Assembly: GCA_011032825.1 (NCBI GenBank)
Contig: JAADJZ010000034.1
Coordinates: 124,001 to 188,000, forward strand
From: Massariosphaeria phaeospora
Taxonomy: Eukaryota; Ascomycota; Dothideomycetes; Pleosporales
Length of the DNA: 64,000 nucleotides
Direction: 5' to 3'
A program made the position numbers and the translations under genes. Below are positions 1 through 64,000 of the stretch, in pieces. The number at the start of each line of letters is the position of its first letter. Position 1 is the first letter of the stretch. The notes under the pieces were generated by a model. That model saw nothing but the letters and a program-made list of their open reading frames with translations, was not told the origin of the DNA and did no database searches.

Positions 1-477
1 ACAGGCATATGACTAATGTGGAACTAGGGCATCAAAGTTGGATTCCTCAACCTCGACATCGCCACCAAAACCGCCACTCTCATCGACGGCGGCACAACCA
101 CCTTCTCGGCCACCAACCTCCGCCAAATCGGGCTCGCGCTCGTCAAAATCCTCGAGACGCCCGCTGTGGCCAAGGACCAATACGTCTTCATCTCGTCCTT
201 CCAGACCACGCAGAAAGACATCGTCGACGCAGCCGAGAAGATCACAGGCGACAAGTGGACGATTAAGAACGTGACCAGCAAGGAGCTGATCTACCAAGGC
301 AACGAGAAGCTAAAGAAGCAGGACTTCAGCGGTATTGTCGAATTGATCAAGGGGGCGGCGTTTGGTGATCACGGGTTTGGGGATTTGACTCCGGCTGGGC
401 TCTGGAACGAGAAGCTAGGACTGAGCAAGGAAGATTTCGAGGACTCAGTCAAGGCAGCTCTTGGGGGCAAGATTTAG
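1..477 (+). CDS. NmrA-like NAD(P)-binding reductase family protein, 3' end only
   Basis: The gene enters from outside the window. A branch site and a CTAG acceptor at about 10-27 mark the end of an intron, so the last exon begins at about 28 and runs to the TAG at 475-477. The readable 149 residues (starting GIKVGFLNLD, ending LGGKI) fit the C-terminal half of the NmrA/isoflavone-reductase-like family: a segment on local conditions (IDGGTTTFSATNLRQIG), then the helix pair that in these proteins covers the substrate pocket. The Rossmann N-terminus with its GxxGxxG motif lies outside, so cofactor use cannot be checked. Family members are either small-molecule reductases or redox-sensing regulators, and this tail cannot separate the two. 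The stop codon lies at the start of a local tandem duplication (461-880). Confidence 0.7.
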
Positions 478-880
478 GGTGAGAAATGAGTGAGGGAAGC
501 TTTGAGCGCATGTCACTAGGTAATTAGCGGTTGGTTATACCACGGACAATCTTGCACATGAATTTAAAAATCACAAACAAATAAGCTAAGAATCTCGATT
601 ACGGAAGTTTGATAGTATTGTTGGGGGCAAGATGTACTGGTGAGAAACGAACGGGGAAGCTCTGAGCGACTTGTCACTAGCAGATTAACATCTTTCCATG
701 CTCTCAAAACGGTTGATACCGAGCATAATGTTCTTGTTAGACCACAGTGGGGTGATCTCGTCGATGACATCTCCAAGGCCTACGCTGCGGTTGGTTGTAC
801 GACGGGCAATCTTGCACATGAATTCAAAAATCACAAAACATATACGCTGAAAATCTTGATTACTGAATGTGATGGTACTG
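461..880. repeat. Diverged direct tandem duplication over the 3' end of the NmrA-like gene
   Basis: Copy 1 is 461-620 and copy 2 starts at once at 621 and runs to 880. Both open with TTGGGGGCAAGAT and share GGGAAGCT, TGTCACTAG, CGGTTGGTT and CAATCTTGCACATGAATT in the same order. Copy 2 has about 107 extra bases (681-787) between the two conserved blocks, or copy 1 has lost them. The first bases of copy 1 are the last codons of the upstream gene, so the duplication breakpoint lies inside that coding end. Confidence 0.8.
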
Positions 881-1029
881 ACGGCATTGTGTATTATTGT
901 AAAAGAGGTAGACCAGCTACCCGAGACGAAACGGAATGGTGACTCCATAACGCTAGACAAAAGCCATTCGAACCCAAACGCCAGATACAAAGAGGATGCA
1001 AACGAGCCAGAGATCCAGCAACTCACCCA
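881..1029. other. Short spacer between the duplication and the next gene
   Basis: It holds no convincing gene. It is the 3' flank shared by the plus-strand NmrA-like gene and the convergent minus-strand gene that ends at 1030. Confidence 0.5.
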
Positions 1030-1896
1030 TCACTCATACACCGTCTCCAACGCACTCTTCCGCCCCTCAACCGCGCTCTTCCCCCTCCCCAGCCTCCCCG
1101 CCCACTTCTCCTCCCTCTCTATCATCACTAGCATATCATTGACCTTTTCCTCCAGCCCGTCCTCCCCCTCCACCCACCTCAGCACCGCAACCCACTCCTC
1201 CACCTCCTCCCGCAACCCCTCATCCCACCGCAACGCCTCCGTCAGCCCCTCTCTATTTGCCGCCCTCGACAACCGCCTATGCACATCGACCAAGCCCCTG
1301 AGCAGCAGCCCGATGAAGCGCTCGGTGAACGGCAGAGCGCGCAGCGCCCAGATGGCCTTGTACTCGGCGAGGCAGAGGCCCGTGCGCATCTCGGCCGTAA
1401 TTTGCGCGTTGAGGGCGAGGAGTTCGCGGGACGAGGGCGGTAGGCCGAGGAAGGCGAGGCTTTGGTACATTTGGATGAGGCCGGGGACGGTGATGGGGAT
1501 TTCGGAGGTGGGGTCGTGGAGCTCGGTTTCGCGCCAGCGGAGCGCGGTGAGGAGGCCAGTGTGGCTGGTAGTGCTAGCGGGGAGGAGCGCGATGGAGGGG
1601 TGGTGCGGGAGGATGTAAATGTGGAGGGTGGGGAGGAGGATGCTAAGTTCCAGTGGAGTGAGGGTTGTAGTTATGGGGTCGTGGTTGGGGACCTGGAGGA
1701 TGGGGGAGGTGATGCAGTTGCTAGAGGTTGAGGCATGAGACTCTTCAACGATCAGGTCAGTTGCGGATGCAGATGTAGGGGGTAGAGCTGGCGATGGGGG
1801 CGCGGATGTGGTTGGTGAGGGTGGTGAGACAAAAATATCCGGTGGGCTCATCTTCAAGGGATCCAGTTCGAGCGGCGACATGACGGGGAAGACCAC
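1030..1896 (-). CDS. Hypothetical fungal protein, 288 aa
   Basis: This is one open frame on the minus strand, starting at the ATG at 1896 (another ATG in frame lies five codons in). I do not recognise a family. The first roughly 75 residues are rich in Pro, Ser and Thr and look disordered. The rest (about 80-288) is mostly predicted helix with Leu/Arg-rich amphipathic stretches (for example WALRALPFTERFIGLLL) and an acidic, charged C-terminus. There is no signal peptide and no clear membrane segment. Strong codon bias for C/G at third positions and the long frame support real coding. It converges on the NmrA-like gene. The next gene upstream (2313-3661) has the same orientation but is separated by about 420 bp. 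Confidence 0.6.
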   Translation of the reverse strand: MVFPVMSPLELDPLKMSPPDIFVSPPSPTTSAPPSPALPPTSASATDLIVEESHASTSSNCITSPILQVPNHDPITTTLTPLELSILLPTLHIYILPHHPSIALLPASTTSHTGLLTALRWRETELHDPTSEIPITVPGLIQMYQSLAFLGLPPSSRELLALNAQITAEMRTGLCLAEYKAIWALRALPFTERFIGLLLRGLVDVHRRLSRAANREGLTEALRWDEGLREEVEEWVAVLRWVEGEDGLEEKVNDMLVMIEREEKWAGRLGRGKSAVEGRKSALETVYE

Positions 1897-2312
1897 TCTG
1901 GATTCCTGCTTTGGTTCTAAGATCAGTCAAAGTCTGCGGCAGAAAAAGTCCTTTTCATTTATAACACGTATCGCGCGAAATACAATGATGAATGAAGTAG
2001 TGAACATTGTGAAGGAAATTTTCGTTGTTCTGCGGACCGACTCAGATTGAGTCAGCTATTCTTTCAAGCTCTTTTCACAAAGGGCCCATAATACTGCGAT
2101 ACTTCAAAGATCCTGCGTCGTTTTAGATGTTAACAAGATGCAATAGCGAAGACAGAGAATCGTCTTACCGAAAGCTAAGTAGGTTTTACAGTATTCGATG
2201 ACTTGGTAAATGTGATGCTGGCCCACGGAAGTTGTTAAACTGTCTGGCAGTGAATCTTCAGTGCAGTCCGAAACCGTAGTCCCAGGTGAGCGACAGCATT
2301 GTCCAACGCTGA
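1897..2312. other. Intergenic spacer
   Basis: It contains the promoter side of the 1030-1896 gene and the 3' flank of the 2313-3661 gene. I see no further gene or repeat. Confidence 0.5.
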
Positions 2313-3661
2313 TCAGCAGTCAAGGTAAGCCCCATCAGACCGCTTCTCCAAGCCCCAAGACAAATTGTGCCTTTCGACTCCAAGACAATCTTCCTGATCT
2401 AGAGCCAATGCACTGCCCATGTATCCCAAACGATTTCGGATCTGATATTGATTGGATGCACAAGCCGAAGTCAATCCCGAGACGTCGATAGTCCTCAGCT
2501 GCCGCTCACATTCATGTATGCAACGATACAATGCCAGCTCGTAGTATCTCTGCCATTGTTCCTGAAGGCGTCCCATCTCCTCGGCTTGCCTTTGGCTGAA
2601 CAATGTTTCCCACACCTGAACGCGGTTTGCGAGAACGTTGACGGATTCGGCATACTGTTCACTCGCTTGAGGAGAGAAGCGAGCGATGGCTTTGAGCATG
2701 TGTTTCTGGATATCGTGGCGGATGACGGGAACCATCAGATGGTACATTGCGTACTGTCAATGCGTTAGCAACGTGATGAATGGGCGATGCCAGGAGAAGA
2801 TGAATGTGGCAATAGCTAGTTAAGAACTTATTGATCTGTCGAATGCTGGCACTCATCGGGTACATTGTGCGATGGTAACTTCACCTCTGGGTTCTCAGTG
2901 CCATCCTGAACCCTACGTTCGTAATCCTCGGTTTGACGCTGTTTGGGAGCGTACGCGCGGAAGAGCCTCAGAGCGAGTTCAGCCAGTTTGACAATCTTCA
3001 TTTGCTCTGCGGTGCCGTAATACAACTGATTTAGGAGAACAGTCCCTCGAGCGTTGATGATTGCCATCATGTCCTCGTCGTCAATGAGCAGCGGCGTTGC
3101 GAGCGTAGAAGTAATTGGTCCACTGACAAGGCCTTGCATGTTTATTGGGACCAGTTCGGGAACATGTGGCCTGTACCCTTCGGGTGCTTTGATGGGTGTT
3201 ACATCTTCAGGAGGAGTATAGCCCTCTGGCAGATGCAGGTTGACATGTTGGCGCAAAGGAGGTGCAAAGGAACTGGTCCAATTCGCCGAAAGCTCGGGTG
3301 GATGAGCTAGTTGTGGCTCAGGAAGCTCATGGGCACCGGTCCGAAGATCAGTGAGTCCATAGACCATTTGACACGCCTCAAACAGCGTCTGGTCTCCTTC
3401 GGCCAGCTCGCGTTTGGCTGCAATGACGTCCATCTTCACATCACCATTAGCTCCTAGACGCGGGATGTTGAGTCTTTCCGAACGCTGGTTCGTCATCAGC
3501 CAGGCGAGGAGGATAGCTGTGGATTCGAGAAGGCGAGCCTCGAAGGGTCTGACAAGGTACTCTTCATGCCGATGGGCGTGCATGCTTGGCTGAGGTGACA
3601 TGACAGTTGAAGCTCGCAGTTCGCCCGAGCTCTGTTTAAGGGGCGATGGGGGTTTGTACAC
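2313..3661 (-). CDS. Hypothetical fungal protein, two exons, about 412 aa
   Basis: Exon 1 is 3661-2864 and exon 2 is 2753-2313. The 110-nt intron has a GTACCC donor, a GCTAAC branch site and a TTGACAG acceptor, and joins the frame as SHN|YAMYHL; an alternative GTGAAG donor lies slightly upstream. The predicted protein is soluble, with no signal peptide or membrane helix. A Ser/Pro-rich N-terminus (1-25) precedes a largely helical body; residues about 110-190 are Pro-rich (LPEGYTPPEDVTP) and the exon 2 part is strongly helical with Gln/Glu-rich stretches (SQRQAEEMGRLQEQWQRYYE), possibly a coiled coil. I do not recognise the family and give no function. It is divergent from the fibroin-3-related gene across about 840 bp. 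Confidence 0.6.
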
Positions 3662-4497
3662 CGGTTTGTGGTTGGGTGAAGCAGACCGATGTTAGTGAGG
3701 TGTCTGGGACGCTGTGAGTGCTGTGGTTTGTCGTGGAAAGAAAAGGAAAGTCACGAAGATGGGGAACAGCTAGCCGTTAGCGACGCCTTCCGCAACGACT
3801 GCTCTGAGCAACTTCTGCTGGATTTAGCAAGCGGCTTCACTGCTCTCCGTCCGTGGTCCTTCGAGCTAGAAGGTGCCATTCGGATGAGCATCTCCATGTT
3901 GTGGCGCAAGGACCTGGGCAGGAGCCATTGCCGGGCCCAAAGACGCCCGCTGCCACACGACAGGAAAACAAGCGGTCCCCGTCCAAACAGTCAAGCATTC
4001 ATCAACGATTGCGGTTTTGGGTGAGGGTTGATTGATGAATCTCACAAGGACGGAAATGATGACGGAGAGATGGTTGGTGGTGTGGTGTGCTCCAAGTTCC
4101 AACCACGCACACGCACACGCAATCCCTGGCTCAGCCACACTTGGCCGCGTCGCGTAGCCACCTGACACGCTGAAACACGGGTTTCCAACCGTCGAGCTTC
4201 TGTCCGTCTTCATCTCGAGACGCCGTGGGAAGCTCGCAACCTCCGCTCCATTCCTCGACGCCGTTGTTCGCTGTTCACGCCTCGACATGAGCGGTAGCAA
4301 CTCGCAGGCAGGCCCTCTGTTCTCTCGGTCGCTGACGCACCTCTCTTTATCCCTCGCGCCAGACAAACGACTAGAAGCCCCGGACGGACAACGCAGCCTC
4401 GTCCTGTCGCCCCTCCTCTGTCCCTATAACCCGCCGCCCTAGGTGGGCACGCTGCCGCACTCTCCTCCTCAGGCCCGGCGCACCGTACGCTCCAGCA
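3662..4497. other. Divergent intergenic region
   Basis: This region separates two divergent genes and must hold both promoters. Open frames inside it (for example a 166-codon frame at 3866-4366 on the minus strand) have no recognisable protein features. A CA-rich microsatellite-like run lies near 4106-4121. Confidence 0.5.
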
Positions 4498-5763
4498 ATG
4501 CCTTCTCTACTTCTGCGGCGCGATTTTCTGGGGGATGCCAAAGACACGCTCTCGTCATGGGACAAGTGCATGGCCAAGACATATTGCAAGTCAGTCGCCC
4601 CAGTCTAATGGCGAGGCCAGCCTGGTTGCTCACCCCTTCGCAGATGGCCCGTGATTGTCGCCATCATCGTCGTGTCGCTCACCGTTCTGTCCATTGTGCT
4701 GTGCGTCGCGCGGTGCATCTGCTGCGGCGCCGAATGCGCGTGCTGCTGCTTCAGATGCTGTGCATGCTGCTCGTGCGGGCGCAGTGGCCACAAGCGCATG
4801 AAGAGCGAGCCGCCGCCGCCGCCGCCCATGTATCCTGCCGCTGCCGGCTATGCTGCCCCGCCAGCACCGCCAGCAGCGCCCCCCATCGACACCCGCCCGC
4901 TCAACCAGCAATACCGCTCCCATGCCGCGCCCGCCTTCCACCCCGCGCCCGAAAGGCCCCAGTTTGCGACCTTCGATGGGCCGGCCAAGCCTGTCAACGA
5001 GGACGCTCTACCCGCCATGCCCAGCTGGGGTGACGCACGAAGCAGGCACGTCGAGGAGGAGGTCATGCCCGAGAAGCGCGGAGACATGGAGATGGACAGA
5101 CTGAACCACAATGGGAGCACGACAGGGCTCTCGGGGACGGGAGCCGCAGCTGTTGGAGTCACAAGGAGGCCACGGCAGCCTTCGCCGGTGCAGGGCGGCT
5201 ACGGTCCCCCTCAAGGCTATCAAAATGATGCACTTGCGAGCCGGGTCCCACAACCTAGCCCCAACCACAGTCCTGCGCCATATGGTGCTCAATACGGCCA
5301 GCAACAGGACCCTTATCGCCATGTTTCGCCCATTCAGCCCTCCCTATCGCCGGTCTACGGAGCCGGAGCCGGAGCCGGATACGCCCAAGGCCAGCAGTTT
5401 GGGCGCCGCAGCCCTGGCCAAGCCTTCAATCAGCAATACGATCAAAGCTACCAACAGCCACCTCCTAGGCACACTCCAAGCCCACCTCGGGCCAATGACT
5501 ATGCAAGTGGGTATGGGCCTGATGAATATGCTCAAGCTCCGGCCAGGTCACATACGCCAGGCTACGTCCCATCCGTCCCATCCGTCCCACCGAGATACGA
5601 AACGCCAGCCCCTTCCTACCCCGGCCAGCCGACGTATGAGTCTTCGGAATCGGCGTACCCTGGCCAGCAAAGCTATCAAGCGTTCAACCCATCCGAACCG
5701 CAAGGGCAGCAGTATTCAGGAATTACCAGGAAGCCTGTTGACGGGTCCTGGAGAGAGGTCTAA
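4498..5763 (+). CDS. Fibroin-3-related single-pass membrane protein
   Basis: Exon 1 is 4498-4589 and exon 2 is 4644-5763; the 54-nt intron (GTCAGT...CGCAG) splits a Lys codon. The join reads SSWDKCMAKTYCK|WPVIVAII, the hallmark start of the fungal family annotated as fibroin-3-related. The 403-residue product has a short N-terminus, one membrane helix at about 34-53, then 13 Cys within 26 residues just after the helix, then a long disordered tail rich in Pro, Gln, Tyr and Gly (YGPPQGY, YGAQYGQQQ and similar), ending in DGSWREV. The Cys cluster beside the membrane suggests palmitoylation or metal binding; that is inference. The family has no established biochemical role that I know of. The name reflects composition, not relation to silk. 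Confidence 0.8.
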
Positions 5764-6598
5764 TCTTTAAGCATAGTCACACATCTCTGCCCGTCTTTCA
5801 TATACCCTGTCTTCAATCTATGTTCTTTTGGACATCTGAACAATACCTTTTGCATGCATAGCGCTGGCGTTGGGTTAGCTTCTGTCGAATTTATAGCTGT
5901 CAATGTCTCCTACATCTCATTTCGTTGTACGCTGGTTCAGTCCTATTGTGCCGGATAGCTCGTCTCCATATGCATGCCACCCTTGTGTTTATCTTATTGC
6001 CCATCAAACCACACCTTGGGGTGCAGTCCAACGATTCACCCACAATAAAGAAATATTCTATCATTCCCCACAGGCCCCTGGAATTCCCAATACTGAGTAA
6101 CCTCATGGCACAACTGGCGGCAGCAGCAGCAGGAACGTATAATGATCGCTGGCACTCGGCTGGGAATGTTTGACACACCGCTTTGCGCGACAGCTTGATT
6201 CAGAGAGGTACTCTATAGAGGCATAACAGAACGGCTGTCCCGAATCCTAGCTCTAATCATTCAGTATTTATTTTTTAGGTCTTTGGCGTTAGCGAAGTTG
6301 TAGGGTAGCGCAAACTGCATATGCACCTTGCTAGAAAGTATTAGCATACAGCAGGCGAAACTTTGCCTTGCTGGACATTGTGGGTATGCTGAGGATTTGG
6401 CGAGGGGGCGGCGGCTGTATTTAAATACCCGGCGGCTGCCTAGAGCCAAAAAACATGGCAAACATGGCAACTCAAGGTAACCACACGAACTATTTAACAC
6501 TGGCTTACTGGCTTCTCTAGCTATTGCTGCCCTCCTGACAGATCTCCCAGCATCGTCCTACACGTTACACAAGGCAATACTTGTCTGCTTAATTAATG
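5764..6598. other. Intergenic spacer with HET gene promoter
   Basis: A TATA-like TATTTAAATA lies at about 6418-6427, roughly 175 bp upstream of the HET start. No other gene is supported. Confidence 0.4.
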
Positions 6599-8416
6599 AT
6601 GCATCTAGTGCACTCTCAAACTATCCAACTCCACGATTTCATCGGCGAGTACATTCCTCCTTACGCTATCTTGTCCCATAGATGGGAAAATGAAGAAATC
6701 ACTTATACTGATATGCAGCGGGGTTCTAGAAGGAAACGACGTTCCAAGGCTGGATACGCTAAGCTCAAGAAGAGCTGTGCCCAAGCAAGCAAAGACGGAC
6801 TTGAGTACGTGTGGATTGATACTTGCTGCATTGATAAATCCTCCAGTGCCGAGCTATCAGAGGCTATCAACTCGATGTTCAAGTGGTATCGTGATGCCAA
6901 CATCTGCTACGCTTATCTCTCCGATGTTCGATTCTGGTTCCCCGAAAACCCGGAAGCCGTGAGCCATTTCCAGGCCAGCATGTGGTTCACCAGAGGCTGG
7001 ACACTTCAAGAGCTTATTGCGCCCAAAATCGTCAATTTCTTTATGTGCGGTCCTACCGGTTGGGATCTGGTGGGATCCAAAAATGATCTCCTCAGCATCC
7101 TCGCAGGTTCTACTGGGATAAATGAGTCAGTTCTTCGCGGTGAAGACTTCCGGAATTGTAGCGTCGCAACTCGAATGTCTTGGGCCGCTCGCAGAGTAAC
7201 AACTAGAGCAGAGGACCTGGCCTACTGTCTGCTCGGGCTGTTCGACGTCAATATGCCGTTACTTTATGGAGAAGGGGAGAAGGCGTTCATTCGCCTGCAA
7301 GAAGAGATTATGAGAGGGTCGGATGATCATTCGTTATTTGTATGGAGATCCAAATCGTCCAAAACGTCCAAAATGACGAGTCGCCTCTCCGGCCTGTTAG
7401 CTGATTCACCTTCGCAATTTCGAGACTGTCCTACGCTCGTGTCTCTCCCTGACTTCGCGTCCAGCGTACCTTATTCGATGACAAACCGGGGCCTACAAAT
7501 TGAACTACCCTTAGTCGAGGGCTCTAACGGAACATGTTTCGCCATGCTTAAATGTAGCCGTAGTGGGCCATACCAGGACCAAGTTGCGCTGCCTCTCGTG
7601 CGTTTGACTGACGACGAGGGTTTACTTTACGCACGAAACGGAAACTTTGTTTGGCTTAGTCATGGAGACCTTCGCAACGCGTGTAAGAGGATTTTTGTGC
7701 GGCAAGAACCGGCGAAGCTTTTAACCAACCTCATGTGGCACAAGGGAACGCTTGTGAGAATCAACCACAAACGTTTCGGGGGGAACTTTGAGCCAAGGCA
7801 TCTTATCCCGGAAGCACATCAGGTACCAACAGACGACACAAACTGGGATCAACACCGGCTAATTCCCTCACCATACGGACAGGGGGTAGTGACATTCGTT
7901 TCTTATTACGACCAAGTTGTCGTTGTATCTTTCGATTCACGCGACAGCCCCGCCTGCAAAATCTTTTTCACCTCTACCAAGTATACCGGGAACATGGAAT
8001 GTCTTCCGTCAGTACAGCGGCTTCTGGTTGAGCTCAAGAACCCGATAGATTCCGACGACGAGGCCCCGTTAGTGTCGCCTAGTGTAGTCAACCGCTCCCG
8101 CTTTTTCGAATCCGTATCAAGCGATGCCCTCGCCTATCCAACCACCTGCCCAAACAGCTTTGAGTATCTTGACGAGGATTACACGGCGTCCGCTCAAATC
8201 AAACGCGATATCGTCCGTGGACATCAAATGGTCGTGCTCGACATCATACTGGAGCTGAGACAGCCGCCCTATGGAAGCCAGGGTCGCGGCCCGTTTGAAC
8301 TTGATGCCCTGGAGAATGAAGTTGCAGTTAATGAGGACTTCATTCTGAACTCTACTGCGACGCAGATTGACAATGGGTCAGTTATGGAAAGTGGTCAAAG
8401 GGTCGGAACCGTTTAA
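6599..8416 (+). CDS. HET-domain (heterokaryon incompatibility) protein
   Basis: Single-exon frame of about 605 residues. I start it at the second of two adjacent ATGs (6599), because family members begin with a short M-x-L-[IV]-x-[ST]-x-x-[IL]-[QE]-L motif. The HET signature blocks are all present: PPYAILSHRW (residues about 20-29), YVWIDTCCIDK (70-80), WFTRGWTLQELI (129-140), then the NVNMPLLYGEG-type block (DVNMPLLYGEGEKAF) typical of the DUF8212 region that follows HET in these proteins. HET domains trigger incompatibility-type cell death when two different strains fuse, and are often paired with NACHT/WD40 or ankyrin modules. Here the C-terminal 350 residues carry no repeat I can see, so it is a stand-alone HET protein. 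The next 1.7 kb contains no intact gene. Confidence 0.9.
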   Translation: MHLVHSQTIQLHDFIGEYIPPYAILSHRWENEEITYTDMQRGSRRKRRSKAGYAKLKKSCAQASKDGLEYVWIDTCCIDKSSSAELSEAINSMFKWYRDANICYAYLSDVRFWFPENPEAVSHFQASMWFTRGWTLQELIAPKIVNFFMCGPTGWDLVGSKNDLLSILAGSTGINESVLRGEDFRNCSVATRMSWAARRVTTRAEDLAYCLLGLFDVNMPLLYGEGEKAFIRLQEEIMRGSDDHSLFVWRSKSSKTSKMTSRLSGLLADSPSQFRDCPTLVSLPDFASSVPYSMTNRGLQIELPLVEGSNGTCFAMLKCSRSGPYQDQVALPLVRLTDDEGLLYARNGNFVWLSHGDLRNACKRIFVRQEPAKLLTNLMWHKGTLVRINHKRFGGNFEPRHLIPEAHQVPTDDTNWDQHRLIPSPYGQGVVTFVSYYDQVVVVSFDSRDSPACKIFFTSTKYTGNMECLPSVQRLLVELKNPIDSDDEAPLVSPSVVNRSRFFESVSSDALAYPTTCPNSFEYLDEDYTASAQIKRDIVRGHQMVVLDIILELRQPPYGSQGRGPFELDALENEVAVNEDFILNSTATQIDNGSVMESGQRVGTV

Positions 8417-9200
8417 GACTTGGCCTTATGGACCTGTACAATTGCGCCGCTACTGGGAAGACTTTGGTATCTATCGAGGACGTTATCACGACGCCCATAC
8501 ATCGTTCTTTTGTAGTCTTGTCGGTGTGCATGCGCTACAGCAATTATCATAACTTGGATAAAGCTAAAAGCAACCTGCTGCTTAAGATCTTCATCTCCTA
8601 GGGAAACGGGTAACGCAATCCTACCGTCTCAGAAAGCCGACGTGCATTGCAGAGCTTGCTTTTTTGGTGAGCTTATTGACCTCGCCTATCGAGGCTTCGA
8701 GTTTTTCGGCGTACGTGGTTCGCTGAGCATACGACGTTCGCGACGCAGTGTTGCTCGAGGTGGACTAATCCGGGAGACGTCGACGCGAGGCTGTCAAGCC
8801 CTTAAAGGCGCAGGATATATACGGCACGAACCCCGATTTTCGGGCCGCTGACTTGGCTGCTCAGCGTTTCTATGGGCTGACTAGGGCGGTAGAAACCTCC
8901 GAGCATTCTGAGTGTTTCGTTGGAGTGCTGTATCCTCGAAAGCAGTCCCTTAGCATGTGCCTCCCAAGGGATCTGCTACTCTTAGCAAATGGGCAGCCTG
9001 TCTATACCCCTCTCGGACTTTGCCAGTGCTATCTTATCTTGGGGATCGGAATATGCATTGACCAGTGCAGGCTGTGGGCTGTCTTATTTTGCAACGGTTG
9101 TTAATAGCTTAGAGAATTTTCAGTTCATACGATAGTCGTTTCCGTGAATGTGCTACACTTTCGGCCATCCGCTTTACAGTATAGAGGTTCCTAGCACTAG
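8417..9200. other. Gene-poor spacer downstream of HET gene
   Basis: It holds two short open frames (8642-8851 and 8853-9104) without recognisable domains. They could be remnants, but I cannot support a gene. Confidence 0.4.
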
Positions 9201-9660
9201 GTCGATCGTTCATAGGGGATTACTAGGAGGTAATGATGTGCAGAGTGTTAGTAAGATGCTTAGGTAGATAACTGGACGGGTGCAGGTTTTAGAGGGATTT
9301 TATCTTAGCTTAGTGCTAATTTAATGTTGTAGTTTGCACAGGCATGATTTTCGTGTTCGTTTGGGAGTAGGGTTGTTAACCCTATTCCTAACCCGAATCC
9401 TGACCCGAATCTGAACCAGGACCTAGCGGTGATCATGCGCAGGGTGCTTGTAAAGCAACATATAGAACTTGAGAGAGGACTTACGTTTGTTTTAGTACTT
9501 ATTTGAAGGTGCAGTCCGCTCGAACACATGGGTTTCGTGTTCGTTTTGTAATTTGGGCTTAGATATCCCCAGTCCTGACCCTAACCACGCCCTAACCCTA
9601 ATCCTCATCCTCATCCGAACATTGACCCTAATCTCAATCACTACCACAGCCTCAACCACA
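9201..9660. repeat. Two diverged repeat units ending in degenerate telomere-like CCCTAA tracts
   Basis: Unit A (about 9220-9415) and unit B (about 9420-9660) share, in the same order, a TACTAGGAGGTAATGATG/CCTAGCGGTGATCATG block, a GCAGRGTGYTWGTAA block, a TTAGTRCTWATTT block, TTTCGTGTTCGTTT, and then a cytosine-rich tract built on CCTAACCC and CCCTAAC. The tract at about 9366-9410 starts with a short palindrome (GGGTTGTTAACCC). The tract at about 9571-9660 has CCCTAA-type hexamers decaying into CCTCAT and CCTAAT variants. This is what an interstitial telomeric or subtelomeric remnant would look like. Confidence 0.65.
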
Positions 9661-10095
9661 ACCCTTCTCTTACGTCCTGGTTTGTTTACTGTTTACCAGC
9701 TGTCGTCCACATGTCAGATATGGTGGCTGTGCGTAAATCTCCGAGGGCAACGCACATAGCTGATTTTTTATTTGTTCTACTGCTCTTCGGCCGCCTGCTC
9801 CCCCTTCCTTTGACTCCCATGTCGTCTCAAATTGAAGCCTGTCTTTCTTGAGGACACGTTGGACCTACGTCGCCCAGGTTTTCCTCTTGTCTACTTTCTC
9901 GCCTCTCACCTCTCGACGCTCATACCTCTTCGCTCGTCCCTCCCGTCTGCCCTTGCAAGTGCTTCATCCTCGATTGGACGTTGCCGCAACGTCTGAAATA
10001 GTTCTTCGTGAGTACGACCCTTGCACCAACTCCTTCCGCTCCAAACCCGGTGCAAGTCTAACGCTCTTTAGGTTCTCGGCACACACTCATCCACC
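9661..10095. other. Promoter and 5' leader of MYND gene, with a leader intron
   Basis: A very clean intron lies at 10008-10071 (GTGAGT donor, CTAAC branch site, TTTAG acceptor), entirely before the MYND start codon. It indicates a spliced 5' leader and therefore a once-transcribed gene. The pyrimidine-rich stretch at about 9880-9960 fits a fungal promoter or leader. Confidence 0.6.
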
Positions 10096-11004
10096 ATGTC
10101 CACCCCGAAGCCTTGCTTTCGCTGCCAGCGGTACCCTGACGAAGACGAGAACCCGTTTCTGCACTGTGGCCGATGCAAAGGTCGAACATACTGCTCCACA
10201 CATTGTCAGCACAATGACTGGACGGCGCACAAGGTCGAATGTAGGATCGTTGCTTCTGGCGGAGCACTACAGGACCGCAATAGGTCTACTTTCAGGCTGA
10301 ACCTGGCGGGCCTGCTTCAGGAACCAGGGACAACAGCCACACCGGATCCTGATATGATATATTATCTCAAGACTTCGAAGGAGAGCATCAAGGACATCTC
10401 CATCTCCGGCCCATTTTAGCCCTTGGAGAGCATCATCGTGCAGATCACAGAACGAATCTTCCAGGAGGGTAGCATCCAGGGTATGATGACGTTTGAAAAC
10501 TTCCTCCAGACCTACTCCATTGACGGTATGGCGCACCTGAACGTCCCGCTTCCAGACTCCAGCATCATGAAATTCGAGATCATGCGTGAACGCAATGCCG
10601 CTGTTACCGCAGCGGTCCGCAATCGAAGCCAAGGACGACGAATCTCCACGTACTATGTTTCTCATATAACACTAGATCTAGCCTTGGGGCAGCCAACAAG
10701 AAGCCAAGTGTTACTGCACCTTGATGACTACTTGCCTGTAGTGCACGCGGCTACACATGGTACCTTCCTGACAAAGCTGGCTGCTGAGTCTTCCGCTCGC
10801 GAACTGTTAGAGGATTGGAAGGCAGGTGTACTTGGAAGCCGAATTCAATTCAACTCTCAGGGAGATGATACGCTCGTGGGGGCATTGCTTGAGCGGACTA
10901 GTACTGGCTTCAGAAAGAGCAAGATATTGCATGTCCACCACGATGATGAGATGGCAATGATGGCCGATGGATCTACCTTGATGATGGACAGTGGGCTGGA
11001 GTAG
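10096..11004 (+). CDS. MYND-type zinc finger protein interrupted by an in-frame TAG
   Basis: The frame opens with an intact MYND finger: Cys7, Cys10, Cys24, Cys27, Cys33, Cys37, His45 and Cys49 in the family spacing (CFRC, CGRC, YCSTHC, HKVEC). MYND fingers bind Pro-rich partner peptides. After 107 codons the frame meets TAG at 10417-10419 (GPF stop PLESIIVQ). It then continues in exactly the same frame, without another stop, to TAG at 11002-11004, giving 302 coding positions in all. No good GT donor at a codon boundary would remove the stop in frame, although the TTTTAG resembles an acceptor. Possibilities are a nonsense mutation (CAG to TAG fits), a sequencing error, read-through, or an unusual intron. 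The downstream half has no family I recognise. The spliced leader upstream suggests a real gene, at least originally. Confidence 0.6.
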
Positions 11005-11895
11005 ATGGCAAGATATCTGGATAGGTTTAGCAAAGATTGATCGTAATGTTCAACACGCCGAAGTTCGGAGGGTCTTTCAACGCATTTTTTCAACAAGTTT
11101 ATCGCTGCACGACGCAGCGGATTGGGGTCATGTTTTCTCTTTCATGTGTTTGTTATTGTAGAAGCAGTCGCGGTAGTCAGCATCATTATGACACTTCTCG
11201 ACTCGACTCCACCCCCACATGATTACAAAGCATGCGAACATATGGTCCTTGAGCGCCCGGCATCGGCGATGCCAGGCTGCGATTGCCCTGCCGCGACAGC
11301 TCGCAAGCGCGGAACAGCGCCCGAAATTTGTTGAGGAAGGCGACGAGCCGAGCCTTCAACAGTTCGACAACGGTTAACAATGGTTGCCAGCTTCGTCGAA
11401 GATTTTGCGGCGCGTCCGGTGGCACATCAGCTGAGCCCGTTCTCGCCGTCGTCCTCTACGCGACGCCGCCAACGCGCAGTGGAAACGTGAAACGGGAACT
11501 GCAGGTGGGCGGCGGAGGGCGCGGACAGGACGCCAGGCCACAAACGAAGCTACCCGATAAGCAGGCACGGCAGGCACGGGCCTCATGACATCTGTCGCAA
11601 GTTCCTGCATGCATCGTGAGGCACAAGCGCGCTGCCACGACAAAACCTCTCCTCGTCCTCGCCCTCCGTCCACCATTCTTCCACTCACCTCCAATACCTT
11701 TGCATCGTTCGGTTACAGCTTGACCAGCATCCATTAGCCTGCTCATTCATTCCTTGTCCCGCTTCTTCACTGTGTGCTTACCTACTACCATTGCTTGTCT
11801 TTTATCTCGACACCGCCTTTCCTTCCTCGAGCATTACGCCAGCCACCCTTCGTTGACTACGCAGTCCCACCCTCGCCCCGACTGCAACATCCGCC
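11005..11895. other. Intergenic spacer and GH63 gene promoter
   Basis: GC-rich spacer with no supportable gene. The last roughly 120 bases before 11896 are pyrimidine-rich, as expected for a fungal promoter/leader. Confidence 0.4.
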
Positions 11896-14800
11896 ATGGT
11901 TCTCATTGAGGATCAAGAATACCTCTCCGAAGAGGAGAAGCGGCTCAAGCAGGACAAAGAGCGCTCTGCTTACTGGAAGAAATGGGGGCCCTATGTTGCT
12001 GAGCGGCAGTGGGCAACTGGTCAGTGTCATAGTGTCACATTGCTGCAGCTTGTGCTAACTTGCCTGCAGTTCGCGAAGATTATTCGTGAGTCCAATTGCT
12101 ACCTGCTGCCGTAGAATGACTGACTGATTTACCCCAGTCATGATGGAGACGCTTGGAGCCGTAAGTGCAATTGACAACCCATTCCCACTCCGGCTGATGC
12201 TCCGGCAGACTTCACGCATGACATGGCACGAACGCGCACCTTTCGCTGGGGCGAGGACGGCATTGCTGGTGTTTCCGACTCGCACGGCTTGCAGAACGTT
12301 GCGTTCGCCTTCTGGAACGAAGAAGAGTACGCCTCCCGACCAAGCTGTTCGATCGGCTGCTAACACTGCTTCAGTGACTTCATGAAGGAGAGGCTGTTTG
12401 GCTTGTCCAATCCCCAGGGCAACCATGGAGAGTCCATCAAGGAATGCCATTTCCACTTGGACAACACCCCAACAGTGTGTATTCCCGTCCCAGGCGAGTT
12501 GCTCTGGCTGATCTTTCCGTCTAGCACTCTTACATGAAGTTCCTCTACAAATACCCCCAGCGCAAGTTCCCGTACGAAGACCTCATCAAAGAGAACGCGA
12601 GGCGAAGCAAACTCGAGAACGAGTACAACCTCACGGACACGAAAATCTTCGACGACGACAGATACTGGGATATCTTCATCGAGACGGCAAAGGAGGCTGA
12701 CGACCCCGACGAGCTTCTGTTCCGGGTCACGGCATACAATCGGGGACCGGTAGCAGCCCCCCTACACATCGTTCCCCATATGTGGTTCCGGAACACATGG
12801 GCTTGGGGACATGAGGACACGAAGAAGAAGCCGTCGATACGGAAAGTCAGTTCGACCGCCGCACACTCAAAACACCACAAGCTGGGCGACCGGTACTTCC
12901 AGCTCTCTCCATCACCGGGAATCGGATCGAACAGTGAGGATGTCCAACCGCAGCTCCTTTTCACCGAGAACGAAACCAATTACAAAGCGCTCTGGAATGG
13001 GCAAAACAAGACCGCATATGTCAAGGACGGCATCCACCGCCGCATCGTGAACGAGGATGTGGACGCTGTGAACCCAGACGAGTTTGGTACAAAATGCGCT
13101 GCATGGTATGCTTTCAATGAAGGTGATGGTGTCCCCCCTGGCGAGTGCGCTGTGGTGCGATTCAGGCTGTCCCGGAGATACGACACCTATCTGGATGAAG
13201 AGCTTTTTGACGACATCGTTGAGCAGCGTCGTGCGGAAGCTGATGAGTTCTACTGGCGGATCAGCCCACTTCCGATCTCCGAGGATCTTCGCAATATCCA
13301 GCGTCAAGCTTTCTCGGGGATGCTTTGGTGCAAGCAGTACTACCACTTTATCTGGGATCAATGGGCGAACGGCGATCCGGGTATGCCACCACCACCCGCC
13401 AGTCGTAAGAATGTTCGAAACAAGGAGTGGAAACACATGTATCTTGACGACATCCTGTCCATGCCTGATTCTTGGGAGTACCCGTTCTTTGCTGCTTGGG
13501 ACAGTGCATTCCATTGCATTCCGTTGGCGATGATCGACCCGGACTTCGCCAAGAAACAGCTGGATCTGTTCACAAGAGAATGGTACATGCATCCGAATGG
13601 CCAGTTGCCCGCGTACGAATGGAACTTTGGGGATGTGAACCCTCCGGTACATGCCTGGTCAGTTTTCCGAGTCTTCAAGATCGAGCGCAAGATGTACGGT
13701 CGTGAAGACTTCGATTTCCTAGAGCGAGTTTTTCAGAAATTGCTGCTGAATTTCACTTGGTGGGTCAATCGCAAGGATGCCAATGGAAGCAATGTATTCG
13801 AAGGTGGATTTCTCGGTCTGGACAACATCGGCGTCTTCAATAGATCCGAACCCTTGCCTACTGGTGGTATCATCGAGCAGGCCGACAGTACTGGATGGAT
13901 GGGTTTCTATTGCCTGAACATGCTGAACATATGCCTTGAACTCGCAAAACGCCGGCGCATTTACGAGGACATGGCATCAAAATTCTTCGAGCATTTCATC
14001 CTGATCAGCGACGCTATGCAGTACCGTACTGGCGGAGAAGCGAAGCCACTCTGGAACGAGAAGGACGGTTTCTACTACGACGCCATCTCGTGGGGTGGAC
14101 CATGGAGTCACCAGATGCCCGTTCGATCTCTCGTCGGAATAATACCTCTATATGCAACTTGTACGCTGGAGCCCGAGGTGATCAACAAATTCCCCGACTT
14201 CAAGAAGCGAGTGGAGTGGTTCATCAATAACCGCAGCGATACTGCAGAGCGCAACATCGCTTCAATGAAGAAGCGGGGTAAAGGCGATCGCCTCCTCCTA
14301 TCCTTGGTAAGCGAAGATCGCTTAAGGCGGATTCTCACAAGGGTGTTGGACGAAGATGAGTTTATGGCAGACCATGGCATCCGATCTTTGTCGAAGTACC
14401 ACAAGGATCACCCATACTCGATGGACGTCAATGGCCAGCGTTTCGAGGTTAGCTACATTCCCGGCGACTCCGATAGCGGCCTCTTTGGTGGCAATAGTAA
14501 CTGGCGAGGACCCATTTGGTTGGCTGTCAACTTTCTCATCATTGAGTCCCTGCAGCGATTTTTCCTTTACTACGGAGAAAACTTCAAGGTCGAATGCCCG
14601 ACCGGATCGGGCGATTACATGCATCTAGGCCATGTCGCCGAGGAGTTGCAGCACCGCCTACAACATCTTTTCACCCGCGGCGATGACGGTAGAAGAGCCA
14701 TCAACGACGGGAATCAAATGTTAGACTTCGACCCCAACTGGAAAGACTATCTTTGGTACCACGAGTTTTTCGATGGAGATAGCGGCCGTGGTCTGGGAGC

Positions 14801-15321
14801 AACACATCAATGTGGATGGACAGGTTTGATCGCAAAGATGATCCACGACACTGGGTAAGTGGAGTTTCTCTCAATCCTCTCGCAGACTGCTAACAATACC
14901 CAGTATGACGTGCAGACTCCCTCAGACGCCGCGAACACCTACGGCGGGTGCCGCGCATTACTTCGACGATATCTTCACCAAGACTGGGAAACCAAAGAAA
15001 CCGCATCACCTCCGCCGCTCCTCTACGACGCGGTCGATTGGCCACCGCAGTGACTGGGAAACCGACGGTGATGACGAGGAGATCAACGCCCCTCTCAACC
15101 GTAGCAACTCGATTGGCTATCTGGACGAGGAAGCATTGAAGCAGAAAGCAGAAGTTGACGAGCAACTTGCGCACTTCGTTTCGTACAAGCTCGAGCAAGT
15201 GAAGAGCGGTGACACGACGGGTGTTGATCGTGGGGAGTTTGAAGCGACGCTCGACGGTGCATCTGACAGACCAGCCAACGGCCGCCGCCAGGGCGGTGGG
15301 TACTTTGATAGGAGACATTGA
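11896..15321 (+). CDS. Glycoside hydrolase family 63-type protein, cytosolic form
   Basis: Seven exons by splice reading: 11896-12019, 12070-12085, 12138-12160, 12209-12326, 12375-12474, 12525-14854, 14904-15321; total 1,042 aa. The frame runs unbroken through all joins ([37 protein letters not shown]...[13 protein letters not shown]...[15 protein letters not shown]). Introns are 48-52 nt, and exons 2 and 3 are only 16 and 23 nt. The body matches fungal proteins annotated as GH63: an N-terminal beta-sandwich, then an (alpha/alpha)6 barrel with blocks such as [19 protein letters not shown] and [15 protein letters not shown]63 inverting enzymes cut alpha-glucosides or mannosylglycerate-like substrates. 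The absence of a signal peptide argues against the ER N-glycan processing glucosidase I role, so the substrate is open. The C-terminal 140 residues are basic, Ser-rich and probably disordered. Confidence 0.85.
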
Positions 15322-15840
15322 ACGCAAAGACAGTGGCCGAGTTACTCTAAGTGAGGTGGACGTGGGCTTTTTACGCATCAGCAGGAGTTATGAAATGGCG
15401 GAGCTCGTTGACCTGCATCCCTAGACTAGACTAGACCTAGACGACATGATATTCATATTGTTCCCTCTCAAAGCTGATTTTCTATGCCGGTGTTTCGTTG
15501 ACTTTATTGATGTGATGAGCCCGCCGCTCGGTGGCACTAAGCTGTGGCTCGCGGCTTAGTAATCTGTGGCGTCGACTGTTTACGATCGCGGGGCGACCAA
15601 GCTCGAATCTCCATGCATGCGTCGCCAACACAACACACCCCCTCCACGATACAATACTTGTCCTTCTTTCCCACCACTTGTCGCTCCTTTTGTTTGATAC
15701 TGCACTGTCGACTTCTACAGCGAAAGGTACGTACATTCCATGCATATCCCTTGCGATCACCCAGCTGACGACCGGAATGCACTTACAGCCAGCCGCGACT
15801 CGCTCCAACCCATAAATCCGAGACCAAGGCGCTGTGGAGG
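15322..15840. other. Spacer and MOB1 5' leader with a leader intron
   Basis: An intron with GTACGT donor and TTACAG acceptor (15727-15788) lies just before the MOB1 start and would be spliced from the 5' leader. CTAGACTAGACTAGACCTAGA near 15422-15441 is a short imperfect tandem run in the GH63 3' flank. Confidence 0.5.
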
Positions 15841-17189
15841 ATGTCAGGATTCATAACCACAATGTTCGTCTCTTCTAGTTCCACTGTCTATCCTTCGTTT
15901 CCGGCGAAACCAAAGCCTCTCCAGTCCATCTTCACCGCCGTCCAGAGCCAGAGCTGCATGAGTCTTGGGATGGATATACTTGAAGGGCGAGAGTCCGGAA
16001 TCAACAAAGGCCTATGCTTTGAGAAGTCCTAGGGCTTGTTGGAAGCGCTGGCGCTTGCGAAACCTCAATTGGCCTACAAGAGCCCATTGCAGAGGATTGG
16101 GGAGGCATTCTGGACACCGCAGGGGACCGCGACATCTACGCCTCTTGTGCCGGATACTGCTGCGACTCGCTTGCGGACAGTGCAACATCCTGCATCTCCG
16201 CCACCCACGCCTCGCTCAAGCCCTATGCTTCAGTCGGGCGGGGGAAGTCCCACCCGCCGCATCCCTAACTACTCGTACAAGCTGCTACCAGGCGGCAACA
16301 CCTCCCCATCGATTGACTCTGCTAAAGGCTCTGGCTGGGCGTCGGGCACCCTTGGCTTCAACGGCACCATATCTAGTCCTGCTTCTAGGGCACAGATGCA
16401 GTCACAAAACCACAGTTATTTCACGGGCACTGGCTTACTTTCTGCTTTGTTTAGTAACCCTCGGACTCGCGGACCATTCAAGCCGCAGAAATCGAATCGA
16501 GGGACGAGCAGTTGGCAACTCAAGCAATATGCCGAGGCTACACTTGGTAGCGGAAGCCTGAGGAAGGCAGTTAAATTGCCCGAAGGCGAGGATAAGGACG
16601 AGTGGCTGGCCGTCAATGGTAAGAGACGCATATTATGGCATAGGCGGTTGTTAATGGACCAATCTTAGTCGTCGACTTCTACAACCAGATCAACCTTCTA
16701 TACGGAGCCATCACAGAATTCTGTTCGCCGCAGAGCTGCCCGGAGATGAAGGCGACAGATGAGTATGGTGGCTGTATTATTTGTCCATGCCCTAGCTGAC
16801 CATGTTCAAGGTTTGAGTATCTCTGGCAAGACAGCGAGAACTACAAGAAACCCACCAAGATGTCTGCACCGGAATACATTGAGCATTTGATGGCCTGGGT
16901 ACAGAGCAACGTCGACAATGAGCAGATGTTCCCTAGCAGAATCGGCGTACCATTCCCGAAGACGTTCCCCGCTCTCCTCCGCAACATGTTCAAACGCCTC
17001 TACCGCGTCTATGCGCACATTTACTGCCACCACTACCCGGTCGTCATCGAGCTGGGCTTGGAGCCCCACCTAAATACGAGCTTCAAGCACTATGTGCTGT
17101 TCATCGACGAGCATGGTTTGGCGAATGGAAGCAAAGACTTTTGGGGACCGCTTGGAGATCTCGTCGAGAGCATGTTGAGGAGTGATTAA
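15841..17189 (+). CDS. mob1: Mob1 kinase activator (mitotic exit / septation network)
   Basis: Proposed exons: 15841-15863, 16455-16618, 16669-16762, 16811-17189; 219 aa, close to fungal Mob1. The core is unmistakable: [65 protein letters not shown] and [12 protein letters not shown]. The Cys and His of the family zinc site (EFC...C, YCHHY) are present. Mob1 binds and activates Dbf2/Sid2-type NDR kinases for mitotic exit and septum formation. The N-terminus is the uncertain part. Exon 1 gives MSGFITT and needs a 591-nt intron with a GTTCGT donor; its 3' end is strong (CTTAC, TTTCTGCTTTGTTTAG). The intron also contains a long open frame in phase with exon 2, so a longer isoform starting at about 16036 is possible. 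Confidence 0.88.
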
Positions 17190-17986
17190 GCTTCGAAGCT
17201 TATCTCGTAGCTGAAGGTTACTCGAGCTGCAACTTGCGTCAAAGCATGTAGCGGATTGTTCTATCAGTATAAGGAAGGCAGGCATGCTATGGCGTTCGGA
17301 TGGTCTTGACTTACTGAAGGCATGGGACAAGCAGGGCTATTGCGGGTGCAAACGAGCTTGGGGAGTTTGAAGGTAGCCGGCTGTATGATATACATACTGA
17401 TGATGAGATGGTACATGTTTGACCTTTATTCAGGTGTTTGATCAATCTTCTTCCCGACTGCCATATCTAATGAGCCCCAGAATCCCAAGAGTCGACACAT
17501 TCCTCTAATTCTCCCCACTCATCCATATCATTCCACTTTTAAAACTCAAACTTCTCAACCATGGGATTACTAGTTCCTCCGCGCTCTGGCCAAGCGTATG
17601 ATGTGCCGTATTCAGCACCACGAAAACCTTCCACCCGGCTGAAGCAGGTGGAGCTGGGATTATGCGCACCAGGTTCAGCACGAGGTCAAAACATTAGCAA
17701 TAATTGCCTTAGCCTCTTTTAACCTCCCCTCGTATACGTAGTAGCTAAGGCCAGAGTTGAGCTATCTAAGTGGCGGGCTCGCTTTCCTACTAATTATGAC
17801 TAAACTTCCTGTTTAAGCCTAGCTATTCTCTTCAAGCTGATAAAAGTTTGCGTTTGTATTCAGCGGAAGCTGAATGGGTGGCTATTTTGTGGAGCCGCAC
17901 TCTCAGAACTATGGTTCGTCAAGATGACTCCTATAAGATCTTTGCTTCTTTTGTCCTCCTCATCTCTTTCCACACACACACGCAAA
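17190..17986. other. Intergenic region with repeat relic
   Basis: Most of it looks non-coding. The part at about 17690-17830 is AT-rich with stop codons in all frames. A 38-base block shared with position 29130 lies at 17902-17940 (separate entry). Confidence 0.45.
17902..17940. repeat. Dispersed repeat block, copy 1 (see 29130-29168)
   Basis: TCTCAGAACTATGGTT, then GTCAAGATGA, occur here and at 29130-29168 with C here and T there at the clear mismatches. Weaker similarity extends about 30 bases upstream (GAGCTGAA-like, GTGG, AGAGC). It is probably a relic of one mobile or duplicated sequence. Confidence 0.6.
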
Positions 17987-19026
17987 ATGTCCATAATGGC
18001 TCCAACACTCGGATATTGCCCGGCCGACAGCGCCTTCCTGCTGGAGCAATACAAACAGCCCAAGTTTACGAGTGCGCCCTTCGACCTGGAAAACCTACCT
18101 GCTGAACTGGTCCTGGAAATCATCGAACAACATGTATTAGAGCAACTGTCGAGATTGGATTTTAATCCGCTACTCAAATCTAGGCGCGTCTGCCGTAAGT
18201 TTGAGGATTGCTCGCTTTATCGAATAAGTTTTGACTGTCACTTGCTCACGACACTCCAGGTACCTTCAACAGGGAGATCCAGCGGGTATTACATAAACAC
18301 GTCATGATTCCAATGCTGCAAAATACTATACGGCCATGCAATCCCTACTGTGCACAACTACTACACGAAGTCACGGCCTCTGGACAATATAATTCTGTAT
18401 TGGCGGATACCGCTACCAGTCCTCCGCAGGGTGCCGCTGAAACGATTGTGCGCCCGATCAAGACTTGCGTTACTATCGCCTGGGATCTAGACATAGGAAC
18501 CCGCTCATGGCCTGATCTCGCAGACGAGCTGAGGAAGTTTCTATGTGCAACAGTCTCCGTGTCTGCCAGGTTCCACGAGCTGCTCCGGAAATCTGCTTGG
18601 GATCCGACCGAAGAACACTTTAGTCGGATAGCACTAATCTCACGCACGCTACACTACCTGTACAGCCGACATTGTGAAACAGAGGCGAAGAGGAGTGTAT
18701 CAAAGTATATTGCAACGCTTGATGACCCGCTCACGAGCGCTATTCATGATGCTCAAACCACACTGGTCAATTGTCTCCTGCACGGCTCAACATCGTTCCC
18801 CGATTGCATCGTGCAAACGCTCCTCGAAGAAGTTGGCAAGCAAGGCACATCCGGAGAGACTCTACTGCGGCTACTTGTGCAAGCGCTTCCCCTCAACAAC
18901 CCGTTTATTATCTCACCAGTCGTCTCACGAGCTATCCAAAGAGGCGATCCTGACTGTATCGAGTCCGTCTTCACTGTAGCCGGAACTGGCTATCCTGTAC
19001 AAACGGGACAGCACCCAGAAACATAA
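17987..19026 (+). CDS. F-box-like protein with frame continuing past the stop
   Basis: Exon 1 is 17987-18194 and exon 2 starts at 18260; the 65-nt intron (GTAAGT...CTCCAG) joins RRVC|RTFNREIQRVL. Residues about 30-55 (FDLENLPAELVLEIIEQHV) followed by SRRVCRTFNREI form an F-box-like motif, which links substrates to SCF ubiquitin ligases through Skp1. The remainder is helical and I do not recognise it. The first stop is TAA at 19024-19026 (324 aa). The same frame then continues for 62 more codons with good protein character (KKLGDQALIWTLRDG..., NIIKLWWKIREWQ) to TGA at 19213-19215. A CAA to TAA change would explain the break. An ATG upstream at 17924 is also in frame. Confidence 0.6.
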
Positions 19027-19215
19027 GAAGCAAGACCCAAAAAGAAATTGGGCGATCAGGCCCTGATATGGACGCTACGAGACGGGAGAGCAGATGATGC
19101 GACGTGGTTAGTCAAAACGCACGGCGCCGACGAGCAGGCCAGACATGAGAGGGGCTGGAATATAATCAAACTGTGGTGGAAAATACGGGAATGGCAAGCG
19201 GGATTCAAGATATGA
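19027..19215 (+). pseudogene. Detached C-terminal coding tail of the F-box-like gene
   Basis: This stretch directly follows the TAA at 19024 in the same frame and encodes 62 residues rich in Trp, Lys and acidic residues before TGA. It has no ATG of its own at the start. It reads as the former end of the upstream protein, which would have been 387 positions long. Confidence 0.5.
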
Positions 19216-20212
19216 GCAAGGGACGAAGAACGGTCTGGAGAAAGACGAGCGTTCTGTCAATTTCCGGTACAATCCATTACGACGAATCCGCAACTGCACC
19301 CATCCACCCCCTTCCTTTTATACCATTTTCCATCCACCTCAACCCGCCAATATTTCCCCGTTCTAGTCTATCTCGGCTCACTTCCTCCCCACTTGTCCAT
19401 AGATGGGTCTTTAGCAATACGAGTACTCATCCGCCACCCTACTACTGCCGCCACTCCTTTCAGCACCCTGCTCCGTAGTCGCCGTGGTATCCAAACCAGG
19501 GAATCCTCCATCTCCCTCTCCCTTAACATACGGCGCCTTGACTACGAACCTCGATACCGAAGCCGTAGGACAATTTATACCGGCGACGGCGAAGTGTGAG
19601 CGCGATAGAACGCGAGGCGTCGGAAAGCCGTCATCTTCACAATTATCTCGACGGAGTCGGTTGGAGAAAGCGTGCTTTGGTCCCGATGCTCTAGACGTTG
19701 GCGGCTATCTTGCGCGTCAGCATGTAGTCGGCTAATGGGCGTGCAAAAGTCCGTGTGGCACTTACAGAGGGTACCCTTTGTATCATGGCGGTCGGGCTGC
19801 GATGTCAAAACTTTGGGGTGGTTACCACGGGGCGTTAGGGCGGTCGCTCGAAGTACGCACGTGGAAGGCGAGAGGCCCGGGGGGAGGGATGTGGTGCGAG
19901 TTTTGCCAGTGGCCTGGTGGTAGGTTTGGGTGCGTGGTATCTCGAGGCACAGTCAGGGCGATAGATAGCTAGACGAGAAAAAGAGAAAGGCAGAGCACGA
20001 GGTTATACCGATGATGTTTAGTGGGGCTCGCAGTTTTTGTCGTGCCACCTGCGGATACGGGCGTGGTGGTGTGACAGCCCGGCATTGATATATCAAGTGA
20101 AACATACCTCTCCAAAGGAACCACGGGCAAGCCGCTAGTATCCCGATTGCCTTCTCGCATTCTATCATACACTGTTTACAACCCCCCAAAAATATCTGCG
20201 TGCCCCAACGAC
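19216..20212. other. Intergenic spacer
   Basis: It lies between convergent genes. The short frames here show no domain and no convincing splice structure. I see nothing to annotate. Confidence 0.45.
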
Positions 20213-23200
20213 TCAACCTCGAACCCTCGCCGCGTTCTCATTGCTGCCCACCTGAGCCCCAAACCCATATGCCGTCTTCTTCCTGCGGCCTTTCCGATCG
20301 CCATACTGCTCGTCGAACTTCTTGATTGCGGTGAGCGACGACATGTCTTCAGAGATACTCGCACTGATTTCTTGCAGGGCCTTTTCAAAGTGGCGAGCGT
20401 GCAGGATGCGCTTCTCTGGGAATTGGTAGCCCTGGTGGGGCGTGGGTGCACCGTCTGACTTTGTACGAAGGGCAGATTGTTCTTCGTACCGTTCATCTAT
20501 AGGGCTAAGCGACGGTGGCTCATCCGCTGATGCAGTCTTGGTGGCAGCGATGGCAGCTTGCTCGTTCTCTTCCTTTACGCATGCTAGTGCTGCGGAGACA
20601 GCTAGATTCTTCATGTCGCTTCCGCTGTAGAAAGGTGTGCGTTTGGAAACGTCCCATAGATCCACCGACGCATCCAATTCTTCTCCTCTAAGATGGATCT
20701 TCAGAATTTTTCTGCGGTCGTCTTGAGTGGGCAAGTCTACGAGTAGTCGTCGCGGTAGTCGGCGGATGACCGCGTCGTCTAGATCGAATGGGCGATTCGT
20801 AGCGACCATGACGAAGACCGAGAGATCATTCAAACCATCCCATTCTTTTAGAAACTGGTTCAAGATATCCCGGTGCGAAGATCGTTCCCTGCCTATCGTC
20901 GAACGTGAAGCGAAGACTGCGTCTGCCTCGTCGAGGAATACGATGCAAGGTGACAGCTTGCGTGCTAGAGAGAAGACAGCAGCGACATTTTTTTCTCCTT
21001 CGCCAACGTACTTGTCCATTATCTGGCTACCGGATACTTCAAGTACTGTTGACCCACTCTCTTTCGCTACTGCCTTTACAAGCAGCGTCTTGCCGGTTCC
21101 GGGAGGGCCATAAAGAAGAGCGCCGGATATCTTCTCGGTGGCCAGAACACCATAACTAAAAGCATCTGGACGGAGAAGGGACATGGAAGTGAGTGTGCGG
21201 ATGGCTTCTACAGTGTCTTTAGGAACATGAACTTGGTCGAAGGTTGTTTTGAGTTGATCGGGATTTGCGATTCCGGGCATCAATCTCTTCTCATGCTTTG
21301 TCGCTGTGCTGGATATGCGATCCAAATCTCGCTGGCGCTCCATAGGCGACCTTTCCGCCGCTCTTCCATGCGTCTTGTAACGTTCTGGGAAACGTTTTAG
21401 TCCTTTTGCCGCCCACCAACTATGGATATCCCGTTCATTTCGGGCAGGTTCTTCCGCTTTGCGCTTGACGTAAGTGAACTTAACTTCATCACTACCCTTC
21501 AAAAGGCCCATAGCTAGTACCACGTGGGCCCAGTTGAGCTGAGGACTGCTAGGGTGCATGAGATGAAGCCCTAAAGTTGTCAATGCTATGCGATGTACTT
21601 CGTCATAGCTCATAATCTTCACACGGCAATATTCCGGGAGAACAGGATCAAAAGTAACCCGTTGGGTTTGGATTCGTCCGATATCGGTCAAACTGGCGGA
21701 GGCCACAGGATCCAGACACCTCAACATGTCCTGGATGTGCCGAAGATTAATGTAGGAAAACTTCTCCCATTCTGTGCGCGATATGATCATTAACCGGCCA
21801 GAAGAAATACTTCCATTCTCGACAAGGCTGTCAAAACTTGTGATAGGCACTATAATGGTCCGGAAGAAGCCCGCATCGCCTTCAGACTGTAGACTTTGCA
21901 CCCCACTTGCAGACATCTCTGGGATCAGCTCTCTGGAGCATGTAGTGCCAACAATCATGATATTCTCGCCCGCATTCCTACGCTTGCGGACAATGTCTTC
22001 AAGTTTTTGCATTATCCGACTGCCGTGCTGAGTGGCGTTGAGTTCTTTAATGTCTTTGACATATATAATTTTCGACTTGTTCGGTACTCTCGGTTGCCTC
22101 CGCAAAGGCCCAACATTCAGCTGGAATGTGAAGTCAGGTCTCGCATGTTTTGGTATGGCTGAGCTAAGATCGAACTCTGTCCCTCCAGTGTTCATAGAGT
22201 AATTAAAGAACTGGGCGTGGTTCGTGGCCGAGTTGGACGAAGTTGGGGGTGTATCGATTTGAGTCTGGTGGCCTGGAGTAATAAGGCCACGATTGCGTTT
22301 CAGTTCGCAAGAATCAATCAATGCCTCTAACAATGTGGAAATTTTCAAGTCTTCTAGTTGTAGCTCCGTTTGGGTCTGGGTGCGGGTATTTTGATCGCTC
22401 ACCGAACTCGAGTTATGGTCGGTCTGATTGCCTATTGACAACATGGACCTCAAGGGACCGAAGAGCGACTTGTACGCACCAGGAGGCGATGCAGGGAACA
22501 CGTTGGGAATATGGAACTCCACGGATTGATTTGAGGCTGCGTCCTGCTCATTGCCAAGTGCATCCTCCTTGGCCAAATCTTCAAACCCTGACAATCCTGA
22601 ACTATAGGTTTGGTAGCCTAAAGAGCGTAGGGAGTGTGGCGATGGTTCTGTTCCCTCACCAATATAGTCTCCTGCAAACTGTGCGAGATCTTGAGCCGTG
22701 AGTATTACCACATCAGATCCCATTTGTGCTGCAGATGCAAGTACGGTATCTACTAATTCTTTTTCATGCTCGTTGAACGGCGAATGTAAGATCAGGTTTG
22801 TCTTCGCTGATGGAAAGGAGTCGCTCATGGTGGGTTTGTTGGCGGACAAAGATGCTGCGATTGTAGCCCGTATTTCAGTCAATACTAGAGGAGGAATGCG
22901 CGGGGTCTGTTCAGCCGTTTCGGATCGTAAATGAGACAAATCTTCTTCTAAGAGTTCGGGCTCTCGATTTGCAAGAGTAAGACTTCGGGCATGTATGTCC
23001 TCTTGCCCTGCCATTTTGGTTTTCTCAGACGAGTTCTCTTGAGCCATTTCACGACCGCGGCGGGGCAGTGCGTTCTCCAGCCCTAAGTCTGCCAAATCCA
23101 CTCCTTTGTTGCCAACGAGCTCTTTGGCGATATGTTCTGCGAATTCTTTCTTTTGCTCCTCGCTTATGTTTTTTTTCCACATGCCTTTGACGATTCCTTC

Positions 23201-23740
23201 TAAAGCGTCGATCCCTATGGAGTAGTTCAAGAACGGGATGGCGTAGGTGCCGTGTTCACCAGACTCCGTATGTGTTACAGAAATTGTACATATGTTGTGC
23301 TCCATAGCTCTGCTTTGACCGAGCGGTGGTTCTTCGTGTAACAATACCCCATGCCTAAGGAACCAGTCGGGGATGTGGACAGGCGGAAGATCTTGAGCGC
23401 GATTCCGTCTTTGGGTGCGCCGTAGTGCCGAGGAATACCTCCGCGTTAACTCCCGTGATCGCTGGAGCTTCTGTGATAGAATCTCCGTATCCTCAGGTGC
23501 TATCGCAGCATCTGTTTGTTCGGCCGCCGTCGCTTTCTCTGGACTCTTCTTATCCGCGCCATTGTCATCGACTGGGGTATTGTCCGGATTCAAAGGAGGA
23601 ATCGGATTCTGCGCGAGGAGGCGAGTATAGTGGAATGATCGTAGTCGGTAGGGTGAAGGGTAGCGACGTCGGCGGGCGATTTGTGCAGTCGGTCTTGCTA
23701 TCGATGTTGACCGCAGTGCCGGTCGAATGGCGGCATACAT
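20213..23740 (-). CDS. Large mitochondrial AAA ATPase, Msp1/ATAD1-like AAA domain
   Basis: One unbroken frame of 1,175 residues from the ATG at 23740. The N-terminus is rich in Arg and Ala without acidic residues (MYAAIRPALRSTSIARPTAQIARRRR), a likely mitochondrial targeting sequence. The C-terminal third carries one AAA module: Walker A GPPGTGKT at about 878-885, Walker B CIVFLDEAD at about 932-940, sensor VATNRPFDLDDA and the arginine-finger region RRLPRRL. The block GSQIMDKYVGEGEKNV is typical of the meiotic-clade AAA proteins that include Msp1/ATAD1. The 850-residue N-terminal part is mostly unassigned, with disordered Ser/Thr/Gln-rich stretches and a possible second nucleotide-fold remnant around 560-690. 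Such proteins may extract or remodel membrane proteins; the substrate is unknown. It is divergent from the WD40 gene. Confidence 0.82.
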   Translation of the reverse strand: MYAAIRPALRSTSIARPTAQIARRRRYPSPYRLRSFHYTRLLAQNPIPPLNPDNTPVDDNGADKKSPEKATAAEQTDAAIAPEDTEILSQKLQRSRELTRRYSSALRRTQRRNRAQDLPPVHIPDWFLRHGVLLHEEPPLGQSRAMEHNICTISVTHTESGEHGTYAIPFLNYSIGIDALEGIVKGMWKKNISEEQKKEFAEHIAKELVGNKGVDLADLGLENALPRRGREMAQENSSEKTKMAGQEDIHARSLTLANREPELLEEDLSHLRSETAEQTPRIPPLVLTEIRATIAASLSANKPTMSDSFPSAKTNLILHSPFNEHEKELVDTVLASAAQMGSDVVILTAQDLAQFAGDYIGEGTEPSPHSLRSLGYQTYSSGLSGFEDLAKEDALGNEQDAASNQSVEFHIPNVFPASPPGAYKSLFGPLRSMLSIGNQTDHNSSSVSDQNTRTQTQTELQLEDLKISTLLEALIDSCELKRNRGLITPGHQTQIDTPPTSSNSATNHAQFFNYSMNTGGTEFDLSSAIPKHARPDFTFQLNVGPLRRQPRVPNKSKIIYVKDIKELNATQHGSRIMQKLEDIVRKRRNAGENIMIVGTTCSRELIPEMSASGVQSLQSEGDAGFFRTIIVPITSFDSLVENGSISSGRLMIISRTEWEKFSYINLRHIQDMLRCLDPVASASLTDIGRIQTQRVTFDPVLPEYCRVKIMSYDEVHRIALTTLGLHLMHPSSPQLNWAHVVLAMGLLKGSDEVKFTYVKRKAEEPARNERDIHSWWAAKGLKRFPERYKTHGRAAERSPMERQRDLDRISSTATKHEKRLMPGIANPDQLKTTFDQVHVPKDTVEAIRTLTSMSLLRPDAFSYGVLATEKISGALLYGPPGTGKTLLVKAVAKESGSTVLEVSGSQIMDKYVGEGEKNVAAVFSLARKLSPCIVFLDEADAVFASRSTIGRERSSHRDILNQFLKEWDGLNDLSVFVMVATNRPFDLDDAVIRRLPRRLLVDLPTQDDRRKILKIHLRGEELDASVDLWDVSKRTPFYSGSDMKNLAVSAALACVKEENEQAAIAATKTASADEPPSLSPIDERYEEQSALRTKSDGAPTPHQGYQFPEKRILHARHFEKALQEISASISEDMSSLTAIKKFDEQYGDRKGRRKKTAYGFGAQVGSNENAARVRG

Positions 23741-24650
23741 ACGGATGTAGCGAGCCTCCTGCGAGCGCTCGAGGTCGGTAACCTACAAAAATCAATGTAG
23801 GCGGCCCAGGAGAAGGGCAATGGCTGCTGGCGCTGAGCGTTGTCGCGAGGTGATCTTTTCCTTTCCTTTCCTCAGCCTGGACGGCCGAGGTCCATGCCAA
23901 GCACTCGGCTACAGCTGCCCATGTCCAAGACACGTGTGCACAATGGATGCATCGTACATACGTTACTCTATACATATCGAGTATCTACAGTTGCGCTTAG
24001 ATCCACCTACCTGCTCTGTACTGGCTGCAGATTACTGTATATAGCCAACTTCCACTCGCATTAGTCGATACCTGATTGTAGTACCTGCTTCTGGGTGGCG
24101 TAATTCTGGTGGAAAGGCGCTGAGCCAGAGTCTTCTCCTGCTAGTAGTCGTAGACTTGTAGTAGACGAAACTTCCTTGACCTTTAGCTATCTTCGACGCC
24201 CAAAGCAGCAGTCGACGGCGCCCAGAGTGAAACCGGGAGGCGTGTGATGGGCGTTGCCGCAGGGTGATGAGGTTTAGCGGACCAATGGCCATGCGGACGG
24301 CGCCGTGCCGTCGGTGCGAATCGCTCTTTTGCTGTGTTGACCCCCAAGGCTCAAGCCCACCATCCTGATCCTGATCCTGATCCACCTCACACGGCATGAA
24401 CTGAAAATCACTGCAAGCGCGAGGGGAGCTGCCTCTCTCCGTCATGCATCTCTCTCACCTCTAGGAATTGGCCAACGTTGCACCAATTGCACCTCCGCCT
24501 CCATTGTCTTACCGTGGTCCTTGCCACAAGCTCGTACTAGCCGTCGACGCCAACTCCCACTGCTGTTACTCTGCATTCCACATTACCTGACCAACCTCCC
24601 GGCAAGCGCACCGGGCCAAGCGCACCTCCGCCATGACGCCTGCCTGAAAT
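23741..24650. other. Divergent promoter region (AAA ATPase / WD40 gene)
   Basis: It separates two divergent genes. A short (CCTGAT)n-type microsatellite lies at about 24362-24382. The 137-codon minus-strand frame at 24032-24445 has no protein-like character. Confidence 0.5.
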
Positions 24651-27600
24651 GTGTGCCATCTGCAGCCCGAGACATCGCATCCTCAGATGTCGCTCACCCC
24701 ATCGAACTCCCGGATGATGAGCCCTGCCTGGGGAGGCATCAAGCTCACGCCCTCGCCCTCGCCTTTCCTCAAGAGCATGAACACCCCGCTCCGCTCTCCC
24801 GTCAAACCGAGCCGGCTCGAAGCCAGCCTCGCCCTCAAGCAAGTCATTGGCACCACGACCAGCTCCGCCAATGCCTTTGACAGCCTCAGCGCGGGCCGGT
24901 CCTTCGCCTTCACTGCTGGCGCTGCCGCAGTCCTTGCGACCGTCGACGAACAGCAGCGCGTCTCGCAGCGCTTCTACCGCGCGCGCCCCACCACCAATCC
25001 GCTCAATCCCTCCGCCTCCGTCTACGGAGGGCCCTCCACGCCGACGCAAAATGAGAGTCGCAATCGCATGGCTGCGTCTCTGCGCGATGCTGGCGTGGGC
25101 ACCGCGTCATCACTGGCGTCCCCCGCGCATGAGTGGGCCGACTCGCCCTCGAGCAAGAGCTGGACAGCGCGCGAGCGGATCAAAGCCGCTACATGCGTCT
25201 CATTAAGCCCCGACGGCAAGTTCCTCGCTGTGGGGGAGGTATGTTTGCCAACCATCCCACCTACCTCCAGCCGCTGATATGCATGCCTAGACCGGGTACA
25301 AGCCGCGGGTTCTGGTTTTCTCTACTGCTCCAGAAGCCCCGCCCGAGACTCCCTTGACCTCGCTCTCCGAGCACACCTTCGGCGTCCGGTGCGTTGCCTT
25401 CAGTCCCGACTCCCAGTACCTCGCCAGTTTAGGTTCCGCGAACGATGGCTTTCTGTACGTTTGGAGTATCAACACTCGAACCGGCGCCGCGACGCTACAT
25501 GCCAGCAACAAATGCACGAGCAACATCAACCGCATAGCGTGGATAGGGAACAATCTCATCACTGTTGGCACCAGGCACGTGAAGGTATGGAGGATCGAGG
25601 ATGGCAGCTCGACGCCTCGCGCCTCAAAACCGCGACAAAGCGACGTCTCATTTCTATCGAGTACAGCCCACAGGACACTGCCAGGCCGTAATTGTCTGCT
25701 TGAAACCCTACTAGAAGTCAATTTCACTAGTGTCGTCGCCGTTGCTCCGTCCAAGGCCATCGTGGCATCAGACAAAGGCGACGTTTGTCTCATTGACGAT
25801 ACGGATGGAACACAGCGCTTTTTTAAGGTCGCGGAAGCTGGGTTCGCGGTCACTTCCATGGCAGTTGACACAAAGGGACGCCTCCATCTCGCTGGCAGCC
25901 ACGGTGGGCTGAAAACACTGAACATCCGAGATACCATCGAATCAGTGACTCCGCCGCCGTCACCGCCACCAAGCGTAGAATCTCCTATTGTCACTTTGAC
26001 CTCAAACTCAAACCAGATCGAAGCAATTGTTTCTCTCCTAGAGTACATAGTCACCGTGGATTCTCAACGTTCGATCCGCTTGTCGCACTTGTGCTCCGCT
26101 GAGGACGAATCTTTGATCGGCGATATCGTCGAGAAACTACCCGCTCATGGTGACTCCGTACTGGGAGTGGCTACTCTAGCAAAGCCCAACACTCCTAATG
26201 CCTCGTTTTACACTTGGTCAGCGGAAGGTTCAATCTTGTTCTGGGACTATGATGGTGTCTGCAAGGAATCGTTAGAAATAACGCTGGAGCAAGTTGACGG
26301 TTCGGATGCAGACTCGAACGAACTGAAGACTGTCCGCGCATCTCGTGACGCCAGCTATCTCGTATCTGGGGATAAATTAGGAGTCCTTCGCATCATCGAC
26401 TGCAAAACCAAACAGAGTGCCTTCGACTTCAAAGCGCACGCTAGCGAGATCACCAGCATCTCCATTTATGAGGGAAAAGACCCCGCTTATATCGCCTGCG
26501 CCAGCAGAGACAGAATGGTCCAAATCTTTGCACGAAGAAACGGCACATGGGACCTGATGCAGACGTTGGACGAGCATGTGGGGGCCGTTACCGGAATACT
26601 TTTCTCCAGAAACGGGATGCGATTGGTGTCTTCCTCCTCCGACCGCACGCTAGTGGTCCGCGAAATGGTGTCCCGAGAGGATGAAGGCGGAACAACAAGT
26701 GCTTTTGTGATCTTGCGCAGTGTCATATTGAAATCAACGCCTGTTTCCATGGCGTGGGTTCATGAGCAAGACGATATTCTTTTGGTTTCAACCATTGACC
26801 GCCAAGTACACAAATACGACTTGCGCAATGGCCAATGTCTGAGCTCCTTTCGCGCCTCTGATACTGAAGGAGGTGACGCGGTCATTTTGTCTTCCTTAGT
26901 TCATGTACCGCGTCCATGGGGACCTCCACTGATCGCTGGCGTTTCGAGTACAGACAAGTCGATTCGTCTCTATGAGGAAAATGGGAGCGTCGTCGCCCGT
27001 GAATGGGGTCACACCGAGGGTGTCACGGATGTGGCTTTAGTACAAGGTGGTAACTCGGAAACTGAGGGCAACCACCAGAAGTCACTGGTTACGGTCGCTG
27101 TCGACGGCACGATATTTGTATGGGCGCTTGCATTACAGACTTCTCATCGACAGGACATGTCAAAGTCAATGGATCTTGCCGGTCATAGTACGCCGACGCA
27201 AGATCTTTTGGCAACCCGACCTCCTCTGCGACGTGTATTTTCACAATCTGAGCTGGCACGATTTCAGCGCTCTTCCGAAGACGACAACGTTACCCCAACA
27301 GGCAATCGATCACCGAAGTTACGGAAGAGGCTATCAAAGTTTACATTAGCTCAGCCTCCGAGGCTGGAACCGTCGCCTCTGCCGAGTATTTCACGAGATA
27401 ATCGGCCAGGCGGACTTTCGCAAGGCTACAGTTCTCTACGCAGCAAGTCATATCGCAATCGGTCTCCCTCGCCACCTAGCCCTCGCCATCCTCAGGTCAC
27501 AAAACGTAGATCGTCTGTCGACGTCCGCGTTCGTACGAAGGCTTCCACTAACGAATTTGGGAGCATAGGTGCGTCGACTGAGAGTCTTTGTCGCACTCTC

Positions 27601-28011
27601 CGCGCGTATCGGAAGCGCCTTGCCAATACTTCAGATTCGCTCACCTCAGAGCTCACCCGAGAGGTGGAGCGCGAACTCGCACTCACCGCACGAGCGGTTG
27701 GGGAAAAAGCCAAAGGATCAAAGCTTGATGAAAGTGTTATGGTGAAGTTACTGGATCAATATTCTGAGCGACTCGTCAGCATGTTCGACGAGAGAATCGC
27801 CGCTAGCGTGGCAGTCAGAGCTAGGGAGAATAGCGAGAGCGGATTGTCCGCAGGATTGATGTCGCCTGCACTCGACACAGAAGCAGACAAGGAGAAGGAG
27901 AAGGAGAAAGAAGGTGATAGAGGAGCGAATGATCCGATTACGACCAGCCCTGACTTGGTGCTTGCGAGCACTCGTCTCTCGGTAAATGAAGGCTACACCA
28001 TCCCGGAGTGA
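24651..28011 (+). CDS. WD40-repeat protein of the WDR62/MAPKBP1 (MABP1) type
   Basis: Exon 1 is 24651-25238 and exon 2 is 25291-28011; the 52-nt intron (GTATGT...GCCTAG) joins FLAVGE|TGYKPRVLVF. Total is 1,103 aa from the first ATG; an ATG 12 codons on (24687) is an equal candidate. A disordered Ser/Pro-rich N-terminus (1-165) precedes two sets of WD repeats (about 175-800), recognisable from GVRCVAFSPDSQYLAS, HVKVWRIEDG, SISIYEGKDPAYIACASRDRMVQIF and GAVTGILFSRNGMRLVSSSSDRTL. Their order and the GETGYKP block match the animal MABP1/WDR62 family, scaffolds for MAP-kinase signalling and spindle poles. The C-terminus has a Ser/Arg-rich linker and a helical segment at about 920-1040 with an acidic KEKEKEKEGD run. 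Fungal function is not established. Confidence 0.82.
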
Positions 28012-29479
28012 TACATCCTTCTAAACCCGGTAGCATGGACTTTGGATATGAGGCACTTGGCGACAAGGCGTTTACAGCGGGTTATTTTTACGGGGACGTG
28101 GCGCTCGGTTGCTCGGGAATGACGAAGTGTTTTTGGACGGAGAGGGGCACGGGCGTTGGTTCACTCTACGAAGGGATGGATAAGGCAGGCAATTCTTTTT
28201 GGATACCACTTATGTTAATGTTTACGGTAGCGTCTTCTTTCTAGCGAATAGACAAAAAGTCTTATATGAGGTTTTCATCCTGGGCAGATTGTACCGTCGT
28301 CTAAACAAATTGAGGCTCGTCGCAATGAGCTCGCGAAAACCTTTTGATCTGGTATCTTCGTCGTTGTAGGCGGGTTAGGGTGGGGTCTTGGGAAAAGTCG
28401 GACATTAAAATCCCAACCAAACCAACCAACAGGATCAAAAACGGACCGAATTTTTGAACGGATTGACCTAGCTCGTGTGGTACCAACAGTGTTATTCCGG
28501 GTCCTTCCGTCGCATGTGGGAAGGAAGCTGGTACTACCAACGCTTCTACAAGAGAGTTAGATTGAGGCTCACACGGCGCCCATACGCTTCCCAAAGATAC
28601 ATTTCGAGTCCTCTAGATCTTGTATATCAGTATGTTGAAGTCCGTTGGGCTACTGTCGACCTAAGCCCGAGGCCCAGCCGCCGCCATGTGCACATAAGAG
28701 TGCTTGTTCAGTAGTAGGAGGGTTTGCTCGACATCCTTCAAATCAACATAACCCGATCGGAAATTAATGCATGCAGTACGGAATACATATTCGAGAGGCT
28801 CCACAAAACGAAGCACCCACTCAGCTCACGCTGAAAACAAACAAGGCGCTCCGCAGCAAATTTGAGCGTTGCGACAACTTTCTCATCCTCTAGGCCTCTA
28901 AGGGAAAACTCGGCGTCCGATTCTCTTTCTCAAAGACCTTAGTGCCGTTGGAGATTATTACTAGCATACTTGAAGCGACTCGGCAAGCTCTCGCGCTCCT
29001 ACCACCTACATTTTAGAGATGCGAGGCGAGCACTAAAATAAGGTTAAAAAAGTGGTAGCGAGCTTATAGCGAGGTGGTGCCCTATTTGGTTTGAGCGTGA
29101 GCTGAAGAGATGGTTTCGTTATAGAGCGTATTCTCAGAACTATGGTTTGTCAAGATGATTCTTCTTGCCTCTTGTGTCTAGTGGGCTCTGAGAGAGAATA
29201 TACTGATTGCGGGCTTGTTCTTACGAGGAGAACTCAACACCAGGTTCTTCCTCTGGTACTAGGTACCTCGATCGTCGCAGTGAACAACGTCGCTTTTCAC
29301 TGTCCAACCCTCTTCTACTCCTAGTGCAGTTGTAGTCCAACACGGTGTACCATACTCCAACTAAGACGGGAAGTGTGAGCCGGTTCAGCTATGCACATAT
29401 ATAAAGTATCTTTTGTACGCCAGCTTTTCTTTCTTCAATAGTTCTCTCTGCTCTCGAATCCCGCTTCAACCACTTCAAG
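28012..29479. other. Intergenic spacer with repeat relics
   Basis: No intact gene. The part at about 28960-29100 has imperfect inverted segments (CTCCTACCACCT against AAGTGGTAGCGAG and GCGAGGTGGTG) and is likely a decayed repeat. A TATA-like ATATATAAAG at about 29396-29405 lies 75-85 bases before the secreted-protein start. Confidence 0.45.
29130..29168. repeat. Dispersed repeat block, copy 2 (see 17902-17940)
   Basis: TCTCAGAACTATGGTT, T, GTCAAGATGA and TTCT replace the C-containing versions of copy 1. The changes are C to T relative to copy 1, in keeping with decay by transition. Confidence 0.6.
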
Positions 29480-30073
29480 ATGAGACTTCTTACCACTGGA
29501 GGCGTCCTTTTGGCCAGCTTTGTCGCGTCGTCTGTCGCTTTTGTTACTCCCTCAGCCCAAACTCCTTCTCAGGGCGATTCCGACTCTTCGATCTACAAAC
29601 GGGCGGTAAAGGGTGTAATCGCGGATGAATGTGTAAGATCTCTGCTCTGCTCTTGTTACGTTAGAAATAACTTTGTTTCCCCTCGCAGATAGGGTGCATG
29701 TTGGTGTGCATTAATAACCTGCTGTATGAACACGGAGAAATGGAGCCATCATTCGAAAACGGAGACGGAGAAATCGTAACCGTAATGGGAGATGTCCTAA
29801 ACGAAAACGGAGACGTAGAGCTGGATTTTGGCGAGAAGTCGTGCGAATGGGACGCTCCGGGACGGCTTTGGTATTTCCTAGAGTAAGGATGACTCTGAAT
29901 TCCAGGTGCAGTGAAGAGTAACGAAGCCTGCTGACGCTGACAGATGTGCCGAACCATGCGAAGCTAGAGGAAAATGTATGCAAGACAACGGAGAACAGTA
30001 TAGCGAGCCTGAGGGCTACTTGTTACAATTGAAGATGGACGGGTACCTCACGGTGTGGCGAGGACCTGAGTGA
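29480..30073 (+). CDS. Small secreted cysteine-containing protein (effector-like)
   Basis: Exons 29480-29632, 29689-29882 and 29944-30073; introns of 56 and 61 nt with GTAAGA/GTAAGG donors and CGCAG/GACAG acceptors; 158 aa. The N-terminus (MRLLTTGGVLLASFVASSVAF) is a clear signal peptide with cleavage near residue 20. A Lys-Arg at about residues 40-41 (IYKR|AVKG) is a likely Kex2 site that would release a mature chain of about 117 residues. That chain has seven Cys (in DEC, IGC, LVC, KSC, LEC, EPC and GKC), many acidic residues and no known domain. Small size, secretion, pro-peptide and Cys content are the usual marks of fungal effectors or antimicrobial secreted proteins, but no function can be read. 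An odd number of Cys leaves one unpaired. A dead transposon lies 400 bp downstream. Confidence 0.72.
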
Positions 30074-30479
30074 TGATTGATACTCGCGATTCTACTCTTC
30101 TCGTCAACATCCCTCTGAGGTCTACTAGCTAGCAAACCACCCTCTGTATATCAGAATCACACTCGTTTTTCATGCCTGACTTGTACACGCTTTGACTCCA
30201 AAACGCTTAAATGCGTGTCTCTTCAGCGCCGCACTTTTTCTCTGAGTCCAACCGAGGCCCTGGCTCAATACTGAGATCACGGCAAACAGAGAAACATGCG
30301 TTGTCCAATGGATGTGTTAAATTGGCCAGGGATACGAGAGGGTGATATGTCGTGAAGTGAATGGCTTGCAACAAAGGTAGCAAAAGACAAGGCCGGCCGG
30401 GTTTATCTTGGCGCTTACTAAGTATCCCTACAGCGTGGTTTATTAGTCATCTGACAGCCCCACCAGATAACCGACGCGC
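30074..30479. other. Spacer between secreted-protein gene and transposon relic
   Basis: No gene is supported. The left end of the transposon may lie in this interval, but I could not find a terminal inverted repeat pair by eye. Confidence 0.4.
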
Positions 30480-31520
30480 CTCATCGCGTTCAACCAGCTA
30501 TGGCTTCAACACCACGCCAATTGCTTCACAAAACAGTTGGCCACTCTCTAGCTACTGATGTATCTACACGGAAAAGATATAGCACGACTATACTTCGTAT
30601 AGCTGCAAAGCTATACGAGCCTCCTCGCTCTACTCTTGAAGGCGGTCGGCAACGCAAAGAAACCAAAGCTCCTCCCTACTGCCTCCCTACTGAAGAACGA
30701 TATTTTACTCAGTGGGTCTTAGATCGCGATCGACGAGCATTTACACCCCACATCGTTGACGTACGATAAAAGGCAGACGTTCTACTCGCCGCCCGCGACG
30801 CGGACAAAATCCTCCTGTAGACACGCGCTAGGTGTCACGCTTCATGAACAACCAGTCTGAGCTTCAATAAAGTGGAACGGGAATAGAAATCCCGCCAATA
30901 CCGTGCGAAATGCGAAGATCCCGTCAAGGTCAACGCGTGGTTCAAGGCTGTAGAGGAGCTGCGCCAGGCGCATGGGATACGATGAGGACGTGTACAACTT
31001 TGACGAGACTAGGTCTGGGTTTATGATCGGGGTCGCTGCAATGTCAAAGGTGGCCACTAGCTCTGGGCAGACAATTGCGACTTGGGACGACGATTGAATT
31101 CAAGGTCTGGTTGGCATATCCCGCACCAGGCTAGTTGGTACCGCGATGTAATTCTTGAGGGCCACAGCAGCCATACTATGCCTCAATTTGTTTGGTCAAA
31201 TTCTATGCAGAGAACGAGATCAGCACTCACACGTCAGATCTCTTCCAATCGTTGGCTGCTTCTCTCTTTCTAAGAGAATGTACGGACACGAGGTTGGAGA
31301 GCTTACACGCAAAGGGGTTTCTCTTTATCTATGCACATATCCGCACGTTACTTCTCTCGGAGCAGAACATCTAGAGCAGGTTTCAAACGACAGGGCTCAT
31401 CCCATGCAGCTGTAGCTAGCGAAGCAGCAGATCGACAGCATTTTCGCGAATATCTATTGAACGCACCTCAGAGTAATAGTAACGCCCGCAATTCATCTTC
31501 TCTAGAGCTCTAGCCGAGCA
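30480..31520 (+). mobile_element. Degenerate pogo/Fot1-type (Tc1/mariner superfamily) transposon relic
   Basis: Broken translations in the three plus frames follow the transposase in order. At 30500-30769 comes the helix-turn-helix part (RIAAKLYEPPRSTLEGG, then RYFTQWVLDRDRRAF); then a stop at 30768 and KADVLLAARD. At about 30905-30975 comes QYRAKCEDPVKVNAWF. At about 30985-31097 comes the catalytic block EDVYNFDETRSGFMIGV. At about 31146-31180 comes ILEGHSSHTMPQF, where the family normally has an Asp. At about 31255-31400 come CFSLSKRMYGHEVGELTR and SEQNI...SRFQTTGLIP. At least five stops and several frameshifts separate these pieces, so the element cannot make a transposase. It is too decayed to define its ends. 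Confidence 0.75.
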
Positions 31521-32434
31521 GCCGAGCGATTAACCTGTAGCTCTTGATCCGGATAGCTGTGGCGTCGGCTTGAGTACCATGGCAGGATGCTCTACCACTC
31601 TGCACCTTGCCTAGCTCCAGTGATTAGTAGTCCCTGTTTGTCGTGGCAGCCTCGAGGTTCTCCAGATCTGTGCGACGTCAACAGCCCTAGAGCCTTCTGA
31701 TCATGATCGTCACCCCGCAGTAGCAACATCATCATGGCGCAAGCGCAGCAAAGCACCAGTCAAAGACAGAAGACACGCCTCAATCGGCAGCCCATACTGG
31801 CAAAGGATCAGCTCCATACTAACGACAATCGCGCGACTGGTGGGCGGTTCGCCGGACTAATGGGACTTTCTCCATCACAGGGCACGCCAAGGCAGATCGT
31901 AAGTGGCCATTCAAGGGGAGCGAGAGGCGCGGGTCCAGGACAAACGGAATGGCTGCCATCTTCCCTTCTCCCCGCAAGAGAGGCACGAGGGGTAGTAAAC
32001 CGGGGCGGCACACGGCGAGGACCATGCCCGGGCGCGTGGACCCTTCACCTCATAAGAGGGTTCCCCCTCCGTCCGCCGAGCTATGCCGACATCAATTGCC
32101 TCTCCACTCCGCCATCTCCTGTCTCGTGGTTGAACAAGACCTCTAGCATCGCAACGCAACAGTGCTGTCGCGGCTCCACCCCGCCAGGCAGCTGTCTTTC
32201 GACACTACAAGAGGCCCAAATTGAGGCCCTGCGGTAATCAATCGCCGCATCCGACCCCTTTACCCGGATCTTGCGACATAAAGCTACCCAGAATCCATAG
32301 TGCGCTCTCCCAGCAGTTTGACGACTCGTTCGCGCCTCGCACAAGTTCTTTGGTATCGCTGTTCCCAACATCCGAGCGCGCCGAAGCCGCCCTGTTCTTC
32401 CCCTCGACGGCTGCACTCACGGCGCTTCCGCACC
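31521..32434. other. Intergenic region and acetyl-CoA synthetase promoter
   Basis: It contains the promoter and leader of the ACS gene. A 167-codon frame at 31734-32237 has low-complexity character and no recognisable domain, so I do not call it. Confidence 0.45.
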
Positions 32435-34854
32435 ATGTCTGAGGGCGATGTGAAGCCAGCGACAGTGGTGCCCGAGGCCCACCAGGTCGACACCTTCCAC
32501 GTCCCCAAGGCCTTCTACGAGTAAGCTTGTTTTTGCATTGCATCATTTCCAAGACAATGCGCAGTCCCAAGTCGCCCGAGGTCGCGCACGGCAGAGCGGG
32601 GTGACCCCGCCATTTGCCCGGCGTCATCGCGATCACCTCTCCCACCAGCACCAGATGGGGAAATGTGGCTAACGAATGACTCGTAGCAAGCACCCGCACA
32701 CAAAACCGCATCTCAACGGCTTGGAACACTACCAGGAGCTGTACAAGGAGTCGATCCAGGACCCGCACAAGTTCTGGGGCCGCCTGGCGCGCGAGCTGCT
32801 CACGTGGGAGCGCGATTTCCAGACCGTTCACGCTGGCTCCTTCGAACATGGCGACAACGCGTGGTTCGTCGAAGGCAGGCTGAATGCCAGCTACAACTGC
32901 GTGGATCGCCATGCCTTCAAGGACCCGAACAGGCCCGCTATCATCTACGAGGCTGACGAGGATGGGGATGGCCGCACTATCACCTATGGCGAGCTCCTCC
33001 GTCAAGTGTCCAAGCTTGCATACACGCTCAAAGAGATGGGCGTGAAGAAGGGCGACACTGTTGCCATCTACCTGCCTATGATTCCCGAGGCACTAGTCTC
33101 CCTCCTGGCTTGCGCACGTATCGGCGCTGTACACTCGGTGGTCTTCGCCGGGTTTTCATCAGACTCCCTCCGTGACCGCATCATTGATGCTGAGTCCAAG
33201 GTCGTCATCACCACAGACGAGGGCAAGCGCGGTGGAAAGCTCATCGGCACCAAGAAGATTGTCGATGAAGCCCTCAAGCAATGTCCTGATGTATCTCACT
33301 GTCTTGTGTACAAGCGCACTGGTGCTGACGTTCCATGGACGAAGGGCCGTGACTGGTGGTGGCACGAGGAGGTCGAGAAATACCCTAACTATATTGCGCC
33401 AGAGTCCATGAATTCCGAGGATCCTCTCTTCTTGCTCTATACCTCTGGTTCGACAGGCAAGCCCAAGGGGGTTATGCATACTACCGGTGGTTATCTCCTT
33501 GGAGCAGCCGCGACTGGAAAGTACGTATTTGATATCCACGACAAGGACACCTTCTTCTGTGGTGGCGATGTAGGTTGGATCACTGGCCACACGTATGTCG
33601 TATACGCACCACTCGTCCTTGGTGTGACTACCGTCGTCTTCGAGGGAACTCCCGCGTATCCGAATTTCTCACGCTACTGGGACATTGTCGACAAGTACAA
33701 CGTCAGTCAGTTTTACGTTGCGCCTACTGCTCTTCGATTACTCAAGCGCGCTGGTGACCAGCACGTTAAGGCCAAGATGAAGAACCTCAGGATCCTGGGA
33801 TCTGTTGGTGAGCCGATCGCTGCAGAGGTATGGAAGTGGTACTTCGAGGTTGTTGGCAAAGAAGAGGCACACGTTGTGGACGTAAGTAATTCGAACAAGG
33901 ATGCAGCGGAATATAGACTAAAGTGTACAGACATACTGGCAAACAGAGACGGGTTCTCATGTTATCACTCCTCTCGGCGGTATTACACCCACAAAGCCCG
34001 GCTCAGCCTCTCTCCCATTCTTTGGTATCGAGCCGGCCATCATTGACCCCGTCTCGGGAGAGGAGATCCACGGAAACAATGTCGAGGGTGTGCTTGCATT
34101 CAAGCAGCCGTGGCCTAGTATGGCTCGCACTGTTTGGGGTGCCCACAAACGGTACATGGACACATACCTGAATGTTTACAAGGGACTATACGTGAGTGAA
34201 GAACATGACGGTAATGGATGTCTTACTGATACTCGCAGTTCACCGGAGACGGGGCTGCGCGTGACCATGAGGGGTATTACTGGATTCGTGGACGCGTGGA
34301 TGACGTTGTCAACGTGTCTGGACACCGACTATCGACAGCAGAAATCGAAGCAGCGCTCATCGAACACCGTACGTCAGCTCCTCCGTTGTGGATTGCATAG
34401 CCTACTAACCCCGCTCTTTAGATTCCGTTGCAGAAGCGGCCGTCGTCGGAATTAGCGACGAGTTGACCGGCCAAGCAGTGAATGCATTCGTGGCGTTGAA
34501 AGATGGCACCGAAGTGACAGACCAAGTCAAGAAGGACTTGACGCTGCAAGTGCGCAAGTCGATTGGACCATTTGCGGCACCAAAGGCCATTCATGTGGTT
34601 CCAGACTTGCCAAAGACGCGGTCCGGCAAGATTATGCGACGCATTCTGCGCAAGATCTTGGCTGGCGAAGAAGACCAACTGGGCGACATCACAACGGTAA
34701 GCCGAATTTTCTCTGCTACTTGTCCGTCTTGGTGGTGTCAATGACGCGTCGTTGTGCGTGTCAACAATGGAAGCTGACGAATTGTGGATAGCTCTCGGAT
34801 CCGTCGGTAGTGGAGAAGATTATCGAGGTGGTACACTCGGCCAAGAAGAAGTAA
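32435..34854 (+). CDS. facA: Acetyl-CoA synthetase
   Basis: Exons 32435-32520, 32687-33881, 33931-34191, 34239-34368, 34422-34696 and 34792-34854 give 669 aa, the usual length for fungal FacA/Acs1. The enzyme makes acetyl-CoA from acetate, ATP and CoA through acetyl-AMP, in the cytosol and nucleus; it is needed for growth on acetate and for histone acetylation. Visible motifs: [11 protein letters not shown] (P-loop-like A3 block), [24 protein letters not shown] spanning the second junction, [23 protein letters not shown] and the hinge, and [11 protein letters not shown] with the catalytic, acetylation-regulated Lys. Introns 2-4 are 47-53 nt; intron 1 is 166 nt and intron 5 is 95 nt. The stop at 34852 follows SAKKK. 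No frame problem was found. Confidence 0.95.
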
Positions 34855-35809
34855 GCCACGCCAAAATCGGCTTTCAGCGAGTGGCGGGAGGAACATTTGA
34901 AGAGATGGGACGCTGGGGAACGCGTAAGGCCAAGGCGCTACGGGAGAGGTGCCTTTGACCGTGCCGGCGGTGGGGCAGCGGATAACCGCGTGCGGGCATG
35001 TCCATCAGTGAGATATCGGCGCGCCTATGTATTCTGTCCAGCAAGTTGTTTATAGTAACTATGTCCCAAATGGGGGGCTCTGCTGCTGTTTGTGAATCCA
35101 CGCGCGCGCACTCAGGCTGTTGGGCGGCACAGCGGCTGCAGTGACATGGAGGCAGGCAACGTCTCGGCCAGCGGGCGCTGGCAAAGCAGTCTACAGGCGC
35201 TGGGCGGTCGGGGATGGGCAGGGCTGCACTACCTGCAGGCCGCAGCGGACAGGAAGCAGGATGGTGTTCCGGACGATTGCCGTTTTATTGGCGTTTGAGA
35301 TGCAGGCAGCAGGTCATCCGGACCTGGGTAACGAGAGATGATTAAGGTACTGGGTAGCGAGAGATAACATGCGTCTAACGTACGTGGGTTAGCGTTGCGC
35401 GCTAAGGGACTGCTCCTGTCTGCCAAGCAGGCGAAACCAGGCAAATCTCTAGCCGTGCGCTACTCTCGGCCGAGAGAAGATAGACTAGTATGTATATACT
35501 AGATTACGGTAACAGGTATCAGTCCGGATGATATGGCGCCTCTTTGAGATGCCCGCACTCGCAGGTTGCCCAGTCAGTGAAAGGACCCCGGTCGAGCCAA
35601 GGCGGGCTAGTCGCTCACGCTCGGGGGGCTGACGACGTCTTTGGGGCACATCTATCGTTCACCACTCGGCGCCTCTCATCACTTGCACATAACCAAACAC
35701 TCTCTCCAAGATCCGCACCCTCATGTCGCCCGCTGTGCTCGTGCGATAATCACCGCTCGCTCATCCGCAACTCCTGAGCGTCTCCTCGACGGAGCGTTCG
35801 CCACCCGCC
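34855..35809. other. Intergenic region with ADAM-protease promoter
   Basis: I see no supportable gene. The pyrimidine-rich stretch at about 35690-35800 is probably the promoter and leader of the next gene. Confidence 0.45.
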
Positions 35810-38371
35810 ATGCTAATAGCGCGGGCTGTCACAGCCGCTGTCACTCTCGCACTCGCCACAGTCACCACCGCCGCATCCACGGCGCGGAATCCCTTGAAGA
35901 CCGTCGGACTGGCAAAGAACCCGTCCATCCTCACAGCAAACCACCGCGTGCATGCCCTCTCAACCTTCGATGTCGCCTTTGACTTCTCCGGCGCCCGCAT
36001 CCGGCTCAGCCTCGAGCCAAACCACGACATCTTCGTCGAGGGCGCAACAATACAGTACCTCCGCGCAGACGGCAGCCTCTCTAGACAGGAGCCGATCGAC
36101 CGGCTTCAGCACAAGGTCTACAAAGGCACGGCCTGGTTGAAGAGGGGGAACCGATGGGATAAGGTTGGTTGGGCCCGCATTGACATCCGCCGGGACGGTA
36201 TGGACCCGCTGTTCGAGGGAACCTTTACCGTCGACCATGACCACCATCACGTGCAACTCTCGTCGCATTACCAGCAGACGCGCCACGAGCTAGACCCGGA
36301 TCTCGAAACGCGCCCCGATGAAGTCATGGTAGTTTTCAGAGACTCGGATACGGCTGCCGACGACGAGCATTCGGAACTAAAGAAGCGATCTGGCGGACTA
36401 GCGTGCGGGAGCGATCAACTAGGGTTCAACAAGCAGGATGACCACCCTGTGTATGTTAGCATGCGACCGAGGGGCGACAAGCTGTTTTCCACGCCCTACT
36501 CGGCCTTGTTGGGGAAGCGCCTGATCGACGGCACGCCCGGTGGAGGCAATGGTGCTGGTGTCAACTTGGTCCAGACCATTGGCAACACGCGAGGCTGTCC
36601 CTCTACCCGCAAAGTTGCGCTGGTGGGCGTTGCTACAGACTGCACGTACACGCGCTCGTTCAATACGTCGAGCGGTGACCCTAAAGACCTGGCCCGCGAC
36701 AGTATCATCGGCCAAATGAATAAGGCATCTGAACTATTCGAAAGCTCCTTCAACATATCGCTCGGTCTGGCTAATTTGATCGTCACCGAACCCAACTGTC
36801 CTACAATGCCCCAGCAAGCCACCCCCTGGAATCAGGATTGCAAAGATAACCTCAACATTACGGGGCGCCTAAACCTCTTCTCGCAGTGGAGGGGTCAGCA
36901 GGCTGATCAAAATTCACACTGGACTCTGCTTACCAAATGCAACACCCAATCCGCCGTCGGTCTGGCGTGGCTAGGCCAAGCATGTACGTCGGGCTCCCAG
37001 GGCCCAGGCTCGTCCGACGGCAGCGCGGAATCCGTGGCTGGGGCCAACGTGGTTGTGCGGACCTCGACCGAATGGCAGGTCATCGCGTAAGTGCCTCTTC
37101 CCCTACGTGACTCTACATGCACTCACTAGCATAGACATGAAACCGGCCATACGTATGGTGCTGTCCACGACTGCACACAAACAGAATGTTCGAACCAAAA
37201 TATGCTTAGTGCCCAGCAATGCTGCCCGCTCAGTGGTGATACCTGTGATGCCGGCGAGCGCTTTATCATGAACCCTTCTACCGCCCAAGGTATCACCCTC
37301 TTCTCAGCCTGTTCTATCGGCAATATCTGCTCGGCTTTGGGACGCAACAGTGTCAAGTCTTCCTGTCTCAGCAACAATCGCGGCGTCACTACTGTTTCCG
37401 GTCAGAGGTGTGGCAACGGAATTGTCGAAGGCGACGAACAGTGTGATTGTGGCGGCACACAAGGCTGTGGCGATAACCAGTGCTGCGACCCTACCACCTG
37501 TCGATTTAGGGAAACTGCCGTCTGTGACGATTCGAATGAGGACTGCTGTAATAATTGCCAGTTCGCGTCGGCAAGTATTGTCTGCCGTCCGGGGAGCCAA
37601 TGTGACCCAGAGGAGCGGTGCACAGGGACCACACCCTACTGTCCGGATGACAAAACTGAACCTGACGGTTCAGACTGCGGTAATGGGCTCAAATGCGCAA
37701 GCGGACAGTGCACATCGCGAGACCAGCAGTGCAAGACTGTCATGGGTACCTACACCCAAGGCAACGACACATTTGCTTGCGACAACAGAAACTGTATGCT
37801 GAGTTGCGCGAGTCCAGAGTTTGGCCGAGACGTCTGTTACGGCCTGCAGCAAAACTTCCTTGATGGCACTTCCTGTGCTGGAGGTGGCACCTGTCAGAAT
37901 GTAAGTGTCAATGGTATTGGGTCGGTCTTGTGACTAACATATTTGCAGGGTCAATGTGCTGGAGCATCAGTAGGCAACGAAGTCAAGAAGTGGATCATGG
38001 ATAACAAACCCATCGTAATCGGTGTCGCCGCTGGCGTTGGCGGTCTGCTTATGCTCTGCATTGTAGGCTGTTGTTGGCGCAGCTACAAGCGCAGGAAGAC
38101 GAGAAAGGTATATGCTGCCAATCACGCGGCAGTTCGTGGGCCTCCGCCTCCGCCTCCACGCCAACCCTACTACGGCGGCCACGACCGACCAAGAAGAGAT
38201 GGGAGAAGAAGCGCACCCCCTATTCCACATCCTAACACCCGCGGTGCGTCGGCAGTGACCGAGAATCGCAGTCGAGCGTTCTCCCCGAATCAATGGCAAC
38301 CGCAGACTGGACACGATGTCCCAGTGCCACCGCCGATGTACCAGCGTAGTTCAAGCGTGCGCTACGCATAG
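35810..38371 (+). CDS. ADAM-type metalloprotease with disintegrin domain and membrane anchor
   Basis: Exons 35810-37086, 37135-37900 and 37949-38371; 821 aa; introns of 48 nt. A signal peptide (residues 1 to about 22) is followed by a pro-domain (to about 195) ending in a dibasic KKR site, then a reprolysin-type catalytic domain. The zinc motif HETGHTYGAVHDC (His427, Glu428, His431, His437) is created across the first exon junction. A Cys-rich disintegrin region (about 500-600; CGNGIVEGDEQCDCG, CRPGSQCDPEERC) and a further Cys-rich part follow. One membrane helix at about 702-724 (IVIGVAAGVGGLLMLCIVGCC) is followed by a basic, Pro-rich cytoplasmic tail with PPPPPPR. This is the usual fungal ADM-A/ADM-B plan: a surface sheddase of unknown targets. 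All catalytic residues are intact. Confidence 0.9.
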
Positions 38372-39756
38372 TGCCGGGATTGATACGTCGCGTTTCTGTT
38401 TTGTACTACTGTTCAACTTTTCAAATTACTCCATCGCTGAGCGACCGTCTTGCATTTATCTTTTTGGAACGGCTTGGGAAACACACTCTTTTGCATTGAG
38501 TGTATCACGAAAAGCACTTTTGACGATCATTTTGCTTCAGCGGAAATATGCTGGGCCGGAGTTTATTTGTCGAATTATCTTGGGAAAGAATCTCGTAGCA
38601 TTTGGGACACGGCGTCTTGAGAAGCGGGAAGCGATTGCTTCCGCTTTTGCGTTCCGCTTTGCATTTTGGTGGATTGATTCCCCGTTGGGTTGGTTGGACT
38701 GGCTGGACTGGACGGAACCAGGTTCGGTTGCATTTCTGGTATTGATTGATATTGTTGCGTAGTACATATATCCCCGGTAGATATTTAGCGATTGGGGACC
38801 AGCAGTCAGGCTGTTGAACAGGCAGTGGCGCGGTATATAGTGGTTTGGATATGATTCAACCGGCTGTGCATTACTGTGTCTTCTCTCATGCAGTCGTCGA
38901 TATGACTGGGAGCTCGTCTCTCTATTGTCATTCGTTGTTCTAGCGCACCAAGGCGCTCTCACATTTGCATACACACATTAAATATGAATGATTGCTGTGC
39001 TCACACATCTATTGTCAACTGCCTCGCTTAGCGTGTCCCTAGTGGAGAATCCGTATCGATAACTTAAGGCCACCGAAGCTTGATCGACCCTGCAGCATCA
39101 TCAATTTCACAGCCTCGTCACACCTTTCCCCTTCAGTCGACCCTACATACGATCAACCCACCGTTTCTCTACTCCGTACCTCCCTCGTAATTCTCCAACC
39201 GGCGCTGCTAAGACAGCCTTGCGAATAAAGGATTCTCCCTCCAACATCCTCTTAGAACCGACCCAGCACGCCTAATAACATCCAGCAAACAAACCCCAAC
39301 CGCAGCCCGCCCCTCGCCCTTCGCCCTTCGCTACCTAGTCCCCATCCCTCGTGTTTGTTCGCGCACCCACCAAGCAGCAACAATAAGCTCAGCGCCCTGC
39401 AGGTTGCAACCAATATAAGACACGCTTGATGCCTAACGCGGGCTAGCAGGGGACGCCGCATTTTCCATTTGATGCTTCTTTACGACTTTACGGCGTCTGT
39501 GCGGGGTGCGGGGGCCAAACGGAGTGCTAGCCTTGGGCGCAGGCTGCGCAGCTGAGAGAGGGAGGCTGTGGGCTGACATGGATGACTACCGCGTGGGAGC
39601 GACGGACTTTTCAGCTAGGGTTGGGGCGCTGGCGTGAGTTAAGGGTGCGTGGGTGCGGCGCGTTTTGGTTTCTTCTGTTCTCTTTCTTCGATCTTCTTCG
39701 TGGATTTGAGTGCGTGGTTTGAGTGTGTTGAAAGTACTTCTAGTTTATTGGGCATT
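38372..39756. other. Intergenic spacer
   Basis: It is the 3' flank of the ADAM gene and the promoter of the next gene. The 145-codon minus-strand frame at 38537-38974 has no protein-like features. A TGGACTGGCTGGACTGGA short repeat lies near 38695. Confidence 0.4.
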
Positions 39757-41138
39757 ATGGATATGGGGAACATGTTACAACAACGCCAAGAGGATGAGTG
39801 CGTGTGGCCATATTGTCCTTCGAGCCCAGGTGAATCCACTGGCGTACCTTCAAGATTGCCAGGACTCGCGACTGAAGTCGGCGACACAACCACCACGACA
39901 GACGACAACGGCTCTGGACCTGGACCTTCATCAAAGCCCCCGCCCGCACAAGTTTCTACTGCGTTAACCACCGCCACCCACGCCGCTCCTACCATCCACC
40001 CATCCGAGAACACCGTAGTCGTTCTGTCCTCTACTCAAGCCGGAAATGCTGCCGCCACAGCGGCGCCCTCGCAGGCCGCGTCTACGTCCGGAGGCCTAGG
40101 AAGCGTGAGCGGAGGTGCCGTGGTAGGAATCGCAATTGGAACAGCGCTCGCCGGTGCAGCCATCGCATTCGTCGCCGCATTTCTCGTCTTCAGGAGGAGG
40201 AACCGCAACACGCGACTCGCAGCCACGTCGTACGGCTCGACCCCCGATCTCATCACGCTGGCGAAAGGCGGGCAGACGAACTACGTCTCCGTCTCGCAAG
40301 CCCCAGTCCCCGCACCCATAGTCGCACCAACACCCAGACAGCACCAAGCCCTCGACCCAGCAGCCTCCTCGTTCCTGCCCCCCGCGGCCGACGACCACAG
40401 CGTCGCGGCCAGAGTCTCGGCCCTGTTCTCCGCCGTCCACCAGCACGTCGACTCGTTCTACCGCGACGTGCACGCGAGCATCACACCGAGCATGGAAAGC
40501 GATCTGGCGCGGTTCGGCGCGAGCGGCGGCATGGCCGAGCTGCTGCGGACTGCGTCGAGTCCGACGGTCGCGATCAAACATGCGCTGGTGGACTTTGTGC
40601 TGGATCTCGGCGGCGACGCGTTCGTGCCCGCTGAGGTGAAGGGGTTGAAGGAGGAGGCGTTTGTGGACTCGAGTGGTGAGTGCCTTTCTATCTCACTTAC
40701 TACCTACCCACCTACCTACTCGCCTTTACTTTCGTACCATGTAGCATGCACCAGCTAACTAGAACATACGCAGACCTCACCGCCCCCTACCTCCTCTACC
40801 GCCGCCTAGCCGTCCATCTTTACCTCTGCCAAACCCCTTCCCACCCCGCCTCCACGCTTTCCTCGATCCGCGAAGCCGCCGAGCACTTCGCCCTGACCTT
40901 CTTCCCCTGGGCCAACCCCAGCATCTCGGACCACGAGAAAGACGAAGACCTCGTGCACCTGATAACCAGCGCGCTCGATCTAAGTCTGTGGTTGCGAGGC
41001 CAGCCGTTTCTGTACGAGTTCGTGTGGGAGGAGGTTGGGCGGCGGGGGATCGTGGTTAAGCCTGGGTTTGCGAGGTGGGTGGAGGGGAGTGAGAGCGGTA
41101 GGAAGATGTTGCTTGAAGGGAGTGTTGAGGGGATATGA
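39757..41138 (+). CDS. Single-pass membrane protein with mucin-like ectodomain
   Basis: Exon 1 is 39757-40675 and exon 2 is 40774-41138; the 98-nt intron (GTGAGT...TACGCAG) splits an Asp codon (VDSS|DLTAPYLLYRR); 427 aa. I use the ATG at 39757 (MDMGNMLQQRQ) rather than the upstream one at 39649, whose added 36 residues would create an unlikely N-terminus. Residues 1-118 are rich in Thr, Ser, Pro and Ala and contain CVWPYC. A membrane helix at about 120-145 (AVVGIAIGTALAGAAIAFVAAFLVF) is followed by RRRNR, so the N-terminus is probably outside. The cytoplasmic part (about 280 residues) is helical and conserved-looking (SALFSAVHQHVDSFYRDVHASI). The layout resembles fungal cell-wall sensor-like proteins, but the N-terminus lacks an ordinary signal peptide. 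Function not assigned. Confidence 0.68.
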
Positions 41139-41396
41139 GGTGGCTTTGCTGTGTACATGTGTGGTGTATGGAAGTTGAGCTACCAAGTTTCGCTTGATGA
41201 TATATACTTTGTTCATGTCTGGAGAACATGAGCACTTTGAAGATTGATCATCTCCCGGAATAAACGCCGTTGGAAGACTGTACTCATTCGTACGTTTATT
41301 CAGTAACCAACCTACTTCTGTAACGACGACTACATTTGAAAAAGAGAAACGACCACAGGCAAGCAAAGCCGAACCTCCATCGCTATAACATCATTC

Positions 41397-44300
41397 TTAC
41401 CATCCTCCCCCTCGTGGCTGCGGTTCCGCTTCCTCTCCTGTGTCATCCGTGTATGAATGCTGTGTGCTTTCATCCTCGTCCTGCTGCACACTAGGACGAG
41501 GTATGTCCTCCTTCTTGGGTACACCATGTTGAGCATTCAAAGCTACGCTGCTCTTATTTCCATCTTTCTTTGCCTTGGTGTGATGACTCCGTTCGTGGTC
41601 GTTCTTTTCCTTTGAGGTACTGAATCTTACATCTCTGCAATCTTCGTGGGGACAGCGGTGCTGCTCCTGAATGTGTCTATTCAACTCGAACTTACGCCTG
41701 AACGTTCTCGTAGTACAGCCTTCGGTGCATTCAAAGGGAGCTGGGATATGCTGAGACAATTGAGCTGGAAAATTGACGTTGTCGAAAAGAGGTTGTAAAT
41801 CAGGCGTCGGGTCCTCGGGTGAACCTGGCCACATCGTAGGAGTGGGTTCGTGCTGAAAACTTGGATTTGGCGTGACTCGTAGGACATCCGGTGTCAGCTC
41901 AGAGGAGCCGTGTGTTTCTTGAATCTCCAGGCTTTCTTTGTGAGCACTGTTTTCCAGTCTCTGTAGCCAAACATTTTCGCGCGGGACGGGAGCAATTTCT
42001 AGCGCCCCGACTTCTCTCTCATCGACCGTAGACCTTTCCTCTAGCTCCGATAACCTCTTTCTAATATCTACAAGGGTCTGTTCCATGCTCTGCATGCCCA
42101 TGTGCTCAATTTGTTCTTCTACGCGGCCTCGAACCTGCGTGATTTCCGCCTCATCCTCCTTAGCAGAGTCCTCTGCAAGCTGCTGCTCTGCTTGTTCCCG
42201 TCGTTCCGCGTGTATCTCATTGTAGGTGCAATCATGGGTCAGTCTCTTACAGGTTCCACATGTGGGCCTTGAACCATCGCAGCGCAACTTCCTCTCTCGA
42301 CATGAATCGCAAGCTTCATTTATCCTCTTCGTCTCATCACGATTAACGCCAAGATCAGTCTTGTCATCGTCGTGGGTGCCATCCTGCAATAGTTCGTCCG
42401 GTATCGTCGAGGCCTCGCTGGTATGAACCGCAACCTTAACTCCATGTTTCTGGTATACGTGTTTCAGAAGAGCATCTTTTCGTTTATACTCTTTTCTACA
42501 GATCTCACATGCATATAAACGGAAAGGCTCGTGCTGGTACTTAGTATGCCTTCTCAGGTTGCCTTTTGCGTGTGTTCCTGTGAAGTGCCGGTCACACTGG
42601 AGACACTGCAGCGGAAGGGACCCCACATTAGGATTCTGTCCTTCAGTGGGCACGTCTTGATCGTCTATTAAGTATGAGGACGGGGTAGGTGCTGGGGCGG
42701 CACTTCGAAAGAATCGAGATAACTGTGGGGGGGATTGGGCCCCGAACCTGTTCCAATTTTTCAAAGAGACGGACTCGAATATCTCCTTCTCCTCTTGCTG
42801 CTGGTCCCGTTGCTGTTGCTGTTGCTGTATCTGTTGCTGTTCCCGTTGTAGTTGCAGTTGTGCTTGCTGTGCTTGCTGTGCTTGCTGAGCTTGAGCCTCC
42901 GCACTCCTTTGCTGTTGTTGTTGCCGGATAGCTTGGTGTTGTTGTTGCAATTGCTGACGTATGTGGGGATGTTGCTCCAATTGTCGTTGCTGAAGCATGT
43001 GGGGAGGCATGGAAGGATTCATGGGCTGGATTTCGCTCGCGGTAGGCGGATCCGTCACAACATGGAGACTGGGATAACTCTCATCATCGCTGGCTCCGAA
43101 TTCGTACTCTGCGAAGGTAGGAGAAGTAGGAAAAAAACCTCCCGATTGATACAGGTTGACAGGGGTTGCTGGCCTGTCCTCATGACTGGGACGATGAGGG
43201 TTGTCATCTGTCGTGGATGGAGCACCGGTCGATGGGAGTTCCATTTCCGTTGAAACAACGCTTTTCCCCGGGTTGTGTTTTCCCTTTCCTTTCCAGTTTC
43301 GATTAGACCCGGTGTAGCTGCAATCAATGCCATCCGCCCTACATCTTGAACACCGAACACCGCCGTCACATTTCAAATGTCTGGCTCGACATGAGAAGCA
43401 AGCGACTGCTCGTGATGCCCCTCCAGTTGCAATACCAGAGCCACCATCGATTATTTGTCGAGGAGCTGGCCGGCTGTCTAGGTGCGCTACAGATACTGGA
43501 GAAGATGGAGACTCTAAAGTTTCCGGTACCAAGCATTGTTCATGGTCCTCAGCGACCGCCTCTGGTTCAAGGTGTTGTGAAAGCTCAGGATGAAAGGTAA
43601 ACCTGCGGCCCACCGCGTCCTTGAACTTGATAGGGGGCTCAGGTGCGTCTAACGGCTTCAATTTGGCGGCTTCCTCCTCGACAGCCTTCTTTGCCTTTTC
43701 GAGCTCCTCCGCGGCAGCTTTAGCTTCTGCCAGTGCTCTACCCTGTGCCTCTGCGATCGTTTCGGCTTTTTCGAAGCTCCTCTGTGGGACCTTGGCGGCC
43801 TGGGCGGCATTCGCTTCTTTTTTTCGCTGCGCTTCGCGTTCACGGCGTTGATTCATGATCATCTGTGGCGTCCGTATGCCAGAACGATCTTGCTGCGTGG
43901 CAGAGCCGGGATGAATACTTCTGGATACGTCCGATGTGCTATGGAAGGTCACCAGTGGTTGCGATTGTTGTACGAAAGTCTCTTCGTCTAGAGAATCCTT
44001 AGTTCGTTTATTTTGCGGGTCATCTGCTTGCTGCTGCTGCTGTTGCCGTTGCCGGCCATCCAGGTGCGCCGCAGACACTGGAGACTTTGAGTTTTCCGAA
44101 AACAACTGAAACGAATCAGTAAGCCCTGGTTGCAGCGAAGGACTGACGGGCGTCTGATTCGATTTGGTGATTCTTGAATCCTCAGCCCACGCGTTATGGT
44201 GACGATCCACGTGCTCGCGCAAATAGTGAGGAGAGGAGAAGCGTTTGGTACATCCTGGAGCTTCGCAGTGAAACTCCAGCCATCCTTCCTCATTCTCATT

Positions 44301-47228
44301 TATCAAACCTTCTTCCTCTTCCTTTTCATTTGCGTCTAGGAGTTTATTCACATTCCCGTTCATCTGAATACCAAAATGTGATGCACTACCCGTCGCGCTT
44401 CTCATACTGTCTCCCCATAAGAGACTTTCCGTCTTCCAGATATGAATCATTGACGATGTGGGAGGGAGTCTGGAGGTGAACCAATATCCTGGCTGACCCT
44501 TGTACATTCCAGCGCCCTGACCCGGGCCGAAAGATGCATCTATGCCTAAAAATTCATGTATGCTGGCGCTGATCGCTTCTCTGGCTATACCCTCCGCTGG
44601 AACAAACCATTGCGTCATTGGAGGCGATGTTATTGTCACGGCGGGGTCATCGCCTGGGGTAAACCACCGGTTTGCTAGCGATGCTTTGTTCGGGCCAGCA
44701 ACTTCCTGATCGTCTACTTCAAAGACAGATTTTGAGTCCGAGACTTGACTGCTGATCTTCTGTGGAAACTGGGGCCCTACTCCTGGGTCGTCTAATCGAT
44801 AATCCATGTCCTCCTCTTCGTCTGCTGTATCGAGGAAGTCCCCGGCCTTAAATTGGTGCGCACTTGATGTTTTCGTTCGATTTGATCGTCGCAGCCCAGC
44901 TGAACCTCCAACTGCTTCTCTAGTGACGCCTGGAGAAGAAACCTCACCTTTGGCATGGTGTCGTGCATTCGTTTCACAGTCCATCGAGCAGTATGTACGA
45001 CCGACACTAGTCTTTTTGTTGAATAATTCTCGAGGTGTAATGGAATAACGCAACTGGTCGTCCGTGGTACCAGATTGGTCCGGGTTTGATCCCTGGCGGA
45101 GTGCTAGCATCTCTTGAGGCTGGGACTCCGGTTGCGGAGAAAGCCCACGACCACACCACATGCACCGGAAGAGCAGCGTGTCGGCTGTCGCTGAAATTCT
45201 TTCGCGATGATTCGTCTTGGTATTGTCGTGGTTACTGTCTAAGGTACGCCGAGTCGATCGAGGCTCGCATTGCAATCCTTTGGCAGTGCACCGGGAGCAA
45301 GATGGAACCTAAGGTTATCAACAAGAAGCGGTTTAACAGCCAGGAATTCATGAACATACCGTCATGTCGCACTTCGTTTTTGCTTTAGCGCAGATTGTAC
45401 AAGCGATAGCCCGTTGTCGACCAAGGGGTGTAAATTTTCCTGAAGAAAACGATCTTGCAGAGTTATTTAGAGTAGGTTTAGACTCAGGTTCAGACCCAGG
45501 ACCAGGAGACATCGGAGTAGGATCTAACTGTTCCGTGTAGAGCTTGTCAGATTGTTCCAGGATTTCATGGGTGTTGAGGTCCTCATCTCGGATACTATCA
45601 GAAGTGGCTTCAGACTCAGCCTCAGAATTGGCTTCGGAATCAATTCCTCGAGGAAGGGCAGCAAGCGCAATTTCTTCCATATGTCTAGCGAAATGGATGA
45701 GGGTCGCACTCTTGCCGGTACCAGTAGGTTCTAAACATAGCGCGCACTCCCTGCTCTGCCACTCTGGGCCGAAATAGTGGTCAAGCTCTAGATGATTGCT
45801 CCATATCTGCCGGTCGGAGAAAGGTGTGGCACTGAAAGAACAACCGGGATGAAAACACGTATACGGCCGGAGGTCTTTGAACAGATGTTTCCTGGAGAAG
45901 TTTTAGTTATTCGCCCACGAATGGTAGATGTAGCACTTTACCTCCATTCACGATTTGTGACTGCTCTCACTTGCGTACCACAAGCGCAGCACTCAAATGG
46001 TTTCCCGTCTCTAGCTTCCGATGGAAGAGGAGGGACCTGGATTTGTTTACCTCCAGACATGCTTGACATAAACGATATCACTGTTTCAGCGTAGGCAGAC
46101 TGCGCAGGCAAGGATGTACCCAGTCCTGAATCCACAAAATCCGAACCCGCCAGACGTGACTTTGTAGCTAACGATTCCGTTTGCTCCTCTGCTTTTTCTG
46201 TATGAAGTCTCAAATTGGTGTACCTCTCCATTTGCATGCGCTGATAGCGATCCCAGTTGGCTTTTCCAAGACATTCTACTAGGGCTGAACTAGCTTTCGG
46301 ATATTTGGATAGGATGAGATCGGCATAGTAGTCAAAAGCAGCGCGCTTCTCTAGTCGTAGGGTAGACGGCTCTTCGCGTGGGCCCGCATCTGTTGCCGGG
46401 CACTCGAGTGCGCTACTCAAATCTACTAATAGTTGAGTATAAGTCTTCATCTCTTCGACAATCTCAGTGCTATTGCTCCGACCGGACTCGTCTTCTGACA
46501 TTTCAGATTCGCTACCGCTATCGCTGGTGTTTTCGTCAAGCCCAGCCAGAATGCATCGTGCTTGTTCACGTAGAACTTCGAGATCATTGGTTTCCACTAG
46601 GGCGCGTTGCGCCTCAGTAGAATAGGCCAATATAACCATACTTAGTCCTGAATAGGTCAGTCTCCGTTTGTTCTAGCATGAAGATCAAACCTACTTTTTA
46701 TCACTCGACTCATCGCGTTGATAGTTGATAGAGTACGAGAGTAGAGGTCTCTAGACCGTTCTAAGACGCGATCTAATTTCCCGTCTAACGCACTGTGTCC
46801 ATCTGCCCAGAGCTTGAGTGTGGCGCAACTTCGACGTAGCATATTCTTATCCCTTGGGGAGAGGGACTGCGTGTGCGTAATCTCGCGCAAGAGAGCGGAG
46901 AAAAGATCGAGAGAACTCCGGAGAAGTCGTGCGATAATACCAGCGTCTTCGAGGTAGACTTCCGAGGTGGCTGTATCCCGCCATACATCAATCATCATCA
47001 TGGGGTCATGTTGATTTGATGGCAGCAGTGCAGGGCCTAACCCGGCGGCCATTGCCGTGCGGTCTTCGTTGTTCGCTGAAGGCGTCAGTATGGTCCAAAA
47101 CACGCATACCAAAGAACGCAGATACCCAAAGATGTCGAGAATGAAGAGTTGTGGTTTGCAAAGCCCCGAGGATCGTCGTTACAGCCTTGTGGGTTCGAGT
47201 GACCACTAGAGCCACTGACTTCCGCCAT
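41397..47228 (-). CDS. Giant multi-zinc-finger regulator: three Zn(II)2Cys6 clusters plus C2H2 fingers
   Basis: Five exons: 47228-47126, 47075-46695, 46647-45942, 45891-45360 and 45308-41397; about 1,877 aa. All four introns are 47-51 nt with good donors, branch sites and acceptors. Exons 4 and 5 join to complete a Zn2Cys6 cluster (Cys561, 564, 571, 578, 581 and 588), which proves the join. Order: helical N-terminus (1-160); acidic Ser stretch (about 200); FECCACG...YTCFHPGCSF C2H2-like array (about 377-450); cluster 1 (561-588); possible extra Cys pair set (623-685); C2H2 at about 921-945; coiled coil (about 1085-1125); cluster 2 (1211-1237, ACFSCRARHLKC); Gln-rich region (about 1345-1415); paired C2H2 (1476-1529); cluster 3 (1574-1601, ACDSCRERKLRC); leucine-rich helix; C-terminal C2H2 pair (1768-1817). 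Probably a nuclear DNA-binding regulator. No middle homology region of ordinary Zn2Cys6 activators is evident. Confidence 0.85.
42750..42960 (-). repeat. CAG/CAA-type trinucleotide-rich tract encoding a poly-Gln region
   Basis: The plus strand shows runs of TTGCTG, GTTGTTG and CTTGCTGTG. On the coding strand they give blocks such as QQQQQQ, QAQQAQQAQ and REQQQIQQQQ. Such tracts vary in length between strains. Confidence 0.7.
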
Positions 47229-47480
47229 GGTAGGGTATCAACGAACCGGTAATATCACAAAGGGTCGCATTCAATGTCAGACGTCTAGTGGGAGATCGCG
47301 GAAAAGGTTGTGCGCAGTTCCTGGCAGCGGAATACGAAGCTTGAGTCCTAAGCTGGGCGATACGATGCGGGGGCAGTGCATGCGGCTGACGCGAGGCGCA
47401 AGCTATCGCAGGCATCACAACCGTATATCATTGACGCGATTTCCTGGGCTTGAGACTTTTGGTTACCGCCCATCTTGATA
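47229..47480. promoter_or_regulatory. Short shared promoter between zinc regulator and DUF7580 gene
   Basis: Only 252 bp separate the two divergent start codons (47228 on minus, 47481 on plus), so both genes must share promoter DNA. It includes CGG-type half sites such as CCGGTAAT and GCGGGGG, but I cannot define an operator. Confidence 0.5.
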
Positions 47481-49490
47481 ATGTCTGGGCTCGAGGTCCC
47501 TAGTTTGGTCTTCGGTGTCCTCCCTCTTGTGATCGAAGCCGTGAAGGCCTACTCCACTGTCTCAGCTAGCTTTCACACATTCAGGCACTACTCCAAAGAG
47601 GTCAAGACGATACACAGGCAACTCAAAGTCCATCATGGCATATTTCTCAACGAATGCCGACTGCTGCTCCGTCTTGTCGAGGACGAGAAGGGCGTCGAGG
47701 AGATGCTTGACGACACGAACGACCAGCGGTGGACTAGCAAAAAGCTGAATGACAAATTGAACGGGTTTCTGAAGGAAAGTTTCGAGCTGTGTTTGAGTAT
47801 CATTGAAGCATCGAAAGAAACGGTCGATGAGATGGATGAGGAGATGTCAAAGTTCGATGTTTTGACGGCGCAGAAAGACAAGGTCCGTGGACGTGCACCA
47901 CACTAGATCAACCAAACCCTCTTGTCTCCACCTTATCGCTAACACCACAATCAAGGATGAATCCATCAAAGCTACTATCCGACGTTTGCGCAACGCCGTA
48001 AGAATTACTTTTGACAAGTCCAAGTACGAGCAGAGCCTGGCAAATCTTCGAGATCGCAATTTTGAACTCTCCACGCTACGCGCACACATCGGTGCCTTTC
48101 AGCCGAAGACATGCTCAGACCTCTCCTGTGTAGGAGGTAAAGCTTTGCCATCCCGCATTGATGCGATAAAAAGCACTTCACAAAAGCTCCACGAAGCTCT
48201 GGCTGGAGCGTGGTGTTGCGGCGACCTCAAGCACGGCGGCCATTATGCCAAATTGTGTCTGGATGCTGAAGTGCAGAATGAAGTGCGATTAGATCTTGCC
48301 ATATCATGCCAGGAAACTTGCCAGACGCCCAATGAAAGGTAAAATTCCAAGAGAACACAGATAATGTTCCCATCTAACCGGGTTGCAGATCGATACCTGA
48401 ACCCCCAATCTGGCTCTATGTGCAGTCTGTCAGTATCGAGACGACCGCATATGTGGATGTCACGCATACTGCCACTCCGAACTCGAAGAGGAAAGCCATG
48501 ATCGACGAACCCGCGATTGCTACTGAGGCGCAAAAGAATAATACTTCTTCTGGCCTAGCACAGCTTGTTGCATGCAAGAAGAAGAAGAAACCAAGAAAGC
48601 AAGTCCGATTCTCTACTCCGGATCACGAAGATACTGTTGCATATATCGGGAAATCCATAGACGAGGTCTCTGTTGCGATTGCAACAACTGTTGCACAACA
48701 AACGACCTCTTCGATTGACCTTTGCAAAACGAAGAATATATGCCATTACCTGAAGCAGAACCTCCAAATCTGCGGCAAATCCCTCAACAGGCATTGTGTC
48801 GGCTATCTGGAGTCGCCCATGATGTACAGACATATTTTCTACCTCCAGGAGAAAGAGATCCCCACGAATCTGAAACAGAAGGATCCTGCACAAACGTTAA
48901 TCTTCTCGATTTGCGATGTTTTGGGGCAAGGAGTAGACGATACGATGACTGTAGTCGATCAGCTGAAGCTTGCTCATAAGGCTGCACTGGCCACTCTGCA
49001 ATTTAATGGTACACCTTGGCTTTCGCAACGATGGCGTCTTAGGGATTTGAGCTACTTCGGGACTTCGATTATCTTTAACGAAGAGTCACTCAAGACACTG
49101 CATCTCAGTTCGCAAATCGCCTCCACTACCATTCCCGCCATGACCGCTATGGAAGGCGTTGAAGGCGCTGTGGAGGAAGTCTCTGAAGAGGAGTACTTCG
49201 GAATCAACAACACCACACTCTTTTTCCTTGGCGTAGCACTCCTCGAGATAGCCCACTGGAAGTCGCTCGAAAACCTAAAACTGCCCAAGGACCCGAACGA
49301 AATATTAACGGCTCGACGGCTTGCTTCACGGCCCACTCCACTAGGACCCAAGTACCAGGAGATTGCTCGAAAATGTCTTCAGTGCAATTTTGGCTTCGGG
49401 ACAGATCTCAATAAGAAGGAGCTGCAAGCTGCCGTTTACGGAGATGTGGTCTGTCAACTCGAGCGGATGATCGAAAGCTTGTCCATCTGA
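47481..49490 (+). CDS. DUF7580 protein (fungal, degenerate kinase-like C-terminus)
   Basis: Exons 47481-47882, 47956-48338 and 48389-49490; introns of 73 nt (GTCCGT, GCTAAC, TCAAG) and 50 nt (GTAAAA, TTGCAG); 628 aa. The N-terminus (MSGLEVPSLVFGVLPLVIEAVKAY) is the usual hydrophobic start of DUF7580 proteins, reminiscent of the HeLo/SesA-type N-terminal helices seen in fungal immune-like proteins. Residues about 30-135 are amphipathic helices with LLLRLVEDEKG. The C-terminal third ends with LFFLGVALLEIAHWKSLE and GPKYQEIARKCLQCNFGFG, the family's degenerate kinase-like end. No catalytic Lys/Asp motif of protein kinases can be seen, so activity is unlikely. A basic run KKKKKPRKQVRF near the middle could be a nuclear localisation signal. 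Function unknown. Confidence 0.78.
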
Positions 49491-51089
49491 GATCGCGCAA
49501 GGCTGGACATGGGCAAAAGCAACAAGCTTTTCGAGGATGACTCCACGTTCGACTCGGCGTCATAGGTAACTCAGAGGTCTATGAACTGAATACAGACTGC
49601 ATCGCGACTAGCCTCTGACGACTTCCAATTTCGCATGGACTTCCATCTAACGATTTGGATACTTACTTCGCTACGCCAAAACATTCATTTACAAGCCAGG
49701 AAATGAGGTGATGGACAGATGAGGCTAGAGTTCTAGACGGGAATCTGGCCCACGGTGTATTCTACATAACGTAGGCAGAGATGCTAGCCACGACAAGCTC
49801 GACAGCATTATCACTCTACCATCGGGCGATTGAGCCTCTTAGGACTTGCGGTATCTAGAAGTGCTAACAGGCTGTTATACCCCGGGGAACTATAAGGGCA
49901 GACAATTGGCGCAAAAGCACGCGGGGTATATGTATGAATGGCGGAGATTTTAGAGACAGGGCTGTTCTGGAAAACCCCCAAATGAAGGCGAAATCGTACA
50001 TGATGATTCGCCAGGCCAGATGGATAACAAGAACTGTGTGATAGAAAGACTCTAATTGACGGTTCTAGTAATCGAGCCACACAACATCTTGCAAGATGGC
50101 AGATGCTGCGAAAGTGGCGCAACGGGTGCCTGACGACGCACGGTCCATAACGGGTACTCAACTCACTCCGTCGGTTGACCGAGAATGAAAACGACCATCA
50201 CTCTGCGGTATAGCATCTAGGAAGACATGAACCAGGTGCAAAGAGAACATATAATCCCATATAACCCAGAGCAGTAGGGACCTGAAATCTTTCACGTTTT
50301 CTTGCTTGACAGCTGGATGTGCAGGCGGGGGCTGTAGATTTACATTAGGACAGCTTATGTAAACATACGCTAGCAAGACCTCTGAGCAAGCAGTCGATCA
50401 GGACGACCACTCCAGACCTCATACACCACGATAGATATGGGGCTGAAGATCCTCAGGGTGAATCAAGGTGCCGATTGAACGACTTTCCAGGCAAAAAGAG
50501 AAGTAAATATCCATGATGGGAGAAGAAGAGGTCGGGACATATGGGCGACGACGAGGTCGACGATAAGGGAAATCCAAAACCAGATGCATCGACGCTTCAG
50601 AGGTTCCTCAAGCATTCTGAGGCATCGAGGGGTCCTGAAATGCTGCTTTACGTGGGAGTGCGGTCCATATGCTGAGGCCGCCCATGGTCGAGTCTTGACC
50701 GATCTCCCCAACGACACCAAATGGGACGGACACCGTGTAAGTCATGCACGGCTGACTTGTACGGGGACATTTCGAGCATTCGATGGAAGGATGGCGGGCT
50801 GGGTCGATTGGACGTATTGGTAGGCGCCTTGATGGGGTGTGGCCAGGGCAGATGCCCCCCGATGTGTCGGGGTCACCCTCTTGGCATCCGCCGCCCATAA
50901 AGCATCCGCACCGCCCACCTCTCCTGCTCGTCTCTTACTCCCCACTCCACCTCCCACACTTTTCATCACCCAACCTCGCACACCCATCTCCAATCATTCG
51001 GAACACCATCGCCAAGCATTGCAACATCCATTAAGAGTTTTCTTTGGACTTTTTCACTGTGTCTGCCACTCGGTTCCCAGCTCTTCACC
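49491..51089. other. Long intergenic region
   Basis: I see no gene in about 1.6 kb. The last 250 bases are the promoter of the next gene: an interrupted palindrome CCCCGA-N4-TCGGGG lies at 50857-50872, and the stretch from about 50930 to 51000 is strongly pyrimidine-rich. Confidence 0.45.
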
Positions 51090-51644
51090 ATGTCGTCGTC
51101 GTGCTCTACGCCTACGTCTTCGAACTCGTTTTCTCAGTATAGCAGCAACTCTTCGCAGTATCGGAAAGTCGAATATCACGATGGAATGATTATTCGCATC
51201 GCCGAATCTCGTCGTCGGTCTCACGTGACCCTCTCACGAACCCTTTCGACATCAAGTCGTCGCAGTCAATACACAGACACTTCGATAGATTATTCAAGGT
51301 CAACGAGATCCGATCCAACGGGACCTTATGACCAATCACATTCCTCTTTTTCGACGACTAGCCCGGCATCGCTGTCGTACTTGACTTCCGTTCCTCACTC
51401 TTCTTCAAGACGTCGAGCAAAGGCAGTCATCATTCAGGCGTCCACCTCGGAAGAGCCGAAGTCCAAAGAGGCGTACCCGTACTTCGACGCCTCAAGCATG
51501 CTCACGCCACCTCCTACGCCTAGGATCGAACGGTTATCGACGCCTGAGCTTCCTGATCTCGATGAAACACTATTTTGTGATTGCTGCGCGAGCCATGATT
51601 TGAAATCTTGTGCCTCTTGTGGACGTGAGCTTTTTAGGCGATAG
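51090..51644 (+). CDS. Small Ser-rich protein with C-terminal Cys motif
   Basis: Single-exon frame of 184 residues with a good start context. The first 115 residues are dominated by Ser, with Arg, Thr and Tyr, and are probably disordered (SSNSFSQYSSNSSQY). Residues about 135-160 hold MLTPPPTPRIERLSTPELP. The extreme C-terminus has CDCC-x6-CASC (two Cys pairs separated by six residues), which could bind one metal ion. No signal peptide or membrane segment. The SP/TP motifs would be phosphorylation targets if exposed. No family recognised. Confidence 0.62.
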   Translation: MSSSCSTPTSSNSFSQYSSNSSQYRKVEYHDGMIIRIAESRRRSHVTLSRTLSTSSRRSQYTDTSIDYSRSTRSDPTGPYDQSHSSFSTTSPASLSYLTSVPHSSSRRRAKAVIIQASTSEEPKSKEAYPYFDASSMLTPPPTPRIERLSTPELPDLDETLFCDCCASHDLKSCASCGRELFRR

Positions 51645-51998
51645 GTTGCCTGATTTCATTGCTGTTTTCATATTTTTTCTCTTAGCGCAATGAGAATCGG
51701 CTGTCTCTTGATTTTGTGTGTGTTTCTTTATGACGAGTATGGGTGTGATGAAGTCTCTCGTTGTAAAGACGTAGCCCTGTGTACGTGTTTGATATTATGA
51801 GCTTGAGCGCAGTATCGGCTTTAGCTTCTCGTTTTCGTAGGGTTCTTAGATGGTCTGGGGGGTTCAATGTAGCGTAATAGGGTTCATACTGCCAATATAC
51901 CGATGCAGACTTTTCTATGCGCCTACCAGAATATGAACTGCATGATCTTAAATCATGATAGACAAGAGGGCGAGCTTGGTAGGTGCGTTTGTCCTGAT
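51645..51998. other. 3' intergenic spacer between convergent genes
   Basis: It contains the 3' ends of the Ser-rich gene and of the GatC-like gene. I see nothing else. Confidence 0.45.
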
Positions 51999-52634
51999 TT
52001 ACTCCACAGGCCGCTCGCTCTCCACGACAAAGAACTTTCCAGCTTTCCGCTCAGCAGAACCGAGAACAGCCCAGTTTTCTACATCTGTAGCGTCGACTGA
52101 GTCCGTGTTCCTCTGTATGCGCTTGTGATGTTTCCCAACAACCTTCTCTTGCGCAAAAGCCTCCGTGAGAGTCTCCATTGTGATCTTGTGTTCTTTCTCC
52201 GCGGCCCGTGTCTCGTCCCTGATGGCGCGTAAAGGCTCGACACCTGTAGTATCTACCTGTTGTATCTCGCCCACGAAGTGTAACTGTGCTGAAAGCGTGT
52301 CGAGCATCTTCTTCTCGTCTTCGGGAGACGAGGGAGGAGGGAGGGCAGATAAGCGAAGGAGATGGTGGAGCTGCTGCGAAGATATTTTGGGAGTGTCGGT
52401 TGCTCCAGCTTTAGGCGGTAGCAGAGACTCCACGGACCAGGTTGGGTTCGCAAGCAACCTCTCGACTAATTCACCCGTTTCGTCCTCTTGCCCAGGGTTA
52501 TGTTTGTTCTTTCGCCACTTAATGATCCGCGTTCTTTTTATACATAGAGCCGACGTAGTATGTAACTGGGCGTGCGGGTATTGAACCGGCGCGGGTAGCG
52601 ATCTTGCGAGAAGGAAAGCGCGTGTCAAAGCCAT
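51999..52634 (-). CDS. Mitochondrial glutamyl-tRNA(Gln) amidotransferase subunit (GatC/Gta3-like)
   Basis: Intronless frame of 211 residues from the ATG at 52634. The N-terminus (MALTRAFLLARSLPAPVQ) is a typical mitochondrial targeting sequence. The middle follows fungal Gta3/GatC proteins: LANPTWSVESLLPP, then ISSQQLHHLLRLSALPPP (the GatC helix), HFVGEIQQVDTTGVEPL and AIRDET. GatC wraps and stabilises the GatA-GatB pair, which converts Glu-tRNA(Gln) to Gln-tRNA(Gln) in mitochondria. The GatA and GatB genes are not in this window. The tail ends KFFVVESERPVE, as seen in several fungal homologues. It is divergent from SEC17. Confidence 0.83.
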   Translation of the reverse strand: MALTRAFLLARSLPAPVQYPHAQLHTTSALCIKRTRIIKWRKNKHNPGQEDETGELVERLLANPTWSVESLLPPKAGATDTPKISSQQLHHLLRLSALPPPSSPEDEKKMLDTLSAQLHFVGEIQQVDTTGVEPLRAIRDETRAAEKEHKITMETLTEAFAQEKVVGKHHKRIQRNTDSVDATDVENWAVLGSAERKAGKFFVVESERPVE

Positions 52635-53032
52635 GATAAACTACGCAGGAATACGCAAAGCAAGCTAGAGATTTGTGGTAAGCGCACAGCGCGTGGGGTA
52701 CGTAGTGGCTCGAGTAGAGGCTCCGGTCTCGATTCGGGTGGTGAGTTCGATGTGACGAGGATAGCTGCAGTTTCCTTGCAGTGGTCGTGAATAGTGTGTA
52801 GTCAAGCTTTGAGATTATGTAACTTCCGCTAGCGTCATTGCGGTGGTGCCGAGCTTGACCCATCAGCGCGCGCACAGGCCAGCTGCGGTCGTCATCTCTA
52901 GGTTGAAGACAGCCACCTGTCGCGGCGAAACCACGGAACCTCCACACTTGAAGCACGTAACACCTATTATTTACACGTCTACTCCTACAACCAAGGCAAA
53001 TCGTTTCAGATTATCCGAGGGTAATCGCAAAT
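52635..53032. other. Divergent promoter (GatC-like / SEC17)
   Basis: About 400 bp between two divergent start codons; no gene. Confidence 0.45.
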
Positions 53033-54394
53033 ATGGCTGGAGATCCACGAGCGCTCCTTCGACAGGTGGGGACCTCTGAAACACAGCCACAAAGCCGATA
53101 TCAAGATGCTGATAGTTGGATGTAGGCAGAGTCCTCCTTCCAGAAGGCTTCAGGCGGATTTAGCTTCTTTGGTGGCCGTCAGGACAAATGTGCGATCAGT
53201 TCCGATCCTTGAACTGAGGCGTGACTAACCTAGGCGATAGATGAGGCAGCAGCAGATCAGTTTATCGCGGCTGCGAATGCGTTCCGGATGCAGAAACTGG
53301 GTAGGCCGACTTGCCAGAATAGTCCAAGCACTTGTAGTTTATTGATCTCCCCATAGGCAAAGAAGCCGGCCAGGCCTTCGAGCGAGCAGCTTCAGTGCAA
53401 CGCCAACAGCTCAACGAGCCGGATGACGAAGCAAACACACTGACAGAAGCCTACAGTAAGACTGGCTCATTCTTTCACCTATCATGTGAGACTAATTCCA
53501 TTTCAAGAGGCATACCGGAAGGACGATCCCGAAGCCGCAGCACGGTGTCTAGACAAAGCTATCGCGCACTACTGCGCCAAAGGCAACTTCCGCCGCGCCG
53601 CCACTCACAAGCAAAACCTCGCCGAGCTCTACGAAGTTGAGCTCGGTGACAACAGCCGAGCAGCAGCCGCATACGAGGAGGCTGCCGGCTGGTACGAAAG
53701 CGTATGTCCCATCATCTTTAACCTACACGATCCTCTAAATGACCTCCCATGTTTATTCACAAGCTAACTCATCACTAGGACAACGCTGAAGTAAAGCTCC
53801 AACCTTCTAAGTTTTTGGCTAAATCTAACCCTTCGATCCAGGCTCTCGCCAACAAACTCTGGCTCAAGACCGCCGACCTTTTCGCTCTAGAGGGCAAAGA
53901 CTGTAATTCACATTCCCCCTTCCCCTTCCCCATTATATATCCTCTTCCCTCCTTTACTAACCATAATCCCAGACTACAAGCCCATCGAGCTCTACGAAAA
54001 AGTCGCCCGCTCCTCCATCAACAACAACCTCATGCGCTGGTCGGTAAAAGAGTACCTCCTCAGAGCCGGCATCTGCCAGCTCTGCACGGGCGACCAAGTC
54101 GGCGTCAGCACCGCGCTCGACAAGTATCGAGATCTAGATCCGTCTTTCACGCAGCAGCGTGAGCATCAGTTGCTTACTGACTTGGCCGCTGCGGTGGACG
54201 AAGGCGATCAGGAGATGTTTGCTGATAAGGTAGGTTGATGTGTATATGTCGTGTTTGGTGAGCTGAATATCATCTGCTGACACCCTCTGTAGCTTTTCCA
54301 GTATGATCAGTTGAGTAAGTTGGACAAGTGGAAGACGACGCTGTTGCTGAGGGTTAAGAATACGATTGAGGAGAAGGGAGAGGACTTTTCTTAG
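53033..54394 (+). CDS. sec17: Alpha-SNAP, Sec17 vesicle-fusion adaptor
   Basis: Nine exons: 53033-53065, 53126-53189, 53241-53300, 53357-53455, 53508-53701, 53778-53789, 53842-53902, 53973-54229 and 54293-54394; 293 aa, as expected for Sec17. The frame holds across every junction. The sixth exon is only 12 nt (Asp-Asn-Ala-Glu). Family blocks: [21 protein letters not shown] near the N-terminus, tetratricopeptide-like helices ([31 protein letters not shown]), then [23 protein letters not shown], and the conserved C-terminus [22 protein letters not shown], which stimulates the Sec18/NSF ATPase. It couples SNARE complexes to Sec18 for disassembly after membrane fusion. Intron size is otherwise ordinary. 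No anomaly beyond the very small exon. Confidence 0.92.
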
Positions 54395-54715
54395 ACTTTT
54401 GACTCGACGAATTCGGCGGAGGGTGTTCAATTTATGTTTGAGGCGCCCTAGATGCAAAGGGTGGTGAGTAGCAGTTATTCAATGAGTGTATGTTTTCGTA
54501 AGTGAGGTACGATCCGCAAGCTTTTCATAGAGGTGGGTTTACATCACGACAGCACGGCTTGATACGACATTCATTGATACATCGTGTTACGGTCACGGTG
54601 CCCTATTTATCCGTGCGTGTGCTTATTCCCATCTAACACATCACAGTGAGTTGTGACGCCTGTGCAGGTCAAGTTCCAGTGTACCCATTGTCCCCAACTA
54701 GTCACAAAATCGCCC
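54395..54715. other. Convergent 3' spacer (SEC17 / TMCO4-type gene)
   Basis: About 320 bp of shared 3' flank; no gene. Confidence 0.4.
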
Positions 54716-56950
54716 TCACTGCGGTACCTCACCCTCTTTAGCACCCTTCTGTGCATGCTTCTCCAACTCCATCATCTTCTCTGCCTCCGTTTTCTCGTCC
54801 TTTCCACTCCCCCACAAGCTCCCAAACTGCACTTTCTCGACCATCCAACTTGCAATACTCTGTTTATTCCGCTTCTCCACCTCAGCCTCCAAGTCCTTCT
54901 TCTCGTCATCCCCACTCTTCTCACCTTTATCTTTTTTCTCGCGTTCCTTGCGCTCCATTTCTTCTACCGCTCGCATTTCACTCTCCTCTTTCTCAACCTC
55001 CTTGATATCGATGTCCTCGAAGCCGATTTTCTTGAGGATCGAGCCCGTAAGGTACCTGTAACGCAGATGGCCGGAGACTATGGAGGAGACGTCGATATTC
55101 TGGACACCTGCGACGCCGCGAACCGGTTGCAGGCCGGCGATGCCAAGCTGAACGGATGAGGTACGGTAGAGGAAGGCGAGTATGTAGTCATTTTCGCTGT
55201 AGACGTTAACAACGCGGCCCGAGACGACCGAACGGATTTTGCGCCAGTCTGCTGCGTCTGAGGGACAAGGTGAGCCGAGAAGTACTACACTTTCGATCAA
55301 TCCGAAGGCCTTCCGCTCTGCTAGCTCCCGCAGACAAGAGAATATAAGGCGCGCGCCCATGGAGTATCCAATCAAGGTTACTGGCCGTTCGCCTTGAACT
55401 TTGTTGATCAAGGCATCTGCAAGCACTTCGCCAGCTTTATCAGCGCGGTACTTGGCCACCGAAAAAGGGTTGTCGATGACGTCGGATAGTTTTAGCAAAC
55501 CGAGCGGCCAGAGACCTGCACTAAGAGCGCCAAAAACAGTCCGCTTGATGATTTGGCTTTTTGCGTAGCTCCATGCCGCACTCTTGACGAATGAGTCCAT
55601 GCTGTTGCCCAATTTGAGGAGAGCTTCGAGCTCCCAACGGAGCGCGAAGCCTTCAGTGCCGGGCTCAATGTACCTCCACGGCACCACGACTTCTTCCTTT
55701 GAAGTGAGCCAGCCAGAGATGGCTATGGCGATACGAAGGCGTCGAAACTCTTTCTCGAGTTTGCGGGGCCGGCTAAAGTTGTGGATTGGTATGAAGCCAA
55801 AGTCCTCGACTTGGCGGGCATAATCATCCATCGCTTTGCCTGTCATACGCGCGCCGTATGCACCAAACAGTCCGCCAACAAGGACCGATGAGCCTGCCAT
55901 TGTTCCTAGATATCCCGCCGCAGCAGTAGCTCCAAGTCCGAGGCCACCCATCACCGAACCAACACCAGCAGCCAGGAGCGGCGCAGCGAGACCACCAGTA
56001 ACGCCAATCAGAGCCGCGCCTGCTACCGAGGCGAGTCCGACTTTCCATTTCCGAGATGAGTGAGAGGCTGTCGCAGCTTTCTGAGTTTCTGCATCGGCGT
56101 TCAATTGTTGAGAAGCCGCTTCTAGGAGACCTCGAGCAATCGCCTCCTCGTCTTTCTTTAGGACCGGGAGACCGAGTTTGAGCGAGCTGGTGAGATGTAG
56201 CAGGAGAATGCGCGAGTGCGCCGAGTAATTCTCTAGACTGAGTACTATCAAAACCAATGAGTGTAGGACAAGTGCTTTTTTATCTTCGTCGAGTTGCGCG
56301 AGGGAGGTGTTCATGGGCGGATATAGCTCTTGGAAGACAACGTCATCGTCCTGAGGCTTATGCTCGATATCCGAAATGCTCTTGAGGCCAGCATCCTGCT
56401 TTTGGATGTTTCTCTCGACATCCTTCTCTGGGACATGCTCGCTCTGAGCCTTAGCCTCTTCTCTCGAGTTCACGATTTCGCCCACCCGCACGATGACTCT
56501 GCCTCTCCACTGATCAAAATACTTCAACATCTGCTTCTTCAGCTCTTGCACCTCGACACTGGCGAGCTCCTTCTTCGCATCTTCTTCCCTCTTTGCCTTC
56601 TCCTTCTTCTCTTCTTCTTCCTTCTTTGCCTTCTCCTTCTTCAGCTTGTCCTCCTTCTCGACGTCGACGTCGCCCAGATCGGTGGGTGCCGCTTCGAAAG
56701 CATCATCGCCAGACTTGGCGGGTTTGGGAGCGGGGGTGGACTCTTCGGCGGTGAAAGTGTCGAGAAGTGATTTCCGCATTGTCGCAGTAATAGTAGCAAT
56801 GAGGAATGTGAGTTCGGCACATTGGTCTGCGCTGAGCAGCGTGGTGAGCGAGGTTTCATCTGACTGCGAGGATTGAGAGGCCGATTTAGAGTGGTGCCCG
56901 AATGGCAGCTTCGAAGTAAAACCCTCCATGTTGTCGAGGGTTGCGCACAA
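54716..56950 (-). CDS. TMCO4-type (DUF726) membrane-associated alpha/beta-hydrolase
   Basis: Intronless frame of 744 residues. Two Met codons compete: 56950, or 56929 (MEGFTSKLPFG), which is more family-like. After a charged coiled-coil (about 100-145: KLKKEKAKKEEEEKKEKAKREED) comes a helical region. A Gly/Ala-rich membrane-inserting segment follows at about 305-370 (VGLASVAGAALIGVTGGLAAPLLAAGVGSVMGGLG). The hydrolase core has the nucleophile elbow GYSMG at about residue 530. A second charged helix ends the protein. This is the plan of human TMCO4 and yeast Mil1, whose enzyme activity is uncertain. Membership is recognised from order of parts and from the GYSMGARLIF block. It is co-oriented with the PEX14-like gene downstream of it in coordinates. 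Confidence 0.85.
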   Translation of the reverse strand: MCATLDNMEGFTSKLPFGHHSKSASQSSQSDETSLTTLLSADQCAELTFLIATITATMRKSLLDTFTAEESTPAPKPAKSGDDAFEAAPTDLGDVDVEKEDKLKKEKAKKEEEEKKEKAKREEDAKKELASVEVQELKKQMLKYFDQWRGRVIVRVGEIVNSREEAKAQSEHVPEKDVERNIQKQDAGLKSISDIEHKPQDDDVVFQELYPPMNTSLAQLDEDKKALVLHSLVLIVLSLENYSAHSRILLLHLTSSLKLGLPVLKKDEEAIARGLLEAASQQLNADAETQKAATASHSSRKWKVGLASVAGAALIGVTGGLAAPLLAAGVGSVMGGLGLGATAAAGYLGTMAGSSVLVGGLFGAYGARMTGKAMDDYARQVEDFGFIPIHNFSRPRKLEKEFRRLRIAIAISGWLTSKEEVVVPWRYIEPGTEGFALRWELEALLKLGNSMDSFVKSAAWSYAKSQIIKRTVFGALSAGLWPLGLLKLSDVIDNPFSVAKYRADKAGEVLADALINKVQGERPVTLIGYSMGARLIFSCLRELAERKAFGLIESVVLLGSPCPSDAADWRKIRSVVSGRVVNVYSENDYILAFLYRTSSVQLGIAGLQPVRGVAGVQNIDVSSIVSGHLRYRYLTGSILKKIGFEDIDIKEVEKEESEMRAVEEMERKEREKKDKGEKSGDDEKKDLEAEVEKRNKQSIASWMVEKVQFGSLWGSGKDEKTEAEKMMELEKHAQKGAKEGEVPQ

Positions 56951-57520
56951 CGGGATGATCGGGGGAGAACGTTGCGGTTTGGTACAGAGGTATGTTGAAG
57001 GTGGCTGGAGCTGGAGCTGGAGCTGCGCACCATGGGCGTCGGGGATGTGTTGCTGAGATGACGTAGTGGCGGAAGCGGGGCAGCGTGTGTTGTGTGCATT
57101 AGATCAGTGGAGTCGGGCGGGTGCTAGGCGCATGCGCATGGCTGACAGTAGCCTGACAGCATCACTAGGTAGGTGTAGCAAGCTAGTGTACTTGCAATGT
57201 TCGCTGAAACGCAGGCAGGGGGAAGAGGGTGGGAGGAGGAGGTTCGTCGTCCAATTGACAGGATAGAGCAAATGGGATCACTTGCCCCGGACGACCCTCG
57301 GTGCCTCCCGAGGTTCCCACTACTGTTCAGCGAGTATCGTAAGTTTATACGGTAGTACACGAGAATTTACGAAGCAATGGATATCTCTACATGTTATACA
57401 GCCTCGAACGATTAAGGGTATCTTCAACGCGCTGTAAAAGACTCATACAATTCGAGAAGCGACCTGGCCAGACCAACGGTGTCAAAACATCTCGTGTATC
57501 GTATTACCTTCTCCAACAGA
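56951..57520. other. Intergenic region
   Basis: It holds the TMCO4-type promoter and the 3' end of the PEX14-like gene. A GGAGCT hexamer run lies at about 57007-57024. No gene. Confidence 0.45.
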
Positions 57521-58755
57521 CTATACTCCAACTCTGCTCAGAGGTGGCGGGTTTCTCCCGCCAGCCGGAAAGTTTCTTGCGCTTAAAAACACGCCTTTAA
57601 CGGCGCGGATGTCGGACTTTAGTACGTCAATCGGGTCCTCTGTTCCATCCTTTCCCCTTGGTAACGCATAATTGCCGCCGTAGAATCCTCCCATGCCGGA
57701 GCTATGCTGACTCTGATAAGTCAACTCGCTCAAATACATTGTAAAGTCTGATAGCTTCGTTTTTAGGGAGTCTGAGGATGCGTTGTCGTTCGCGCGGCTC
57801 GCTTCCAGTTCTTTTAAATGTGATGTGAGTATCTTCAGCCTGTTCTCATGACCCGTCACAACAGAGTTGTCGTCGTGCGTAGAGGAAACTGAAGGACGTC
57901 GGGAAAGAGAAGGCGTCGTTTGCGTCCCATAATCGCGGTGGAAGAGTTCTGTGGGGTCCGAGTCGGCCTCTGATACATCATCTGCCATGTCTGCGAGCTT
58001 AGCTGGTAGTCCATTTGCAGGATCGATGGATACGACATCTCCGAGCCGCTTATTGAACTCCTCTAACTGTTCTCGCGCGTGCGCTGCAAAGTCGTGCCGC
58101 GATACGGTAAGGGTATCGGACATGGGCGCTATTATGAATTTGGAAAGGCCATACATGGTTGCCGCCAGTCCTCCTGTTATGTATGCCGTGCCGAGCAGGC
58201 GTTGTGTGGTTATGATGGGCGGAGGGTTTGTTGATTGGGTAAGAAACTCTGGATACGTGACGATAGGCGGAATCTCTGGCAGCTGAGGCTGTGGCTGTGG
58301 GAGGGCAGGTCTGGTAGGAGTTGAGGGGGCCTGCATTCTGTCAGTCATGCTTTCTCGGTGGCTGCAGTTGCGCCTGATGCTATAGACGTGGAACTGCTCA
58401 CCTGAGACCATACGCGCTCGCCCTCTTCTGAGATATCTGGCATTTCGTCGTACGATGCTGCACCCAACAACTGCTCAATATCCGCCTCTTGTACACCCTT
58501 GGACTGCAAAAACGCGACCTTCTTCTCCCGCGGCGCATCCCGGATCGTGGGGTCTTCTAGAAACCGCGAGGCCTGCTCGAGTAATGAGCCGCTGTCTGGA
58601 TGCAATTCGCCATCCTCGTCCGCCGTGGGTGTCTCTATCGCAGGAGCTGGGCTCGGTTCCGGGGGCTGGTCCGCTGCGGGTTCTTGACTGGGAGGAGACG
58701 TGGGGTTGGGGGCTTGCGCGCGCTGCCACGAAGGTGTCGGTGCCTTGTTCGACAT
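57521..58755 (-). CDS. Peroxin-14-like peroxisomal membrane protein
   Basis: Exon 1 is 58755-58402 and exon 2 is 58330-57521; the 71-nt intron has a GTGAGC donor, CTGAC branch site and AATGCAG acceptor, and joins ERVWSQ|APSTPT in phase; 387 aa. The start MSNKAPTPSW is preferred to an ATG 31 codons upstream. A Pro-rich N-terminus precedes the Pex14 N-terminal helix region at about residues 55-95 (LLEQASRFLEDPTI...KKVAFLQSKGV), which in Pex14 binds Pex5 and Pex19. A hydrophobic segment at about 160-185 (LLGTAYITGGLAATMYGLSKFIIAPM) can anchor it in the membrane; helical coiled-coil segments (EQLEEFNKRL, NRLKILTSHLKELEAS) follow. It may be the docking Pex14, or the related fungal Pex14/17 (Pex33) protein; the sequence does not settle it. 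Confidence 0.72.
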
Positions 58756-59482
58756 GATCGCCGTGTCGAGTCGAGCTGGGCAAGTGCTGAGTTGGAAGAG
58801 GACTGTGGAGGCGCGAAGGTCGCGGGCAGAGCCAGAGCAGCTATCCAAGTGCCCAGGTGGTTGCTGGTGCTGGGCCGAGGTCGCTATGCGTCCTAGCCGC
58901 TTCGGGATGGCGGCTCTCCGCTGAAGATGTCCAGCAAGCCGCCGTGCAGCGAATCACCAGCACCCATTGCCATTGACGCGCCGCAGCGTCTTGCAGCCGA
59001 ACTCACCTGTCTCGCGTCGACCTGTATCTAAGATCCATCTCGATCACTGCCAATGGCGGACCGGGCGGCGAAGCGCTTACGCCGCCTCAGCACGGATGAC
59101 GACGACTCTGACGGTGCCGGCAACGGGGCGGACAGAGGCAGCAGCGGTGGTAGCACAAAGGCCAACAGGTATGTGGCTGACCGCAACACCGCAACACCGA
59201 CACCAGGGCAGAGGGACAGTGAGCTGCCAAGGGCGGCCGTGGGGAGCACAACCTCGCCAACGGACACGCTGCGCCTGCAGGCTCGCCATCCACGCCGGCT
59301 GCCCCTCCCCATTCACAACCACACCGCGCCACTAGCCTGCTATCCCTGCGCAACTCGCTGCTCCTGCTGTATCTGAAGCGGCTCCTTCCATATTCTCCCG
59401 CCAGTCCCACTATCTCACTGTCTCTTGCCCTCTCCCACCGTCACCACCCACCGTCTGCAACAGAGCAGATCTACCTGCAGCC
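58756..59482. other. Divergent promoter and possible upstream coding exon of Ies2
   Basis: Between 58755 and 59483 is the shared promoter region of two divergent genes. It includes a frame at 59053-59168 (MADRAAKRLRRLSTDDDDSD) ending at a GTATGT donor. Splicing to the CAG at 59461-59463 would continue in phase into the Ies2 start (KANR|ADLPAAMPRLR). I cannot tell if this longer transcript is used. Confidence 0.45.
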
Positions 59483-60811
59483 ATGCCTCGTCTGCGATCG
59501 CGCGCAGCTCTAACAGCTCCTAGCGCTCCAACAGCCTCTTCGACCCGCCCGAGACGCGGCACTACGAACCAGCCGCCTCCCGCAGCCGTCATCCAGCGAT
59601 CGTCGCCTGAAGAGACACGCCAGTCCATTCACCTCACTGTAAAAGCTTCCCCGGGCAAGCTACGGAAAGCTACTAGCGGAAAAGTCGCGAAGACTGCAGT
59701 CAGTTCGCGGAATATTGTCTCTGGCAAGCGGGCTTCTCGGAGCAGCCGGGTCATCACAGAGATCGACAGTGACGACGAAGACGAGGATGAAGAAGAGGAA
59801 CGGGAAGAGCCCGACCCTATGGACTTGGATGACGAAGATGATGAGGTAGACGCCGAGGGCGAAGAAGACGACGACGTGGACGCAGAAGGCGAAGAGGACG
59901 AAGAGATGGAGGACTTGACTCCCGCGCCGCGGCCGCGCACAGTTGTGTCTAGCAATAAGAATATTCCGGCCAAGCCTAGCATCAAGGTCGCTGCGCCCCA
60001 GGACTCCGTGGAAGCTACGGAGATGGCTATGGACGATGATGACGATGACGACGAGGAGCTCTCCGAACTAGAGTCGGACTTGGACGGCGACGAAGAGGAC
60101 GCCGAGGGTGAAGACGAGGATGCCGAAGGCGAGGAGGATGATGAAATGGTGGCACAGAATGGCGCCGAAGACGTGGGGGAGGGCATGGAGAGCGATGATG
60201 GCACACCCAGATCCATGAGCCGCAGTCACACTCCAGACCTAAGCAAGATGACGCGGAGGCAGCGTGCTTTGGTGGCTGAGGAGACTGATAGCAGCTTGAT
60301 GTCTCTGTCAAATGGTAATCTTGTTCAAGGTCCGTCCCGTATCACATACTGACAGATCTCACAGAGGCACAGAAGAAGAAGCATCTCACTGCGGAAGAGC
60401 ATGCTATGCGCAGAGCAGAAATGGCTCGTCGGCGTAAGAACCTGAGCGAAAAGCGGAACGAAGAGGAAAAGGTATGTTACCCCTGACTGTAGTGGTCAAG
60501 CCTAAACTTTCTACATGAGTACTTTGTGCCCTGCTGACATTCTCAAGATGGACACCATCAACCGCCTACTCAAGAAGCAGCCTCCTAAGCGCGGGCGCAA
60601 AGTTATCCAGGACGAATCCGGCCTAGACGAAGAACTGGAAGTCGAGAAAGCAAACCCACTCTATGTTCGCTATACGCAAACCGCTACAGGGACAAAGCTA
60701 GCTGTACCTGAAGAGTGGCTCCAGGCGCCTGTGGGTACCGTCTTCACTGGGAGTCTAGCAAAGCCTCTGAATCGGCCTTTCAGCGGGAGAATGGTCGAGG
60801 AGGTGTCGTAG
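59483..60811 (+). CDS. ies2: INO80 chromatin-remodelling subunit Ies2 (PAPA-1 domain)
   Basis: Exons 59483-60314, 60365-60471 and 60548-60811; introns of 50 and 76 nt; 400 aa. The N-terminal part is basic and Ser-rich. The middle has very acidic repeats, DAEGEEDDD-like units at about 128-145 and DAEGEDEDAEGEEDDE at about 208-225. After the repeats comes the PAPA-1 motif start SKMTRRQRALVAEE, then the second-exon helix (AQKKKHLTAEEHAMRRAEMARRRKNLSEKRNEEEK), and the third exon with MDTINRLLKKQPPKRGRK and a C-terminal sheet (PLYVRYTQTATGTKLAVPEEW). This is the PAPA-1 core of INO80 complex subunit Ies2, which activates the Ino80 ATPase in nucleosome sliding. A longer N-terminus is possible (58756-59482 entry). 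Confidence 0.85.
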
Positions 60812-62492
60812 ATTACCAAAACTAAAAATATGGAAGAGATGCACTTATATTAATAGCATGAAGCTCTAGCTACGTATGCAGGGCAACAACCGAAGTGATG
60901 ATGGTCTGGAGGGAAACGATGTGAAAATGTCCATATCTGCCGTCCATGGGCTGGTGATGAGGTCCGTAGAGCATCTTTCGAGCGATCTATCTGCAAATCA
61001 TTTTGGCAGGGCCCGTTCCGGGAGTTATAGTTTCCATGTCGACGAACAAATCGAGCAAGACGGCATGGAGACAACTCAAAAGAGTAAATGCACAGACAAA
61101 AATAGAAAGCTACCTATGCCAGCTGGCCGCGAACGGTGCGAATGTCTACGCATAACCGCTAACAAATGGTTCGGCGCACAGCATGTCTCAGGGCTGTACA
61201 GGCGTAGTTATAGGGAGGCGTCATGCAGCTGCACATTATCATGATGTGATGTAGCATGTACGGCTGCAGGTACACCCGAAAACTGGCACAGCCGAATTCC
61301 AATGCTCGACCATTATGAAACTCGGAACTTTTGGGGAGTATCTAGGCTAGGCAGATACCAGAGGATGCGGCGCCCGATGTTCATATTTGAACCAGAGTTC
61401 ATAGTGTCGCTTGGGGATGGGCTTCGTAGCTGAGGAACTGGGGACAGAGTACTCCGGACTTTCTACCACCTATTCTTTCCAGCTAGTATGGTACTCCATA
61501 AAGATCATGTGTCATCAACATAGCGGTCCCCGTACCGGTCGCCCAGATACAAACTTTAGTGTTTCAGAGGTTGACAAAGCTGTTTGAGGTCACCCGTTTG
61601 TCATTGCCCACGCAACCCGTCGCAAGGCCCGCCAAGATCGCCGTTGACCCGGTCCACCTGCATGCTGTGTCTTGCACACACTGCAGGTGGTCGTCTATCA
61701 GCATGGCGATGGGGTGTTCATCACGATGCAGCGGACGCAGAAGCGAGCAACTCATCACATGGCGAGTTCATGCCCGGGCTCACGTCCCGAGGTCTTCCGA
61801 GACTCAGGCTCCGACCCTGACTCTAACTTCAACTTTAATCGCTAACAACGACGCCCACAAATCTTATTCAGAAGAAAACGCCCCGTTCATGACCGCTCAC
61901 TGTATCCTCCGGTGAAGTTTCGCTCCGTGAGCCGTGCGGCCACGAGAGGTCTTGACAGGAGCCACAGGCGAAACACTGCACCCGCCGGCTCCGTTACCGG
62001 TTCTCGCAGTGCCGTTCGTTTCGTCAGACACGCCAATGAGGTCGAGGACGCGACGCTTCCTGCAACCATGGTCACGCAGCTGGCTGGCTATCATACAGCA
62101 ACGCAGGCTTGGTATGCCGTCTTGGACGAACGGGGTAATAATGGCTAGAGTTTATCACTCGGCAAGAAGCTTCATGCGTGGAAGTTCGAGGCGGAGCAGA
62201 ATCCCAGCCATTTCTTTTAACTCACTGGCAAGTTAGATACGTCGTCGAGGAGCCGCGAGCGAAGTGAACCTCTCTAATCCGTACCGAGTACTCCAGTCTC
62301 CTTCCCGTTACCTTTCTCTTCTTTCTCTTTTCTTCCGTTTTTTGCCGTGGATTTCAATCTTCTCTACCTGGAGCCTATTCTAATTATCCATTCTGTGTTC
62401 CCCATTGTGACGACTGACCATGCCCGTGGAGAGCCGTTTCCTTTGTGTATGTTAATAATTGATGCTGGCAGTTACGTTCGCTTTAATCATTA
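60812..62492. other. Long intergenic region
   Basis: About 1.7 kb with several open frames of no clear protein character (for example 60876-61244 and 61912-62148). Pyrimidine-rich DNA at about 62290-62360 and a run of CTTTCTCTTT precede the next gene as expected of a leader. Confidence 0.4.
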
Positions 62493-63960
62493 ATGGCTTC
62501 GCCCGCTGGACTACGGGTCAATGCTGTGGTGGTCGCGTTTACTGTCATTGCTGGAGGCACTGTCTTCTTGCGTTTGTTGACGCGTGGAGTTCTCCTTCGG
62601 AACATTGGTATTGAAGATGCTTGTATTTGGCTTGCGATGGTCAGTCTGAGTATATCATTCCTGTTACAGACCTGCTGGGAAGGTCGCTACAGAGCTAACT
62701 CTTTTCATAGTCGCTTTCCATTGGACTTGCTGTGATGATAGGATTACAAGTTCGAAGTGGATTAGGCAGGCACATTGATCAACTATCGGATGCTGATATG
62801 ACGGTCACACTTAAGGTATAATACGCCGTTCAATGCTCAAATCTGCATCTAATCAGATTAACAGGCATTCTGGGCGAGTGTATGGATCTATAACCTCTCC
62901 CTGACCGCGACAAAGATCTCGATTCTCATACAATACTTTCGAATATTTCCCATCCAGCGATTTCGCATGGTCTGCACTGTATTACTCGGCTTTGTCGCCG
63001 CATTTGGTATCTGGACTCTCTTTGGAAGCATTTTCTTATGCTTTCCTATCGAAGCCTTCTGGGATAGGACGGTCACTGATGGGAGATGTTTGGATCAGCA
63101 AGCTGTGTGGTTCACGAACGGCGGCATGAACATAGCACAGGATTTTGCGATTCTTGCTCTACCAATACCTGTTCTTCGAAACATGGATATATTGAAGCAG
63201 CAAAAGCAGGCACTAATGGTGGTTTTTGCGCTTGGAGGATTGTGAGTCCCTCAAAGTGAACGTCCCGAACATATTTGCTTACCTAATATACAGTGTCTGC
63301 CTAATATCCATAGTTCGCCTCCAAGCTCTCGTTGCTATCTCCGATTCAGCAGATCCCACATTCGATAACCCCCGCCCGGCCGCCCTCTCAGCCATCGAAG
63401 CAAACCTCAGCATCGTTTGCGCCTGCCTACCATCTATGCGCCCTCTACTATCAGCTTGCATGCCATCATACTTCCCAGAGACTTCGCAATACACGAACAT
63501 TCGGACACACGATGAAGAACAACCTAAACACACTAGAACCGCATCCGTAGGCACACAACCGCTCACATCCCAACGATCCAGCAAGCGCGATTATTTCAGC
63601 CCCGGAAGCAGCCGCGCACACTCGAGAAATGGCAAAGAACTCGAAACAATGTCCACCCACTCATCTCGCCCCGGCTCAAGATCAACAGTGAACAGCCTAC
63701 GACGAAATGGCAGAAACCTCGTCCCGCTGCAACTCTCGCCCTTCACTTCCACCACGCACAAACTTCCAAGGCTGCCAGAACACCGAGCTCTCATGAGCCC
63801 GCCGGAACTAGCTGTGACGCAGACCCGCCATGTTCGTGCCCGAACAGCGCCCACCGTGAGCCCAAACACGCCGCGGCGACCTCCACGCACGCCACGTACG
63901 CCGCTGTTCCAGAAACCGCTCCCGGTTACGCCGTTTCCGATATCGACGAGCAATGGATGA
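62493..63960 (+). CDS. SAT4/rhodopsin-domain integral membrane protein (PTH11-like)
   Basis: Exons 62493-62639, 62711-62815, 62865-63241 and 63294-63960; 431 aa. Splices join in phase: LAM|SLSIGLAVM, TLK|AFWASVW, GGF|VCLISIVRL. The N-terminal two-thirds has seven membrane helices: about 7-27, 42-60, 85-103, 125-147, 165-185, 205-223 and 240-260 (approximate). The conserved IEDACIWLAM, NLSLTATKISILIQYFRIF, CFPIEAFWDR and ALSAIEANLSIVCACLPSMRPLL blocks mark the fungal rhodopsin-domain (SAT4) family. The cytoplasmic tail of about 150 residues is rich in Ser, Thr, Arg and Pro (RPGSRSTVNSLRRNGRN, TPRRPPRTPRTP), with many possible phosphorylation sites. Family members are thought to be surface sensors or orphan receptors; ligand unknown. 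The last 40 bases of the window are its 3' flank. Confidence 0.83.
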
Positions 63961-64000
63961 GAAGAGGGACGATGTTCTAAGCATAGAATTGATCCCAGTA

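Follow-up and report, generated by a model that had tools for sequence, protein, structure and literature searches.

We consider it likely that the gene at positions 41397-47228 of the window (by which we mean the whole 64,000-nucleotide stretch of DNA analysed) belongs to a family with a conserved head and a tail rebuilt by in-frame insertion of coding pieces from other genes, its captured zinc clusters being intact and its product nuclear. In the mechanism that we propose, the N-terminal head, made up of a helical region and C2H2-like fingers, would stay in place, and the C-terminal tail would be rebuilt as short (~50-200 bp) copies of other coding genes are inserted in frame. The tail of the window gene would have acquired Zn2Cys6 cores from three different genes, along with a portion of a ubiquitin-like domain and one more piece, apparently at different times. 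Insertion was probably DNA-templated, and would have run from donor to tail in a stepwise order. Because the captured clusters are intact, the protein is most likely nuclear and DNA- or chromatin-associated, that is, a DNA- or chromatin-binding protein whose tail is rapidly exchanged.

The gene model comprises five exons on the minus strand (47228-41397), which join to give 1877 codons plus a stop, and hence a protein of 1877 aa. The exons occupy 47228-47126, 47075-46695, 46647-45942, 45891-45360 and 45308-41397, the fifth being a single 1303-codon open frame that holds most of the tail. All four introns are GT-AG: intron 1 (47076..47125, 50 nt), intron 2 (46648..46694, 47 nt), intron 3 (45892..45941, 50 nt, within the zinc-finger region of the head) and intron 4 (45309..45359, 51 nt, within cluster 1). 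An alternative donor site for intron 2 was rejected since it breaks the frame. As the 1303-codon frame spans half of cluster 1 and the whole of clusters 2 and 3, no splice is required anywhere downstream of the midpoint of cluster 1, and the single gene proposed in the initial annotation is upheld by both this frame and the five-exon join. Its neighbour, at 47454-49490 (plus strand), is transcribed away from it and has a 370-aa frame matching DUF7580 (41.7 bits, cut-off 27); upstream of that frame are short open frames that match nothing in Pfam and are maybe earlier exons. Elsewhere in the same 64 kb lies a gene of the heterokaryon-incompatibility type, a 607-codon frame at 6593-8416 (plus strand) in which the HET domain PF06985 scores 50.8 bits against a cut-off of 22.5.

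The three Zn2Cys6 clusters reported earlier lie where they had been placed, at residues 561-588, 1211-1237 and 1574-1601. The PF00172 profile finds three stretches on the joined protein (72.5 bits), not fewer, and separate 39-aa pieces carrying clusters 1, 2 and 3 each exceed the Pfam cut-off of 21 (36.0, 35.8 and 43.3 bits). The Zn2Cys6 consensus consists of six cysteines in the usual spacing, and the spacings here, 2,6,6,2,6 in clusters 1 and 3 and 2,6,5,2,6 in cluster 2, together with these scores place all three in PF00172. The Gln-rich tract is also present, at about residues 1345-1413 (42792..42998, minus strand). The multiple C2H2 fingers fared less well: C2H2-type patterns occur at residues 409, 446, 581, 922, 1476, 1508, 1768 and 1793 (446 and 581 being loose), but no C2H2 model reached its gathering score in a Pfam scan of the exon-5 frame or of the joined protein. 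The best scores were 19.0 of 27 for B129_C2H2-zf and 15.7 of 27 for zf-C2H2_4 on the joined protein, and 23.3 of 27 for zf-C2H2_4 on the exon-5 frame. The C2H2-like fingers of the tail, all on the minus strand, include one at residues 922-945 (44196..44267), a pattern match alone; two at residues 1476-1529 (42444..42605), which are 41-47% identical, at the protein level only, to finger pairs at C7:725k and C7:730k, C-numbers denoting contigs of the fungus's own 42-Mb genome; and a C-terminal pair at about residues 1768-1816 (41583..41729), 42% identical to a stretch at C34:331k, with a single short and weak DNA match (67 nt, 72%). Fungal_trans (PF04082) is absent from the joined protein at E<=1, which sets it apart from canonical Zn2Cys6 factors. 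A second multi-cluster candidate in the genome was noted on contig C45, where two PF00172 matches (1998665-1998763 and 1998782-1998892) lie 18 bases apart in one 347-codon open frame.

Comparison of the 4024 bases of tail DNA with the fungus's own genome gave ten matches: one to itself, five coding, and four joining the Gln-rich tract to C22, which are of low complexity and were not counted as capture. The five coding matches, 100-200 bp long and on five other contigs, have 73-89% DNA identity (E from 8e-52 to 9e-17). The reading frame of the donor, a term we use for the nearest outside gene, is kept in all five, and the local alignments stop inside the five stretches even when given about 1.5 kb of flanking donor sequence. 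Fragments with DNA identity make up 731 of the 4024 tail bases, the remainder having no traced source. All five lie on the minus strand. Fragment A (45215..45414), with cluster 1 and its intron, matches C5:944636-944833 at 73% DNA identity, in a frame with no Pfam match other than the cluster. Fragment B (43790..43892) matches C14:670393-670492 at 80% over 103 columns, its donor being a 732-codon open frame without a Pfam match. Fragment C (43592..43748) encodes a helix and the first part of a ubiquitin-like (ULD_2) domain and matches C23:2254249-2254405 at 89% over 157 nt; some 25 of the 85 ULD_2 profile positions are present in the window gene, and the rest of the domain lies just beyond in the donor. 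The idea that fragment C ends at a donor exon end was dropped, as the donor frame runs about 26 bases further before a likely intron. Fragment D (43262..43406), with cluster 2, matches C33:81965-82110 at 77% over 146 columns, and fragment E (42212..42337), with cluster 3, matches C7:611130-611249 at 84% over 126 columns. The donor region on C33 has Zn_clus and Fungal_trans in adjoining frames and that on C7 has both in nearby frames, as in ordinary factors, which would make donor to tail the natural direction. A further stretch, residues 805-873 (44412..44618, minus strand), resembles at the protein level, with no DNA match, both a stretch at C16:479k, presumably RfeG-like, and the tail of the relative P0018 (35%).

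Each cluster has its own closest counterpart outside the gene. Identity to an outside gene is 23-26 of 28 residues per cluster, to a different gene each time (26 of 28 for cluster 1 and the C5 gene), and in protein searches the best outside gene scored well above the next, at 45.7 vs 31.1 bits for cluster 1, 67.7 vs 31.7 for cluster 2 and 57.6 vs 35.4 for cluster 3, the last figure being the next cluster-type match. Tandem duplication of one cluster was rejected, the three being only 9-13 of 28 identical to one another. The separate gene on C5 has an intron (49 nt, against 51 nt in cluster 1) that agrees with the one in cluster 1 in codon boundary and phase, so that the splice within this cluster, as first drawn, is backed by homology. 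The common position further suggests that fragment A arrived as DNA or unspliced RNA. A relative from Periconia has two tail clusters of the cluster 1 type, 69 and 74% identical to it, and this element may therefore be older than the other fragments. The initial annotation had called for homologues with the same domain order, and none was found among the scored proteins, which in these searches are the candidates that share most words with the query: with the full protein ten of 7985 reached E<=0.001, the best coverage being 28%, and with the tail by itself one of 7987 did, at a coverage of 3%. As each cluster is nearest, also in DNA, to a different gene and no scored homologue has this order, an inherited three-cluster architecture is not supported by the sequence comparisons.

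The fragments also differ in how far they have diverged. Nei-Gojobori dS, which rests on 18-52 codons per fragment and on a nearest paralogue that may differ from the true donor, is lowest in cluster 3 and the ULD piece (0.28-0.29), rises to 0.67 in cluster 2 and 1.3 in fragment B, and in cluster 1 is 1.5 or saturated; this spread (0.28 to >1.5) suggests stepwise capture. Pairwise dN/dS is 0.05-0.33 where defined, a range that takes in the donor's branch. All 18 cluster cysteines are retained. A simple neutral estimate puts the chance of keeping the six cysteines at 0.11 for cluster 3, 0.007 for cluster 2 and 0.00004 for cluster 1, and that of keeping all 18 at 3e-8; from these estimates the clusters are probably held by selection, cluster 3 alone not being telling.

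Capture does not appear to be peculiar to the window gene. Its head matches eight further places in the genome, and both of the two searched by DNA, on C15 and C50, carry fragments of the captured type. The C15 paralogue (locus positions 837-5958) has ARID, GYF and SH3 domains, and three non-self DNA matches, all in the donor frame, including an SH3-WW gene (for the SH3 domain) and a Tcp11 gene. The C50 paralogue (C50:933494-936805) has four, the best a piece of 131 bp that is 95% identical to C14:470454-470584; two of the four are clearly in the donor frame and one is too short to tell. Across the three genes the donor frame is kept in 10 of 12 fragments, and in the other two it is not determinable. 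On C50 two pieces that come from separate parts of C49 lie end to end with a single base in common, a junction of the kind that template switching in repair might leave. The accessible part of one published study (PMC9779921) discusses templated insertions and describes insertions as rare in yeast. Two control loci, a 3.6 kb ATPase-like frame and a 3.1 kb locus with a Zn2Cys6 match, gave self matches only, although clean controls number just these two. A 20-kb control (window 20001-40000) is weak, with 39 of 132 candidates scored, and all of its 59 rows fell on one dispersed repeat. That repeat, at window 28793-29163 (plus strand), is present on many contigs and has inverted arms (28821-28847 and 29079-29105) that are 85% complementary, and looks like a short inverted-repeat (MITE-like) element.

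These data bear on the possibility that the tail is merely permissive and disordered, with insertions tolerated rather than selected and the clusters left as passive remnants. That most tail bases have no traced source would fit such a tail, as would the partial ULD domain and the C50 tail frame, which has no Pfam match. The C50 pieces match no recognised domain either, and together with the partial fragment C they mean that at least some of the captured pieces cannot be working domains. We nevertheless think this reading unlikely, since the 18 cysteines have been kept even though cluster 1 stands at a dS of 1.5 or more, a frame of 1303 codons has stayed open, and the donor frame is so regularly preserved wherever it can be determined.

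The conserved part of the protein, the head, spans residues 1-477 (45651..47228, minus strand; exons 1-3 and the start of exon 4) and holds the helical region and sets of C2H2-like fingers. It is 40-52% identical to the heads of 12 relatives over 84-98% of its length, and this whole-head homology places the window protein in the family. Searching with the window protein gave ten relatives at E<=0.001 among the 7985 scored candidates, the best five covering 22-24% of the query, and a search from the head of the relative P0005 gave 30 rows, P0005 itself among them. Pairwise comparison took in the window protein and the 12 relatives, P0015 being left out as it lacks the end-of-head motif. Lophiotrema nucula, Periconia digitata and Dothidotthia symphoricarpi, all Pleosporales, are among the sources of the 12, and the remaining names we likewise take to be Pleosporales. 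For the heads, all 78 pairs that these 13 proteins form can be aligned, with a coverage of 70-100% and identities in the longest segment of 35-71% except for two P. nodorum rows at 100%. The finger-like Cys/His columns are invariant or nearly so in 23 aligned homologues, an alignment that leaves the window protein outside. Most full-length homologues carry PF26082, presumably an AcuF-type C2H2 family, in the precomputed annotation of homologues alone; no protein scanned with the local Pfam library yielded it, and NCBIfam gave no useful match for three homologues. In the tree the window head groups with Pleosporales heads and a long-branched paralogue on C48 (93/91, not starred and without a resolved inner order), and the C15 and C5 paralogues of the head fall elsewhere. 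This grouping suggests that the fungus of the window itself belongs to the Pleosporales. Judged from the predicted structures of two homologues, P0016 and P0018, the head would consist of a helical region and a finger region. The Foldseek rows listed for P0016, EVH1 and similar small beta-barrels, are matches to its tail and not its head; for P0018 Foldseek found no match at E<=0.001, and VIA gave only a middling Z for helical bundles, a level at which the head may belong to any family, those of HeLo or NLR coiled-coil death domains included.

The tails of the same proteins behave quite differently. That of the window protein, 1,400 residues, has no full match, and of the 78 pairs of tails 39 have no significant match and 37 a coverage of at most 33%. 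Higher coverage was seen in two pairs only, 84% between the P. nodorum rows and 95% between proteins of two Ascochyta species. Pfam finds Myb, homeobox, GATA, KilA-N, PHD, TFIIB, La, RRM, EVH1, SH3, WW and HET domains in relatives' tails. EVH1 stands alone in P0013 and P0019, and is joined by two Zn_clus stretches in P0003, by homeobox, Zn_clus and a sub-threshold PHD in P0002, by DUF7896 in P0005, by Myb in P0016 and by La in P0017. The tail of P0001 has Myb, SH3 and two Zn_clus stretches, that of P0007 Zn_clus, that of P0018 GATA, that of P0020 PHD, and that of P0026 ULD and WW; P0014 and P0015 have nothing above the cut-off. Three proteins that carry just the end of the head have KilA-N, Myb and homeobox (P0031), GATA, KilA-N and Myb (P0032), and Zn_clus and TFIIB (P0033). 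In P0006, from Chaetomium fimeti, one annotated protein unites the family head with RRM and HET, a possible link to fungal self/non-self recognition.

Variation may reach below the level of species. Two P. nodorum records have heads that are identical over 471 residues and remain 97% identical up to residue 1101, past which they diverge: 71 residues of one are unmatched, identity in a Zn_clus block falls to 57%, further unmatched stretches amount to about 80 residues in one record and 160 in the other, and identity at the end is 78%. P0008, a third record, agrees with the first (89% over 1417 columns). The records would be either alleles or recent duplicates, and they suggest that tails are polymorphic within species. 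A more ambitious and distinctly tentative extension, which we think doubtful at present, is that this is a dedicated diversification locus of fungi, its tail continually rewritten from anywhere in the genome, in frame and from DNA templates, with nuclear or DNA-binding domains preferred, repertoires that differ inside species, and products that possibly serve as bait-like sensors or compete with the donor regulators.

Its three intact clusters and several finger-like motifs make it probable that the tail binds DNA. At the DNA level, likeness to the donors stops about 17, 20 and 6 residues past the last cysteine of clusters 1, 2 and 3, so at most part of the donor linker was taken and perhaps single half-sites are bound. 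From the general biochemistry of Zn2Cys6 proteins, dimer recognition of spaced CGG pairs would not be expected, at least for cluster 3, where the similarity ends after 6 residues. The protein may touch several half-sites, or compete with the donor factors, and it could serve as a composite regulator, as a competitor of its donors or as a decoy or bait. Composite-site recognition is possible in itself, and the initial annotation had suggested that the three clusters could recognise composite or distant sites; on that reading the protein would be an ordinary large multi-domain activator whose clusters read such sites jointly. The intact clusters, the Gln-rich tract and the solved chains nearest cluster 3, which are GAL4-type clusters (LAC9, AlcR, GAL4, CYP1/HAP1), are in keeping with such an activator. 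We regard it as rather improbable, as no scored homologue has this order, Fungal_trans is lacking, and the clusters differ in their nearest relatives and divergences.

The range of domains gathered in relatives' tails, often nuclear, invites comparison with decoy-type sensors, in which the tail would show copies of nuclear proteins attacked by parasites, selfish elements or incompatible partners and the head would signal. The union of the head with RRM and HET in P0006 would suit a sensor, as would the two P. nodorum rows, whose identical heads precede differing tails, the diverged Zn_clus block included. Such a role is in our view improbable for the window protein, which has no NACHT, NB-ARC or known death domain and whose head found no convincing structural match through the P0018 model, and the attacker is purely hypothetical. 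An assembly or gene-model artefact fusing several genes is very improbable, for although the model is predicted from genomic sequence, a single 1303-codon open frame runs through half of cluster 1 and all of clusters 2 and 3, tail fragments of this type recur in paralogues on two other contigs, and annotated proteins of other species also join the head to varied domains.

Recurrent in-frame rebuilding of the tail, the reading that we prefer, is of wider interest. The usual evidence for domain shuffling comes from architectures of ancient origin; in this family a single genome still holds candidate donors and lets the edges, frames and relative divergences of the pieces be read in three members or more. 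The origin of new domain combinations, a question of long standing, thereby becomes testable, as does the idea that certain genes are favoured as acceptors, and if tails are polymorphic within species, selection on them becomes directly measurable. The gene may illustrate the way in which fungi put together nuclear proteins that change fast. Capture of gene fragments is a known phenomenon, as are chimeric genes and integrated decoys; among the literature matches listed we found nothing on this family, on a fungal head family that repeatedly captures coding pieces in frame, or on such three-cluster proteins.

With GAL4-type Zn2Cys6 factors (PF00172) the window protein has in common its cluster cores and cysteine spacing, and genes of this kind occupy the donor regions of clusters 2 and 3; unlike them it has three clusters with separate nearest relatives, none of them N-terminal, no Fungal_trans, and an unrelated conserved head. 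It resembles fungal proteins with PF26082 in the head module and its zinc-finger columns and differs in that tail content varies widely between genera. Pack-MULEs and CACTA elements also capture gene fragments stepwise into chimeras. The same is described for Helitrons, in the part of the source available (PMC3288121), where short pieces of other genes are collected stepwise into one chimera. In contrast to these three kinds of capture, the pieces in the window gene retain the donor frame and their cysteines, and the gene that holds them belongs to a conserved family. The integrated decoys of plant NLRs and those proposed for Sordariales NLRs, as far as the accessible text goes (PMC12258605), are alike in that domains copied from the own genome are fused to a conserved core. 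They differ in their nucleotide-binding domain: the scan of the joined protein gave five families at E<=1, and neither NACHT nor NB-ARC was one of them. The pieces here are, moreover, sometimes partial, and signalling would be conjectural. The mosaic VSG genes of trypanosomes likewise form new gene variants as mosaics; those mosaics draw on copies of one gene family, whereas the donors of the window gene are unrelated genes.
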